Of a stretch of DNA of 64,000 nt, positions 1-64,000 are shown in pieces (position 1 is the first letter of the stretch; each line of letters begins with the position of its first letter). The position numbers and the translations under genes were made by a program. The notes under the pieces are model-generated. The model was not told the origin of the DNA. It searched no databases and saw nothing but the letters and a program-made list of their open reading frames with translations. Origin of the DNA: Chamaelirium japonicum (taxonomy: Eukaryota; Streptophyta; Magnoliopsida; Liliales; Melanthiaceae). Where the stretch lies: the NCBI GenBank assembly GCA_947650365.1, contig OX393553.1, positions 72,045,729 to 72,109,728 on the forward strand, written 5' to 3'.

Positions 1-34
1 GATTGTGGACAGAAGAGGAGTGAAAAAATTGTTC

Positions 35-221
35 GTCTCTCTCTCCACGTTTTGAGATCACAGTCGTCCATCATAACCAGCCCCGACTGGATAATCACAT
101 GATCCCCCCATGTAACTCCGCAACTCGCCGTCTCTCTCTACGTTTTGAGATCACAGTCGTCCATCACAACTAGTCCCGACTGGATAATCGCATGATTCCC
201 ACTTGTAACTCCGTAACTCGA
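35..221. repeat. Tandem duplication, 94-bp unit, two copies
   Basis: Two adjacent copies begin at about 35 and 129 with the same CGTCTCTCTCT-ACGTTTTGAG opening and share the GATCACAGTCGTCCATCA core and the CGACTGGATAAT core with scattered substitutions. A third unit start at 222 runs directly into a CT microsatellite. The core recurs in diverged form elsewhere in the first 9 kb. No coding potential is seen. Confidence 0.85.
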
Positions 222-222
222 C

Positions 223-223
<1 letters not shown>

Positions 224-258
<35 letters not shown>
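224..258. repeat. (CT)n microsatellite
   Basis: An uninterrupted CT run follows the second 94-bp unit and appears to have grown from the CTCTCT that opens each unit. Open frames across it on the minus strand only encode Glu-Arg runs and are not genes. Confidence 0.95.
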
Positions 259-262
<4 letters not shown>

Positions 263-1084
263 CTTCGTTCGACCCACGCCTGGCGTCCCTTTGACGGTGG
301 TTCTCAAAGTCTTTGAAGCGGACGAGGACAACGACAGTGGCACCCCAACTAGGGCACCTATCCGAGTCTGATCTGGATCTTCTCCCTGATGATTCGATCT
401 TGGTCAGCTCAGGTTTTCCCCACGCCCTCTTTCTCTCCTCCCTCTCTCTCCCCATCTCTCCACTCTCCTCCCCTATCCCATGCTTCAGCCATCGGAGGGG
501 GAATTGTGTTAAATCCATTTGCTCCCTAAGCCTTGGTCCCATTGGCACCCACAATAGTAGTTTCCACTGAGACCCATCCAAACAACATTGGTTGGGAACA
601 TCATTCAAATTCTTCAACAAGATATAGTAAAGAACTTTGCAAAGCCGTACCGCAATATTGTTGGATACTTCAAGAAATGAAGCAGTTTATGAGCTTATAG
701 AAACATAGAAGGTCATCATAGTAAGGAACTAAGCAAGAATATTCTTTTTGATCACAACATGCTTTTCGTCGAAGAGCTACCGGTATGGACATGAACACTC
801 TGCTAGATTATGCAAAGTTATAAATCCCATATCTTTAATGTACATGATTTACATATATCTATTGTTCATTCTCATTAACCTTAACAAGTTGAATCTTTCA
901 TAACGCATGCACATAGTAGCTACATATTTCTATTTGCACATTTTGCTAAAGCTGCTAAATTATATTCACTAATTTAATTTCCGTGCCTGTCGACACTCCC
1001 TGTGCGATAGTGGTGTTCCGTCGCAACCCTCTTCGATGTCCGGGGGTGGGGGGGGCGGGCGAGTGGCAGCAAAGCAAGTAGGGT
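259..1084. other. No recognisable feature
   Basis: Both strands were read. Frames of up to about 160 codons overlap the pyrimidine-rich stretch at 420-480 but match no family I recognise and contain microsatellite-coded Glu/Arg runs. A short G run lies at 1043-1058. Confidence 0.5.
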
Positions 1085-1094
1085 GGCCAGAAGC

Positions 1095-1546
1095 TATAAA
1101 GCACCGACACTCTCGGGACCTCAACGTGTCCGTGTCCGACACGTGTCGGACACCGACACTCTCCGACACGTGTCGAACACACCAAAAAACGTGTCTTCTA
1201 TGAAGAAATATAGTCCAACACGTGTCGGAGTGTGTCGGGTGCGTGTTGGAGCATGTCGGATACTATCGAAGAGGTTTTTTTTTTTCTCATTTGAAGATGT
1301 TGGGGTTCTTGAGATTGCGAATCTTTCTATCAATGAGCCGGGTATGGAGGCTGTGGTCTTCACGTCGATGGTGATGATCTGGTAACACTTGACGTTGGCC
1401 TTGATAGATGATGATTTTATGCATGTTCTATTTGTTTTTTTGTGTTTTGAAAGTTTGAAACTATACACTGAATCATTTATGATGTTGGAGACTTTTTTAG
1501 TTAACTATTAGCATTATGTTTGATTATAAATCATAATATAAGACTT

Positions 1547-1606
<60 letters not shown>

Positions 1607-1711
1607 CAGCGTGTCCCCTAACGTGTCCGTGTCCTGGTTTTTTGAAAAATATCGTGTCGGCGTGTCCGTGTCGTGTCGTGTCGTGTCCGTGTCCCGTGTC
1701 CATGCTTCTTA
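1095..1711. mobile_element. Mutator-type MITE rich in GTGTCC/GACAC motifs
   Basis: The 617-bp element is flanked by a perfect 10-bp direct repeat, GGCCAGAAGC, at 1085-1094 and 1712-1721. Its ends are related inverted repeats: TATAAAGCACCGACAC on the left and TAAGAAGCATGGACAC read inward from the right. Both subterminal zones are packed with short GACAC/GTGTC words that pair across the element. It has no transposase. A duplication of 9-11 bp is usual for Mutator-like elements, so I place it there; the superfamily is an inference, while the ends and duplication are seen. Confidence 0.7.
1550..1601. repeat. (AT)n microsatellite inside the MITE
   Basis: An uninterrupted AT run lies in the right half of the 1095-1711 element. 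Confidence 0.95.
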
Positions 1712-1721
1712 GGCCAGAAGC

Positions 1722-2213
1722 ATGGTTGTCGTGGCCGCTAGAAGCGGCGGGGGAAGAGAAGTGCAAACAGGAACGGGCATTACTAGTATATATACATGTG
1801 TAACGTATCAAATATAGAGGCTACATGAAATAAAGAAATTAGGACTCTTTCTTTAGATCAAAGCTGAAGAAAAGGGTAAGCTTAAAAAAAACTATATATT
1901 ATATCATATGTTATAATATATATGCCAAAGGGATATTTTACTGTAGCAACTACAGTACCAACCAGCCCGGGGTAAAGTACGGAATTACCCTCAAACCATG
2001 TGAGGATATACGAATGACAGCAGCAGTTTTGAACACTGAGACCCATCTAATCCCGTTATAATTACTGCCTTATCACACAAAAAAAAAAAGCAAAAAAAAA
2101 AAAAAAAACTTAAAAACATGGTTAGCTATGTTCTTAATCATTTACAGCGACCGATCTAAATCCTGGGTTTCCTGCATGTCCACCCACCGCGGAAAAGCTG
2201 TGTGTGTGTGTGT

Positions 2214-2245
<32 letters not shown>

Positions 2246-2538
2246 GGGCAATGGAGGGCGACTTTGGTGGTTGGCAAGCGATTGGGAATTCACAGGAATA
2301 ACATTTCTATGCCTCGCGCGTGCTCCTCTTGGCCTGAGCACCGGCGGTCGTCCGGGGTCCTCAGTACAGATCTTGGCACCGGTGTCTTCCCAAAACCAGA
2401 GGACGAGTCGGCCGACGATGGTGCCGGCTGCCCTGTCGACGCGGGGGGGGGGGGGGGGGGGGGGGGGGGAGGAGAGGATGCGGAGAACAGCCTCGGTGGG
2501 TAGGGGGTGGGGGAGGCTTCAGCGTCAGGGGTTTTGAA

Positions 2539-2577
<39 letters not shown>

Positions 2578-2940
2578 GGTATGTTCCTGTTTTGGAAAGA
2601 GAGATATTGCAGGGAGCAGTTTTGGAAATATAGGAGAGAGAGAAAGATACCGTACGAGGGGTGTTATTATTGAGAGAGATATGGCGGTGGGAGGTGTAGA
2701 GAGAGAGAGAGAGAAAAAAGAGAGAAGAGAGAGAGAAAGAGAGAGAGAGGGGGGCTGTTTCTCCTATCCGGATTTATTTGAAACTTTTTTAGCAACACCG
2801 CGTGGAGGGGGGCGCTGCTTGTTTCATCCTTATCTTTTTTTTTTCTTTCTTTCTTACCTAAATTTTCCAAAAACTTTATCTTTCATCCTTGCCTAATATA
2901 ATAGTGGGAAATACTATTTACCCCCTCCCCCAATATTGTT
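1722..2940. repeat. Low-complexity zone: A, GA and G tracts
   Basis: An A-rich run lies at about 2080-2108, (GA)n at 2213-2241, a G run at about 2440-2470, and (GA)n again at about 2538-2573 and 2697-2750. Frames of 60-130 codons here are translations of these tracts (Arg-Glu runs, Gly runs). I see no gene. Confidence 0.7.
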
Positions 2941-2959
2941 TGAATTTTTTTTTTCAAAC

Positions 2960-3060
2960 GAATGGTGTGTCGCGATCACAGTCGTCTGTTACACCCAGTC
3001 CTGATCAATGAATCACACTCAGCCCCAAACGACAGGCAAAGGGACGCTGTGATTGGATGA
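2960..3060. repeat. Dispersed copy of the GATCACAGTCGTC motif
   Basis: The block begins GATCACAGTCGTCTGT, followed by ACCCAGTCCTGATCA, and resembles the core of the 94-bp units at 35-221. A reverse-complement relative lies at about 7526-7575. The family is unidentified. Confidence 0.45.
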
Positions 3061-3099
3061 CATGTCATTATGTTCAAACATTAGGGGTAAATGTTAGGT

Positions 3100-4835
3100 A
3101 TGAATAGCATGGCTTTAATAGAATAGATTAGCTTCCGTTTCTGTGGTTGATGGACCTCGTCTTAGCCAAATGGGAATGGGTAGATAAAAGGTACGGGTAC
3201 GACCCCGAAGTCGACCAGTTGCCACCCTTAATTTCAGGCCATAGTTAGAAAAGTCTGTCATAGCATGAACATAGCACGTTTACTTGCGTATAATGTAGCA
3301 TCTGGTATTTTCTAGATTTATTTAATAATTCCTCTTCTTTTTTTTTGTTTATTGTTGAATTATCCTGTTTGGCTGTGCAAACAAGTGAATTGGTGAAAAA
3401 AACGTAGAGGAATTTTTTTGGAGAGATCGTGTGCATGACTTGTACACGAGTGCACGACCTGAGCATGACAGAACAGGTTTGGCCGCGGGTCATAGTTTTG
3501 GCCGAAGTTTGATAAGGTTTTTTTTTTGTCCCCTTTGGCACACGTTTGCTCCCCTATTTAAGGGATGCAAGGGTGACTCTTACAATAAAAACGCTTATTG
3601 GATCGTCGATGACGGCTACGAGGGTGTCGATCGGAGATCGTCTACGAGAAGGAAAAGTTGTGGAAAGAAGTGATCAGGGGAGCCGGTGCGGTGCTCCCCC
3701 TGTCTCTTGGAGTCTCAAGGCGACGGTGACACTGTGAGTGGTTCTTCTCGATAGAGGATGGAGATCAAATCATGACATGGATGGGAAGAGAATGAAAACT
3801 TACTCTAGGTTTACAGCGTAGAGAGGGAAGAATAGAAGGAAAATAAAAAGGAAGGATGAAGGAGAACAGGGAGAGAAGAAGAAGAAATGAGAAGGATATG
3901 GTGTGCGGATATTCTCCAAGTTCTTCTGCACGGCAATCCGGCCAAGAAGAAAGAAGAAGAATATGGTCTGCGAATCTTCTCAGAGTTCTTCGACGCGTGT
4001 TTCTTCTCTGGGGTGCTTTCATTTCTTTGTGATTAGATCTTCGGTAATCTCTGTGTATCTCTCAATTGCAGGTAGTTCTCTACTTCATATATGAGTGATG
4101 TGAAATGAGCAATTAAGATTAGAGTTAGCAGGGTCCAACAAACAGAGACCATTGCTTGGTGTAATTCTTGCTAGTGATAATCCAAGTCCTTAATTACCGG
4201 TGATCCATGGTGTTCCATCATTGTATTTGTGCATATCATATTCTCTGTATAAGTTGTGAGCTCTCTATAGGGCTCTAAATCTCGAACCTCGAGCACCATC
4301 ATGAGGACAGAAGGATTTCACAAAAAAATGGATCGGCATCGGACGCGAGGCTCGATCCCCAACAGAGAATTCATTCACACTCGCTAGTCGATTTCATTCG
4401 CATCGATCGGTCAGCTTTATTCAAGAATAGATTTTGTTCACACTCCAGAAAGAAGGCTTAGGGTGACGGGTTAGCATGAAAGTGATCAGGGATCGAGCAC
4501 GATACAAGATCATCCCGACAAATGTACTAGGGTAAATGGCTACCCGATTAGGACCAAGGGGCATTCAAGATCATGTGGGCTGTTCGGATATAAGTTACAG
4601 CTACCCAAGCAGTCCAGGTCATGGGCAAAAGGGAGAAGTTGTATTGAGGATTTCTCGATCACATGAGAAGCATGTGGGGGACCGAGCTCAAACATTCACG
4701 GGGTTAGTTATAGGCTCCTTGACGAATTGGACATGCTTGCCCATGAATGGCAAGGGATAATGGCTAAGTCAAGGTTGCCGGGGTGTGTCGTGCTGGTAAC
4801 ACCCGGCACGGTCCGTGGGATCTTGGATCCTAAGG
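3100..4835. other. Unassigned AT-balanced sequence
   Basis: There is no convincing coding frame. A TATA-like CTATTTAAGG lies at about 3553 and AATAAA at about 3584, a pairing sometimes left by old LTRs, but I found neither a second LTR nor a target duplication. Function not assigned. Confidence 0.3.
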
Positions 4836-5027
4836 GGGTGTTTGGCATTATTTCGGAACAATCTATTTTCATTCCGAATTCCATGATTTAAAAACAATGG
4901 TTAGTAATTGTTCTCGTGAAATGAAAGAACTTGGGAACTAAAAAATATCACTCCGGCAGTCTCTATGCCAATCGAAACGCCTGACCATCAAATTGCATTA
5001 GAAATAGTAATTGACGGTAATAACCTT

Positions 5028-5990
5028 TTTTTTTTTGAAAGAGAAATAGAAAAATTTTATTAAAACCGACAAGGAAAAATATAGTTCACGGCTTAACTCA
5101 GAATGAGCAAGCAAACTCAACATAACCCAAAACACTTGAAGTAAGCCAAGATAGCACTTATCACACTTGCTTCACTGGCTTACAACCGAAACACGCTCAT
5201 TTATGAACAACCCAAAGGACGAGGCACACACATAGAACAAGTGTAGCATCAAGTCATACCATCTCCAGAGAACCCCGGCCTCCACTACGCTTAGATCTAT
5301 GGTAGTCTCCCGTAGGTCAACGCCTTTTAACTCTTTTACATAGATTCTCTACCACCAAATGTCTAGAAAAGGAGATGTATTGCACCCCTTCAAAGGGCTC
5401 CATCGCCAATACTGAACCGCTAAATTAATAAAGAAAAGACAGCCCTCCACATCTAAATCGTAGGAATCCTCATCAATGATAATAGCCTATTCTGGAAGAG
5501 GATTATAGGGAACAATTGTTCCACATACCAAACCCCCCCTAATCCATCGTAACCGCCAAGATCCTCCTATAAGAGTAAGGATCTCTACACACCGGTACAC
5601 AATTCTTTACACAGTCTCCATGAGCCTTGAGTATCGATCCAGTATTTGATCTTGAGTGTCGGAGAAACCTTAGCTCGCAGAGAGCCCGAGTCTTCTTGCA
5701 GGTCTTAATGAGGGAATTCGGGGCTGACATCAACACATCTACTCGGATGAGTGCAGAAAGTTTTCACCTACATTGGCAACTCATATCTACACTATAATAC
5801 TAAAACAGAACTTATGAGCCGTGGTCTCACCACGTGGGTGCCAAGATTGTGCCGTTTTGAGCTCCCTATACTCATAAGTCGGATTCCATCGGAGGTACGA
5901 ATCATGATTGGTTATTATACATCGAATGTCTGAATGGAGTCCGAGCATCACTCTTGTTTCATGCTAGTTTGTAGTGTACTTGTTCTTTTA
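5028..5990 (-). mobile_element. Possible 3' end of a LINE-type retroelement (minus strand)
   Basis: Read on the minus strand, the block ends in AATAAAATTTTTCTATTTC followed shortly by a run of A (the plus-strand T run at about 5028-5037). That arrangement is typical of a polyadenylated non-LTR element 3' end. The sequence further inside shows no reverse-transcriptase motif, so only a 3' untranslated portion could be present. The far boundary is a guess and no target duplication was found. Confidence 0.25.
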
Positions 5991-6006
5991 CCTAAAGTGA
6001 GCATTA

Positions 6007-6370
6007 GAGCTTCTCCAACGAGTTTCTACGATTCTTTCCTATTCTTCAAAGCTTACAATTGACACGTACGTTGGGAATGGAAGAGCACTCCAACGGGTTC
6101 CTCAATCTCTCCCAATTTTTATGTAAAATGACAAAATCATTATTCTATAAAATAAAAAAATTAGTAGACTTTCATTCCATGTAAACTGGGGCCTACTATT
6201 CTTAGGTTTCCCTATTTCTCTCGTCTGTCTTAGGTAGACGTGTAGGAAAATACCAAAATAGAAAATTTGATAGAACCCGTTGGAGCTCCTTCTGACTGTT
6301 TTCTTCATTTCTTTCGGTAAAATAAGGAAGAAAGAAATCCAAAGGAGCCCACTTGGAGTTGGAGATGCTC
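6007..6370. mobile_element. Tourist-type MITE (PIF/Harbinger)
   Basis: The ends are inverted repeats, GAGCTTCTCCAAC on the left and GAGCATCTCCAAC read inward from the right, flanked by the 3-bp duplication TTA at 6004-6006 and 6371-6373. TTA/TAA duplication with a GAGCATCTCCAAC-like terminus is the hallmark of Tourist-like elements. A second, internal inverted pair, CTCCAACGGGTTCC and GAACCCGTTGGAG, lies at about 6091 and 6274. No coding capacity. Confidence 0.8.
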
Positions 6371-6449
6371 TTACATGTCTTCCCCATACTCCATGCACCA
6401 AGCTTAATAACTGTAATATAGATATTATGCAATAAAAGCAAATAAAACT

Positions 6450-6950
6450 ATTGATAATCTGTGATGGGGATAGTAAAAGAAAGGGACACAACATTGAAGC
6501 AAGGGACAGTCTGATGGCGCTTCCGTAAATAAGGGCGTGCGGTAGGGCTGAAATGTTGGCCGGTGAGGTCCGCGTGGGCTGATCTAGTTGGGACTCGGGA
6601 GGCGCGAGTCCTTCGCCCCTTTTCTTCTGCTATTGGTTGTGTGTGTGCAGGTCGTGACAGCTGGAACACGCTTCCGGTCACCCACGTCGGCCTGACTCGA
6701 CAAGCGTGACCGAGGCTGCACGCAGCTGCCCGACCGCGGGAGCTCCTAGCTGGCATCCCACGGATAAGGCCGCCGCCGCCGCCGCCATCCCCCGCCCCCC
6801 GACTCCGCATTTATTTACGGAAGTACCCCCGCCCCTCCGCTTTTCCTGACTTGGTAACCCAGCCGCCCCTTCGAGATAACAGGAGTCTTAACTCTTGCAT
6901 TAATATAATTAAACAGCCGTTATCATCTTTTAAACAAAGACACCAGACGA
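6450..6950. other. GC-rich unassigned block with (CCG)n
   Basis: A GC-rich stretch includes a short CCG trinucleotide run at about 6771-6787. Such composition can occur near plant promoters, but no transcript, TATA box with coding frame, or conserved protein is visible. Confidence 0.3.
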
Positions 6951-6956
6951 TCATGA

Positions 6957-6996
6957 TGAAGAGAGAGAGAGAAGAGAAGAGAGAGAGAGAGAGGGG

Positions 6997-7052
<56 letters not shown>
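6957..7052. repeat. (GA)n microsatellite
   Basis: A long, slightly interrupted GA run. Long frames on both strands through it encode only Arg-Glu or Ser-Leu runs. Confidence 0.95.
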
Positions 7053-7053
<1 letters not shown>

Positions 7054-7525
7054 GTTTTTATGGAAAGAAAGAAGACATGGGTAGACCATGACTGAGCTGT
7101 CCATTTCACATGTTGGCCGATACAGCCGACTGGTGCAGAGGAAAACGCTTCAAAGTTCAAACAACGTATCTCATGTGGGGCCAGATTGAGATACACAACC
7201 CCCCCCTTCACGTTTGACCACAATCCCTGCGGATAGGAAACCGCCTGTTCATCAGATCGGATCTCCTCCAGTCGGTTGGTCACGCTCAGTGGGCCCGGCG
7301 TGCTCGGCTGGAGTACATACGATTCGTTTTCGGGTCGTCTGCCATCATGCGGCTGTGATTCACGATTGGCCCACCGATCGGGCGATCGAATGGAGAAGAT
7401 CTAAACGCTCTGTTTGTACTTATGGCGTGCCACGTCAGCCGTGTATCCCCCACTCCAAGCAATTCTATTCAACCCGAATCGTTGGTCCCGAGTGCGGATG
7501 TGACATCCAATCGCAAGGTCCCTCT

Positions 7526-7575
7526 ATGATTTATCGATCAGGGCTGGGTGTAACTGATGACTATGATCTAGACAC
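7526..7575 (-). repeat. Reverse copy of the GATCACAGTCGTC family
   Basis: The words GGGCTGGGTGTAAC and TGATGACTATGATC are the reverse-complement counterpart of the core at 51-95 and 2970-3005. It is a diverged dispersed repeat of unknown class. Confidence 0.35.
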
Positions 7576-7656
7576 ATCGTTTTGGTTGATCAAACACATC
7601 ATTCTGGTTGACCATTCATGATAGATGTTTTGGGATAAGGAGTATTTTTTTCTCCC

Positions 7657-7728
7657 ACACCCAATGCACTATTAATCAGTGATGACAACATTGACTAAAA
7701 TAGAAACTTTTAATAGTGCATTGGGTGT
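7657..7728. repeat. Hairpin with perfect 18-bp arms
   Basis: ACACCCAATGCACTATTA at 7657-7674 is exactly inverted at 7711-7728 around a 36-nt loop. It may be a minimal deletion product of a MITE. No target duplication was identified. Confidence 0.7.
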
Positions 7729-8361
7729 AGATAAGGGATAATGGCTGACATGGTTCATCCAACTCGTAGAATAATTTCTCCTTAAAAGCAATACTATTCA
7801 ACCTCATCCAATCATAATATAATAATAATATTATTCAACCTTCCACTTTGTCGTTCGGATCGGCAACCCTGACGTGACATCTGGATCACAATCAGGACCA
7901 ACTCGACCATAACGTTGTTAAGGTGGTCGCCTAAGGACCCATGTGAACAATCTAACTATCTTAAGCTCTAAATGAATAAAAGGTCTTAAACCCACCTAAG
8001 TAGACTAAGGTCCCTATTAAAATAGAAACTTTCTACTATATAGTTTTATTATATATAGTTAATTATTTAGAGTTTTCGCCTTAGGCCATAACTTGTATCA
8101 AAGGAATCATGATACTGTTGAAGAAACATCTTAAAGGTTATTGTAGATATTTAAAGCTCATATTCTTTTAAGTATCAAGTAAATATTTTCAGAGTCATAA
8201 GAGTAATGCTACTCGTAGTACAATCTTCGACAATCTAAAAAATAAATCAGATCCAAGAAATAATAGCGGTGCCCATGGATTAGCTCAATTTAGCTCTCTT
8301 GAGAGACTAGAGCGTAAAAAAGAGAGAAAAAAAAAATCAGTATATACAACCATCATCATTT

Positions 8362-8449
8362 GCATCGATAACTGGTTGGTGAATCACAAATCTCAACCAT
8401 CCGTTGCACCGATAACTGGTTGGTGAATCACAATCAGTTCCAATCGGTA
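8362..8449. repeat. Two 44-bp tandem units
   Basis: The word CGATAACTGGTTGGTGAATC occurs at about 8366 and 8410, giving a 44-bp period. No gene is seen between 7730 and 9200. Confidence 0.75.
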
Positions 8450-8872
8450 GACATAGTGATGGTTGTGATTGTCCCAACGACATTACCTTCTGCGTAGCGT
8501 GTGATGGTATTTGTCCCTTTGCCTACTGGTTGGGGTTGAGTGTGATTCACTTGTCTGAGTAGAGGGTGCAATGGCCGAAAGACGAGAGATGAGTGGCATT
8601 GTAGTAATTTAAATTAGTAGACAAGGTCCGTTTCACAAGTCCGTCGCCCGGCCCGGCTGACTGGGATTTGATTTCCCCACTAGTCGAGGACCGGATAGGA
8701 GTGTGTGGGCCCAGCGCCTCCATGTCAAAGTGGGTTCCACGCCTCATTTATTAATGCACCGACCAAAAACCACCTAAAGGGTGCCCCCCGCACCGATACG
8801 TAGGTCCCACACTTCGTGGCCCACAAACACGTTCTGGGTGCAACAATGAGATGGGATTGTCTGTAAACCATT

Positions 8873-8915
8873 CCCCCCCCCCCCCCCCCCTTTTTTTTTT
8901 TTTGTAAAAAAAAAA
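8873..8915. repeat. C, T and A homopolymer runs
   Basis: A C run (8873-8890) is followed immediately by a T run and a short A run. Frames crossing it are not credible as genes. Confidence 0.9.
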
Positions 8916-9202
8916 ACCGTTCCTTTTTTTAAGGTAGTCAAAGCATCCACGCCACGTAGGCGGAGCGCGGGCCCACATTATCCAATCCGCCGCGTTTCCC
9001 GCCAGATGGGGCGGTGCCTTGTTGGTGCGTCAAGATGGCTGGGGGGTACTCGCCGGGGTGGGGTTCTTTATCCTGATCCTATCCACACAGGCCGAACTGC
9101 CCGAGGCTGGTGGTGCTGTGGGGCCCACCCAACCCACGCCGGGTTGGAATGTTCCGGAACGTAGGAACGTGCATCATTGCACCGGTTTTATTTTTATTTT
9201 TA

Positions 9203-9398
9203 AGGTTATTTTGACTTTGCCCTCCAAATTTTTATAAATTAGACTTTACCCCCCAAAACTAATGTTCCGTCAGCCTCCCTTTTCTTAGACGGTACGCTGA
9301 CGGAACAGTTAGTTTTGGGGGGTAAAGTCTAATTTATGAAAATTTGGGGGTAAAGTCTAATTCAAGGTAAAATTTGGAGGGCAAAGTCAAAATAGCCC
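9203..9398. mobile_element. Foldback MITE, probably Mutator-type
   Basis: The arms pair over most of their length. The left starts AGGTTATTTTGACTTTGCCC; the right, read inward, starts GGGCTATTTTGACTTTGCCC. Both continue into shared TTAGACTTTACCCCC and GTTCCGTCAGC blocks. The 9-bp flanks TTATTTTTA at 9194-9202 and 9399-9407 are identical, which fits a Mutator-type insertion, although the flank is AT-rich and could match by chance. No coding capacity. Confidence 0.75.
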
Positions 9399-9589
9399 TT
9401 ATTTTTATTTATTCTTCCTATCATTTTCTTTTGAGTAATTTTCTTTTGGAAAGTTTTTATTTTGAGTAATAGTGCCTAATTAAGAACGTAGGAACTGAGA
9501 GACAACCCCAGCGTGACATACTCCACATGGAGAGTTGGCATATCCTGATTAGCGGGACTATTTGTCATGGGAGGTGTGGGGGATGATCC

Positions 9590-10322
9590 TCGTGTTGACT
9601 CGAGGCCTTCGCCTAACAGAATCGATTCGATCGTCGGTTCGAACGTTGGGTTTTTAGACTTAGGCTTTGAAGTGGTTGATGGTTTATGGACTTAGATTTA
9701 GAAGTAGTTGAGGGAGGGTTGAGAGTTAACACGAGATGTGATCTCGGAGTTTAGCCGAAGCGTACGTCTCCGTGCTATAAGGTGCAACATGAATTTACTA
9801 ACACTTGAAAGGAGGTGATCTCGACAGGCCGAGTATCACTTGTCTTAGAAGAAGATAGAGATGTCAGGGCTCTGGTTTTCGAAAGTCTGATCTGGAAATC
9901 AGATTATCGATCTGGAATACAAATCTGGTCTGCTATTTATAGAGTTTTGGAAAATATCCGGGGTCCGGGGAGGTTTCTGCAGTCGCTTCGACAGGCTCAA
10001 GGCAAGCTTGGTGGGTCCTGTCGTCATCATTGTGGACCCCCAGGAAGGGTTAGTGGGTCCCGTCGTCGTCATCGTAAACCCCCAGGCAGGACTAGTGGGT
10101 CTCGTCTGCGGACGTTGGCTAAATTTTGCACCTACATGAGGAACCCAAGGGGAATGCCACCACCACCGGTTGCTGCCATCCTGTCAGCCATCGTCCATCG
10201 CCCTGTCGCCTCGCAGGCCACCTGTTACCACCGGACCCCACCGCCCACTTTCACTGTAGTCCGCCGGCCATTACCCGGTGTCGGCTATCGTCCACCGCCT
10301 CACCTGCTACTGCCTATCGCTG
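9590..10322. other. Possible degraded LTR remnant with 42-bp repeats
   Basis: Phrases such as TACGTCTCCG, CTCGACAGGCCGAG and ATTTTGCACC occur in the same order as in the 606-bp LTR at 12502-13107 (TACGTCTCCGGGCGA, CTCGACAGGCCGAGAG, ATTTTTGCACCC). This suggests a distant relative of that LTR. A GTGGGTC-containing unit repeats three times at a 42-bp spacing from about 10011. No second LTR or duplication was found, so the call is tentative. Confidence 0.35.
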
Positions 10323-10473
10323 TTAGCTGTCACGCCCCAGAAATCTAGAACCGATCTCTGGGGTGTGAATTGAGAAAAACCAAGGGTTTTAGGGTTTGGT
10401 CAACTGTCTACTCCAATTAGGATTTCTTACAGGGCTTCTACTCTCTCAAGGAATATTTTGAATATTACTTTTT

Positions 10474-10477
<4 letters not shown>

Positions 10478-10564
<87 letters not shown>

Positions 10565-10959
10565 GAATGGGATGCTGCCTATGAAAGCAGCGTTTTTTGC
10601 GGCTTTGATACATTGTTTGACCATCCTATAAGTTTTGAAATTTGATAAAATTTGGTGAGGGTGTTGTCTAGGGTAAGATGATCATCCTCACAAATTTTCA
10701 TCAAATTCCAAAACTTGTAAGAGGGTCAAATGGTCGAAGCAAAATCTGCAGATTTTAACGGTGACTGCAGATCTGCAGATTTTGCTTCGACCATTTGACC
10801 CTCTTAGAAGTTTTGGAATTTGATGAAAATTTGTGAGGATGATCATCTTACCCTAGACAACACCCTCACCAAATTTCATCAAATTCCAAAACTTCTAGGA
10901 TGGTCAAACAATGTATCAAAGCAGCAAAAAACGCTGCTTTCATAGGCAGCATCCCATTC

Positions 10960-11018
<59 letters not shown>

Positions 11019-11019
11019 C
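10478..11019. repeat. (TA)n tract split by a foldback element
   Basis: A TA run from about 10478 to 10561, then the foldback element, then a CT run and a second TA run from about 10996 to 11019. The homologous tract of the other LTR is at 48379-48613. Confidence 0.85.
10562..10962. mobile_element. 401-bp foldback element in (TA)n
   Basis: The arms are inverted copies along nearly the full length. GAGGAATGGGATGCTGCC at the left end is exactly inverted at the right end, and the arms meet near 10760 in the CTGCAGATCTGCAG palindrome. It is absent from the homologous position in the other chromovirus LTR. It has no coding capacity; flanking TA on both sides hides the exact target duplication. This resembles microsatellite-targeting MITEs known in rice (Micron), by position rather than sequence. 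Confidence 0.85.
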
Positions 11020-12501
11020 AGTTTTATCGACAGAGAGATGATCACGCTCAACCCTCAACCGGGTTATCCTCTCAGCATGTGCGGTCTGTTGGTGCCCCAC
11101 ATGCTGTCAGAAGTTCCTCTTAAGGGAGCACGAGGCTCAAGTCTCTGACGGCGAGCCGAGTAGCGTCGCTTGCTCTCTAGCACTCGGACACTGGTTCACA
11201 TATCCTATCTAATGAGCTAGTCAATTAGGTTACTTTAAGATTTATATTTTATTGTGAGCTATCCTAGGCTTGGGGCCTTGAGGAGATGCCTACCCAAAGA
11301 GAACACAGTTGTATCATTGCCACTAATAACTTACACCAAGCCACATCTAGTACAATTACAATGCTAGAAAGAAATAGTACTGCTACACGACATACTGAAA
11401 TCTAAACTCCGCCACCGTCCTAACTCCGCCGCTGGCCTCGTGTTGCGGCTACCCCTGAGTCTCCGAACCTGCAGAAGAGCCTACTCGTGGGAATGAGTAG
11501 CCCCCAAAATGAATTGGGAGATTAGCCAAATAAATGGCTAGTGACAAGCTAACTGTCTAGGTAATTAATGACGCCCTCATTTTATAAACAGTTTACTGAT
11601 TATCCTAATTGTCCGACTATATTCTCAATCATGCCCTAGGTGTCCATCCAATGCCTACATTCGCATGCAATCTCTACTGTCACTAGGTTATTGAGAATAC
11701 CATTTTAAAATTAATAAAATTAAACACACTCAATGTGAACCCCGGATATTTTGTTCATCCTGCCCCCGGTCGGGCATTACTATAGGGCCTTTTATTTCGA
11801 TGTAGAGGACCAACTCTCTCGCTGTGCATACTCTGACACCATTCGCAAAGTCACCCATATGATCATAAGGGGTTTTCCATCTTTCACGATGGAGCTAAAC
11901 CGCCCAACTTGCTTTTCTTGGGGACTTCAACTATCCCGGGACAGGATTGCTAGGCCAATCCCTCTTCAAGGGCACCACCTATTGGCTTTACCACAATCCC
12001 TGCCCGTGACCCCCTAGCCTACTGATCTTCGTCTGTACGCGTAGGGTGGTTCACGGCCTTTGCGCGCATGAGGTCCGAATCTTTCAACATGATAGAATAT
12101 CACACAATTATAATAATAAAGTGATTTTGATGTTTTACCCCGGACTTCGCACCGCGCTCACAACCCATGCATCACGATAACTATAAATTTACTCTCGCCC
12201 GTGTTCCCGTGTGCCCGGGTCTCCACACTCCATCCAGGAGAGTGAGCCCGATAATTATTATTTAATTATTAATTTCTAATCTTAAGGAAATTCCTACTTA
12301 CGGTATCCAAGCAATCATAAAATTTATTATTTAATTATATTATTAAGTATGCGTCGCCGGACTCACGACTCCGCATGCAAGGCGGGGTCCACTCGACCAC
12401 ATGCGACAATGTCCGACGGGATCCGCATGCAGCGTTATGGACACCTACCCTTAATTTCTTTAACAACATAACTAATTATCTAAACAAGCGTGCAGTGTCA
12501 C

Positions 12502-13107
12502 TGTGGGGGGAAATTTCCGAGCCGCCTTGATCGAGAATCCCACCCCACAGCCTTGATTGAATTGGATTGTTTATAGAGTTAGAGATTAGAAAGTTGAGAA
12601 GGAGAAAGATGACACATGGAGTTGTTATCGAAGTTCGGTCTTACGACCTACGTCTCCGGGCGAGAGGTGCCACCTGATCTTCACTATAATATGAATATAA
12701 AGGGTTGAGCGTTCTCTCGACAGGCCGAGAGAAGCTTCTTACAATGTGTTTGCACGGAGCAATTAGAAGAGAAACAAGAAGAGGAGAATGGAGCTCTAGC
12801 ACTTGCTCTGGAATCCTCCTCCTCTGATGGAATGACCAACCCCCTTCCTGGATGCCTTGGGGGTCCTTTTATAGCGTAGGCACGTGCCCGATATGGCAGT
12901 GATGACGTGGCGCTGATGACGTGGCACTGGTTCTGGGCCTCCTTGTTGGGCCCTTATTGGGCCGTTGTTCGGGCCCAATAAGGGGTAGGGCTTGATCTGC
13001 GAGCCTCGTAGAGTGGGCCCATGTGAGCCCAGTCGGGCTTACCCATTTGGGCCGTTGCGCGGGCCCATGCTGCTCTGATCTGGTCCGGTACAATTTTTGC
13101 ACCCACA
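12502..13107 (-). repeat. 3' LTR of the gag-only element
   Basis: 606 bp, TGTGGG...CCCACA on the minus strand. A TATA-like CTATAAAAGG (minus strand) lies at 12865-12874 and would drive transcription leftward. It differs from the 5' LTR at about seven positions, mostly transitions. Confidence 0.95.
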
Positions 13108-13120
13108 GTTACCCCCTCCC
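13108..13120 (-). other. Polypurine tract of the gag-only element
   Basis: On the minus strand GGGAGGGGGTAAC directly precedes the 3' LTR, the expected primer for plus-strand DNA synthesis. Confidence 0.8.
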
Positions 13121-13244
13121 AGTCGGGTCAGGACCCCCTGGGTCGGCTGGGATTCCAAGGTGCAAACGCTTTAGGATCCTGGCACGGTTGGCGAGGGTTG
13201 TTGGTGCCGCGGTTCGTATTAGCAGAGCCTTCTTCCGCCGATGC

Positions 13245-13560
13245 CGAGACCCTTTTTGGCGCGAGCCAAAAAGTCTCGATTTTGCGAGGGGGTGTTTCCG
13301 AAAAAACAGTGCGTTTTCCGACCGAGTGGATACCGAGAGGGTACCGAGTGCGTACCGAGTGGGTACCGAGAGCATACCGGGTGGGTACCGAGACCCTTTT
13401 GGTGCAAGCCAAAAAGTCTCGATTTTGCAAGGGGGTGTTTTCGAAAAGATAGTGCGTTTTCCGACCGAGTGGATACCGAGAGGGTACCGAGTGCATACCG
13501 AGTGGGTACCGAGAGCATACCGAGTGGGTACCGAGAGGGTACCGAGACACTTCTCCTTTT
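13245..13560. repeat. 143-bp tandem array with TACCGAG sub-repeats
   Basis: The block containing GAGCCAAAAAGTCTCGATTT occurs at about 13258 and 13401, a spacing of 143 bp; a third copy is partial. Within each unit, 10-11-bp words of the form GGGTACCGAGTG repeat five to eight times. Open frames through it are by-products of the repeat. It is the array nearest the 3' LTR. Confidence 0.85.
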
Positions 13561-13599
13561 TCCAAACCGAGAGAATACCGCATGTCAATGATGATCGTG

Positions 13600-15420
13600 G
13601 GTCCGTGCTTTTCGGTGTGAGCAGCTCTCTCTTTCCTTTCTCTCTCTCTCTTTCCTCTTCAGCCTTCATTCACGTGAGACCCCGCTCTCTCTTTCCTTTT
13701 CTTTGGTTTCTTTTCATCCGTTCATCTATTTTTCATTCACGTGAGAGAGAGCCTCTCTCTCTCTATTTCCTTTCTCTCTCTCTCTTTCCTTCTCTGTGTT
13801 CGGTGAGAGGGCAGCAGCGTGAGGGGGAGACCTACGCGGGAGAGCGGGTGCGAGAGAGATGGCCGGCGGTGGCTGGGCATCGAGTGCGGGAAGGCGAAGG
13901 CGGTGACGGCGTGCGGTGCACGGGCTGTGGCGCGGGGCTCAGCGGCGGCCGGGTGCGAGCGGAGGTGGTGGTCGGCGTGCGGCTCCGGACGCGGGCGGAG
14001 GCGGTGGCGACAGGCGAGCGGCGCTGCAGCAGCGGGTTGCTGAGCGACGCGCGCGGAGCTCAGGTGGGCATGGTGCCGGATACCTTGAGAAGGGAGGCGC
14101 CGGAGTGGGCGTCGCGAGCCTCACCCTCTTAGGAGAAGGAAAGGGAAAGCTGGACCCCATCCCTCTTCTCTGCATCGCGACGGGAGGCGAGCACGGGGGA
14201 GGGGTCGGATCCCTCTCCTCTTCTCTGTAGTGCGATGAGGAGGCGCAGACCACGCCCCTCTTCTCTGCATCGTGATGGGAGTCGCACCGGGGAGGGGGGT
14301 GTGGAACCCTCCCCCCCTCTCTTTCCTCTCTGCTGCGAAACAGGAGGCGAGCACAGGGGAGGGATCGGACCCCTCCCCTCGTCTTTGCAGTGCAACGAGA
14401 GGCGAGCATGGGGGAGGGGTCGGACCCCCCCTCTTCTCTGGAGATCGTGAAGGAGGCTGGGGCGTGTGGGTCACGGGTGCTGCTGGTGGAGCTCACGTAG
14501 GGGAGAACAGTCCGACCCTCTCCTCTCCTCTGTCATCGCGGGCTGCATAGGGGGTCGGTGCAGCGTAGGCCGGGCTCAGGCTGGCGCAGCAGGAGGCACG
14601 GCAGGCGGGCTGGTGCGGCGGACGCCGGGCTCGGGCTGGTGCAGCAGGGAGCATGGAGCATGGTAGGCGGGCTGATGCGGTCGGCGGCCGGTCGCGGGCC
14701 GGAGAAGTACCACTCCATGTCCCGGCTCCGGAGCCGAGACATGGCGGGGAGGTCCCACGGCTCGGCCTTGTAGAGGTCGACCTCAGCGATGGCGTCGATG
14801 CGGAGGGGCCGGCTGGAGACCTTCCGCTTCAGGTAGTAGCTGACGAGCTCCTCATCGTTGGGGTGGAACCTGAACCCCGGCGCTAGCAGCTCGGACGGCA
14901 GCGGCGACGGGTTGGAGGATGAGGCATCATTGATCATCGGGAGTTCACGGATCCCTGCCGTGGCCTCTCCCTCTCTCCGTTGTTGCGCGTCGAGGGTGCA
15001 CGTGGGGGGTGGAGTCGGATCTTCTCCCCATGGTACTGCGAGCCGGAGGAGAAAAGAGAAAGGGAGTGCGGTTCGTCTGATCACCTCTGGGTTGGCTTGG
15101 GCCGCTGCGAAGAGGACATGCGGGGTTGCTTCGGGTCGCTGTGAGACAGCACGCACGGAGGGGTCGCCTCGGTCCGCTGCGAGACGGAGTGCGCGGCAGG
15201 GGAGGATGAGTTAGGTTCGTCCTCGTCGCCGTGTGACGAATTACATGAGGAGAATGCACGGGAGGGTGCTTTGTTCATACGACCCCCTATTCCCATTCTG
15301 ATCGGTTGTCGCCAAGAGCACGTACGCGTGGGCCGGGAGAGGTGCAAGTTCTTCTTTCATACCCGGCGCTTGGCCTGCTACGAGTTGGGCGCGTAATGAA
15401 CCAAATTGAGGGCGTGAGCG
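13600..15420 (-). other. Captured GC-rich segment in the gag-only element
   Basis: Base composition changes sharply from the arrays on either side. The segment includes CT-rich blocks with two CATTCACGTGAGA copies 66 bp apart (about 13668 and 13734). Degenerate GAGCACGGGGGAGGGGTCGG units of roughly 60-90 bp follow at 14185-14445, and then the NAC fragment. Such composition is normal for monocot promoters, 5' leaders and first exons rather than retroelements. I infer it is host DNA or cDNA carried by the element, possibly from more than one source. Confidence 0.6.
14686..14937 (-). pseudogene. NAC transcription-factor fragment, N-terminal NAC domain
   Basis: The minus-strand frame starting with Met at 14937 reads into the diagnostic start of a NAC domain: [20 protein letters not shown], then [13 protein letters not shown], then [12 protein letters not shown]. 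This covers about the first third of the domain (subdomains A and B and the start of C), about 84 residues including the leader. NAC proteins are plant-specific DNA-binding regulators; the DNA-contacting WKATGKDR-type region is missing, so it cannot act as a NAC factor. Similarity ends after EWYF, where the frame runs into unrelated Pro/Ala-rich sequence. It lies in the sense direction of the retroelement. Third codon positions are almost all G or C, unlike the surrounding repeats. One Thr of the usual HPTDEEL is Asn. Confidence 0.85.
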
Positions 15421-15929
15421 CATCCGTCATTGCCGTGTAATTATTCTGATGCTAGTCTTCGAAGAAAAAGACCTTGAAAACTTCCGACAGCCGTAACTTT
15501 TCATACGTGCGTCGGATCAACGCGTATAAGGTACCGTCACGTCGGTACCGAAAAATCGATCAAAGTGGACGTAAAACATCATATACGTTAACGTGTAACA
15601 TTTTCGATATTCATCTTCGTAAAAAGGTGACTTAAAAAGCAAGCAGGCCAGTTTTTTTTTTGCTCGCATCTCTAAGACGCATTGACTTGCAATAATTCAC
15701 GTATCACTGGTCGGCACCCAACTGCACCTAGTTACTGTGTTCACTAGGGACTACAGTCAGGCCTCCACGATGACGTGGTGGTTACCGCGGGTCCACCCCC
15801 AGATGAGAGAGGAATTTCCAAGCTTGTGAAGTTTGTACAACCAACTTGATAGTTTTATTTGAGATGTTATTCAACCAACTCAATGGAAGATAGCTCTTCG
15901 TCTTTGAATGATCATTGTGTGTGGATGAC
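15421..15929. other. Spacer between captured segment and hairpin array
   Basis: No coding frame. At about 15707-15755 it holds a block (CACCCAACTGCACCTAGTTA) related to one at about 16962-17015 on the other side of the hairpin array. Confidence 0.5.
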
Positions 15930-16760
15930 ACCGAGCACCCCCCCTCTCGGTTTTCTGACGAAACCGAGGGGTGGGCTGTTGTTGATGCCGAACACCCACC
16001 CTCTCGGTTTTCTGACGAAATCGAGAGGTGGACTATTGTTGATACCGAACACCCCGACCCTCTTGGTTTTTTTTTTTGATGAAACCGAGAGGTGGACTAT
16101 TGTTAGTGCCGACACCCCCTCCCCACTCGGTTTTTGTGCGAAACCGAGGGGGGGCTGCTTGTTGATGCCGTCACCCACCCCCTCTCGGTTTTCTGACGAA
16201 ACCAAGGGGTGTGCTGCTGATGTGCCGTCACCCCCTCCCCACTCGATTTTTGTGCGAGACCGAGGGGGGGCTACTTGCTGATGCCGACACACACCCCCTC
16301 TCGGTTTTCTGACGAAACCGAGGGGTGTGCTGCTGATGTGTCGTCACCCCCTCCCCACTCGATTTTTATACGAAACCGAGGGGGGGCTACTTGCTGATGC
16401 CGACACACACCCCCTCTCGGTTTTCTGACGAAACCGAGGGTGTGCTGCTGATGTGCCGTCACCCCCTCCCCACTCGATTTTTGTGCGAAATCGAGGGGGG
16501 GCTGCTTGTTGATGCCGACACCCACCCCCTCTCGGTTTTCTGACGAAACCGAGGGGTGTGCTGCTGATGTGCCGTCACCCCCTCCCCACTCGATTTTTGT
16601 GCGAGACTGAGGGGGGGCTACTTGCTGATGCCGACACACACCACCTCTCGGTTTTCTGACGAAACCGAGGGGTGTGCTGCTGATGTGCCGTCACCCCCTC
16701 CCCACTCGGTTTTTATGCGAAACCGAGGGGAGGCTACTTGCTGATGCCGACACCCCATTA
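15930..16760. repeat. 116-bp tandem array of small hairpins
   Basis: The word CCGTCACCCCCTCCCCACTC recurs at about 16225, 16341, 16456, 16572 and 16688, giving a 115-116-bp period. Each unit is two half-units of about 58 bp. Each half-unit can fold: CTCGGTTT and AAACCGAG are separated by a short TCTGACG loop in one type and by a TTGTGCG-type loop in the other. In all about 14 hairpins follow one another. The period is not a multiple of three and frames do not persist, so it is not coding. Confidence 0.9.
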
Positions 16761-17221
16761 TTGGGGCTGCTAGAAGAGGTCAAAAAGTGTCGGTATTGAA
16801 AATAGTGTGTTTTTCGAATTTTAGCTCCATCTGAAACCGACACTTTTTCGGTCATATTCCTAAAACACTGGTATGCGGGGTTGTCGGCGAGGGATAATGC
16901 TATACCTGAGGGGGCTTCTTAGAGATAATCTAAGATGACACCGCATGATGGCCATCCAGTCTTCACCCAATGTACTACCGTACCTGGTTACTGTATTCGC
17001 CAGGTACTACGGTCACGTGAGGGTGTTGACTTGGCCAGGATCAAGGAAGCGTCATTTTACCCCGTGTTACCCACCGTCGACTGCACCAGTGTGGGGACAC
17101 ACACTGACAGAGTTAGACCAACCACCCCCTGACTGGTTTGGAACCGTTAGTCGTCGAGAAAAGGTGATGGCCAGTGACAATCTGATGCTTGGACCTGAGT
17201 GACAATACTAAGCTTGGACTT
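16761..17221. other. Spacer between hairpin and 67-bp arrays
   Basis: It contains an inverted pair, AAAAAGTGTCGGT near 16781 and CCGACACTTTTTC near 16837, and a block near 16962-17015 related to 15707-15755. Nothing coding is seen. Confidence 0.5.
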
Positions 17222-18165
17222 TTGATCGAATGCCAATACGTCGGTGACGACGTCTCGGACGTTGTCTTCGAATGCCAAGGGCTGGGCCTTGGGCTTGTAG
17301 AGTGCCAAGGCATTGGTCACCTCGAACTTTGTCTTTAAGTGCCAAGGGCTGGGCCTTGGGCTTGTAGAGTGCCGAGGCGCTGGTCGCCTCGGACTTTGTC
17401 TTCGAGTGCCAAGGGCTGGGCCTTGGGCTTGTAGAGTGCCGAGGCATTGGTCGCCTCGAGCTTTGTCTTCAAGTGCCAAGGGCTGGGCCTTGGGCTTGTA
17501 GAGTGCTGAGGCGTTGGTCGCCTCGGACTTTGTCTTCGAGTGCCAAGGGCTGGGCCTTGGGCTTGTAGAGTGCCGAGGCATTGATCGCCTCGAACTTTGT
17601 CTTCGAGTGCCAAGGGCAGGGCCTTGGGCTTATAGAGTGCCGAGGCGTTGGTCGCCTCGGACTTTGTCTTCGAGTGCCAAGGGCTGGGCCTTGGGCTTGT
17701 AGAGTGCCGAGGCATTGGTCACCTCGGACTTTGTCTTCGAGTGCCAAGGGCTGGGCCTTGGGCTTGTAGAGTGCCGAGGCGTTGGTCGCCTCGGACTTTG
17801 TCTTCGAGTGCCAAGGGCTGGGCCTTGGGCTTGTAGAGTGCCGAGGCATTGATCGCCTCGGACTTTGTCTTCGAGTGCCAAGGGCTGGGCCTTGGGCTTG
17901 TAGAGTGCCGAGGCATTGATCGCCTCGGACTTTGTCTTCGAGTGCCAAGGGCTGGGCCTTGGGCTTGTAGAGTGCCGAGGCATTGATCGCCTCGGAATTT
18001 GTCTTCGAGTGCCAAGGGCTGGGCCTTAGGCTTGTAGAGGGCCGAGGCATTGGTCACCTCGGACTTTGTCTTTGAGTGCCAAGGGCTGGGCCTTGTGCTT
18101 GTCGAGTGCCAAGGAGTTGGTCGCCTCGGACTTTGTCTTCGAGTGTCAAGGATGTCTCCTTGAAC
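17222..18165. repeat. 67-bp tandem array, about 13 units
   Basis: GCCAAGGGCTGGGCCTTGGG recurs every 67 bp from 17274 to 18078, and a shortened unit follows. Because 67 is not a multiple of three, a translating frame passes through all three phases every three units, yet the minus strand stays open for up to 193 codons with a 67-residue repeat period. I treat it as non-coding satellite-like sequence unless translation is shown. Confidence 0.95.
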
Positions 18166-18234
18166 TTGGTGCATGTAAAAGCGGCGACGTCTGCCTTGGA
18201 CTTATTTTCATCGTCTCGGATAAGTATAGTTGAT

Positions 18235-18910
18235 AGTTTAGCTTGACCTGGATTGTCAGGAGCATTTTTATCTGACTTTCGCCTTGAAAGGGCGTAGCCG
18301 AATTGCCTTCGAGCTTCCGACTTGAATGGGCGGAATCGAAGGTCTTTGGTTGACCTGGGTTGCCAGGAGCCTTTTTATCGGACTTTAGCCTTGAGAGGGC
18401 GTAGCCGAATTGCCTTCGAGCTTCCGACTTGAATGGGCGGAATCGAAGGTCTTTGGTTGACCTGGGTTGCCAGGAGCCTTTTTATCGGACTTTAGCATCG
18501 AGAGGGCGTAGCCGAATTGCCTTCGAGCTTCCGACTTGAATGGGCGGAATCGAAGGTCTTTGGTTGACCTGGGTTGCCAGGAGCCTTTTTATCAGACTTT
18601 AGCCTCGAGAGGACGTAGCCGAATTGCCTTCGAGCTTCCGACTTGAACGGGCGGAATCGAAGGTCTTTGGTTGACCTGGGTTGCCAGGAGCCTTTTTATC
18701 GGACTTTAGCCTCGAGAGGGCGTAGCCGACTTACCTTCGAGCTTCCGACTTGAATGGGCGGAATCGAAGGTCTTTGGTTGACCTGGGTTGCCAGGAGCCT
18801 TTTTATCGGACTTTAGCCTCGAGAGGGCGTAGCCGAATTGCCTTCGAGCTTCCGACTTGAATGGGCGGAATCGAAGGTCTTTGGTTGACCTAGTTTGCCA
18901 GGAGCCTTTT
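18235..18910. repeat. 107-bp tandem array, about six units
   Basis: GGTCTTTGGTTGACC recurs at 18341, 18448, 18555, 18662, 18769 and 18876, an exact 107-bp period. The units end with the CCAGGAGCCTTTTT block. The array lies just downstream of gag in element orientation. No open frame crosses it. Confidence 0.95.
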
Positions 18911-19089
18911 TTTTCTATGCCTTAATATGGTGGAATCGAACTTCGAGAGATTTGATTTTGAGAAAAAAAAGACACTTTATTGATATAACAAAGTTGCAGT
19001 TACACTTTTTCAGAGGTTGCCCCGCGGACGTTACGATTATGCATCCACGTATTACATTGACTTTCTTTTCTCGACTGCTGCAACATCTC

Positions 19090-20742
19090 CTACTCTTGAC
19101 CTGGTTCCTTATTAGCGAGGTAGCCATCGAGCCGCCCTTCTTGGATCAGGTCTTCGATGTGATGCTTTAGCTTCCGACATGTAGAGGTTGGGTGGCCATG
19201 GCTGCGATGAAACTCACAGTAGGCTGTCGTATCTCCCGCCTGGTCAGAATTTGGAGGGAGAGGCTGTGGCCACTTGCAAAAGGGCTCGTTCTGCAAGTAG
19301 GCGAAGATGTCTTCAATGGAGGTGTTCAGCTCAGTGAACACCCTTTGCTCCCTTGGAGTTCGCCTCTTTTCTGCTGGAGGGGCCTTCGGATCTTCATTGT
19401 ACCTTTTGACCTGTACCTTTTGGCCGGACGGGGCATGGACAGACTTCTTGTAGTGTGCTTCATTCAGAGCTTCATCATCTTTCTTATGTCGGGAGTCACG
19501 AGGCTCGCGGGGCTCGCGTAGTCTTCTGGCCTGCTGATTGTCTTCCACCTCTATCTCTCGCTGTACGCGCTTGAACATTGCCTCCAAGGTACTGGGGGGA
19601 TACCGGATGAAGTCGGTATAGACGTGAAGCTCTGGCCGAATAGCATTCTGGAATGCCAGCATGATGGCCTCCTCATTATGAGACCGACCGGTGAGCTCAG
19701 AGTGCTCATTACGAAACCTCATCGTGAAGCTCCTTAGAGACTCATCGGAGCCCATCTTCAGCCGGTAGAGTGTATCCAGCTTCTTTTCCGGCTTTAAGTT
19801 TAGCCGGTAATGGTCCATGAAGAGTTCAGCTAACTCTTTGAATGTGGCCACCGTACTGGCAGGCAGCGTGTGGTACCAGTCGAGGGCAGGTCCCTCGAGA
19901 CTTCCCGCGAACATACGACAAAGGATATGATTCTCATACTCATACGGTGTTAGGGCCTGCTTGTAGGCTAGGATATGGAGAGCAGGGTCTCCCTTGATGC
20001 AGTTAAACTTTGGCAGGCTCGGTGTTTGCCAACCCATAGGAAATGGGGTTGCAAGAACCTTGGGATGTAGTGGCCCCACCGAGGTGATTAGCTGCCTGCG
20101 GTCTTGATGGCGGCGTCCTACGTCGGCAGTATGCCTTAGTCGGTTGAGCAGCTCACGGGCATCTGTTGCTTTCGTGTGCGAAGGGATAGAATGTCTAGTG
20201 GACCCTGTTGACTGAGGTGATCCTTCTCCGCGATAGCTGGGCGCACTGTTGACGTCGAGGCGATCCCACACCGTTTGCCTTGGTGCTTGTGTAGATACCT
20301 GACGCATCTCGATACGCGGCACATGTGGTTCTTCAAGATGATGACTCACGGCTGGGCAAGTCCTTGGTTGGTCTTCATCAGTAGCTAGAGAGTTGTGGGC
20401 CACAACCCCCGCTCTTTTAGCCGCCTTCTTTAGGGAATCTCTCTCTTGCTCGAGGGCTGTGTTCCTCTTGAGAAGGTTCAACACCTGGAAATCAGCAGCC
20501 AAAATTTGGTATGTAGTTAGACCGTTGTCCCCTGGGGTGGCGTGCTCTTTGCCAGATTGTTGCCTCGGGAATGGTGGGTCCTGCCGCTTGCTGTGGCTTC
20601 CCGGATGACTTCCTTGTGGCCCCAGTCGCTTATAAACATTTCTTCGATTGGTTGCAACCGAGACTTCTTGTTCTTCTTCGATTAGCACGTCGATTGTCCG
20701 ATCAGCACCCGCTTTTGGTGGGTTGGTGCTGGCCTTCACCAT
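19090..20742 (-). CDS. Gag protein of the non-autonomous LTR element
   Basis: An intact 550-residue frame starts 140 bp inside the 5' LTR, the usual place for gag. Residues about 80-112 are heptad-like and could form a coiled coil. Residues about 230-400 match a retrotransposon Gag domain, with the phrase GDPALHILAYKQAL, then EGPALDWYHTLPA, then LRSFTMRFRNE. Residues 509-522 form a CX2HX4HX4C zinc knuckle variant (C509, H512, H517, C522) followed by LKHHIEDLIQEGRLDGYL, a signature of Tat/Ogre/Retand gag proteins. Gag forms the particle that packages element RNA. No protease follows, and the frame ends at Gln-Glu just before the 107-bp array. The lack of stops in a neighbourhood full of decayed frames suggests recent activity. 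Confidence 0.9.
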   Translation of the reverse strand: MVKASTNPPKAGADRTIDVLIEEEQEVSVATNRRNVYKRLGPQGSHPGSHSKRQDPPFPRQQSGKEHATPGDNGLTTYQILAADFQVLNLLKRNTALEQERDSLKKAAKRAGVVAHNSLATDEDQPRTCPAVSHHLEEPHVPRIEMRQVSTQAPRQTVWDRLDVNSAPSYRGEGSPQSTGSTRHSIPSHTKATDARELLNRLRHTADVGRRHQDRRQLITSVGPLHPKVLATPFPMGWQTPSLPKFNCIKGDPALHILAYKQALTPYEYENHILCRMFAGSLEGPALDWYHTLPASTVATFKELAELFMDHYRLNLKPEKKLDTLYRLKMGSDESLRSFTMRFRNEHSELTGRSHNEEAIMLAFQNAIRPELHVYTDFIRYPPSTLEAMFKRVQREIEVEDNQQARRLREPREPRDSRHKKDDEALNEAHYKKSVHAPSGQKVQVKRYNEDPKAPPAEKRRTPREQRVFTELNTSIEDIFAYLQNEPFCKWPQPLPPNSDQAGDTTAYCEFHRSHGHPTSTCRKLKHHIEDLIQEGRLDGYLANKEPGQE

Positions 20743-20860
20743 TGAGCGTGTTGATGTCAGCGTGGTGAAGGCTTTGAGGTTGATTTGGAGGAGGACTTGT
20801 GGCTCGTCGCCACAAGCTGAATAGGAGTCGGTAGAGGTGTGGGTAAGACCTCTATCGATA

Positions 20861-20877
20861 TCCCACAGACGGCGCCA
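20861..20877 (-). other. Primer binding site of the gag-only element
   Basis: On the minus strand TGGCGCCGTCTGTGGGA begins five bases after the 5' LTR. The TGGCGCC start complements a tRNA 3' end and this sequence type is common in Tat-lineage elements. I do not assign the tRNA. Confidence 0.8.
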
Positions 20878-20882
20878 AAGAT

Positions 20883-21488
20883 TGTGGGGGGAAATTTTCG
20901 AGCCGCCTTGATCGAGAATCCCACCCCACAGCCTTGATTGAATTGGATTGTTTATAGAGTTAGAGATTAGAAAGTTGAGAAGGAGAAAGATGACACATGG
21001 AGTTGTTGTCGAAGTTCGGTCTTACGACCTACGTCTCCGGGCGAGAGGTGCCACCTGATCTTCACTATAATATGAATATAAAGGGTTGAGCGTTCTCTCG
21101 ACAGGCCGAGAGAAGCTTCTTACGATGTATTTGCACGGAGCAATTAGAAGAGAAACAAGAAGAGGAGAATGGAGCTCTAGCACTTGCTCTGGAATCCTCC
21201 TCCTCTGATGGAATGACCAACCCCCTTCCTGGATGCCTTGGGGGTCCTTTTATAGCGTAGGCACGTGCCCGATATGGCAGTGATGACATGGCGCTGATGA
21301 CGTGGCACTGGTTCTGGGCCTCCTTGCTGGGCCCTTATTGGGCGGTTGTTCGGGCCCAATAAGGGGTAGGGCTTGATCTGCGAGCCTCGTAGAGTGGGCC
21401 CATGTGAGCCCAGTCGGGCTTACCCATTTGGGCCGTTGCGCGGGCCCATGCTGCTCTGATCTGGTCCGGTACAATTTTTGCACCCACA
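20883..21488 (-). repeat. 5' LTR of the gag-only element (promoter LTR)
   Basis: 606 bp with the same TGTGGG...CCCACA ends as its partner. A TATA-like CTATAAAAGG on the minus strand lies at about 21246-21255. Transcription from it would run through gag, the arrays and the NAC fragment in sense. Confidence 0.95.
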
Positions 21489-23482
21489 GTCACCTGGAAA
21501 GTGTGCTCGGGCTGATGCTGCTAGGCATCCTTTACTCCGTCTCCGACTTGGTCCGTGCGCCCGCTAACTGCCAAGTATTAAGCGTCATCGGACGCCGGTC
21601 TACTGGCACGCAAAACGGTGCACCAAACGGCACCGTCTTGGTTAGTCGACGTTGCTGACACCAAGTGTCCCACTAAGGTCTAATAGCAATGATTCGGCCA
21701 AATGGTCGTGACCGTGTCGGTCAATGACGGAATCGGCAAAGCCGATCACGATCGGGCTTGATTTGCCAAAGGACGTGTTTGCACGGGAATCGTACTAGTG
21801 ACCATCCTAGGTTGCTAAGTAGCACCTCGTTGCCGCTAACAGGGTCCGTCTCGTGCGCAAATGGCTATGCTAGGTGGTTTGGCCTGCATCGGTATCATCA
21901 ACTTGATACAAGCGTGACCCGAGGAGATCGGCCTGCTAACCACAAGTGTGGGCCCAAAGGGCTTGATCGACATCATGGGGAGGTCGGGGTTGGTGTGCCA
22001 AGCCACAACTTGGCGTTGCCAACTATCCAATTGCCAAATTTCCGCCAGGCTCGAGTACGGTTCGACAGCTTGCGCTAGGCTATGCCGGAACAAGGGTTGC
22101 CCTATGTCGGCTCTAGGCCGATTGCATAGCCGGTGTCCACCTGGCCGGCCGACAATGGCTGCCCCAATGGCGACCCAAGGGTAGTCGGATGCCACCGGGT
22201 GTTTGGTCGGGCTTGGTCAGCCTCCTTTGGTTGCACAACCGCTGGTCACCTGGCCGGCGGCTATGACCATGTCAAATCTAAGGCGACAGGGGCTGGTCGG
22301 ATTCGCACAGAGAAAGAAGAAAAGGCAGGGTTCGCGGTATTGGTTGCATAACCGTCGGCCATGTGGCCGGCTGCCGTGGCCATGATAAGATAAATAGGGC
22401 AAAGAGGGGGGCTTTTATCATCTGCTAGTCGACGTCAAAGCCGAGTCGGCCACCACAATGGGGGAAACGCGGGGGTCAAAGCGGTAGGTGGCTATCAGCC
22501 CATGGGGCCTGGTCGGGCTAGGTCGAGTGCTACCTATTGCATGGTTACCGACAACGAGGCCGTCGGCAACCATCGCAGCAAGGTGAGAAGGAGGGGTGGC
22601 ATGCAATGAGTCGGCTCGTCGGCTGGTTTCAACGGTACAAAAGAGAGAAAAAAACAGGGGAAAGGAGGGGAGGTGGCCGACCTGGTGCAGGGGGTCATCG
22701 GCTGTGGCTCCTCTTCCGGCCGGCAACGTTCCGGCTGTCATGCCACACACACAGCAAGAGGGAGAGGAGAGAGAGAGAGATCGGATGGAAAAGAGAGAGG
22801 GAGAATCGGAGAAGATGAAGAAGGGGACCAGATAGGGGTGAGGGGTTTGGACTGAGGAAGGGGGGAGAGGGGGAGTGGGGCAGGGGCGTTAAAGGGAAGG
22901 GAGGGGCGGCCGCCAGTGGGGTAGGGGTCAAGGAAGGGGGGCAGTCGACTTAGGGTCTAGGGGCGGCTGCTGGTAGGGGGCCTAGGGGCGGGCTTAGGGT
23001 CAAGGAGGGCGGCGGCGGTTGGTATGATGGGATGGAGGTGGCGGCGGCCGGCAGTGAGGTCAAAAAGGGGAGGCGACGGGCGGCTGCCGGGCTCAGGGTC
23101 AAGGAGGGCGGCGGCTCGTAGGGGGCGGTGGCTTAGGGTCTAGGGGGGCTGGGTCGGATCGAGTTTGGGGGAGAGAGGGAGAGAGATCGGGGAGATGGGG
23201 GAGAAGAGAGGAAAATAGAGAGAGAGATGAGAGATGAGAGGGGACGGGTCGGGGTTTGGGGTTCGGGTTTGGGCTGGGGTCGGGTTCGGGTATGGGTTTA
23301 GGTTTTATTAGATTTTTTTTTCTCTTCTTTCTTTCTTTCATTCTTTTTCTTTTTTCGTCTGATTTTGCCCGCGCCGCGCCTGACTCAACCTCGACTCACG
23401 TCGAGACGTGCCGGCGCGCGAACCTCGCTGACTCCGACAGACCCGCCATAGTAAAATAATAGTAAAAAAAATGGTTGTTACA

Positions 23483-23495
23483 TCCTATCCACCTT
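23483..23495 (-). other. Polypurine tract of the chromovirus
   Basis: AAGGTGGATAGGA on the minus strand immediately precedes the TGTAACA start of the 3' LTR. Confidence 0.75.
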
Positions 23496-23527
23496 AATAG
23501 AATTTTCGTCCCGAAAATTAAATAACA

Positions 23528-25069
23528 CTAGTCATCAAACAAAGATGGGTACAGGGATCGCATCGCAGACTCAAGCTCCCAAGTAGCTTCCTCCTCACTG
23601 CAGTGCTGCCACTGCACTTTCACCATGGGGATGGTCTTCGTGCGAAGCACTCGATCCTCGCTAGCCAGAACCCTGATCGGTTGCTCCTCATAGAATGCAT
23701 CTGAACTAAGTGTCAGACCCTGCCAATCCCGCACGTGGGACGGGTCCGGCTCATACCTTCGAAGCATCGACATATGGAAGACACCGTGGACGCTCGAGAG
23801 CTGTGGAGGCAGCGCCAGCCGATATGCTACCTCACTAACTCTCTCCAAGATCTCGAAGGGGTCGATGAATCTCGGAGCCAACTTTCCTTTCTTCCCAAAC
23901 CTCGTGATGCCTCGACGAGGGGAAACCTTCAAGAAGACATAGTCTCCAATGGTGAACTCGAGCGGGCATCGATGTACATCAGCATAGCTCTTCTGTTGAC
24001 TCTACGCTGCTCGAAGTCGCTCCTTGATCAGCTGGATCTTCTCCGTCGTCTCCTGAACGAGCTCCGGTCCTGAAAGGCTTCGCTCTCCTACTTCCGCCCA
24101 ACAAAGAGATGACCGACACAGCCTCCCGTACAAGGCCTCATAGGGGGCCATACCGATGCTGGCTTGGTGGCTATTTTTTTAGGCGAAGTCTACAAGAGGT
24201 AGATGCTCCTCCCAACTACCTCCAAAATCCACAGAACATGTCCGTAACATATCCTCCAGAATTTGAATCGTCCTCTCGGACTAGCCATCTGTCTAAGGGT
24301 GGAAGACTGTGCTAAAACTGAGCTCAGTCCCCAAGGCTGTCTGCAGGCTCTCCCAAAAGTGAGAAACAAACCAAGGATCTCAATCTGAGACGATGGAAAT
24401 TGGAACTCCATGCAGTCTAACAATCTCCCTCATGTACAGCTTTACCCGGTCGATAAACGTCATCGTCGTCTGCATAGGAAGAAAGTGCGCCGACTTCGTC
24501 AGTCTGTCCACGATCACCCAAACAGAGTCATGCCTGTTCTGGGTCAAAGGCAACCCCGAAACGAAGTCCATCGTAATATGCTTCCATTTCCACTCAGCTA
24601 CTGGGAGTGGCTGCAGCAATCCATCCGGTCTTTAGTGCTCAGCCTTGACTTGCTGACAAGTTAGACATCTGGACACGAAGGCGGCCACATCCCACTTCAT
24701 GCCCTTCCACCAGAACTGCCTCCGCAAGTCGTGATACATCTTAGTGCTGCCGGGGTGCACCGAGAATCTAGATCGATGCGCCTCTGATAGCACCTCCTCT
24801 CGAAACTGCACATCAGTGGGAAGACATAACCTCATCTGGAACCTCAGACCTCCATTAGCATCGACTGACCAGTCTGGAATAGAGTCCCCACTATCGCACC
24901 ATGCTCTCATCTCCTCTAGCTCTGAATCCAACCTCTGTACTGCAATCACCTTCTGAAGTAGGCTGGGTTGTACTCGTATGATGCGCAACACGGTACGAGA
25001 AGTCTCCCACTGAACCCATAAATCAAAGCCTTCTATCGTAGCCAAAAAATCATGTCGATCTATCAACAA
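23528..25069 (-). pseudogene. Chromovirus integrase with chromodomain, decayed
   Basis: Integrase inserts the DNA copy; the chromodomain steers it toward chromatin. From 25069 leftward the frame shows the zinc-binding region (AHRSRFSVHPGSTKMYHDLR, then CLTCQQVK near 24640). The catalytic core follows, with WKHITMDFVSGLPLT near 24585-24550, then DRLTKSAHFLP. The C-terminal part has GKKGKLAPRFIDPFEI and VFHMSMLRRYEPD. At about 23640-23528 comes a chromodomain-like end with VKVQWQHCSEEEATWE. Several in-frame stops interrupt it, for example after KAEH near 24634 where a CAA codon has become TAA, and others between 24370 and 23990. No protein can be made. Confidence 0.9.
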
Positions 25070-25276
25070 TCTGGCAAGCTAGCTACGGGACTTTCGGCTA
25101 AGGGCATCTGCAACAACATTCGCTTTACCAGGATGGTAAAAGAGCGAATAGTTGAAGTCCTTCAGGACTTCAATCCGCCTTCTCTGTTGCATGTTCAGAT
25201 CCTTCTAACTCACGATATACCACAGGCTCTTGTGATCGCAATACATCTTAAACTCCTCACCATACAGGTAATGCCT

Positions 25277-26400
25277 CTAGATCTTCAAAGCGAGGACCAC
25301 TGCTGCCAGCTCTAGGTCATGGGTGGGATAATTTTTCTCGTGAGTCTTCAGTTGTCTTGAGGCGTATGCAACCACTTTGCCGTCCTGCATCAGAACTGCT
25401 CCAAGCCCCATCAGCGAGGTGTCGGTGAAGACCACATAGCCCTTACTGCTAGCTGGAATCATCAGCACTGGGGTCGAAGTAAGACGCCGCTTCAACTCTC
25501 GGAAGGACTTCTCACAATCTTCCGACCACTCGAACTTAACACCCTTCTTAGTTAGACAGGTGAGAGGTGCAGTTAGACGCGAGAATCCCTCCACAAAGCG
25601 TCGGTAGTAGCCTGCTAGCCCCAAGAAACTCTTGATCTCGAAGACATTCCTTGGCTGCTCTTAGTCCATAACAGCCTTTATCTTTGCTAGATCCACCGAG
25701 ATACCTTTCTTCGAGACAACGTGTCCGAGGAACTTCACCTCCTGCATCCAGAACTCACACTTACTGAGCTTGTCATACAGTTGGTGATCTCTGAGGGTCT
25801 GCAATACTACGCTCAATTGCTTCCGATGATCTTCCTCCGTCTTGGAGTAAATGAGGACATCATCCACAAATACTAACATAAATCTGTCCAAGAACATGCT
25901 GAAGACGTGGTTCATCAGATCCATAAATGCTGCAGGAGTGTTCGTCAGACCGAAGGGCATGACTAAGAACTCATAGTGCCTGTATCGCGTCCAAAACGCT
26001 GTCTTCGGAATATCCTCTACCCTCACAGCCAGCTGGTGATATCCAGTCCTCAGATCAATCTTCGAGAAGCAACAAGCACCCTTCAGCTGATCGAACTGAT
26101 CCTCTATCCGCGGCAATGGGTACTTGTTCATTATTGTGAGGCTATTCAGCTTGCGATAATCGATGCAAAGCCTCTTTGTCCCATCCTTCTTCTGAGCTAA
26201 CAGGACCGGGACTCCCCAAGGAGATATGCTGGGACGAATAAAGCCTCAGTCAAGTAACTCTTCCAACTGGGTCTTCAGCTCCTTTAGCTCAGCAGGAGCT
26301 ATTCGGTACGGAGCAATCGAGACCGGTGCTGCTCCCGGTACCATATCTATAGCAAACTCGACCTCCCGAGGTAGAGGTAAGCCTGGGAGCTCATTTGGGA
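25277..26400 (-). pseudogene. Chromovirus reverse transcriptase and RNase H, decayed
   Basis: The core reads [16 protein letters not shown] from 26131, with [30 protein letters not shown] and the catalytic FVDD at 25859-25870. The connection follows ([14 protein letters not shown]) and then [13 protein letters not shown] from about 25618. RNase H has [15 protein letters not shown] and [12 protein letters not shown]. Stops separate the segments, for example near 25661 and 26250, mostly changes that fit C-to-T decay. The family copies element RNA into DNA and removes the RNA strand. Confidence 0.92.
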
Positions 26401-26620
26401 AGACGTTTGGGAACTCACGAACCATCGGCGGGAGTACTACTGGGTTCCCATCTCAATCCCTGCTCGGTAGCTATGCCAGTAAGTTGAGGGAGATCTGCTG
26501 CAGCGGTACCGAGCACAGAACCTTCTGTTTGTCTTCTATAAAGTAGAAGACCTCGCTTCCCGGAGGTGAGAAGGTGACCTTCCTCGAGAAGCAGTCGAGG
26601 GTAACATGGTAAGCCGACAT

Positions 26621-27288
26621 CTAGTCTATCCCTAGCAACACGTCCACTCCTCCCAAGTCTAAGATAATTAGGTCAGCCGAGAGCTCCTTATCTCCAATAA
26701 GAATAATGCAGTCTCGGCAGACCCGGTCCACATCAGTACTCACCCCGAGCGGTGAAAACACCGACAGAGTGTGATCCAATGGGACCGACTCCAGTTCCAA
26801 AGTTTTGACAAAACTAGGGACAATATAGGAATGCATGGACCCACTGTCGAAAAGAACGTGGGTTAGGGTCGAGAAGACGGGGAGGGTGCCTAACAATAGC
26901 GAAGGAATGTAAGAGACTAAGCTAGCTAATAACCAGTACTAGTACTAACAAGTCTCAAAGAAATCAAAGGCAGTAAAGCAGCTACGACTAAGAATTGAAC
27001 TACTAAGTTCAAGGTTACCTTCGATCGCTCCCCCCGAAGCCTCTGGGTCTTGACCGACCAACAAGTATGCCCTGCCCTGGGCCTGATTGCCTCCTCCGCT
27101 CTGACGAGGAAAAGGCCTCTGCTGCTGTGGTTGGGGAGGACACTGCTGTTGAACTCTCTACGGGGGCCTCTGCTGCTGCACAGGTGGTGACGGCAGTGCA
27201 GGCCTGAGAGGTAGAGCTGGTAGAAGCGGCTGCCGACGAAGCTGTGGGCAGATCCTCTTCAGATGCTCTAACGAGCCACACTGGAAAC
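26621..27288 (-). pseudogene. Chromovirus gag C-terminus and protease, decayed
   Basis: The right end continues the gag zinc knuckle that Copia-1 interrupted (CG, H and C residues at 27280-27245), followed by a Gln/Pro-rich tail. Protease begins near 26896 with the active-site LFDSGS; the Asp-Ser-Gly triplet is at 26840-26848. It ends with GGVDVLLGID, a typical second strand of this aspartic protease. Stops lie near 26950 and 27160. The protease would cut the Gag-Pol polyprotein. Confidence 0.85.
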
Positions 27289-29133
27289 TGTTGGAATTGG
27301 GTTCCGCTAATCAGAGTCGCAGCGGAAGCAAAAGAAAGATCCAAAGATCATACAGTGTATGTTTCATTACAATTCGTGATACAAAACAATCTACATGCAA
27401 ATCTACGATCGTAGCATATGTGCGGACATCCTAGAGGCATACAACGATCTACGGAAGACATGCATGTATCTACTTAGATGTTTAGATTCATCATACCTTA
27501 TGGATCTATGATCCGGAGATTACGGAACGATGAAGAACCGCACTTGAATCGTAAGGGAAACTGTCAGATAGCACCTTGTCCTTTGCGAATTGAAGAATCC
27601 TCGAAATCCCGTCTCTGAGTGCAGGGATTACGAGCCGAGGAGGAATCCGTTGCGAGGACGATGGCGAGCCGCGAGATTTTCTCCTCCTCTTTCTCCTTTC
27701 TTCCTTCTCCTTCCTTCCTCTTCCTTCTCCCTTCTTCTTCCTCTCTTTTCCTTGATCGAAACCACAAAGGAGGAGACTAGGGGTCGAATTTTTGGAGGGG
27801 AGGGAGTCGGATTTAGGTCTTCCGGGTGTCTATCGTGAAGTCCGGATGAAAACGCCCTTCACGAAAAGCGGAAAACTAAAAGTGAGACTGAGTGAGGTGC
27901 GCTACTCGGAATCGAGTTCCGTCAGCACCTGTAAGCTCCTGGAATTATTCCGCTTATTTTAAGATCCATATTCAATATGTTCTGAGCCATATTTCAGTAT
28001 TTACCAAAATACCCCTACGGCCCGTAACACATGTGAATTAGGTTCTTTGGCTCCGGGTTTGCGCTCCATCGTGCTACTTCGCATCCAACGTATCCAACTA
28101 GGTCGAGGAACAATTCCTATATGCAACGATAGGGTGGAACCTTCAAGGTTCGGGATCTCTAGCTCCAACCGGATCCCTGATTAACTGTTCCAGTGACACA
28201 CCGAAAGTTCCGTTAATCAGCCCTAATCCGATTAACCCGCGTAGCCACCCAGAGTGTAACGCGAGTTGAACTCTAGTGATCCTAAACTTATGTTACTCCC
28301 TCGTAACCCTGTTCTCTACTATACTCCGATAATCCTTAGTCCCTCCTATTACTGGTGCCATGATACGACTCGGGCGGTGGGGAGCACCGTCAGATCCTGA
28401 TCGATCATCTGACTAGGGTTTGCTGACTTGTCATCTATAACACCACACACCTTCCGGTGCTATGCCTATCATCCGGAACATTGTCAGTTATAATGACAAC
28501 CACCAGGCCTGGGTTAACTGTGTGGACAGATTGACTCATCAAAACGCACCCATCCAACACTGGACGTCGGATAACCTGTAGGGATTATATGTCACTCAAG
28601 CGCTAGCCGGGTAACCCAACGTACCGTGGTATTGGACTATGGAAGGTCCGCACATGTTGGCACATCAAAGCACCACACAACTGGTTGGCCCAGTGAACAT
28701 GGTCCCTCAGGGTTAAGGACAAATTATCTATAGTAGTAAGACGGTTTCTGCACCAGTGTCTGAATCACTGAACTGTGCACCGTCTTGGTTCCTGTTCAAC
28801 ATGATCATCGTGCTTGGTCAGGTGAATGGGAACCCCACATTCCCGTGGTGGAGACTTCACTACATCCTCTACCTGCCAATAGCTTATTCTCGGTGAAACG
28901 ACCAGCATCACCAAAGCTGTGAACTAGTTCTAGGTCTACACAGAACTGGTCCACTGGGTCTCCCAAGCATGGATCCTCCATGCGCCTCAGTGGCCTACTG
29001 TGTTCCCTAGGGTCCTTTTATTATATAAGAATTATCATATACCATAGTAGTATTCTAATTAAAGCAATAACCAAAGTCATCTTTATTAATGTTAATACAG
29101 AAAATTCACGCTAAGGACACACGAGCTACAACA
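27289..29133 (-). repeat. Copia-1 3' LTR
   Basis: 1845 bp, TGTTGTAGCTC...CCAACA on the minus strand. It aligns end to end with 35052-36893; in a stretch of about 140 bp that I compared there were about ten differences, nearly all transitions. Confidence 0.95.
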
Positions 29134-29144
29134 ATCTCTCACTT
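29134..29144 (-). other. Copia-1 polypurine tract
   Basis: AAGTGAGAGAT on the minus strand directly before the 3' LTR. Confidence 0.7.
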
Positions 29145-29147
29145 AGC

Positions 29148-30720
29148 CTAGCGGGAAACAACAGTCTTAACTCCCATGGCATCCACGTGCTTCTCAAAAG
29201 CCTTGGTCTGTAACGCCTTTGTGAAAGGGTCCGCCATGTTATTTGCAGACGCTACCTGAGTCACTGCAACCTCTCCTCGCTTCTGCAAGTCCTGGATAAT
29301 GTAGTATTTCCGCTCGATATGCTTGCTCTTCTGGTGATATCTTGGCTCCTTGGATTGTGCTACCGCTCCACTATTGTCACAGTAAAGGATAATAGGATCT
29401 TGAGCTCCCGGTACGCATCCTAAGTTCGTGAGGAACTTCTTGAGCCACACCGCCTCCTTAGCTGCTTCGCACGCCGCAACGTACTCAGCCTCTGTCGTCG
29501 AATCCGTGATGCATCTCTGCTTCACGATCCTCCAACTGACAATTTCTCCTCCTAATGAAAACACAAACCCTGACGTCGATCTCTTGGATTCCGGATCTGA
29601 CGCAAAGTCAGAATCCGTATATCCAATCGGCATCAGTTCCTGTGAAGAGTAAACTAACTCATAATTTCTCATCCTACGGAGATACTTGAGTATACTTTTC
29701 ACAGTAGTCTAGTGCCCTGGACCCAGATTTGACTAATACCTGCCCATCATGCCTACTATATAGCATATATCTGGTCTCGTGCACTGCATGGCATACATCA
29801 GACTCCCTACAGCCGAAGCATAAAGTATCTTCTGCATCTCTGCCCTTCCCTCATGAGTCTTAGGACCCTGATCCTTGGACAATTTCATTCCATGTCTGAA
29901 TGGAACCAGTCCCTTCTTGGAGTTGTGCATACTAAATCTGACCAAGATAGTATCTATGTAGGCTGACTGTGACAGCGAGAGAATCTTGCTCTGGCGATCT
30001 TGAGTTACTTTGATCCCCAGAACATAACTCACTTCACCCAGGTCTTTCATGTCAAATTGAGAGGATAACCACACCTTTCACTGTAGACAACGTTCCAACA
30101 TCGTTTCCGATGAGCAGGATATCGTCTACGTAAAGCACTAGAAAAACTACTACAGTCTTATCGCTCCTTTTATAAACACATGGTTCATCCACGTTCTGTT
30201 CAAATCCATAAGACTGGATAGCCTGATCAAAACGCATGTTCCAGCTTCTGGATGCTTGCTTCAGTCCATAAATGGACCTTTGCAACTTGCACACCAGACC
30301 TTCCCGACCTTTTGCGACAAAACCTGGAGGCTGAGACATGTAGATGTCTTTTTCCAAATCCCCGTTGAGGAATGCGGTCTTGACGTTAATTTGTCAGATC
30401 TCCCAATCATAATGGGCTGCAATGGACAAGAGGATCCGGATAGACTTAAGCATAGCCACTGGCGAAAAGGTTTCGTCATAGTCGATCCCTTCTCACTGGG
30501 TATAACCCTTAGCGACTAGTCTAGCTTTGTAAGTCTCAACGGTACCATCCGGACCTCTTTTCCTTTTGTATACCCACTTATACCCAATAGGTTTAATGTT
30601 GTGAGGTGGTGTTACAAGTGTCTAGACCGAGTTTTGGGACATCAATGTCAGTTCTGCCTCTATGGCTTCCTGCCATGCTGTATGGTTAGTGGATACCATC
30701 GCTTTGTCATAGTTCAGAGG
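29148..30720 (-). pseudogene. Copia-1 reverse transcriptase and RNase H, broken
   Basis: RT has the phrases DIYMSQPPGF and [13 protein letters not shown] and the catalytic YVDD at 30121-30132. A one-base insertion near 30075, compared with the same place in Copia-2, shifts the frame, after which RT continues as [20 protein letters not shown]. RNase H (29702-29148) is open for 184 residues with YTDSDFASD, TTEAEYVAAC and YCDNSGAV carrying its acidic residues, and ends at a stop at 29148. Further stops lie near 30520 and 30600. Confidence 0.92.
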
Positions 30721-30729
30721 ATCATTCTC

Positions 30730-31849
30730 CTAAAACTCCGGATCAACCATAAAGGTTTCTCCAATGTATCTATCAGGAGCACCTATGGTCCTCCCACTGC
30801 AACGAACCTGCGGTGGTTCCATAGGAGTCGATTCTACAGTATTGTTAATCTTAGTGGTATCGGCTCCCACTACGTTTTCTGTCTGTGTACTCCCATCAGT
30901 ACCAAGCAATTCTTCAAGAACTACTTTACTGGTGGGCTTATGGTCTATTAAATAATCCTGCTCCAGGAATACGGCGTTCGTCGAGACGATAACCTTTCTA
31001 TCCTCAGGATCATAAAATAGACCACCCTTTGTCCCTTTTGGATACCCAACGAACAGACATACCTTAGTTTTTAACTCTATCTTATCTCGCTTATCCTTTC
31101 GCACATGTGCTGGACAACCCCAAATCCTAAAGTGCTGTAGGCTTGGCTTTCGCTTCAACCACAGCTCCCAAGGAGTTAAGGGTTACTGACTTTGATGGAA
31201 CAAAGTTTAAAGTATATGCTGCCGTCTCTAGGGCATATCCCCAAAAACTAGGTGGCAATGTTGCATAACTCATCATAGTCCGAACCATGTCTAACAAAGT
31301 TCGGTTTCTCCTCTCAGATACACCGTTCTGTTGTGGTGTCCCTAGTGCAGTCAACTGGGATATAATCCCATGCTCACGCAGGTACCCAATAAATTCATCC
31401 GATAGGTATTCGCCTCCTCGATCCGATCGAAAAGACTTGATACTTTTACCCGTCTGCTTTTCTGCTTCAGCTCTGAACTCCTTGAACTTATCAAAGGATT
31501 CAGACTTTCGCCGCATTAGGTATATATATCCAACCCTCGAGTGATCATCCGTGAAGGTGATGAAATACTCGAAGCCTCCTATGGCACGGACACTTATGGG
31601 CCCACATACATCAGTGTATACCAACTCCAATACCTCCTTAGATCTGCTACCTTTGGCTCGGAAAGACCTTTTAGTCATCTTGCCTTCCAAGCAAGACTCA
31701 CACGTCGGTAGGCTTTCTGAAACATTTGGACTTAAGAGTCCTACCTTAACCAACCTGTGAATCCTGTCTGAGGCTATGTGTCCAAGCCTTAGATGCCAAA
31801 GGAGTATTGGATTATCTGAGGGATTTTTCCTTTTAGATGAATTAATCAC
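30730..31849 (-). pseudogene. Copia-1 integrase, frameshifted
   Basis: The zinc-binding part (HLRLGHIASDRIHRL, then CESCLEGK) starts near 31800. The catalytic core has YTDVCGPISV and SDRGGEYLSDEF, followed by GTPQQNGVSERRNRTLLDMV. A shift of frame near 31180 separates this from the C-terminal part, which resumes as LQHFRIWGCPAHVRKDKRDK and ends with the SGR...PDRY stretch. Integrase joins element DNA to the host chromosome; this copy cannot. Confidence 0.9.
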
Positions 31850-31890
31850 ACAAGCTTCAGTTATGTTATCCTGCTTATGATTGGAGTTAA

Positions 31891-33102
31891 TTACATAGAG
31901 ACCATTCTGTATCTTTCCTTACAAACAAAGGAATCATTCAATTTAATTGACACACCAGAAGCATCAAATAAAACTGAAAAACCTTCATTATTCAATAAGG
32001 AAATAGAAATTAAATTACGTCTCAAGGACGGTACATAAAGTATGTCTCTAAGTAATAAACTTCTTCCATCAAGGAACTGCAAGATGACATCTCCAACTGC
32101 TTCAGCCTCTGCTACGGCCTCAGTTCCCATGCTTAGGATTATCTCCCCATCACCCAGTTTTCTTGTCTCTTTGAACCCCTGCAAATTATTGCAAGCATGG
32201 TTAGTGGAACCAGAATCCACAATCCATGAGACTGGAGAACAACTGGATGCTACTAGGGATTCCACTATATGGATTTGAGATATACCTGTCTCAGCCTTCT
32301 TGGGAGCCACGCGGCAGTCGCCCTTCCAGTGCCCATTCTTGCCGTATCGGAAACATTTTCCTTTGGGCTTCGTCGGACCATTCTGCTTAGGAACCTGCAA
32401 CTGCACCTGGCCCATCTCCACGGGCTACTTAGACTTTCTTTTCTGAAACTTGCCCTTGGCTTTCAGAGAAGAATTCCGATCCACGTTTAGGGATTGGGCT
32501 CCTGCCTTCATCCCGTCCTCTACCGCCTGGAGCGCCGCTAGGAGCTCTGCGTTAGACATCTCCAACCGGTTAAGGTTGAAGTTGGTAACGAAGCCCTCAA
32601 ACGCTCCTGACAGAGACGTGAGGAAAATGTCGGTCTAGATCTCTGCATCCAAGATGATATCGAAGGAACCAAGCTCGTTCACATAGCCAAACAACTTCAG
32701 CATCTGATCCCGAACTAAAGTCCCCTATGCCATCTTCGTGGATACCAATTTCTTGATGGTCAGGTAACGAGTTACCCGACTATGACCCTCGAACATTTCC
32801 TTCAGGTAGAGCATCATGTCTGAAGCAAAGGCCATGTCTTCGACTTGCTTCTGAAGGACGGTCTGCAAGGATGCCACAATGTAGCACTTGCACATCTTAT
32901 CAGCATCTAGCCAGTCTTTCCATTCCTTTAACTGGGTCTCAGTTGCACTTGGTCCCGGCATGGCCGATTGAGGGGTACTTAGGGTAATTATGTGTTTGCC
33001 AACCCTTAGGACGAGCATTAGGTTACGCTTCCAGTCCTCGTAGTTTGGTCCCGTAAGTTTGTTATCATTAAGTATGGAGGCAAGGGGGTCGAGCTTGGTC
33101 AT
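31891..33102 (-). pseudogene. Copia-1 gag and protease, decayed
   Basis: Gag most likely starts at Met 33102 (MTKLDPLASILNDNKLTGPN), matching the start of Copia-2. It carries MMLYLKEMFEGHSRVTRYL and is interrupted by stops near 32730, 32637 and 32425. The zinc knuckle at 32314-32355 has lost its second Cys (CFRYGKNGHWKGDC, a TGC-to-TAC change). Protease shows WIVDSGSTNHAC, with the catalytic DSG near 32220. The 1.9 kb between this and the primer site has no frame of note. Confidence 0.88.
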
Positions 33103-33144
33103 GATTTCTATAAATAATGGTTTAAAGCAATAGTTAGGGTCCAC

Positions 33145-35037
33145 TACAATCTATTTCATGGAATTTAGAAATAGATAATGTCTACTCCAGCCGCTATGTC
33201 TTCACCACCTCAAGTGGAGACATCCAGGAATCTAAATTTCCTGGGCTGGAGCACTGAGACTATCGGCCCTGAATTGGAGACAGCATATGGTGAGAGCATG
33301 CAACCGCTTCTGCCAACGGGGTTTTTACGACCCAGTCTTCATCAGAATTACCCATGGTAAACTAAAAGACCTCCCAGTCTCCTTTTGGCCAGCTTTTTAT
33401 GACCCGCTTGTGCAGCAACAGCGGCTTCATACAAGCTTTCGGATGCTTCCCACAAATCTAGGTGGTGTCGATAGGGGGGTTCATAGGCTCCCGCGGTGCA
33501 GGATAAAACCGTCACCCACTGCCACCGGCATCCCCCATGTCCCGAAGGAAACCACTAGGCGAACCAGCATGGAAGGAAATACAGCTCTCACCCGGTGAGA
33601 ATATCGAACTGCGTACCTCCCACCCAGACCCTTAGTCGATTGATTGTGGAGGCCAGAGGCTCTCCTTTGGAGGGAACCTCTTATACATCCCTTCTTTATA
33701 AGGTTTTATGCATATCTAGAATGGTCACGACCTCCTAGACATAGACCCTGGTCTACCATGTCCCACTAGGATTACAAACCCTCCCGCAAAGCATTAGTAT
33801 CCTCGGAAAATATCATAGTCCCTACCTTGAATACTTAGCTTTCGCCTTTCTTGCAAAAATCACATTACATAGATTCCAAGGATCCCGATACTTCACTAGT
33901 TTGCCCATAATCCTAAGATCTGGAGCCTAGCCTAAGGTCAACGTGGAAAGGACTCCCACTACGATGACACCTCGTTCACAATTTGATGCCTGATGTCATA
34001 GTAGACCTTATCTCATTACAGGTTTCGATGCTAGCCAAATAGGGACATCCGACAATCTCCGCTGGACCTCAACCTAATTGTGGCATAACCAAATCGTGAT
34101 GAGTTCATACTACCATCAAACGTCATCTAGAAACGGGTATCATACAGTGAAATCCTAACCTAACTTGGTCGCTAGGACCACGTGGGGAAAGGGCATCCCA
34201 CTAGGGTTATCATACTTCTTATGGAGACATTAGTTAATTATCACTAAACAAATCTAACACTGCGTCTATCTCGGTGCACAATACTTGGCTACCTGAACTA
34301 CCACGAGGGCGGTTACCACCTTTCCTTTTAGCTAGCCACCGGATTCGCACGTGTTAGAAGCATTTAGAGACACTGATGAATCCATAAGCTTAGTACTAAC
34401 CCTAAGCCTGATCTAGAGACAAACTCACAAGCAAGATAATCATATTATCATCGGGGTTCTCTAAATACGAAATAAAGAGAAACAACAAAAAAAACATCCA
34501 AACTGAATCAAGTCCAGGGTCCGACCCCTGAACTTGAATAGCACAGCCAAGATATCCCGCTCTTCCGTTCTGCACGATCTCTGACGACAATCCCCTTCAT
34601 CGCCAACGTGCACGCTTTTGTCGGGTCTTTGCACGCCATGGTACCGCTTGCCCGAACCGTGGATGTAGCATCATCTCCTTCTTCCTGTGACCGAAAAACT
34701 AACACGCTCCGAGCAAGTGCTCGTTCGTGTATAATTTCGCTAAAAAGAAAAGAAGACAATCCTAGAAACATGGCCAGGGAACCGATAATGGTCAACCCCC
34801 ACCCTCGCCCATCTAGAGCCTTACAATCCACAATAATAATCAATGCAAAATTAAATCCGGGGTCCGACCCCCGGATGCATGCAATCACAAATTACTATTC
34901 AGCGCGGTACCTGCAAAAAGACGATACATAGCACAATCCATATGCATGATCTACGCCGAACCCCGACGAAAATATATGCCATCATATATTCACATGATGT
35001 TTTTACGAATTCATACATGAAACATACACCAAAGCAT
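33145..35037 (-). other. Copia-1 5' leader, non-coding
   Basis: About 1.9 kb between the gag start and the primer site. Open frames are short and unconserved. Such long leaders occur in the Angela/Sire range of copia elements. Confidence 0.6.
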
Positions 35038-35049
35038 GCTCTGATACCA
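35038..35049 (-). other. Copia-1 primer binding site
   Basis: On the minus strand TGGTATCAGAGC, complementary to the 3' end of initiator-Met tRNA, two bases from the 5' LTR. Confidence 0.85.
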
Positions 35050-35051
35050 AT

Positions 35052-36893
35052 TTTTGGAATTGGGTTCCGCTAATCAGAGTCGCAGCGGAAGCAAAAGAAA
35101 GATCCAAAGATCATACGGTGTATGTTTCATTACAATTCGTGATACAAAACAATATACATGCAAATTTACGATCTTAGCATATGTGCGGACATCCTAGAGG
35201 CATACTACGATCTACGGAAGACATGCATGCATCTACTTAGATGTTTAGATTCATCATACCTTATGGATCTATGATCCGGAGATTACGGAACGATGAAGAA
35301 CCGCACTTGAATCGCAAGGAAAACTGTCGGATAGCACCTTATCCTTTGTGAATTGAAGAATCCTCGAAATCCCGTCTCTGAGTGCAGGGATTATGAGCTG
35401 ACGGGGGAATCCGTTGCGAAGACGATGGCGAGCCGCGAGATTTTCTCCTCTTTCTCCTTTCTTCCTTCTCCTTCCTTCCTTTCCTTCTCCCTTCTTCTTT
35501 CTCTCTTTTCCTTGGCCGAAACCACAAAGGAGGAGACTAGGGGTCAAATTTTTGGAGGAGAGGGAGTCGGATTTAGGTCTTCCGGGTGTCTATCGTGAAG
35601 TCCGGACGAAAACGCCCTTCATGAAAAGTGGAAAACTGAAAGTGAGACTGAGTGAGGTGCGCTACTCGGAATCGAGTTCCGTCAGCGCCTGTGAGCTCCT
35701 GGAATTATTCCGCTCATTTTAAGATCCATATTCAATATGTTCTGAGCCATATTTCAGTATTAACCAAAATACCCCTACGACCCGTAATACATATGAATTA
35801 GGTTCTTTGGCTCCGGGCTTGCGCTCCATTGTGCTACTTCGCATCCAACGTATCCAACTAGGTCGAGGAATAATTTCTATACACAACGACATGGTGGAAC
35901 CTTCAGGGTTCGGGATCTCTAGCTCCAACCGGATCCCTGATTAACTGTTCCGGTGACACACCGAAAGTTCCGTTAATCAGCCCTAATCTGATTAACCCGC
36001 GTAGCCACCCAGAGTGCAACGCGAGTTGAACTCTAGTGATCCTAAACTTATGTTACTCCCTCGTAACCCTGTTCTCTATTATACTCTGATAATCCTTAGT
36101 CCCTCCTATTATTGGTGCCATGATACGACTCGGGCGGTGGGGAGCACCGTCAGATCCCGATCGATCATCTGACTAGGGTTTGCTGACTTGTCATCTATAA
36201 CACCACACACCTTCCGGTGCTATGCCTAGCATCCGGAACATCGTCAGTTATAATGACAACCACCAGGCCTGGGTTAACTGTGTGGACAGATTGACTCATC
36301 AAAACGCACCCATCCAACACTAGACGTCGGATAACCTGTAGGGATTACATGTCACTCAAGCGCCAGCCGGGTAACCCAACGTACTGTGGTATTGGAATAT
36401 GGAAGGTCCGCACACGTTGGCACATCAAAGCACCACACAACTGGTTGGCCCAGTGAACATGGTCCTTCAGGATTAAGGATAGATTATCTATAGTAGTAAG
36501 ACGGTTTCTGCACCAGTGTCTGAATCACTGAACTGTGCACCGTCTTGGTTCCTGTTCAACATGATCATCGTGCTTGGTCAGGTGAATGGGAATCCCACGT
36601 TCCCGTGGTGGAGACTTCACCACATCCTCTACCTGCCAACAGCTTATTCTCGGTGAAGCGACCAGCATCACCAAAGCTGTGAACTAGTTCTAGGTCTACA
36701 CAGAACTGGTCCACTGGGTCTCCCAAGCATGGATCCTCCATGCGCCTCAGTGGCCTACTGTGTTCCCTAGGGTTCTTTTATTATATGAGAATTATCATAT
36801 ACCATAGTAGTATTCTATTTAAAGCAATAACCAAAGTCATCTTTATTAATATTAATACAGAAAATCCACGCTAAGGACACACGAGCTACAACA
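35052..36893 (-). repeat. Copia-1 5' LTR
   Basis: 1842 bp. Its inner end reads CCAAAA on the minus strand instead of the CCAACA of the partner, so the canonical CA end has been lost by mutation. The outer end is TGTTGTAGCTC. Confidence 0.95.
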
Positions 36894-37799
36894 GAAACAA
36901 CCACGCCTCTGGGGTCCAGGAACTGGAGGACCATGGAAATACTGCGGCTGACGAGGCGGGGGTCGAACCTCCGTGGGTCTGAACCTCTTCTAAGCCAGTG
37001 GGCCATAGCGACTACCGTTACCCCGCTTCTCCAAGATAGCACGGGACTCCTTCAGCTCCTGCTCCACCGCCAGGGACTGGTTGACCAACTCTTTATAGGA
37101 TTGCCCCAGGAAGGCAGTAACCCTACCCCTGATCACCGGGTTCAAGCCATGCTCAAAACGCATAGCCCTCCTGCCATCGATCGCCACCTAGTGAGGAGCA
37201 TACCTCGCAAGCTCCGAGAATTTGGCCTCATACTGGGACACAGTATGAGACCCCTGATAGAGCGCCAAAAACTCCATCTCTATCCGGTTCTGCACGGTGA
37301 CCGGAAAGATCTTCTTCCGAAAGATTTTCTCAAACTCTAGCCAAGTGATCGCTCCTCGATCTGCTGCTCGGGTGCACTGAACCGTCTACCACTAGAAGTC
37401 TGCCTCAGCCTCGAACTGGTATGAGGCAAAGGTGACTCTCTTGTCGTCGGTGATGCCCAACGTGTTTAGTATCTTCTCCGTCTGTTGGAACCATCGATCG
37501 GCCTCTAAGGGGTCTGGCTCACCCCTGAAGCTCAGTGGTCCCATCGCCTTAAAGTCCTTCAGCAATTTCTCCTGCCGCTCGCCCTAGGCCTGCTGCCGAG
37601 CCTAGGCCTGAGCAAGGGTACCCTGAGCTAGCTCGGCCTGCTACTGAGCAGCTGTCTGCTGCTAAGCAATAGCAGCCTGCTACTCCTGGACCATGGCGAT
37701 CATCCCCTGGAGCATCTCCATCATCATCGCCGTGTTGTCTGGCCCAGTGGACAATCATGCTCCGTTGTTAGCACCATTACCACTTCTGGTACCCACCAT
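36894..37799 (-). pseudogene. Chromovirus gag, N-terminal and central part
   Basis: Gag starts at Met 37799 (MVGTRSGNGANNG). A Gln-rich region follows in which many CAG codons now read TAG. The Gag domain has phrases such as GEPDPLEADRWFQQTEKI and WLEFEKIFRKKIFP, then EMEFLALYQGSHTVSQYEAK, typical of chromovirus gag. It runs to the first residues of the zinc knuckle at 36900-36894, where Copia-1 interrupts it; the rest of the knuckle is at 27288 leftward. Stops are frequent and the frame is otherwise largely kept. Confidence 0.88.
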
Positions 37800-37880
37800 C
37801 TGAAAAGAGAAGGGATTAGTCTAACGCTAACCTCTTAATAAGACTCTAGACCTAACTAGAAACTACTCCTAGGAACATAT

Positions 37881-39997
37881 TGTTGAAAATAAATCCATGG
37901 TAGAGGCTCGCAGCGAAAACGATTTGGCGGTCGAAAGACCGTTCATGGTGCATGTTACACGATTTAAACTTTCATTGAAACTAATCTACATGTGTGTGCA
38001 TGTGTATGCACGTGAATCGAACACCCTAACGGCAATCTAGCGTAATGATTATCTAGCATGCATGCAAATCATAATGCTCGCTAGATCTACGTGTTAGATT
38101 ATTCATACCTTCGTACGGATCTTTTAACCGTGGAGAATTATCTTCTTTGTCGATGGAGACGGAAGATCGTTCACGAAGAAGCCGATGGTATGAATGGAGA
38201 CGATGCCTTCTTGTTCACCCGATCTCACACGATGCACGGAACGTTGCTCTCGGATCTCTGAGTGTCTCTGAAGAACGACCCTTCTCCTTCTATAAAACTC
38301 CACGCGAGGAAGACGAAGTTGCAAGCAGGAAAGTAGAGAGAGATTAGGAAGAGAACTAGAGAGATGAGAGAGGGAGGGGGTTTGGTTTTTTGCATCCATA
38401 TGGTCGGCCCCATAAGGTCCCTTATATAGGGCCGGCCTACCCCCTTGGATAAGGATCCAAGGGGATAATAACCTCCCACAATTATCTCTCCATTATCACC
38501 CTTTTATCTCTCCTTGTATTTATCCGTTTTCCTACTTTTTAGGGCTTGTTTTGACCAATTCAAAGTCCTATCCCTATCTATATGGCCAGCCTTATAGATG
38601 AGGGATTCTCATCCCTACAACATAGGGCCGGCCCTAGCATGGTCTCCTACTGCTAGGGTCGGCCATAAGTGAGGTCCGACAGAGTGAGGTTTTACCAAAA
38701 CGCCCTGACGTCTCAATTTGACCATTTCTAGTGTGCGAGACCTAGCGGCCACTACTTAAATGATCTTTACTAGTTACCTTACTATTAACTGAGGTCACCG
38801 AAGGATGCTTCTAGCAAAGTCAACTAGTCAACTCGCAACATGCATCGCACTTATGCAGCGAAGTTCACTTATGGCTAGGGATTACTACCTGCGCCTCTGT
38901 ACTAGTCTCGGGCTTATCCCTTAGTACTCGTATGTAGTTACGCATCTACCGTGCTCTAGTGCCAAGCACAAACGGAGCGTATACTTCTTTCTTTCTCATA
39001 ATGCTTATGGTGTTCCGAGGAGACGGTTCAAGAACCGTACATAATGTTGATAAGGTGGAACCATCAGGGACCGGGGTTCATGGCTTCTAACTCAAGCTCG
39101 ATCGACACACTACCCGAGTGTACGATCGATCCTCTGAGCTCGAGTTAACCTATACCCAGAGTGCGACGCAGGCTGCACTCCAATTCACCCAGACTTACTA
39201 TGTTCTCCATCATACCCCTGCTCTCCGCTTAGTAGTGGTAAACACGTTGTCCCTCCACTTGATGCCATGATTCACTTCGAGCGGTGGAGACTACCGTCAG
39301 ACTCGAATGATCATATGACTTGGTTCCTTCTAGGTTGACCTATACATCGTACCTCTGATTGCCCCATCGAGTAATCGAACCCGGTCAACAGTTAAACTGA
39401 TGACCACCAGGCCTGGGTTTGGTACAGTGTAAGTCACACCAAGGAACGCACCTCCCTTCAGGGGTGTGGATGGCCTGCAGGAGTGACACGCTAATGCAAC
39501 GCCAGTCAGGTTACCCAGTACACTGTGGTTTTGGATCACTGCATACGGATCCTCACACATTGGTGCGCCAAAGCATCACTCAACTGGTTAGTCTATCAGA
39601 CGTGGTTCCTCAGGGTTTAGAACCGTTTTATCCTAAACAGAAACACGACTTAGTATACCAGTGTCTGCTCACTGATCTGTACACCGTGCTAGTTCCGTTC
39701 AGCCACAGACACTGTGCCTGGTGATGACCATGGTGAAAACTTCCCATGAACTGTCATCGCCAATAGCTTATCATGATAAGGCGACCAACCTGATCATAGC
39801 TACGAACTGATTTAGATTATATGGGACCAATCCACTCAGTCTTTAACTCAGTGGACTACCATATAACCATAGCTCTCTGTTCTTTAAAAGAACACGTAAC
39901 TATATTACGTACCTATATGCATCTCATATAATAACTATTAATCTTTATTAGACCAAAACTTAAAGTTTTACAAGCTTAGAACATATCAATCCTAACA
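37881..39997 (-). repeat. Copia-2 3' LTR
   Basis: 2117 bp with TGTTAGGATTG...CAACA on the minus strand. A TATA-like CCTATATAAG (minus) lies at 38421-38430. Confidence 0.95.
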
Positions 39998-40008
39998 ATC
40001 CTCTACTT
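39998..40008 (-). other. Copia-2 polypurine tract
   Basis: AAGTAGAGGAT on the minus strand just before the 3' LTR. Confidence 0.7.
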
Positions 40009-40011
40009 GGT

Positions 40012-41436
40012 CTAGCGAAGCAAAACGGTTTTGACTCTTATTGCGTCCACATATCACTCGAATGCCTTTATAGGTATTGCCTTGGTGAAAGGATCAGCAA
40101 CATTATCTGTAGATGCAATCTGTGTCACCGCTACTCGCCCTTGCTTTTGAAACTGCCGAATCAAGTGGAATTTGCACTCGATGTGCTTCCCCTTTTGGTG
40201 ATGTCTTGGCTCCTTTGCTTGTGCTACCGCCCCACTATTGTCGCAGTAAAGCACAATAGGTAACTGGGCCTCTGGTACGCACCCCAAATCCGTAAGGAAT
40301 TTCTTGAGCCATACCGTTTCTTTGGCTGCTTCGCACGCTACAACGTACTCAGCCTCTGTGGTAGAGTCCGCGATGCACTTCTGCTTCACACTCTACCAAC
40401 TAACCGCTGCTCCTCCTAACAAAAATACAAAACCTGATGTCGATTTTCTAGATTCTAAATTTGATATAAAGTCAGAATCTGTGTATCCAATCGGTGTCAG
40501 TTCCTGTGCAGTGTAAACCAACTCATAATCCCTTGTTCTATGAAGGTACTTGAGTATGCACTTCACAGCTGTCCAGTGATCTGGACCCGGATTCGACTGA
40601 AATTGACCCATCATGCCTACTGTGAAACAGATATCTGGCCTTGTACAATGCATAACATACATTAGACTACCTAATGCTGAAGCATAAGGTATCTTCTGTA
40701 TATCTGCTCTCTCCTCAGGTGTCTTAGGACATTGATCCTTAGACAGTTTTACGCCATGTTTAAATGGCACAAAACCCTTCTTGGAGTTTTGCATGTCAAA
40801 CCTAGCCATAAGCTTATCTATATACGCAGCCTGTGACAGCGAGAGAATCCTATTCTGACGATCTCGTGTTACCTTGATCCCCAAAACATAACTCGTTTCA
40901 CCTAGGTCTTTCATATCGAACTGTGTTGACAACCAGACTTTTACCGTTGACAATGTTCCAACATCATTCCCAATGAGCAGAATATCATCTACGTAAAGTA
41001 TCAAATATACCACTGTAGTCTTATCACTCCTCTTGTATATACATGGTTCATTCTCGTTTTGAGTAAATCCATATAACTGGATTGGCTGATCAAAACGAAT
41101 GTTCCAACTTCTAGATGCTTGCTTTAGTCCATAAATGGACTTCTGCAACTTGCAAACTAGATGTTCCTGACCCTCTGACTCAAAACCTGGTGGCTGCATC
41201 ATATAAATGTCTTCTTCCAAATTCCCATTGAGGAATACTGTCTTGACATCCATTTGCCAGATCTCCCAGTCATAATGGGCTACAATGGATAGGAGGATCC
41301 GAATAGACTTTATCATAGCTACCGGCGAGAAGGTTTCGTCAAAGTCGATTCCTTCTCTCTGGGTATAACCCTTGGCAACTAATCTAGCTTTATAAGTCTC
41401 AATAGTACTATCAGATCCTCTTTTCTTTTTATACAC
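40012..41436 (-). pseudogene. Copia-2 reverse transcriptase and RNase H, nearly intact
   Basis: From 41436 the frame is open for 347 residues: [50 protein letters not shown], the catalytic YVDD at 40984-40995, then [15 protein letters not shown]. RNase H begins with YTDSDF. One stop near 40390 precedes the rest (DSTTEAEYVVACEAAKE, YCDNSGAVAQ), and another near 40054 lies just before the end at 40012. Stops fit single C-to-T or G-to-A changes. Copia RT normally shows DVKTAFLNG; here Ala is Val. Confidence 0.92.
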
Positions 41437-41484
41437 TCACTTACACCCAATAGGTTTAATATTGGATGATGGTGTAATAAGAAT

Positions 41485-42670
41485 CTAGACAGCGTTATGG
41501 GACATTGATGCAATTTCTGCCTCCATAGCCTTTTGCCAGTCAGAGCCATCAGAAGCTCCCACTGCCTCATCGTAGCTCAGTGAGTCATCCTCTTGGCCCT
41601 CTGGATCAACCAATAAGGTTTCTCTATAGTATCTGTCAGGAGATCTGATGTTTCTCCCACTGCGACGAGGTGGTGGTAGTGTTACAAGATGAATAGGTTC
41701 TACAGTTTTTGGTATATTAGTGTCTGTGATGTCAGCTCCCACTATGCTTTCGGATGCGCTATTTGTACTAGTACCCAGCAGCTCATCCAGAACTACCTTA
41801 CTAGTAGGCTTGTGGTCCATAATATAATCCCGTTATAGGAAATAGGCATTCATTGAAACGATCACCTTTTTTTTCTCAGGATTATAAAATAGACCCCCTT
41901 TGGTCTCCTTAGAATACCCTACAAACAAACATACTTTGAACTTTAGCTCCATCTTATCCCTCTTATCCTTCCGCACATGTGCAGGACATCCCCATATTCT
42001 GAAATACTGTAGTTTTGGTTTGTTCCTTGACCACAACTCTCTAGGGGTCTGAGGTACTGACTTAGACGGAACGTGGTTCAGAATATAAACTGCTATTTGT
42101 AGGGCATATCCCCAAAAAGTCATTAGTAAACTGGCGTAACTCATCATGCTACGAACCATGTCCAACAAGGTTCGATTCCTTCTCTCAGAAACTCTATTCT
42201 GTTGTGGGGTACCTGGAGCAGTTAACTGAGATGTTATCCCATGCTCCACCATATATATACCCAAGGAACTCATCAGATAGGTACTCACCTCCTCGATCAG
42301 ATCGAAGGGTTTTTATATATTTGCCTGTCTGCTTTTCTACTTTAGCCCTGAACTCTTTGAACATGTCAAAGGATTCTGACTTTCGTTGCATTAGGTAAAT
42401 ATAGCCATATCTTGAGTAATCATCAGTAAAAGTGATGAAGTACTCATGGCCTCCTATCGCCTTGACGCTCATGGGTCCACATACATCTGAATGGATTAAC
42501 TCCAATACCTCAGTAGCTCTTACTCCTTTGCCTTTAAAGGCCCTCTTGGTCATCTTGCCTTCCAGGCAGGATTCACAGGTGGGAAGGATCTCCGTAGGAT
42601 CTGTTTCCAGAAGCCCGGCCTTCACCATCCTGTGGATCCTGTCTAAGCCAATATGGCCAAGTCATAAGTG
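41485..42670 (-). pseudogene. Copia-2 integrase, frameshifted at a TA run
   Basis: The zinc-binding region (LGHIGLDRIHRM, CESCLEGK) has a stop near 42663. The core has HSDVCGPMSVKAIGG, SDRGGEYLSDEF and GTPQQNRVSERRNRTLLDMV. Between them a short TATATATA run near 42250-42262 has shifted the frame, probably by slippage. The C-terminal part contains YFRIWGCPAHVRKDKRDK. It would have inserted element DNA; this copy is inactive. Confidence 0.9.
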
Positions 42671-43981
42671 CCACAATTGGGTTAAATTCTCTGAAGGTTT
42701 CTTACGCTTAGATGAATTAACATTACATGCTGAAATTATTTTGTTATCTTTTTCAAATTTAGGACTGACAACATAGAGATAATTCTGAACCATTCCTCTT
42801 ATTATAAAAGTTCCATTCAACTTAAACGACACACCAGAAGCATCAACATAAACTGAATAACCTTCATTAACTAAAGAAGAAACAGAAATCAAGTTACATC
42901 TCAAGGACGGTACATAAAAAACATCTCTAAGAGTCAAAGTTTTATTATTCAAAAAACTAAGATTAACATCTCCAATAGCTTCAGCAGCAGCCACGGCCTC
43001 AATTCCTATACTTAAGGTCACCTCTCCATCAAGCAACCTTCTGCTTTCCCGAAACTCTTGAAGAGAGTTACAGGCATGGTTAGTGGATCCTGAATCTATA
43101 ATCCAACTAGCAAAAGAACTATTACTCGAAAGAAATGATTCAACAACTAAGAGTTGTAGATTACCTTCACCAGCATTCTGAGGTTTCTTGCAGTCCTTCT
43201 TCCAATGACCCTTTTGGCCACACCGGAAACACTTCGTGCTCGATTTCTTTGATTCACCAGACCCAGAGGTCCCAACAGAGTCCTGCACAGGCTCTAACTT
43301 AGGTTTCTTCTTATGTTTCTTGCCCTGAGGTTTACCAGACTTTTTAAAGGATCTGCGTTGCACGTGAAGTGCTTCGCCCTTCTACTTGAAGCCATCCTCA
43401 GCTGCCTGGATAGCTCCCAGAAGCTCTGTATTTGTTATAGCCAACTTGTTCAAATTAAAGTTGGTGACAAAACCTTCAAAGGCTCCAGACAGTGACGAGA
43501 GGAAGATGTCTGTCATCACCTCGCCTTCTAGCACAATATCCATGGTTGCTAGTTCGTTCTGGAACCCAAACATTTTCATCATGTGTTTCCAAACTAGCAT
43601 CCCATTAGACATCTTAGTGCTGACGAGTTTCTTGATGGTAAGGTATCGCGTAATACGATTGTGACCTTCAAATATTTCCTTCAGATACAACATCATGTCA
43701 GAAGCATCGGGCATCTCCTCGACTTACTTCTGCAGAGTTGTTTGCAAGGATGCTATTATATAGCATTTATATATTTCATTGGATTCCTTCCAGTCAGTGA
43801 ATGCCTTTAACTGTGCCTCTGTGGCATCGGGTCCTGGCAAATCTGTCTCAGGGTCATTCAGGGTTGTCATATGTTTACCAATCCTTAAGACCAGGTACAG
43901 GTTGTGTTTTCAGTTCTCATAGTTGGGACCGGTAAGTTTGTGGTCATTTAGGATAGCGGACAGGGGGTCTAACTTGGTCAT
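42662..43981 (-). pseudogene. Copia-2 gag and protease
   Basis: Gag starts at 43981 (MTKLDPLSAIL). Stops lie near 43912, 43727 and 43385, each one transition from Trp or Gln. The zinc knuckle CFRCGQKGHWKKDC at 43190-43231 keeps all four metal ligands, unlike Copia-1. Protease has WIIDSGSTNHAC, with DSG at 43088-43096, and is open to the start of integrase. Confidence 0.9.
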
Positions 43982-46046
43982 CTAAAAATAAAAGATTGAA
44001 TAATGAGAATACATGAAAACTTATTTTTTGGATTTTTTAAAACAAGCTAATTATATCCATATGTCAACGCTACCCTCAAGCGAAGCCATTTTCATGGATT
44101 AATTAACCATATATGTAAGATCTCGGAATCGACTGTACCTGCCCTAGGAAGCATCATACAACGTCAATCCGCTTACACGGGCCTTTCCTTGACCCTATCC
44201 AAATCTACCAACTAAGGGCTTTGATGGACCATGATTATCTTTTGGCTAGTACCACATGATCCCCATTGTCTGAGCAACGAATGCCTCACGTGTACTTTGG
44301 ATGCTTACCCACGAGCCTAGGTAATTACGACACGGGAGTTCATGCGGCCCCCACTAGGGTGGGATGAAAAGCCTTTCTCTCCTCACCCCGTAATTACCAT
44401 ATCTTAAGAGAGATCACTAAGTGATTTGGTATGGAATGACACAACCCCCATCCTAGGGGATGTTGAGTTACGCCTTTCCACCCTAACACGAAGGGATTGA
44501 CGTGGAGGCCAGGGGATCTCAAAGAGTCCTCTCTTGCATCTCTTATTATATATGAGGGTTATTTTGCGAGTATGAATTTATACAAATACAAAGATAGCAA
44601 CCTCCTATATACTAGACCCTGGTCACACCATGCTCCCACTAGTTCTTCAAGCCCTTCACCTAGCATTAATCATTCTCAGAATATCATAGTCCCTGCCTCA
44701 AGTGGATTTCTCCATTCAAGGGTCACATTATATATTCCGAGAATATCGATGCTCTGCAAAATTAGTTATCACACTAATGCTCTGGAGCTTAGCCTAAAGT
44801 CAGACACACTGGAAAGGACTCCCACTAGTCATGGCGCCTCGCTTATAAATTTGACAATTAAAGTTCAATGGATCTCCATCTCATCTTAGGTTTCGATTCT
44901 GGCCAAATAGGCACACCCGACTAGTCGGGTGTTGACCTAATGGTGGCATAACCATATGTGATGGGATCCCACTAACATCAAAAATCAACTAAATAATAGG
45001 CGTCATCTAGCGGGATCCTATCCTCAAACAGTCGCTTGGACCAGAGGGAAAAAACATCCATCTGAAAACTGATAATCATATTATCTCATCGGGGTTCGAT
45101 ATGAAACATAAAAAACTAATAAAGAAAGCAACCATAAAAACTGAATTAAGTTCAGGGTCTGACCCCTGAAACTAATTAACACAGCACAGGCCTCTAGCTT
45201 TCTTCACAAGGTCCCTTGGTCCGTAGGGATGGCAACGGTGCGGTTTAAAATCGCAAACCACGAAAAACCGCACCGTATGGTGTGGTTTTGTTTTGCCAAA
45301 ATATAAAACCGTCACGGTGCGGTGCGGTTTCGGTTTGCGGTTTCGATTTTACCCAAAACTGCAAAAAATCGCACCGTTTAGACCATTATAATGTAAAACC
45401 GCGGTGCACCGCACCGCATGGTGCGGTTTTGGTTTTATATATGGTACACCGTAGCGGTGCGGTGCGGTTTCGGTGTGGCGGTTCAGTGTTGCGGTGCGGT
45501 TTCGGTTTTGCCCAAAACCGCACCGAAACCGCACCGTTGCCATCCCTATTGGTCCGGCTCATTCGTCACGCTCGTGAACACTTTGCCGGATCGTCTTCAT
45601 CCTCCAGGGTTTCGCTTACGCTTCCAATGGTGGATTTCTTTGGCACATCTTTCTTCTCGATCTGTAACCGAAAAAGTCTAATACGCTTCGAGCAAGTGCT
45701 CGCTCGTATACAATTTCCTAGAAATAAAAGAAAATACGCCTAGGAAAAAAGGCAATGGGAACCGAGGATGGTCAACCCCTATCGCTCGCCCAATCTACGG
45801 CTCTATTACATATCCACACACATAGAGAGCAAATCCAGACAATGGCTAACTCGGGGTCCGACCCCCGGTAGCAAGCATAAACATATATCTAGATTTTATA
45901 GCGGCGCCCTGCAAGAACGATTCATAGAACAAGCACAATATATACATATGCATGATCTAAGCGTAAGAACTCCGATGATCTCACGCGTTCATCATGCGTA
46001 TACATGATGGTTTCATAAAAAATCATGAAATGCACACCACTAATGC
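43982..46046 (-). other. Copia-2 5' leader, non-coding
   Basis: About 2.07 kb between gag and the primer site, including the 325-bp hAT MITE. I see no credible frame. Confidence 0.6.
45224..45548. mobile_element. hAT-type MITE inside Copia-2
   Basis: Perfect terminal inverted repeats, TAGGGATGGCAACGGTGCGG at both ends, and a perfect 8-bp target duplication TTGGTCCG at 45216-45223 and 45549-45556. The interior is built of GCGGTGCGGTTTCGG-like words in both orientations. The 8-bp duplication and TAGGGATGGCAA terminus are characteristic of hAT MITEs. No transposase. Confidence 0.93.
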
Positions 46047-46059
46047 GGCTCTGATACCA
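46047..46059 (-). other. Copia-2 primer binding site
   Basis: TGGTATCAGAGCC on the minus strand, complementary to initiator-Met tRNA, two bases from the 5' LTR. Confidence 0.85.
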
Positions 46060-46061
46060 AT

Positions 46062-48192
46062 TGTTGGAAATAAATCCATGGTAGAGGCTCGCAGCGGAAA
46101 CGATTTGGCGGTCGAAAGACCGTTCATGGTGCACATTACACGATTTAAACTTTTATTGAAACTAATCTATATGTGTGTGCATGTGTATGCACGTGAATCG
46201 AACACCCTAACAGTAATCTAGCGTAATGATTATCTAACATGCATGCAAATCATAATGCTCGCTAGATCTACATGTTAGATTATTCATACCTTCGTACGGA
46301 TCTTTTAACCGCGGAGAATTGTCTTCTTTGTCGATGGAGACGGAAGATCGTTCGCAAAGAAGCCGATGGTATGAATGGAGATGATGCCTTCTTGTTCACC
46401 TGATCTTACACGATGCATGGAACGTCGCTCTCGGATCTCTGAGTGCCTCCGAAGAATGACCCTTCTCCTTCTACGAAACTCCACGCGAGGAAGATGAAGT
46501 TGCAAGCGGGAAAGTAGAGAGAGATTAGGGAGAGAACTAGAGAGATGAGAGAGGAAGGGGGTTTGGTTTTTTGCAACCATATGGCCGGCCCCATAGGGTC
46601 CCTTATATAGGGCCGGCCTACCCCCTTGGATAAGGATCCAAGGGGATAATAACCTCCCACAATTATGTCTCCATTATCACCCTTTTATCTCTCCTTGTAT
46701 TTATCCATTTTTCCACTTTTTAGGATTTGTTTTGACCAATTCAAAGCCCTATCCCTATCTATATGGCTGGCCCTATAGATGAGGGATTCTCATCCCTACA
46801 ACATAGGGCCGGCCCTAGCATGGTCTCCCACTTCTAGGGTCGGCCATAAGTGAGGTCCGGCAGAGTGAGGTTTTACCAAAATGCCCTGACGCCTTAATTT
46901 GACCATTTCTAGTGTGCGAGACCTAGCGACCACTACTTAAGTGATCTTTACTAGTTACCTTACTATTAACTGAGGTCACCAGAGGATACCTCTAGCAAAG
47001 TCAACTAGTCAACTCGCAACATACCCCGGTGCATCGCACTAATGCAGCGAAGTTCACTTATGGCTAGGGATTACTACCTGCGCCTCTGTACTAGTCTCGG
47101 GCTTATCCCTTAGTACTCGCATGTAGTTACGCATCTACCGTGCTCTAGTGCCAAGCACACACGGAGCGTATACTTCTTTCTTTCTCATAATGCTTATGGT
47201 GTTCCGAGGAGACGGTTCAAGAACCGTACATAATGTTGATAAGGTGGAACCATCAGGGGCCGGGGTTCATGGCTTCCAACTCAAGCTCGATCGACACACT
47301 ACCCGAGTGTACGATTGATCCTCTGAGCTCGAGTTAACCTGCATAGCCACCCAAAGTGCGACGCAGGCTGCACTCCAATTCACCCGGACTTACTATGTTC
47401 TCCATCATACCCCTGCTCTCCGCTTAGTAGTGGTAAACACGTTGTCCCTCCATTTGATGCCATAATTCACTTCGAGCGGTGGAGACTACCGTCAGACTCG
47501 AATGATCATATGACTTGGTTCCTTCCAAGTTGACCTATACATCGCACCTCTGATTACCCCGTCGAGTAATCGAACCCGGTCAACAGTCAAACTGATGACC
47601 ACCAGGTCTGGGTTTGGTACAGTGTAAGTCACACCAAGGAACGCACCTCCCTTCAGGGGTGTGAATGGCCTGCAGGAGTGACATGCTAATGCAACGCCAG
47701 TCGGGTAACCCAGTACACCGTGGTTTTGGATCACTGCATACGGATCCTCACACATTGGTGCGCCAAAGCACTACTCAACTGGTTAGTCCATCAGACATGG
47801 TTCCTTAGGGTTTAGGACTATTTTACCCTAAGCAGAAACACGGCTTAGTGTACCAGTGTCTGCTCACTGATCTGTACACCGTGCTAGTTCCGTTCAGCTA
47901 CAGACACTGTGCCTGGTGATGACCATGGTGAAGACTTCCCATGAACTATCATCGCCAACAGCTTATCATGATGAGGCGACCAACCTGATCATAGCTGTGA
48001 ACTGATTTAGATTATATGGGACCAATCCACTCAGTCTTCAACTCAGTGGATTACCATATAACCATGGCTCTCTGTTCCTTCAAAGAACACGTAACTATGT
48101 TACGTACCTATATGCATCTCATATAATAACTATCAATCTTTATTAGACCAAAACTTAAAGTTTTACAAGCTCAGAACACATCAATCCTAACA
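46062..48192 (-). repeat. Copia-2 5' LTR (promoter LTR)
   Basis: 2131 bp with TGTTAGGATTG...CAACA ends on the minus strand. A TATA-like CCTATATAAG (minus) at 46602-46611 lies between two GGCCGGCC sites. The small length difference from its partner comes from scattered indels. Confidence 0.95.
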
Positions 48193-48202
48193 CATATCCC
48201 TA

Positions 48203-48215
48203 GGCTCTGATACCA
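48203..48215 (-). other. Chromovirus primer binding site
   Basis: TGGTATCAGAGCC on the minus strand, two bases inside the 5' LTR. Initiator-Met priming is usual for Tekay/Del elements. Confidence 0.85.
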
Positions 48216-48390
48216 GTTGTCACGCCCCAGAAATCTAGAACTGATCTCTGGGGTATGAATTGAGAAAAACCAAGGGTTTTAGGGTTTGGTCAACTGTCTA
48301 CTCCAATTAGGGTTTCTCACATGGCTTCTACTCTCTCAAGGAATATTTTGAATATTAGTTTTTATAAATATAAATATAAATATATATATA

Positions 48391-48539
48391 TAGGGGTATG
48401 CTAAAATGCGGCATGCGGTGCGTGCGGCATCGCACCGCAGCCGTCTGATGCACTGCTGCGTGCATCGCATGCACGCGGTGCTTGTATCAGACGGCTGCGG
48501 TGCGATGCCACACGCACCGCATGCCGCATTTTAGCAAAC

Positions 48540-48544
<5 letters not shown>
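48391..48544. mobile_element. 154-bp foldback element in (TA)n
   Basis: TAGGGGTATGCTAAAATGCG at the left and TAGGGGTTTGCTAAAATGCG read inward from the right continue as a near-perfect inverted repeat to the centre near 48468. It is flanked by TA repeats, sits in the same LTR microsatellite as the unrelated 401-bp foldback of the other LTR, and is absent there. No coding capacity. Confidence 0.87.

Positions 48545-48613
<69 letters not shown>
48543..48613. repeat. (TA)n microsatellite
   Basis: A long TA run to the right of the 154-bp foldback; the shorter left part is at about 48379-48392. Confidence 0.95.
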
Positions 48614-48617
<4 letters not shown>

Positions 48618-50637
48618 AAAAGAAAGTATAGATATACAGTTTTATCGACAGAGAGATGATCACGCTCAACCCTCAACCGGGTTATCCTCTCAGCATGTGC
48701 GGTCTGTTGGTGCCCCACATGCTGACATAAGTGCCTCTTAAGGAAGCACGAGGCTCAAGCCTCTGACGGCGAGTCGAGTAGCCTCGCCTGCTCTCTAGCA
48801 TTCGGGCACTGGTTCACATATCCTATCTAATGAGCTAGTCAATTAGGTCACTTTAAGATTTATATTTTATTGTGAGCTATCCTAGGCTTGGGGCCTTGAG
48901 GAGCGGCCTACCCAAAGAGAACACAACTGTATCATTGCCACTAATAATATACACCAAGCCATATCTAGTACAATTACAATGCCAGAAAGAAACAGTACTG
49001 CTACACGACATACTGAAATCTAAACTCTGCCACCGTCCTAACTCCACCGCTGGCCTCGTGTTGCAGCTACCCCTGAGTCTCTGAATCTGCAGAAGAGCCT
49101 ACTCGTGGGAATGAGTAGCCCCCAAAATGAATTGGGAGATTAACCAAATAAATGACTAGTGACAAGCTAACTGTCTAGGTAATTAATAACGCCATCATTT
49201 TATAAACAGTTTATTGATTATCCTAATTGTCCGACTACATTCTCAATCACGCCCTAGGTGTCCATGCAATGTCTACATTCGTATGCAATCTCTACTGTCA
49301 CTAGGTTATCGAGAATACTATTTTAAAATTAATAAAATTAAACACACTCAATGTGAACCCCGTATATTTTGTTCATCCTGTCCCCGGTCGGGCATTAATA
49401 TAGGGCATTTTATTTTGATGTAGAGGGCCAACTCTCTCGCCGCGCATACTCCGATACTATGCACAAAGTCACCCATATGATCATAAGGGGTTTTCCGTCT
49501 TTCACAGTGGAGCTCTACTGCCCAACTTGCTTTCCTTGGGGGCTTCAACTATCCCGGGACAGGATTGCTAGGCCAATCCCTCTTCGAGGGCACCATCTAT
49601 TGGCTTTACCACAATCCCTGCCTGTGACCCCCTAGCCTACTGATCTTCGGCTGTGTGCGCAGGGTGGTTCACAACCCTTGCGCGCACGGGGTTTGAATTT
49701 TTCTACAGGATAGAATATCACACAATTATAATAATAAAGTGATTTCGATGTTTTACCCTGGACTTCACACCGCGCTCACAACCCATGCATCACGATAACT
49801 ATTAAATTTACTCTGGCCCGTGTTCCCGTGTGCCTGGGTCTCCACACTCCATCCAGGAGAGTGAGCCCGATAATTATTATTTAATTATTAATTTCCAATC
49901 TTAAGGGAATTTCTACTTACGGTGTCCAAGCAATCAGAAAATTTATTATTTAATTATATTATTAAGCATGCGTTGCCGGATTCGCGACTCCGCATGCAAG
50001 GCGGGGTCCACTCAATCATATACGACGATGTCCGTTGGGACCCGCATACAGCGTTATGGACACCTACCCTTAATTTCTATAACAACATAATTAATTATCT
50101 AAACAGCATGCAGTGTCACCTGAAAAGTGTGCTTGGGCTGATGCTGCTAGGCGTCCTCTGCGATCTGTCCCCGACTTGGTCCGCGCACCCACTAACTGCC
50201 AAGTATACCAGCGGCCTATGGTCATTAAGTGTTACTAAAATATCACTGGCTTAGGCCCTGATTGGCCGAGCCGAGAATTAAGCGCCATCGGACGCCGGTC
50301 TACTGGCATGCAAAACGGTGCGCCAAAAGGCATCGTTGGTTAGTTAACGTTGCTGACGCCAAGTATCCCACTAAGTTCTAATAGCAATGATTCAGCTAAA
50401 TGGTCGTGACCGTGTCGGTCGATGACGAAATCGGCAAAGCCGATCACAGTCTGGCTTGATTTGCCAAAGGACGTGTTTGCACGGGAATCACACTAGTGAC
50501 CATCCTAGGTTGCTAAGTAGCACCTCGTTGCCGCTAACGGGTCGGTCTCGTGCGCAAATGGCTATGCTAGGTGGTTTGGCCCGCATCGGTTTCATCAACT
50601 TGATACGAGCGTGACCCGAGGAGATCGGCCCGCTAAC

Positions 50638-52863
50638 TGTTGAGAGGCCAATTCGTGCTAATTATCCTATTATTCTCGAGCATATATCGTCAGTTTGCTA
50701 CGTAAAACTTTCATACTACACGTAAACTGCATGATTATCTTTGCACCACTGCAAAGTAGGCTTTCATACGAACACAATGATATATTGGTTCGCTCTCATA
50801 CACATCATACATGATAGTTATACTGTCTAATAATCCAAATTATCTTTTTATCGATAATCGCGCATTGGAATCTTATGAACGCCATTTCATATGTGATTTT
50901 CAGGGAGTTGATCCGGTACTAGATGCAGTAAAATAAAGGGCATCATACTGAAGTAATGGATGGTCTCATGGCAAGTCGATAGACGCTTGGCTCAAACTAG
51001 AGGAGTACTACACGCATGGAAATGGAAGAATGTATGCGGACGAGCTTAGATGGTTTGAATGGTGCAACTCGGACCTGCCACCTTTTCTCTCTCCTCTATT
51101 TCTTTCGTCTCTTTCTTTTCTCTTTCTCCATCTTAATTCTTTGCCTTGTTCAAATCCAGCTCATCCAACCTAAATGTCTCTTTAGCAACTCCCTCGAACA
51201 AACCGAGATCCATCCATACCCATACCCGACTCGATCACAACCCGGTTTTCATATCAGGAGTCCAACACCGCACCAACCCATACATGAACATAACCATGTA
51301 TACCAAGCCTAGCATTTCACTGAACCCGTACAACTCATGCATGCACATAAGCCAACCACCATCTCACCAAATCACACTCATCCCATCGATGGGAACCCAT
51401 GCATCATCTATATCTGTCCGATCCATTCCTTAACCTCATCAACAGCCATCCTTTGCAAACCCATCTTAATACACCCAGCTCTCTCTTAACTTAGCCGTTC
51501 GATCACATCGCAACCGTCTCTAGCTTCCCTCTACATGCATGCATGCGGCCACCTTAAATATCTGTAGTCGTCTCTACCTCGTTTGATCACAGCCATCACC
51601 TGAAGCCATAAACCCAAAGCGATTGTAGCCGTCCGATTGCCAATCCATTCCATGCATGCATGCATGTTCACCGATACACCCAGCGCTCTCCCGTTCGCTA
51701 CTTCCTCTCTCTCTACGATCTTCTCTCCCTCTCTATCTAAAACCGATCCGATCGCACCCCTATCTTCTCTCTATCCCGAAGCCGTCCGGGTCATGCACGC
51801 AGCCCTCCGGTTCTCTCTCTAAAAACCAACCGAACGTCTTTCTTTCTCTTTCCTTTTTTTTCGATCTTACCCGACTCTCTCTCCACCCACTCGGATGTTC
51901 TCTATCTCCTATATAAGGGAGGGCTCGGGAAAACAAAAGGAGGGCAGCGGAGTACCAATGAACCTGGGAGATAGCTTTAGACGACCGAACCAGAGCCATC
52001 ATCACCATCTTCATCACCATTGAGGCTTCTACCATCTTCGCCGGTCACGCAACCATCTCCGAGCGACTCTTCATCATCACGAAGCTGCACACCGACATCA
52101 TCGCCGGATTTGTCATCTTCAAAGAAGCATCCGTCATCAACGCTCGCATGACCATGCGAGGCTAACCACCATATTCTAAGACCTAGATGAAGCCCTGTAG
52201 TCAGATCTAAACTCTATTTTTATGTGCTATTTCCATATTTTTGTTCGTTCAATAAAATAATGTGATCTTATTTATCTCATCAAAGCTTGATTGGAATTGC
52301 ATGCAGTAAATCCGATTTATTCTCTGTATTATCAGGGTTTTACAGAAGTCGATTTTATAGTTTTATTCTTCGTTATTACGGAAAGTTTTACGGGAAATTA
52401 TTACAGAGTCTTGGCTTTTGTTATCACTACGAATTTTACGGAGGATTACTTCATCTTATTCCTATGAAGCGAGAAAGATCGCTATATTAGTTTATCATAA
52501 TTGTGTTTCTTATTGAATACCTTCCGCGGGGATAGATTGACTTCGAATCTCCGTGAGTATCGTGGAAATCATATAAAAATACGGTTTAGGTTGCTACATG
52601 TGCGGATTCTAGAGCTTAGAATATCCCTCCATATAGATTTCAACCTCAATCTTAATTAACTGTTAGTTTTACCTTCCGTATTTCTCTTTACAAAATAATT
52701 TCACAAAAATCAATCATCATATTAAACTAAAATATAAAATTAATTAGCTTTAATTTTTCTTTAATTAGTTTTCAATCAAGTCTCTGTGTGATCGACCCGT
52801 ATTTACCACTGTCCATCAGATAGACACCGTGCACTTGCGGTATAACAATTTAAAAACATAACA
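50638..52863 (+). mobile_element. Solo LTR, 2.2 kb
   Basis: It begins TGTTGAGAGG, ends AAAACATAACA and is flanked by the duplication CTAAC at 50633-50637 and 52864-52868. The other chromovirus LTR has the empty site at 21936-21940. There is no internal domain, primer site or second LTR. A TATA-like CTATATAAG at 51909-51917 and an AATAAA near 52251 give the plus orientation and a plausible R region. Its family is different from all other LTRs in the window. It most likely formed by recombination between the two LTRs of a full element. Confidence 0.9.
51909..51917 (+). promoter_or_regulatory. TATA box of the solo LTR
   Basis: CTATATAAGG lies in a GC-balanced context about 340 bp upstream of an AATAAA signal, as expected for LTR transcription. 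Confidence 0.6.
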
Positions 52864-54344
52864 CTAACCACAAGTGTGGGCCCAAAGGGCTTGATCGTCA
52901 TCGTGGGGAGGTCGGGGTTGGTGTGCCAAGCCACAACTTGGCGTTGCCAGCTATCCAATTGCCGGATTTCCGCCCAGCTCGAGTACGGTTCAACAGTGTG
53001 CGCTAGGCTATGCCGGAACAAGGGTTGCCCTACGTCGGCTCTAGGCCGATTGCATAGCCGGCGGCCACCTTTGGTTGCACAACCACCGGTCACCTGGCCG
53101 ACGGCTATGGCCATGTCAAATCTAAGGTTACAGGGGATGGTCGGATTCGCACAGAGAAAGAAGAAAAGGCAGGGTTCGTCGGCATTGGTTGCATAACCGT
53201 CGGCCATGTGGCCGGCGGCCGTGGCTATGATAAGATAAACAGGGCAAAGAGGGGGGCTTCTACCGTCTGCCAGTCACGTCAAAGCCGACGTCGGCCACCA
53301 CAACGGGGGAAACACGGGGGTCAAAGCGGTAGGTGGCTATCAGCCCATGGGGCCTGGTCGGGCTGGGTCGAGTGCTACCTGTTGCATGGCTGCCGACAAC
53401 GAGGCCGTCGGCAACCATCGCAACAAGGTGAGAAGGAGGGGTGGCATGCAATGAGTCGGCTCGTTGGCTGGTTTCAACGGTACAAAAGAGAGAAAAAAAC
53501 AGGGGAAAGGAGGGGAGGTGGCCGACCTGGTGCAGGGGGTCATCGACTGCGGCTCCTCCTCTAGCCGGCAACGCTCCGGCTATCGCGCCACACACACAGC
53601 AAGAGGGAGAGGAGAGAGAGATCGGACGGGAAAGAGAGAGGGAGAAATCGGAGAAGAGGAAGAAGGGGATCGGATAGGGGTGAGGGGTTCGGACTGAGGA
53701 AGGGGGGAAAGGGGACGTGGGGTAGGGGCTTTAAAGGGAGGGGAGGGGCGGCCACCGGTGGGGTAGGGGTCAAGAAAGGGGGGCAGCCGACTTAGGGTCT
53801 AGGGGCGGCTGCTGGTAGGGGGCCTAGGGGCGGGCTTAGGGTCAAGGAGGACGGCGGCGGCCGGCATGATGGGATGGAGGGGGTGACGGCCGGTGGTGAG
53901 GTAAAAAAGGGGAGGCGATGGGCGGCTGCCGGGCTCAGGATCAAGGAAGGCGACGGCTCGTAGGGGGCGGTGGCTTAGGGTCTAGGGGGGCCGGGTCGGA
54001 TCGGGTTTGGGGGAGAGTGGGAGAGAGATCGGAGAGAGAGTGAGAGATCGGGGAGATGGGGGAGAAGAGAGGAAGAGAGAGAGAGGTGCGAGATGAGAGG
54101 GGACGGGTCGGGGTTTGGGGTTCGGGTTTGGGTTGGGGTCGGGTTCGGGTAAGGGTTTAGGTTTTATTAGATTTTTTTTTTCTCTTCTTTCATTCATTCT
54201 TTTTTTTTTTCCCTCTGATTTTGCTTGCACCGCGCCTGACTCAACTTCGACTCACGTCGAGACGCGCCGGCGCGCGAACCTCGCTGACTTCGACAAACCC
54301 GCCACAGTAAAATAATAGTAAAAAAAAATGGTTGTTACATTAGC

Positions 54345-54842
54345 CATCGCCCATGCATGTGGCATCTCCCTAGGGTTCTTCCCAAGACCCACAGTCCAAC
54401 CAATTAGAGATGCCAGCGCTCCACTTCACACTTCACATGTAGTCATCTCGTCGGGTGATTCTTCGGTTCGTTCAAATTGCATTACTCTCTTCTTTTTTGT
54501 TCCTTAAAAAAATGACTATGTATTAATTAAAATGGAGTTAAAAATAAGGTTTTTTTTTTCTAAATGACCACCATCTTTGTTGAATTGCTCAAACCAAGTA
54601 TAGTGCCTAAAAACGTTGCTTTTATGACCTTCGCCATGTGTGGAACCAATCACACGTTTATATTTTGTTAAGTTGTGATAAAAATGTCCATAACATATAT
54701 AGTCATTTATTCTTTTGTAAAACATATACAGTTCCAATGCAATCTCATTTGTTTAGTTGTGTTCCAAACAAGGGCGTACTCCAACGAAACAATAGATAAA
54801 GTAAACTTCTGACCACATTCCAACGACTTTCGACAAAGGTTT
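54345..54842. other. No recognisable feature
   Basis: An AT-rich flank. Its first bases continue the sequence that ended at 10322 before the chromovirus inserted. No gene, tRNA or repeat family was recognised. Confidence 0.6.
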
Positions 54843-55232
54843 CACTATAAAAAAACTATTTTTATCGACGGACATATTTCATCGGTAAAAAGAAATATTT
54901 GTTAGTATAGATTAACGGCGACAGATAAAATTTATGTCGTTGACCGTCGAAAAAATGGCGTCGGGAAAGCAAACATCGACTATTTAATGTTTTCGTCAGT
55001 AATAAATATTAATACCGATGAACAATTATATTTTATCGGTAATATAAGAATACTTATAAAAATTAATAAATATTATGCCCGACGAAAGACAATTAATCCG
55101 TCGGTATATATATTATTATTACCGACAGAAGCATAATACATATCGATATAAAATACATATATACTGATGGAGATCTGACGACCGTCGATACATATATAAT
55201 AATTACCGACGGTTTAATAAATATCGTCGGTA

Positions 55233-55344
<112 letters not shown>

Positions 55345-55696
55345 CCGATAGTTATTAGTTGCCGTCAGTAATAGTTATTTATATAATATTTAATAAATTT
55401 ATTTTTCCCGACAATAATTATTAAGTCCGTTGGTAATAAAAATTTAATTTTTTAAAAAAATTATACCAAAATCTAGTTGTTTTTCAGTCATTATATATTA
55501 CCACAATACAAAACAACAGATAATCACAAATAATAATACACAATAATAATATTTTTCCAAAATATATTATAAAAATATTTTTACACAATGAAAAGTGTCC
55601 TAGCTGCGTGCTTTCAACAACCCCTCATGTCGCCGTCTCGCACCAGTGTTCTCATCCCCTTGACGCCGCACCTCTTTCAATTAACAACATATAAAT

Positions 55697-56150
55697 ATAG
55701 GGTTGACAATTTTGGACCCGACACGACAGACCCGACACGAAGTTAGCGGGTCTGGGTTAGGATTAAATGGGCTTAGGTCGTAAACGGGTCGACATGATAG
55801 ATCTGTTTAATAAACGAGTCGGGTCCGGGTTTATGGTCTGGACACAGACCCGGGAAGACTCGTTTAAAATTCAACAAGTCATGTCGGGTCGGGTCGGGTC
55901 TACCTGTAATCCGATACTGTAATATATAATATCAGGGGGTCTATTGGGTCAGTTCGGGTTGAGTCGGATTGGGTCGGATCAGGTCAACTGAATAGACCCG
56001 TTGTGGTAAACGGGTCTACCCATTTATAAGCGGGTCGGGTATGGGTTTAGGATTTAGACATGATTAGCTAAACGGGTCGGGTCTAAGTCTAGGGGTTTTG
56101 GACACAACCCGAAACTAGACACGACATGAACCCGACCCATTGCCACCCCA
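55697..56150. mobile_element. hAT-like MITE nested in the CACTA element
   Basis: The ends are imperfect inverted repeats (TAGGGTTGACAAT...GGACCCGACACG and, read inward from the right, TGGGGTGGCAATGGGTCGGG). The 8-bp flanks ATATAAAT at 55689-55696 and 56151-56158 match. The interior is made of GGGTCGGGTC and GACCCGAC words. The flank is AT-rich, so the match is weaker evidence than for 45224-45548. Confidence 0.7.
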
Positions 56151-56279
56151 ATATAAATGATTGACATCTATAATTAATATAAAAAGATGTTAAAAATATT
56201 AAATTCGTTAAATAATTAAAATATTTTTGACATCTATGTCGTAAGTGTACCGTCGGTTTCAATAAGTTACTTATGCATC

Positions 56280-57290
56280 AAACGAGATGCCCGTGCTGGT
56301 TTTCAGGACTTTTAGTAGCTATTTTATGATTTTGCCTTCCGATGGACAAATTCGAAGTCTAAGTCAAAAATCTTAAGTTTTACTCTAATTTTTAAACATT
56401 TACTATGATTTGTATGCCATCAGAATCGACAAGTCAATTTGGCCCCTAGCGAATTGCCCATGCCTGTTTTTAGAACTTTTAATAGCTAATTTATAATTTC
56501 ATCCTTTGATGGACAAATTCATAGATTAAGTGTTAAAAACCCTTAAGTTTTACCCTCTGATGGAGGATCACATCCGATAATTCGTGCTTGTATAGTTTTT
56601 CATATTTCGGTCTTGCGAACAAGAATTTAGTAGATATTTTAAATTTTGCCCTCTGATTGATAAACTTAGAGTCAAAATATTTACAATTTATAAGTTTTTG
56701 GTTTTCGGATTATAAACTTGTTTTGAATTTGATCGAATCGATTGCATTCAACAATTCGTACTTACATGAATTTTTTTTATTTCGGACTTGCGAACAAGTA
56801 TTTAGTAGATATTTTAAGATTTTATCCTTCAATTGACTAATTTAGAGTCAAAGTATTTGCAAATCATAAGTTTTTGACTTTCATATTATGAACTTGGTTT
56901 GGATTCGATCGGATCGTTATCAGATTGTATCCGATAATTCGTACTTATATGGTTTTTTATATTTTGAACTTGCGAACAAGTATTTAGTAAATATTTTAAA
57001 AATTTTCCCTCTAATTGACTAATTTAGAGTCTAAGTGTTTATAAATTATAAGTTTTCATCTTTCGGTATTTGAACTTGATTTAGATTCGATCATATCGTT
57101 ATCGGATCGCATCTGATAATTCGTATTTGTATGATTTTTTATATTTCGGACTTACGAACAAATATTTAGTAGATATATAAAGATTTTGCCTCCCGAATGA
57201 CTAATTTAGAGTATAAGTGTTTGTAAATCATAAGTTTTCGACATTCGGACTATGAATTTGGTTTGGATTCGATCGGATGGTTTTCAACAC
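56280..57290 (-). repeat. Degenerate ~180-bp repeats, inverted relative to 58640-61440
   Basis: About six diverged units carry TTCGTACTT, GGACTTGCGAACAAG, TAATTTAGAGTCTAAGTG and TTGGATTCGATCGGATCG. These are the reverse complement of the words in the larger array to the right. Confidence 0.8.
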
Positions 57291-57894
57291 TAATTTACTT
57301 TGAGCACCCCATCTAGGATGAATAGAGCTGGCTGTTACAGAATTTGAAGGTTGATCTTTTAAACTGTTAATAATGTTCAATCTTAAATATATACAAGTGT
57401 TTATAAATATAATAGGATAACAGGAAGAACTTTACCAATATGAACATAGAGGTGGTGCTGTCTTTCATGAAAGTTTGGAATTCTCTCACGGAGCGTTCAT
57501 GAAACCAGGATAAACACAGGGTCATTGACAGTGCTAAACGAGATGTGTAAATATGAATTGTTGACATGGTCATGGTTATGTATGTAATATTTTTGATACT
57601 ATCAAATAGGGATAACTGGTTCAAAGATGCGACTATTTGAATTTTGATGGAATTCTGAGATACTTACACCAATGATAGGTTCAAATCGAGAGATAAATAT
57701 CGTTATGCATAATTATATTCTGGCAGAGAATCTTGTTTTAAGAACTACAAAGGCTTGATCCTGAAAAAGATACGTAGGCAACCACTTTATGGTGCAGCTC
57801 ATGTTTTTAAAAAATAAAACTTTATTTTTTTGTGTATTTTGAAAATGGTAGAGGAATATTGGGGAGTTTTAAAAAAATGTTTAATATTTAACTA

Positions 57895-58085
57895 TTTTAG
57901 GTTTAGGTTTAGGTTTAGGTTTAGGTTTAGGTTTAGGTTTAGGGTTTAGAGTTTAGGTTTAGGTTTAGGTTTAGGATTAGGGTTAGGGTTAGGTTTAGGT
58001 TAGGGTTATGTTTAGGGTTTAGGTTTAGGATTAGGGTTAGGGTTAGGTTTACTGTTCAGGTTTAGGGTTTAGGTTTAGAGTTAGG
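57895..58085. repeat. Telomere-like TTTAGG/TTTAGGG tract
   Basis: About 190 bp of TTTAGG and TTTAGGG units with AGAGTTTAGG and TTAGGGTTAGG variants. The plant telomere unit is TTTAGGG. It is internal to the CACTA element, so this is not a chromosome end. Confidence 0.9.
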
Positions 58086-58439
58086 TAATGATGTAGCCTC
58101 TGTTTTTATTTTAAATGATTAAATTTTATTTTTTAATCATGCTAGGCGTGTGCCTCGTTGGAAACCGTGATTCAACTGATCAAAGTGGAAATATATTGCC
58201 GGGTAGGTATTGTACTGCAATGGAATGGATGGATTTTATATCTTTAGAGTAGAGCAGGTAATTTGATTGTTAGTTGTGCTCGATCAGGAACCGTCGTGGA
58301 CACAACATTATGCCACCCAACGGAGTTCGATTTCTATCTCTGCAGTCATGCTGGCATACAGGTAAACTTTGACTGAAGCTTTGTAAGTGCAAATTATTTA
58401 AAATTCACTCATGCAATCGGTACTTCTTACGATTATACA

Positions 58440-58640
58440 AAGAGAATGTAGTAGAAAGATGTATTGGGGAGTGTAGAGTGTATATATGTAGTAAGAATAT
58501 AGTTGAGAGCATTATATAGAGAATATATTATAGAAAATATAGTAGAGAGGAAACATTATTCAGAATATTGTAGAGAATGTTGTAGGGACAATGTTATGTA
58601 GAGAATTTATTATAGGGAGAATGCCATAGAGAGTTAGGTA
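58440..58640. repeat. Degenerate GAGAATRTTRTA repeats
   Basis: Words such as GAGAATGTAGTAG, GAGAATATATTATAG and GAGAATGTTGTAGG recur at roughly 20-25-bp spacing. No function is evident. Confidence 0.55.
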
Positions 58641-61440
58641 TATATGCCAAGTACGAATTATCGGATACCGATCCGATGACGATCCGATTGAATCCAAACC
58701 TATTTCAAATCCGAAACACGCTAACTTATAATTTTTCAACGCTTATACTCTAAATCGGTCAATCGGAGCGTAAATTGTTAAAATATCCAATTAGAATGGA
58801 CTCGCAAGTCCGAAATACGGAAAAATTCCAAGTACGAATTGTCGGATGCCGATCCGATCGAATCCAAACCTATTTCAAATCCGAAAGACACTAACTTATG
58901 ATTTTTCAACGCTTAGACTCTAAATTGGTCAATCGGAGCGTAAATTGTAAAAATATCCAATTAGAACTCGCTCGCAAGTCCAAAATACGGAAAAATTCTA
59001 AGTACGAATTATCGGATACCGATCCGATGACGATCCGATCGAATCCAAACCTATTTCAAATCCGAAATATGCTAACTTAAGATTTTTCAACGCTTAGACT
59101 CTAAATCGATCAATCGGAGCGTAAATTGTTAAAATTTCCAATTATAACTCGCTCGCAAGTCCGAAATACGGAAAAATTCCAAGTACGAATTGTCGGATGC
59201 TGATCCGATCGAATCCAAACGTATTTCAAATTCCAAGTACGAATTGTTGGATGCCGATCCGATCGAATCCAAACCTATTTCAAATCTGAAACACGCTAAC
59301 TTATGATTTTTCAACGCTTAGACTCTAAATCGGTCAATCGGAGCGTAAATTATTAAAATATCCAATTAGAACTCGCTCGCAAGTACGAAATACGGAAAAA
59401 TTCCAAGTACGAATTATCGGATGCCGATCCGATGACGATCCGATCGAATCCAAACCTATTTCAAATCTGAAACACGTTAACTTATGATTTTTCAACGCTT
59501 AGACTCTAAATGGGTCAATCGGAGCGTAAATTGTTAAAATATCCAATTAGAACTTCCTCGCAAGTCCGAAATACGGAAAAATTTTAAGTATGATTTATCA
59601 GATACCGATCCGATAACGATCCGATCGAATCCAAACCTATTTCAAATCCGAAACACGCTAACTTATGATTTTTTAACGCTTAGACTCTAAATCGGTCAAT
59701 CGGAGCGTAAATTGTTAAAATTTCCAATTAGAACTCACTCGCAAGTCCAAAATATGAAACAATTCCAAGTACGAATTGTCGGATGCCGATCCGATCGAAT
59801 CCAAATCTATTTCAAATCTAAAACACGCTAACTTATGATTTTTCAACGCTTAGACTTTAAATCGATCAATCGGAGCATAAATTATTAAATTATCCAATTA
59901 GAACTCGCTCGCAAGTCCGAAATACGGAAAAATTCTAAGTACGAATTGTCGGATGCCGATCCGATCGAATCCAAACCTATTTTAAATCTGAAACACGCTA
60001 ACTTATGATTTTTCAACGCTTAGACTCTAAATCGGTCAATCGGAGCGTAAATTATTAAAATATCCAATTAGAACTCGCTCGCAAGTCCGAAATATGGAAA
60101 AATTCCAAGTACAAATTATCGGATGCCGATCCGATGATGATCCGATCGAATCCAAACCTATTTCAAATCCGAAACATGCTAACTTATGATTTTTCAACGC
60201 TTAGACTCTAAATGGGTCAATCGGAGCGTAAATTGTTAAAATATCCAATTAGAACTCGCTTGCAAGTCCGTAATACGGAAAAATTCCAAGTATGAATTAT
60301 CGGATACCGATCCGATGACGATCCGATCGAATCCAAACATATTTCAAATCCGAAACAAGCTAACTTATGATTTTTCAAGGCTTATACACTAAATCGGTCA
60401 ATTGGAGCGTAAATTATTAAAATATCCAATTAGAACTCGCTCGCAAGTCAGAAATACAGAAAAATTCCAAGTACGAATTGTCGGATGCCGAGCCAATCAA
60501 ATCCAAACCTATTTCAAATCCGAAACACGCTAACTTATGATTTTTCAACGCTTAGACTCTAAATCGGTCAATCAGAGCGTAAATTGTTAAAATATCAAAT
60601 TAGAACTCACTCGCAAGTCCAAAATATGGAAAAAATTCTAAGTACAAATTATCGGATGCCGATCCGATCGAATCCAAACCTATTTCAAATCTGAAACACA
60701 CTAACATATGATTTTTCAATGTTTAGACTCTAAATGGGTCAATCGGAGCGTTAATTGTTAAAATATCTAATTAGAACTCGCTCGCAAGTCCGAAATGTGG
60801 AAAAATTCCAAGTACGAATTATCGGATGCCGATCCGATGATGATTCGATCGAATCCAAACCTATTTTAAATCCGAAACACACTAACTTATGATTTTTCAA
60901 CGCTTAGAGTCTAAATCGGTAAATCAGAGCGTAAATTGTTAAAATTTCCAATTAGAACTCGCTCACAAGTCTAAAATATAAAATAATTCCGAGTACAAAT
61001 TATCGGATGCCGATCCGATGACGATCCGATCGAATCCAAAGCAATTTCAAATCCGAAACACGCTAACTTATGATTTTTCAACGCTTAGACTATAAATGGG
61101 TCAATCAGAGCGTAAATTGTCAAAATATCCAATTAGAACTCACTCGCAAGTCCGAAATACGAAATAATTCTAAGCACAAATTATCGGATGCCGATCCGAT
61201 AACGATCCGATCGAATCCAAATATATTTCAAATCTGAAATACGCTAACTTATGATTTTTCAACACTTAGACTATAAATGGGTCAATCGGAGCGTAAATTG
61301 TTAAAATTTCTAATTAGAACTCGCTCGCAAGTCCAAAATACAAAATAATTATAAGTATAAATTATCGGATGACGATCCGATCGAATCCAAATATATTTCA
61401 AATCCGAAACACGCTAACTTATGATTTTTCAACGCTTAGA
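58640..61440. repeat. Large tandem array, ~170/182-bp units
   Basis: About fifteen units. Each has GTACGAATTGTCGGATGCCG, GATCCGATCGAATCCAAACC, GATTTTTCAACGCTTAGACT and CTCGCAAGTCCGAAATACGG. Two unit lengths alternate irregularly because some have GATCCGATGACGATCCGATC and others only GATCCGATC. One unit near 59230 is cut short. Open frames through it are under 100 codons and unconserved. Confidence 0.95.
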
Positions 61441-61443
61441 CTC

Positions 61444-61962
61444 TCAATTATAAATATAAACTATTTTTTTAACAAATACATGTTAATTGCAGGATGTGCA
61501 GCATCAGGGGATGAGAGCACCAGTGTTGGTGCCGGGCGGCGTGGGGTGGTTGAGATAGGGCACACAACTTCCCTCAGTTTTGGATTATGTAAAAATAATT
61601 TTGTAATAAATATGTGGTCATTTTTTGGTCTTGTCTATAATTGTCTGGTATCGTGGTAATATTTGATAATTTGCGGTAATATTTGATAAATTGCAGTAAT
61701 TGTCAATTATAAATATAAACTATTTTTTTAACAAATACATGTTAATTGCAGGATGTGCAGCATCAGGGGATGAGAGCACCAGTGTTGGTGCCGGGCGGCG
61801 TGGGGTGGTTGAGATAGGGCACGCAACTTCCCTCAGTTTTGGATTATGTAAAAATAATTTTGTAATAAATATGTAGTCATTTTTTGGTCTTGTCTATAAT
61901 TGTCTGGTATCGTGGTAATATTTGATAATTTGCGGTAATATTTGATAAATTGCGGTAATAGT
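61444..61962 (+). repeat. 259-bp direct duplication with exon-like block
   Basis: Two nearly identical copies begin at 61444 and 61703 (TCAATTATAAATATAAAC). Each contains an AT-rich stretch, then TTAATTGCAG, then about 90 bp of GC-rich sequence encoding GCAASGDESTSVGAGRRGVV and beyond, then AT-rich sequence again. The sharp composition change after a TTGCAG acceptor-like site suggests a last intron and exon of a lost element gene. The protein is not recognised. Confidence 0.75.
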
Positions 61963-62150
61963 TGATTTTGTCAATTATGGTAATATTTGAATATATTGTG
62001 GTATTATTTGATAAATTGCGGTAATATTTGATAAATTATGGTAATAGTTGATTTAATCAATTATGGTAATATTTGAATATATTGTTGTATTGTTATAAAT
62101 CACAGGAATTAAAACATATTATTTAAGTAATTTTTTTTTAAAAAAATTAT
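61963..62150. repeat. Short AT-rich repeats (GGTAATATTTGAT)
   Basis: The word GGTAATATTTGATAAATTGC and close variants repeat at about 17-35-bp spacing, continuing out of the 259-bp units. Confidence 0.7.
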
Positions 62151-62575
62151 GTATTTTTGCCGACGGAAATTATTATTTCCGTCGGTAATAATCTATTTTA
62201 TTTTTTTAAATAATTTATATATTCACGACGGAATTTATAACGTCCGTCGGTAATAACCTTATATATTACCGACGGAAGGTAATATTTCGTCGGCAAAAAG
62301 CTTATATATTGCCGACGGATAATAATATTCCGTCGGCAAAAGTCTTTTATATTTATTATTAAATATTCATATATTACCGACGGACACAAAATATCCGTCG
62401 GTATTAATAATTAATACCGACGGATATTTTGTGTCCGTCGCCGATTTTTCCCGACGCCTTTTTTCCCGACAAACTAGCGACGGAAATGACTTCCGTCGCG
62501 ATAAAGCTTTACCGACGGAAAACTAACTTTACCGACGGATATTTGCCGTCGGTAAAAACTGTTTTTTTTGTAGTT

Positions 62576-63838
62576 AAAGTTATTGAGACTTCTTAGTTAG
62601 TAAGTGACTAATAAGGAGGGAGATCATGGATTCAAATCGGATGATAAGCCAATTTTGGATAAATAATACAATGTTTGTCTATGCGGCGAGGTGTTGTGCG
62701 ATGTGGTGCGTGTACGATTGGGTGTTTAGAGGCGCGAGTCGCTTGAGGAGCCCTTTTTTTTAGAATGTGCTTAGTCTAGTTGGGCTGACTCGGGTCCGAG
62801 CCGGCTTGAGATGACGATTACAACCTGGAGCCGTTGGATCCAAAGGTTGTCGGTTTGGCGATTAAATCAAAAGGATGCTAGTTGGTCGGTTGGGTCCAAA
62901 GGGGTGCCACAAGCACCTATTCGAGTTGGCAGTTGTGAATCGTCTGCCTGAGCGGATGCAATGATCCGAATGAGCGGGGCACCTGCCTGGGTGGTTGCAA
63001 CCATCCACCCGAGAGGATTGACACCCATTGGCCTGTGAACTATTGCAACTGTTGGTTACCAAGGGGTGCCTCAAGCCCTATATAAGCAGGGTCATTTCAT
63101 CCCTATTTGTAATTCTGAATCACTCTGAATTTACTTCGAATTTTCTTTCTTTTTTTTATTTTCTGCAAGAGAAACCTGTGTCACAGATTCCTAATAGTGA
63201 GCTATTCACCATTGTTTGGTGTAAACTGACAAAAACTGATATATCATGGGAGCGATTCGCGAGAGACCCGACAACAATAAGTGGGCACGAGTAACGCTTT
63301 AAGGAAAGAGGATTAGACACACTTCAATATTTGATTTATATTATTTTCTCTATCTCCATAATCCTGATCAACAAGTTGTCAAAAAGATGTCCATAAATCG
63401 TACCCCACATGACATCATCCTCTTGATTTCAAGAATGGTCAAAGATTAGTCAATAGAGCAAGATAACGGGTTTAGTCGGTATAAGAATGAATGGATTCTA
63501 CTAACGAAATCTTTAAATGATAGTAAAGCTAAAGGTAACCTTAGCCAAATAGAAGGCAAAAGATATATATAACAGCACACTATATGAGAAAGAATGTTGA
63601 AGCAGAGAGTATACTTTGCCACTACCGGTGTCCTAATGGTTTTGATCTCATAAGTTCCTATGACAGTAGCCTCAGCCGGCGGCATTTATGATATGCGTTT
63701 GCAGAGAGAACTTACACGATAAGAATGTGTGGGAGGACTCTCAAGGCTGAGGGTATAACTCTTTCATAACACTTGCATATTGAGTGGTTCTCTAACCTTC
63801 AGCACATGATAAATACCTATATATATATATATATATAT
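62576..63838. other. Unassigned sequence with LTR-like promoter
   Basis: A TATA-like CTATATAAGC at about 63078 follows a GC-richer 300 bp containing two GGTTGGGTCCAAAGG-like words, and pyrimidine-rich sequence follows. This resembles an LTR promoter region in plus orientation, but no partner LTR, primer site or duplication is visible in the window. No coding frame is recognised. Confidence 0.3.
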
Positions 63839-64000
63839 AGAGTTCTGCTCTCCTGCGGGACGTCCCGCACTGAACAAATCCGGGACAAAACTGGGCCGTC
63901 CGATTCCTTCCATCGGATGGCTGGGATTCACCAAGACCAAACCCCGGCTGTTACTGTGGCGGCCACAGTAACAGCGGAAATTTGGTCCGGGTGAATCCCA
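63839..64000. mobile_element. Foldback element in (TA)n, cut by window end
   Basis: A short TA run (about 63818-63836) is followed by GAGTTCTGCTCTCCTGCGGG. From about 63921 the sequence TGGGATTCACC...GCTGTTACTGTGG folds on itself about a centre near 63961, and the right arm is still running at the last base. If symmetrical, the element should end about 80 bases beyond the window. It is a third foldback family, different from those at 10562 and 48391, again beside TA repeats. Confidence 0.75.

Follow-up and report, generated by a model that had tools for sequence, protein, structure and literature searches.

Plant LTR retrotransposons are known to carry host genes: a survey of full-length elements counted 672 genes within LTR elements in rice, 1,343 in sorghum and 424 in maize (PMC3726574). 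The maize element Bs1 holds transduced pieces of three host genes and is counted among the retrocopies made by LTR elements (PMC13317346, PMC5408686). Packaging of cellular mRNA, followed by template switching at stretches of microsimilarity, has been described (PMC5408686), a template-switching route for LTR elements is also set out in PMC13317346, and the transduced pieces usually lie in sense (PMC7264820). Two further groups of elements are relevant here. TR-GAG elements are those that encode only GAG, or GAG and AP (PMC6022998). Among the Retand elements of the Tat group of Ty3, about half have tandem repeats before the 3′ LTR, and some members are non-autonomous (PMC11963269).

The element described here lies in a 64-kb window (the whole stretch of DNA that was analyzed, to which all positions refer) and is a further example of this known process, a transduction of the Bs1 type. 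As in Bs1, host coding sequence sits within the borders of an LTR element (here a Pfam NAM match at E 8e-21 between the LTRs), however, Bs1 took up pieces of three genes, whereas this element has one NAC piece, is gag-only and contains several tandem arrays. It shares with the captured genes of rice and sorghum a position within a full-length LTR element, although that survey counts annotated genes inside LTR borders and its main text contains neither the word "NAC" nor the word "intron" (PMC3726574). It shares with TR-GAG elements the LTRs and a gag that stands alone, and differs from them in its host gene piece and in about 6 kb of sequence after gag (gag and the 3′ LTR are 5,982 bases apart, and four tandem arrays take up 2,680 of these). 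In the literature searched, no gag-only element with a NAC piece was reported, nor was a TR-GAG with captured gene fragments. Two papers there contain the words NAC domain (PMC6218025, PMC8965521); to judge by their titles they deal with a wheat root transcriptome and a tomato NAC gene.

The borders of the element and its main internal features are as follows.

12497-12501, no strand: left copy of the target-site duplication GTCAC
12502-21488, minus strand: complete LTR retrotransposon, defined by paired LTRs and target-site duplication
12502-13107, minus strand: 3′ LTR, 606 bp, with TG...CA ends
13108-13120, minus strand: candidate polypurine tract, assigned by eye, with purine-rich GGGAGGGGG (13112-13120), adjoining the 3′ LTR
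19090-20742, minus strand: gag open reading frame, 550 aa, matching Retrotrans_gag (PF03732) at E 1.6e-9 over 19093-20742
20862-20879, minus strand: candidate primer-binding site TTTGGCGCCGTCTGTGGG near the 5′ LTR, assigned by eye
20883-21488, minus strand: 5′ LTR, 606 bp, with TG...CA ends
21489-21493, no strand: right copy of the target-site duplication GTCAC

The element is structurally complete and young. Its two LTRs differ at 7 of 606 positions (six transitions and one transversion), and the K2P divergence, computed over 607 positions that include one flanking base, is 0.0116. Substitution rates used for dating LTRs are 1.3e-8 or 6.5e-9 per site and year. These rates give an age of approximately 0.45 or 0.9 million years, respectively, and this copy would have inserted about half a million to a million years ago. 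A preliminary description, made by reading the DNA, had placed a NAC fragment between the two LTRs of a complete, recent element, and the similarity of the LTRs and the GTCAC on both sides bear this out.

That description had also called the element gag-only, and we agree. The element has 34 stop-free stretches of at least 90 codons, of which 22 run in sense and 12 in antisense. All of them were scanned against Pfam, the NAC-bearing stretch with 207 of its 225 codons submitted, and no pol family (reverse transcriptase, integrase or RNase H) was detected. Gag and NAM were the only Pfam families to reach their cut-offs in these stretches; a Ty3_capsid match overlapping gag fell below it, and four other matches below cut-off (baeRF_family11, TetR_C_44, DUF3145 and MISS) were taken as chance. 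Five pol pieces from neighboring elements gave no tblastn match inside the element. Since gag is present and pol was not detected, the element is by the published rule (PMC6022998) a non-autonomous TR-GAG, with gag alone besides the NAC piece. The gag itself (19093-20742, minus strand) is intact, and a protein search of a very large collection, in which the 7,994 best word-sharing candidates were scored, returned nothing related at E <= 0.001. Such a result is unusual for a plant gag and could reflect a limit of the search. In viral contigs, 17 stretches fit a search pattern and none was confirmed. An antisense open frame of 369 codons (13023-14132, plus strand) runs from the 3′ LTR into a GC-rich stretch and has no Pfam match.

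Two features define the captured piece.

14704-14937, minus strand: captured NAC fragment, consisting of the ATG, an N-terminal leader and the first half of the NAC domain to EWYF, identified with Pfam NAM
between 14745 and 14744, minus strand: expected exon junction within the NAC fragment, placed by comparison with homologues

The fragment matches positions 2-62 of the 122 positions of the NAM profile with E 8.3e-21 and 75.2 bits against a cut-off of 27, which rules out a chance open reading frame, and four distinct NAC sequences with solved structures match it with E 2.2e-18 to 1.5e-15. The reported start of a NAC domain on the minus strand is therefore real, with its ATG at 14937 reading down, in frame. 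Clear NAC homology stops at EWYF (14704), whereas the Pfam alignment extends to residue 82 (14692); after EWYF, the Phe that normally completes WYFF is absent and the sequence beyond is not NAC. A functional NAC factor needs the whole domain, and profile positions 2-62 are what is present here. The frame contains no stop over the 134 codons that begin with the ATG or over the 91 codons that precede it, so the 84 residues translated in the preliminary description are not an open reading frame in themselves. Third-position GC is 0.90 over the 84 NAC codons versus 0.55 in gag, a difference that says little because the surroundings are GC-rich (0.60 in 14001-16000). The possibility of several NAC pieces in the window was ruled out by tblastn over the 64 kb (E up to 1), where the sole further match, of 10 residues at E 0.29, fell inside the NAC fragment itself and on the opposite strand.

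To place the fragment among NAC proteins, we compared the best 120 of the 744 proteins that matched at E <= 0.001 (792 candidates). Within this set the best full-length relatives are NAC53/NAC78-like, and the top of the ranking is mostly monocot (Typha, Ananas, Iris, Musa and Vanilla). The first rank in the same set goes to Drosera P0062, which carries the first half-domain twice, and we judge that this doubling probably inflates its score. Among the matches listed, the highest identity is to Vanilla P0070, at 52 of 60 core residues. The ATG falls within one residue of the starts of Typha P0063, Apostasia P0074 and Vanilla P0070, as expected if the start codon was kept. Only 1 of the 60 core residues is unseen among 119 listed homologues of equal length, namely the Asn that replaces the Thr of HPTD, a Thr present in 120/120 listed full-length homologues. 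Together, the identity to P0070 and the single unseen residue suggest that the frame was kept or that the capture is fairly recent. In a tree of 60 columns, which left out Drosera P0062 and 61 short homologues, the position of the fragment was not resolved, as none of the starred sets comprising at most half the rows included it. A NAC53/78-like factor would be the donor, and a monocot affinity is suggested, as judged from the NAC homologues only.

The preliminary description noted that the frame runs from DLP into SRLRSRD with no intron and that NAC genes commonly have their first intron near that point. We examined the second statement with 61 short homologues, selected by a length filter of 46-147 aa that favors proteins cut at an intron. 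The DLP/DLA motif could be matched in 58 of them, and in none of the 58 did a WYF-type motif follow within 30 residues, whereas 118/120 listed full-length proteins reach this motif. Gly stands directly after DLP/DLA in 51 of the 58; among the full-length proteins, 119 have the motif and 32 of them show this Gly. We read the excess in the short set as the mark of an intron of the form G|GT at that codon. In some of the 58 the WYF-type motif is missing for another reason, as in P0060 (Ensete), whose domain sequence picks up again further on, and three of the 61 are off the pattern: P0002, which runs through to WYF, P0058 and P0061. The short homologues judged most NAC53/78-like are P0001, P0004, P0009 and P0022, and the comparison includes no known monocot gene structure. 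These comparisons suggest that a phase-1 intron at the codon after DLP/DLA is common in NAC genes, in line with what had been proposed. The fragment passes this junction uninterrupted, reading DLP-A(GCC)-M-SRLRSRD with no insert, as GACCTCCCCG|CCATGTCTCGG, where the bar is the expected junction. An uninterrupted frame at the usual site of intron 1 points to spliced RNA.

The orientation of the piece can be read in the same direction. The element reads on the minus strand, as does the NAC piece, so the piece lies in sense, as had been claimed, and since this is the usual finding for transduced pieces (PMC7264820), we counted it in favor of capture from RNA. We therefore consider it probable that a gag-only Ty3-type element captured the fragment from a spliced NAC mRNA by template switching. 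In the mechanism that we propose, the carrier would be a non-autonomous Ty3-type TR-GAG, and a spliced NAC53/NAC78-like mRNA would have been packaged with the RNA of the element, in the present copy or in an ancestor. The reverse transcriptase of a helper element would then have switched template onto the NAC mRNA and back at short shared stretches. The outcome would be a sense-oriented NAC coding segment of about 235 nt, set among the repeats that separate gag from the 3′ LTR and now carried along as a passenger. Likely captures of host mRNA with visible borders, sense orientation, a start codon and a read-through intron site can help in the study of gene pick-up by non-autonomous elements.

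The main rival is capture at the DNA level, in which ectopic recombination or repair copied into the element a genomic NAC segment free of intron 1, or an existing NAC retrocopy. The donor gene could be one without intron 1, and two homologues, P0002 and P0082, show no intron where they cross the junction; they lie on contigs of 3,355 and 2,496 bases that are possibly not genomic. The NAC piece also ends mid-exon and sits among tandem repeats, which are prone to rearrangement at the DNA level. However, the short homologues point to a common intron at this place, the sense orientation and the lack of recognizable intron DNA fit RNA, and the 64-kb window contains no other NAC sequence that could be found by tblastn with E up to 1. 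We regard capture from an intron-free DNA copy as rather unlikely.

A NAC retrocopy could also have inserted independently into an element already in place, unrelated to the element's own reverse transcription, and a piece that is half a gene with its frame kept could be read in this way. However, the 300 nt downstream contain no run of at least seven A, and the 63 nt before and the 64 nt after the piece share no word longer than 5 nt, so that a poly(A) tail and a convincing flanking duplication are both missing, which speaks against a nested copy made by a LINE. In addition, the piece has the 5′ end of the gene and not its 3′ end, while LINE-made copies usually show the opposite, with the 3′ end kept and the 5′ end missing. 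We find a nested retrogene hardly credible.

Under the favored capture from spliced mRNA, the NAC sequence would have entered a stretch that is rich in repeats.

13244-13536, no strand: tandem array, 143-bp unit, 2.0 copies
14152-14457, no strand: degenerate GC-rich repeats, downstream of the NAC piece in element sense
14968-15027, no strand: block upstream of the NAC piece in element sense, resembling 14160-14218 (8 of 500 shuffles as good)
15167-15205, no strand: second upstream block, resembling 14325-14362 (5 of 500 shuffles as good)
15936-16755, no strand: tandem array, 116-bp unit, 7.0 copies
17254-18151, no strand: tandem array, 67-bp unit, 13.4 copies
18243-18911, no strand: tandem array, 107-bp unit, 6.3 copies

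The two resembling blocks come from a comparison of six blocks (four upstream, two within NAC) with 13600-14685, using 500 shuffles. For the other two upstream blocks 363 and 274 of the 500 shuffles were as good, and for the two NAC blocks 189 and 384. When the whole upstream flank was set against the whole downstream flank the result was marginal (7/200 shuffles as good), and the NAC piece resembled neither flank (102 and 52 of 200 shuffles as good). These results hint weakly that an older repeat array surrounds the NAC piece and that the captured piece may be short. If the repeat signal is real, the captured DNA would start within some 30 nt of the start codon.

A long stretch with tandem repeats before the 3′ LTR, here with units of 107, 67, 116 and 143 bp, is a feature shared with Retand, however, that lineage is defined by its reverse transcriptase, and none was found in the present element. 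Antisense TRP28 open reading frames are reported in 97% of Retand clusters (PMC11963269). The 12 antisense stretches of at least 90 codons here contain no Pfam family at cut-off, a result that would bear on TRP28 only if Pfam includes this domain.

The preliminary description further raised the idea that transcripts of the element yield an N-terminal NAC peptide or small RNAs directed at the parent NAC gene. As functional cargo, such a peptide might dimerize with the parent protein and poison it. The sense orientation, the kept start codon, the open frame of 134 codons and the mere 1 of 60 residues that is unusual are what such cargo might look like, and small RNAs from captured pieces have been reported in rice and sorghum (PMC3726574) and in maize (PMC13317346). 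The position in the RNA is unfavorable: the start of the 5′ LTR and the NAC ATG are 6,551 nt apart, and gag and 64 ATGs come after this LTR and before the NAC start. The fragment also has Asn in place of the invariant Thr of HPTD and lacks the second half of the domain, and the DNA-binding part of the NAC domain is in the half that is missing here. Half a domain that lies behind gag, 6.5 kb into the RNA, is unlikely to give a working NAC peptide, and the suggested N-terminal peptide is thus disfavored. Effects through small RNAs are possible in principle; among captured genes, 85 in rice and 812 in sorghum have unique small-RNA loci (PMC3726574). As a whole, we judge functional cargo to be quite improbable. 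We speculate, as a still more improbable extension, that a multi-copy gag-only family could spread spliced NAC53/78-like sequence, its transcripts serving as a dispersed source of small RNAs that tunes a NAC regulator whose targets may include the activity of the element. Cases such as this one are also useful for asking whether captured pieces act back on their donors.

Other mobile sequences lie in the same window. Pieces of a Ty3-type element, in separate open reading frames at 23528-26131 (minus strand), include reverse transcriptase, integrase zinc-binding and SH3 domains, together with a chromodomain match below cut-off; they have no match inside the gag-only element. A related pair of copia-type elements, at 29148-33144 and 40393-43363 (minus strand), shows 72-81% protein identity in four cross-alignments. 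On the other side of the gag-only element, an inverted repeat (10562-10753 and 10771-10962) has arms of 192 nt that are 97% complementary and 17 nt apart, and has the look of a foldback or MITE-type element.
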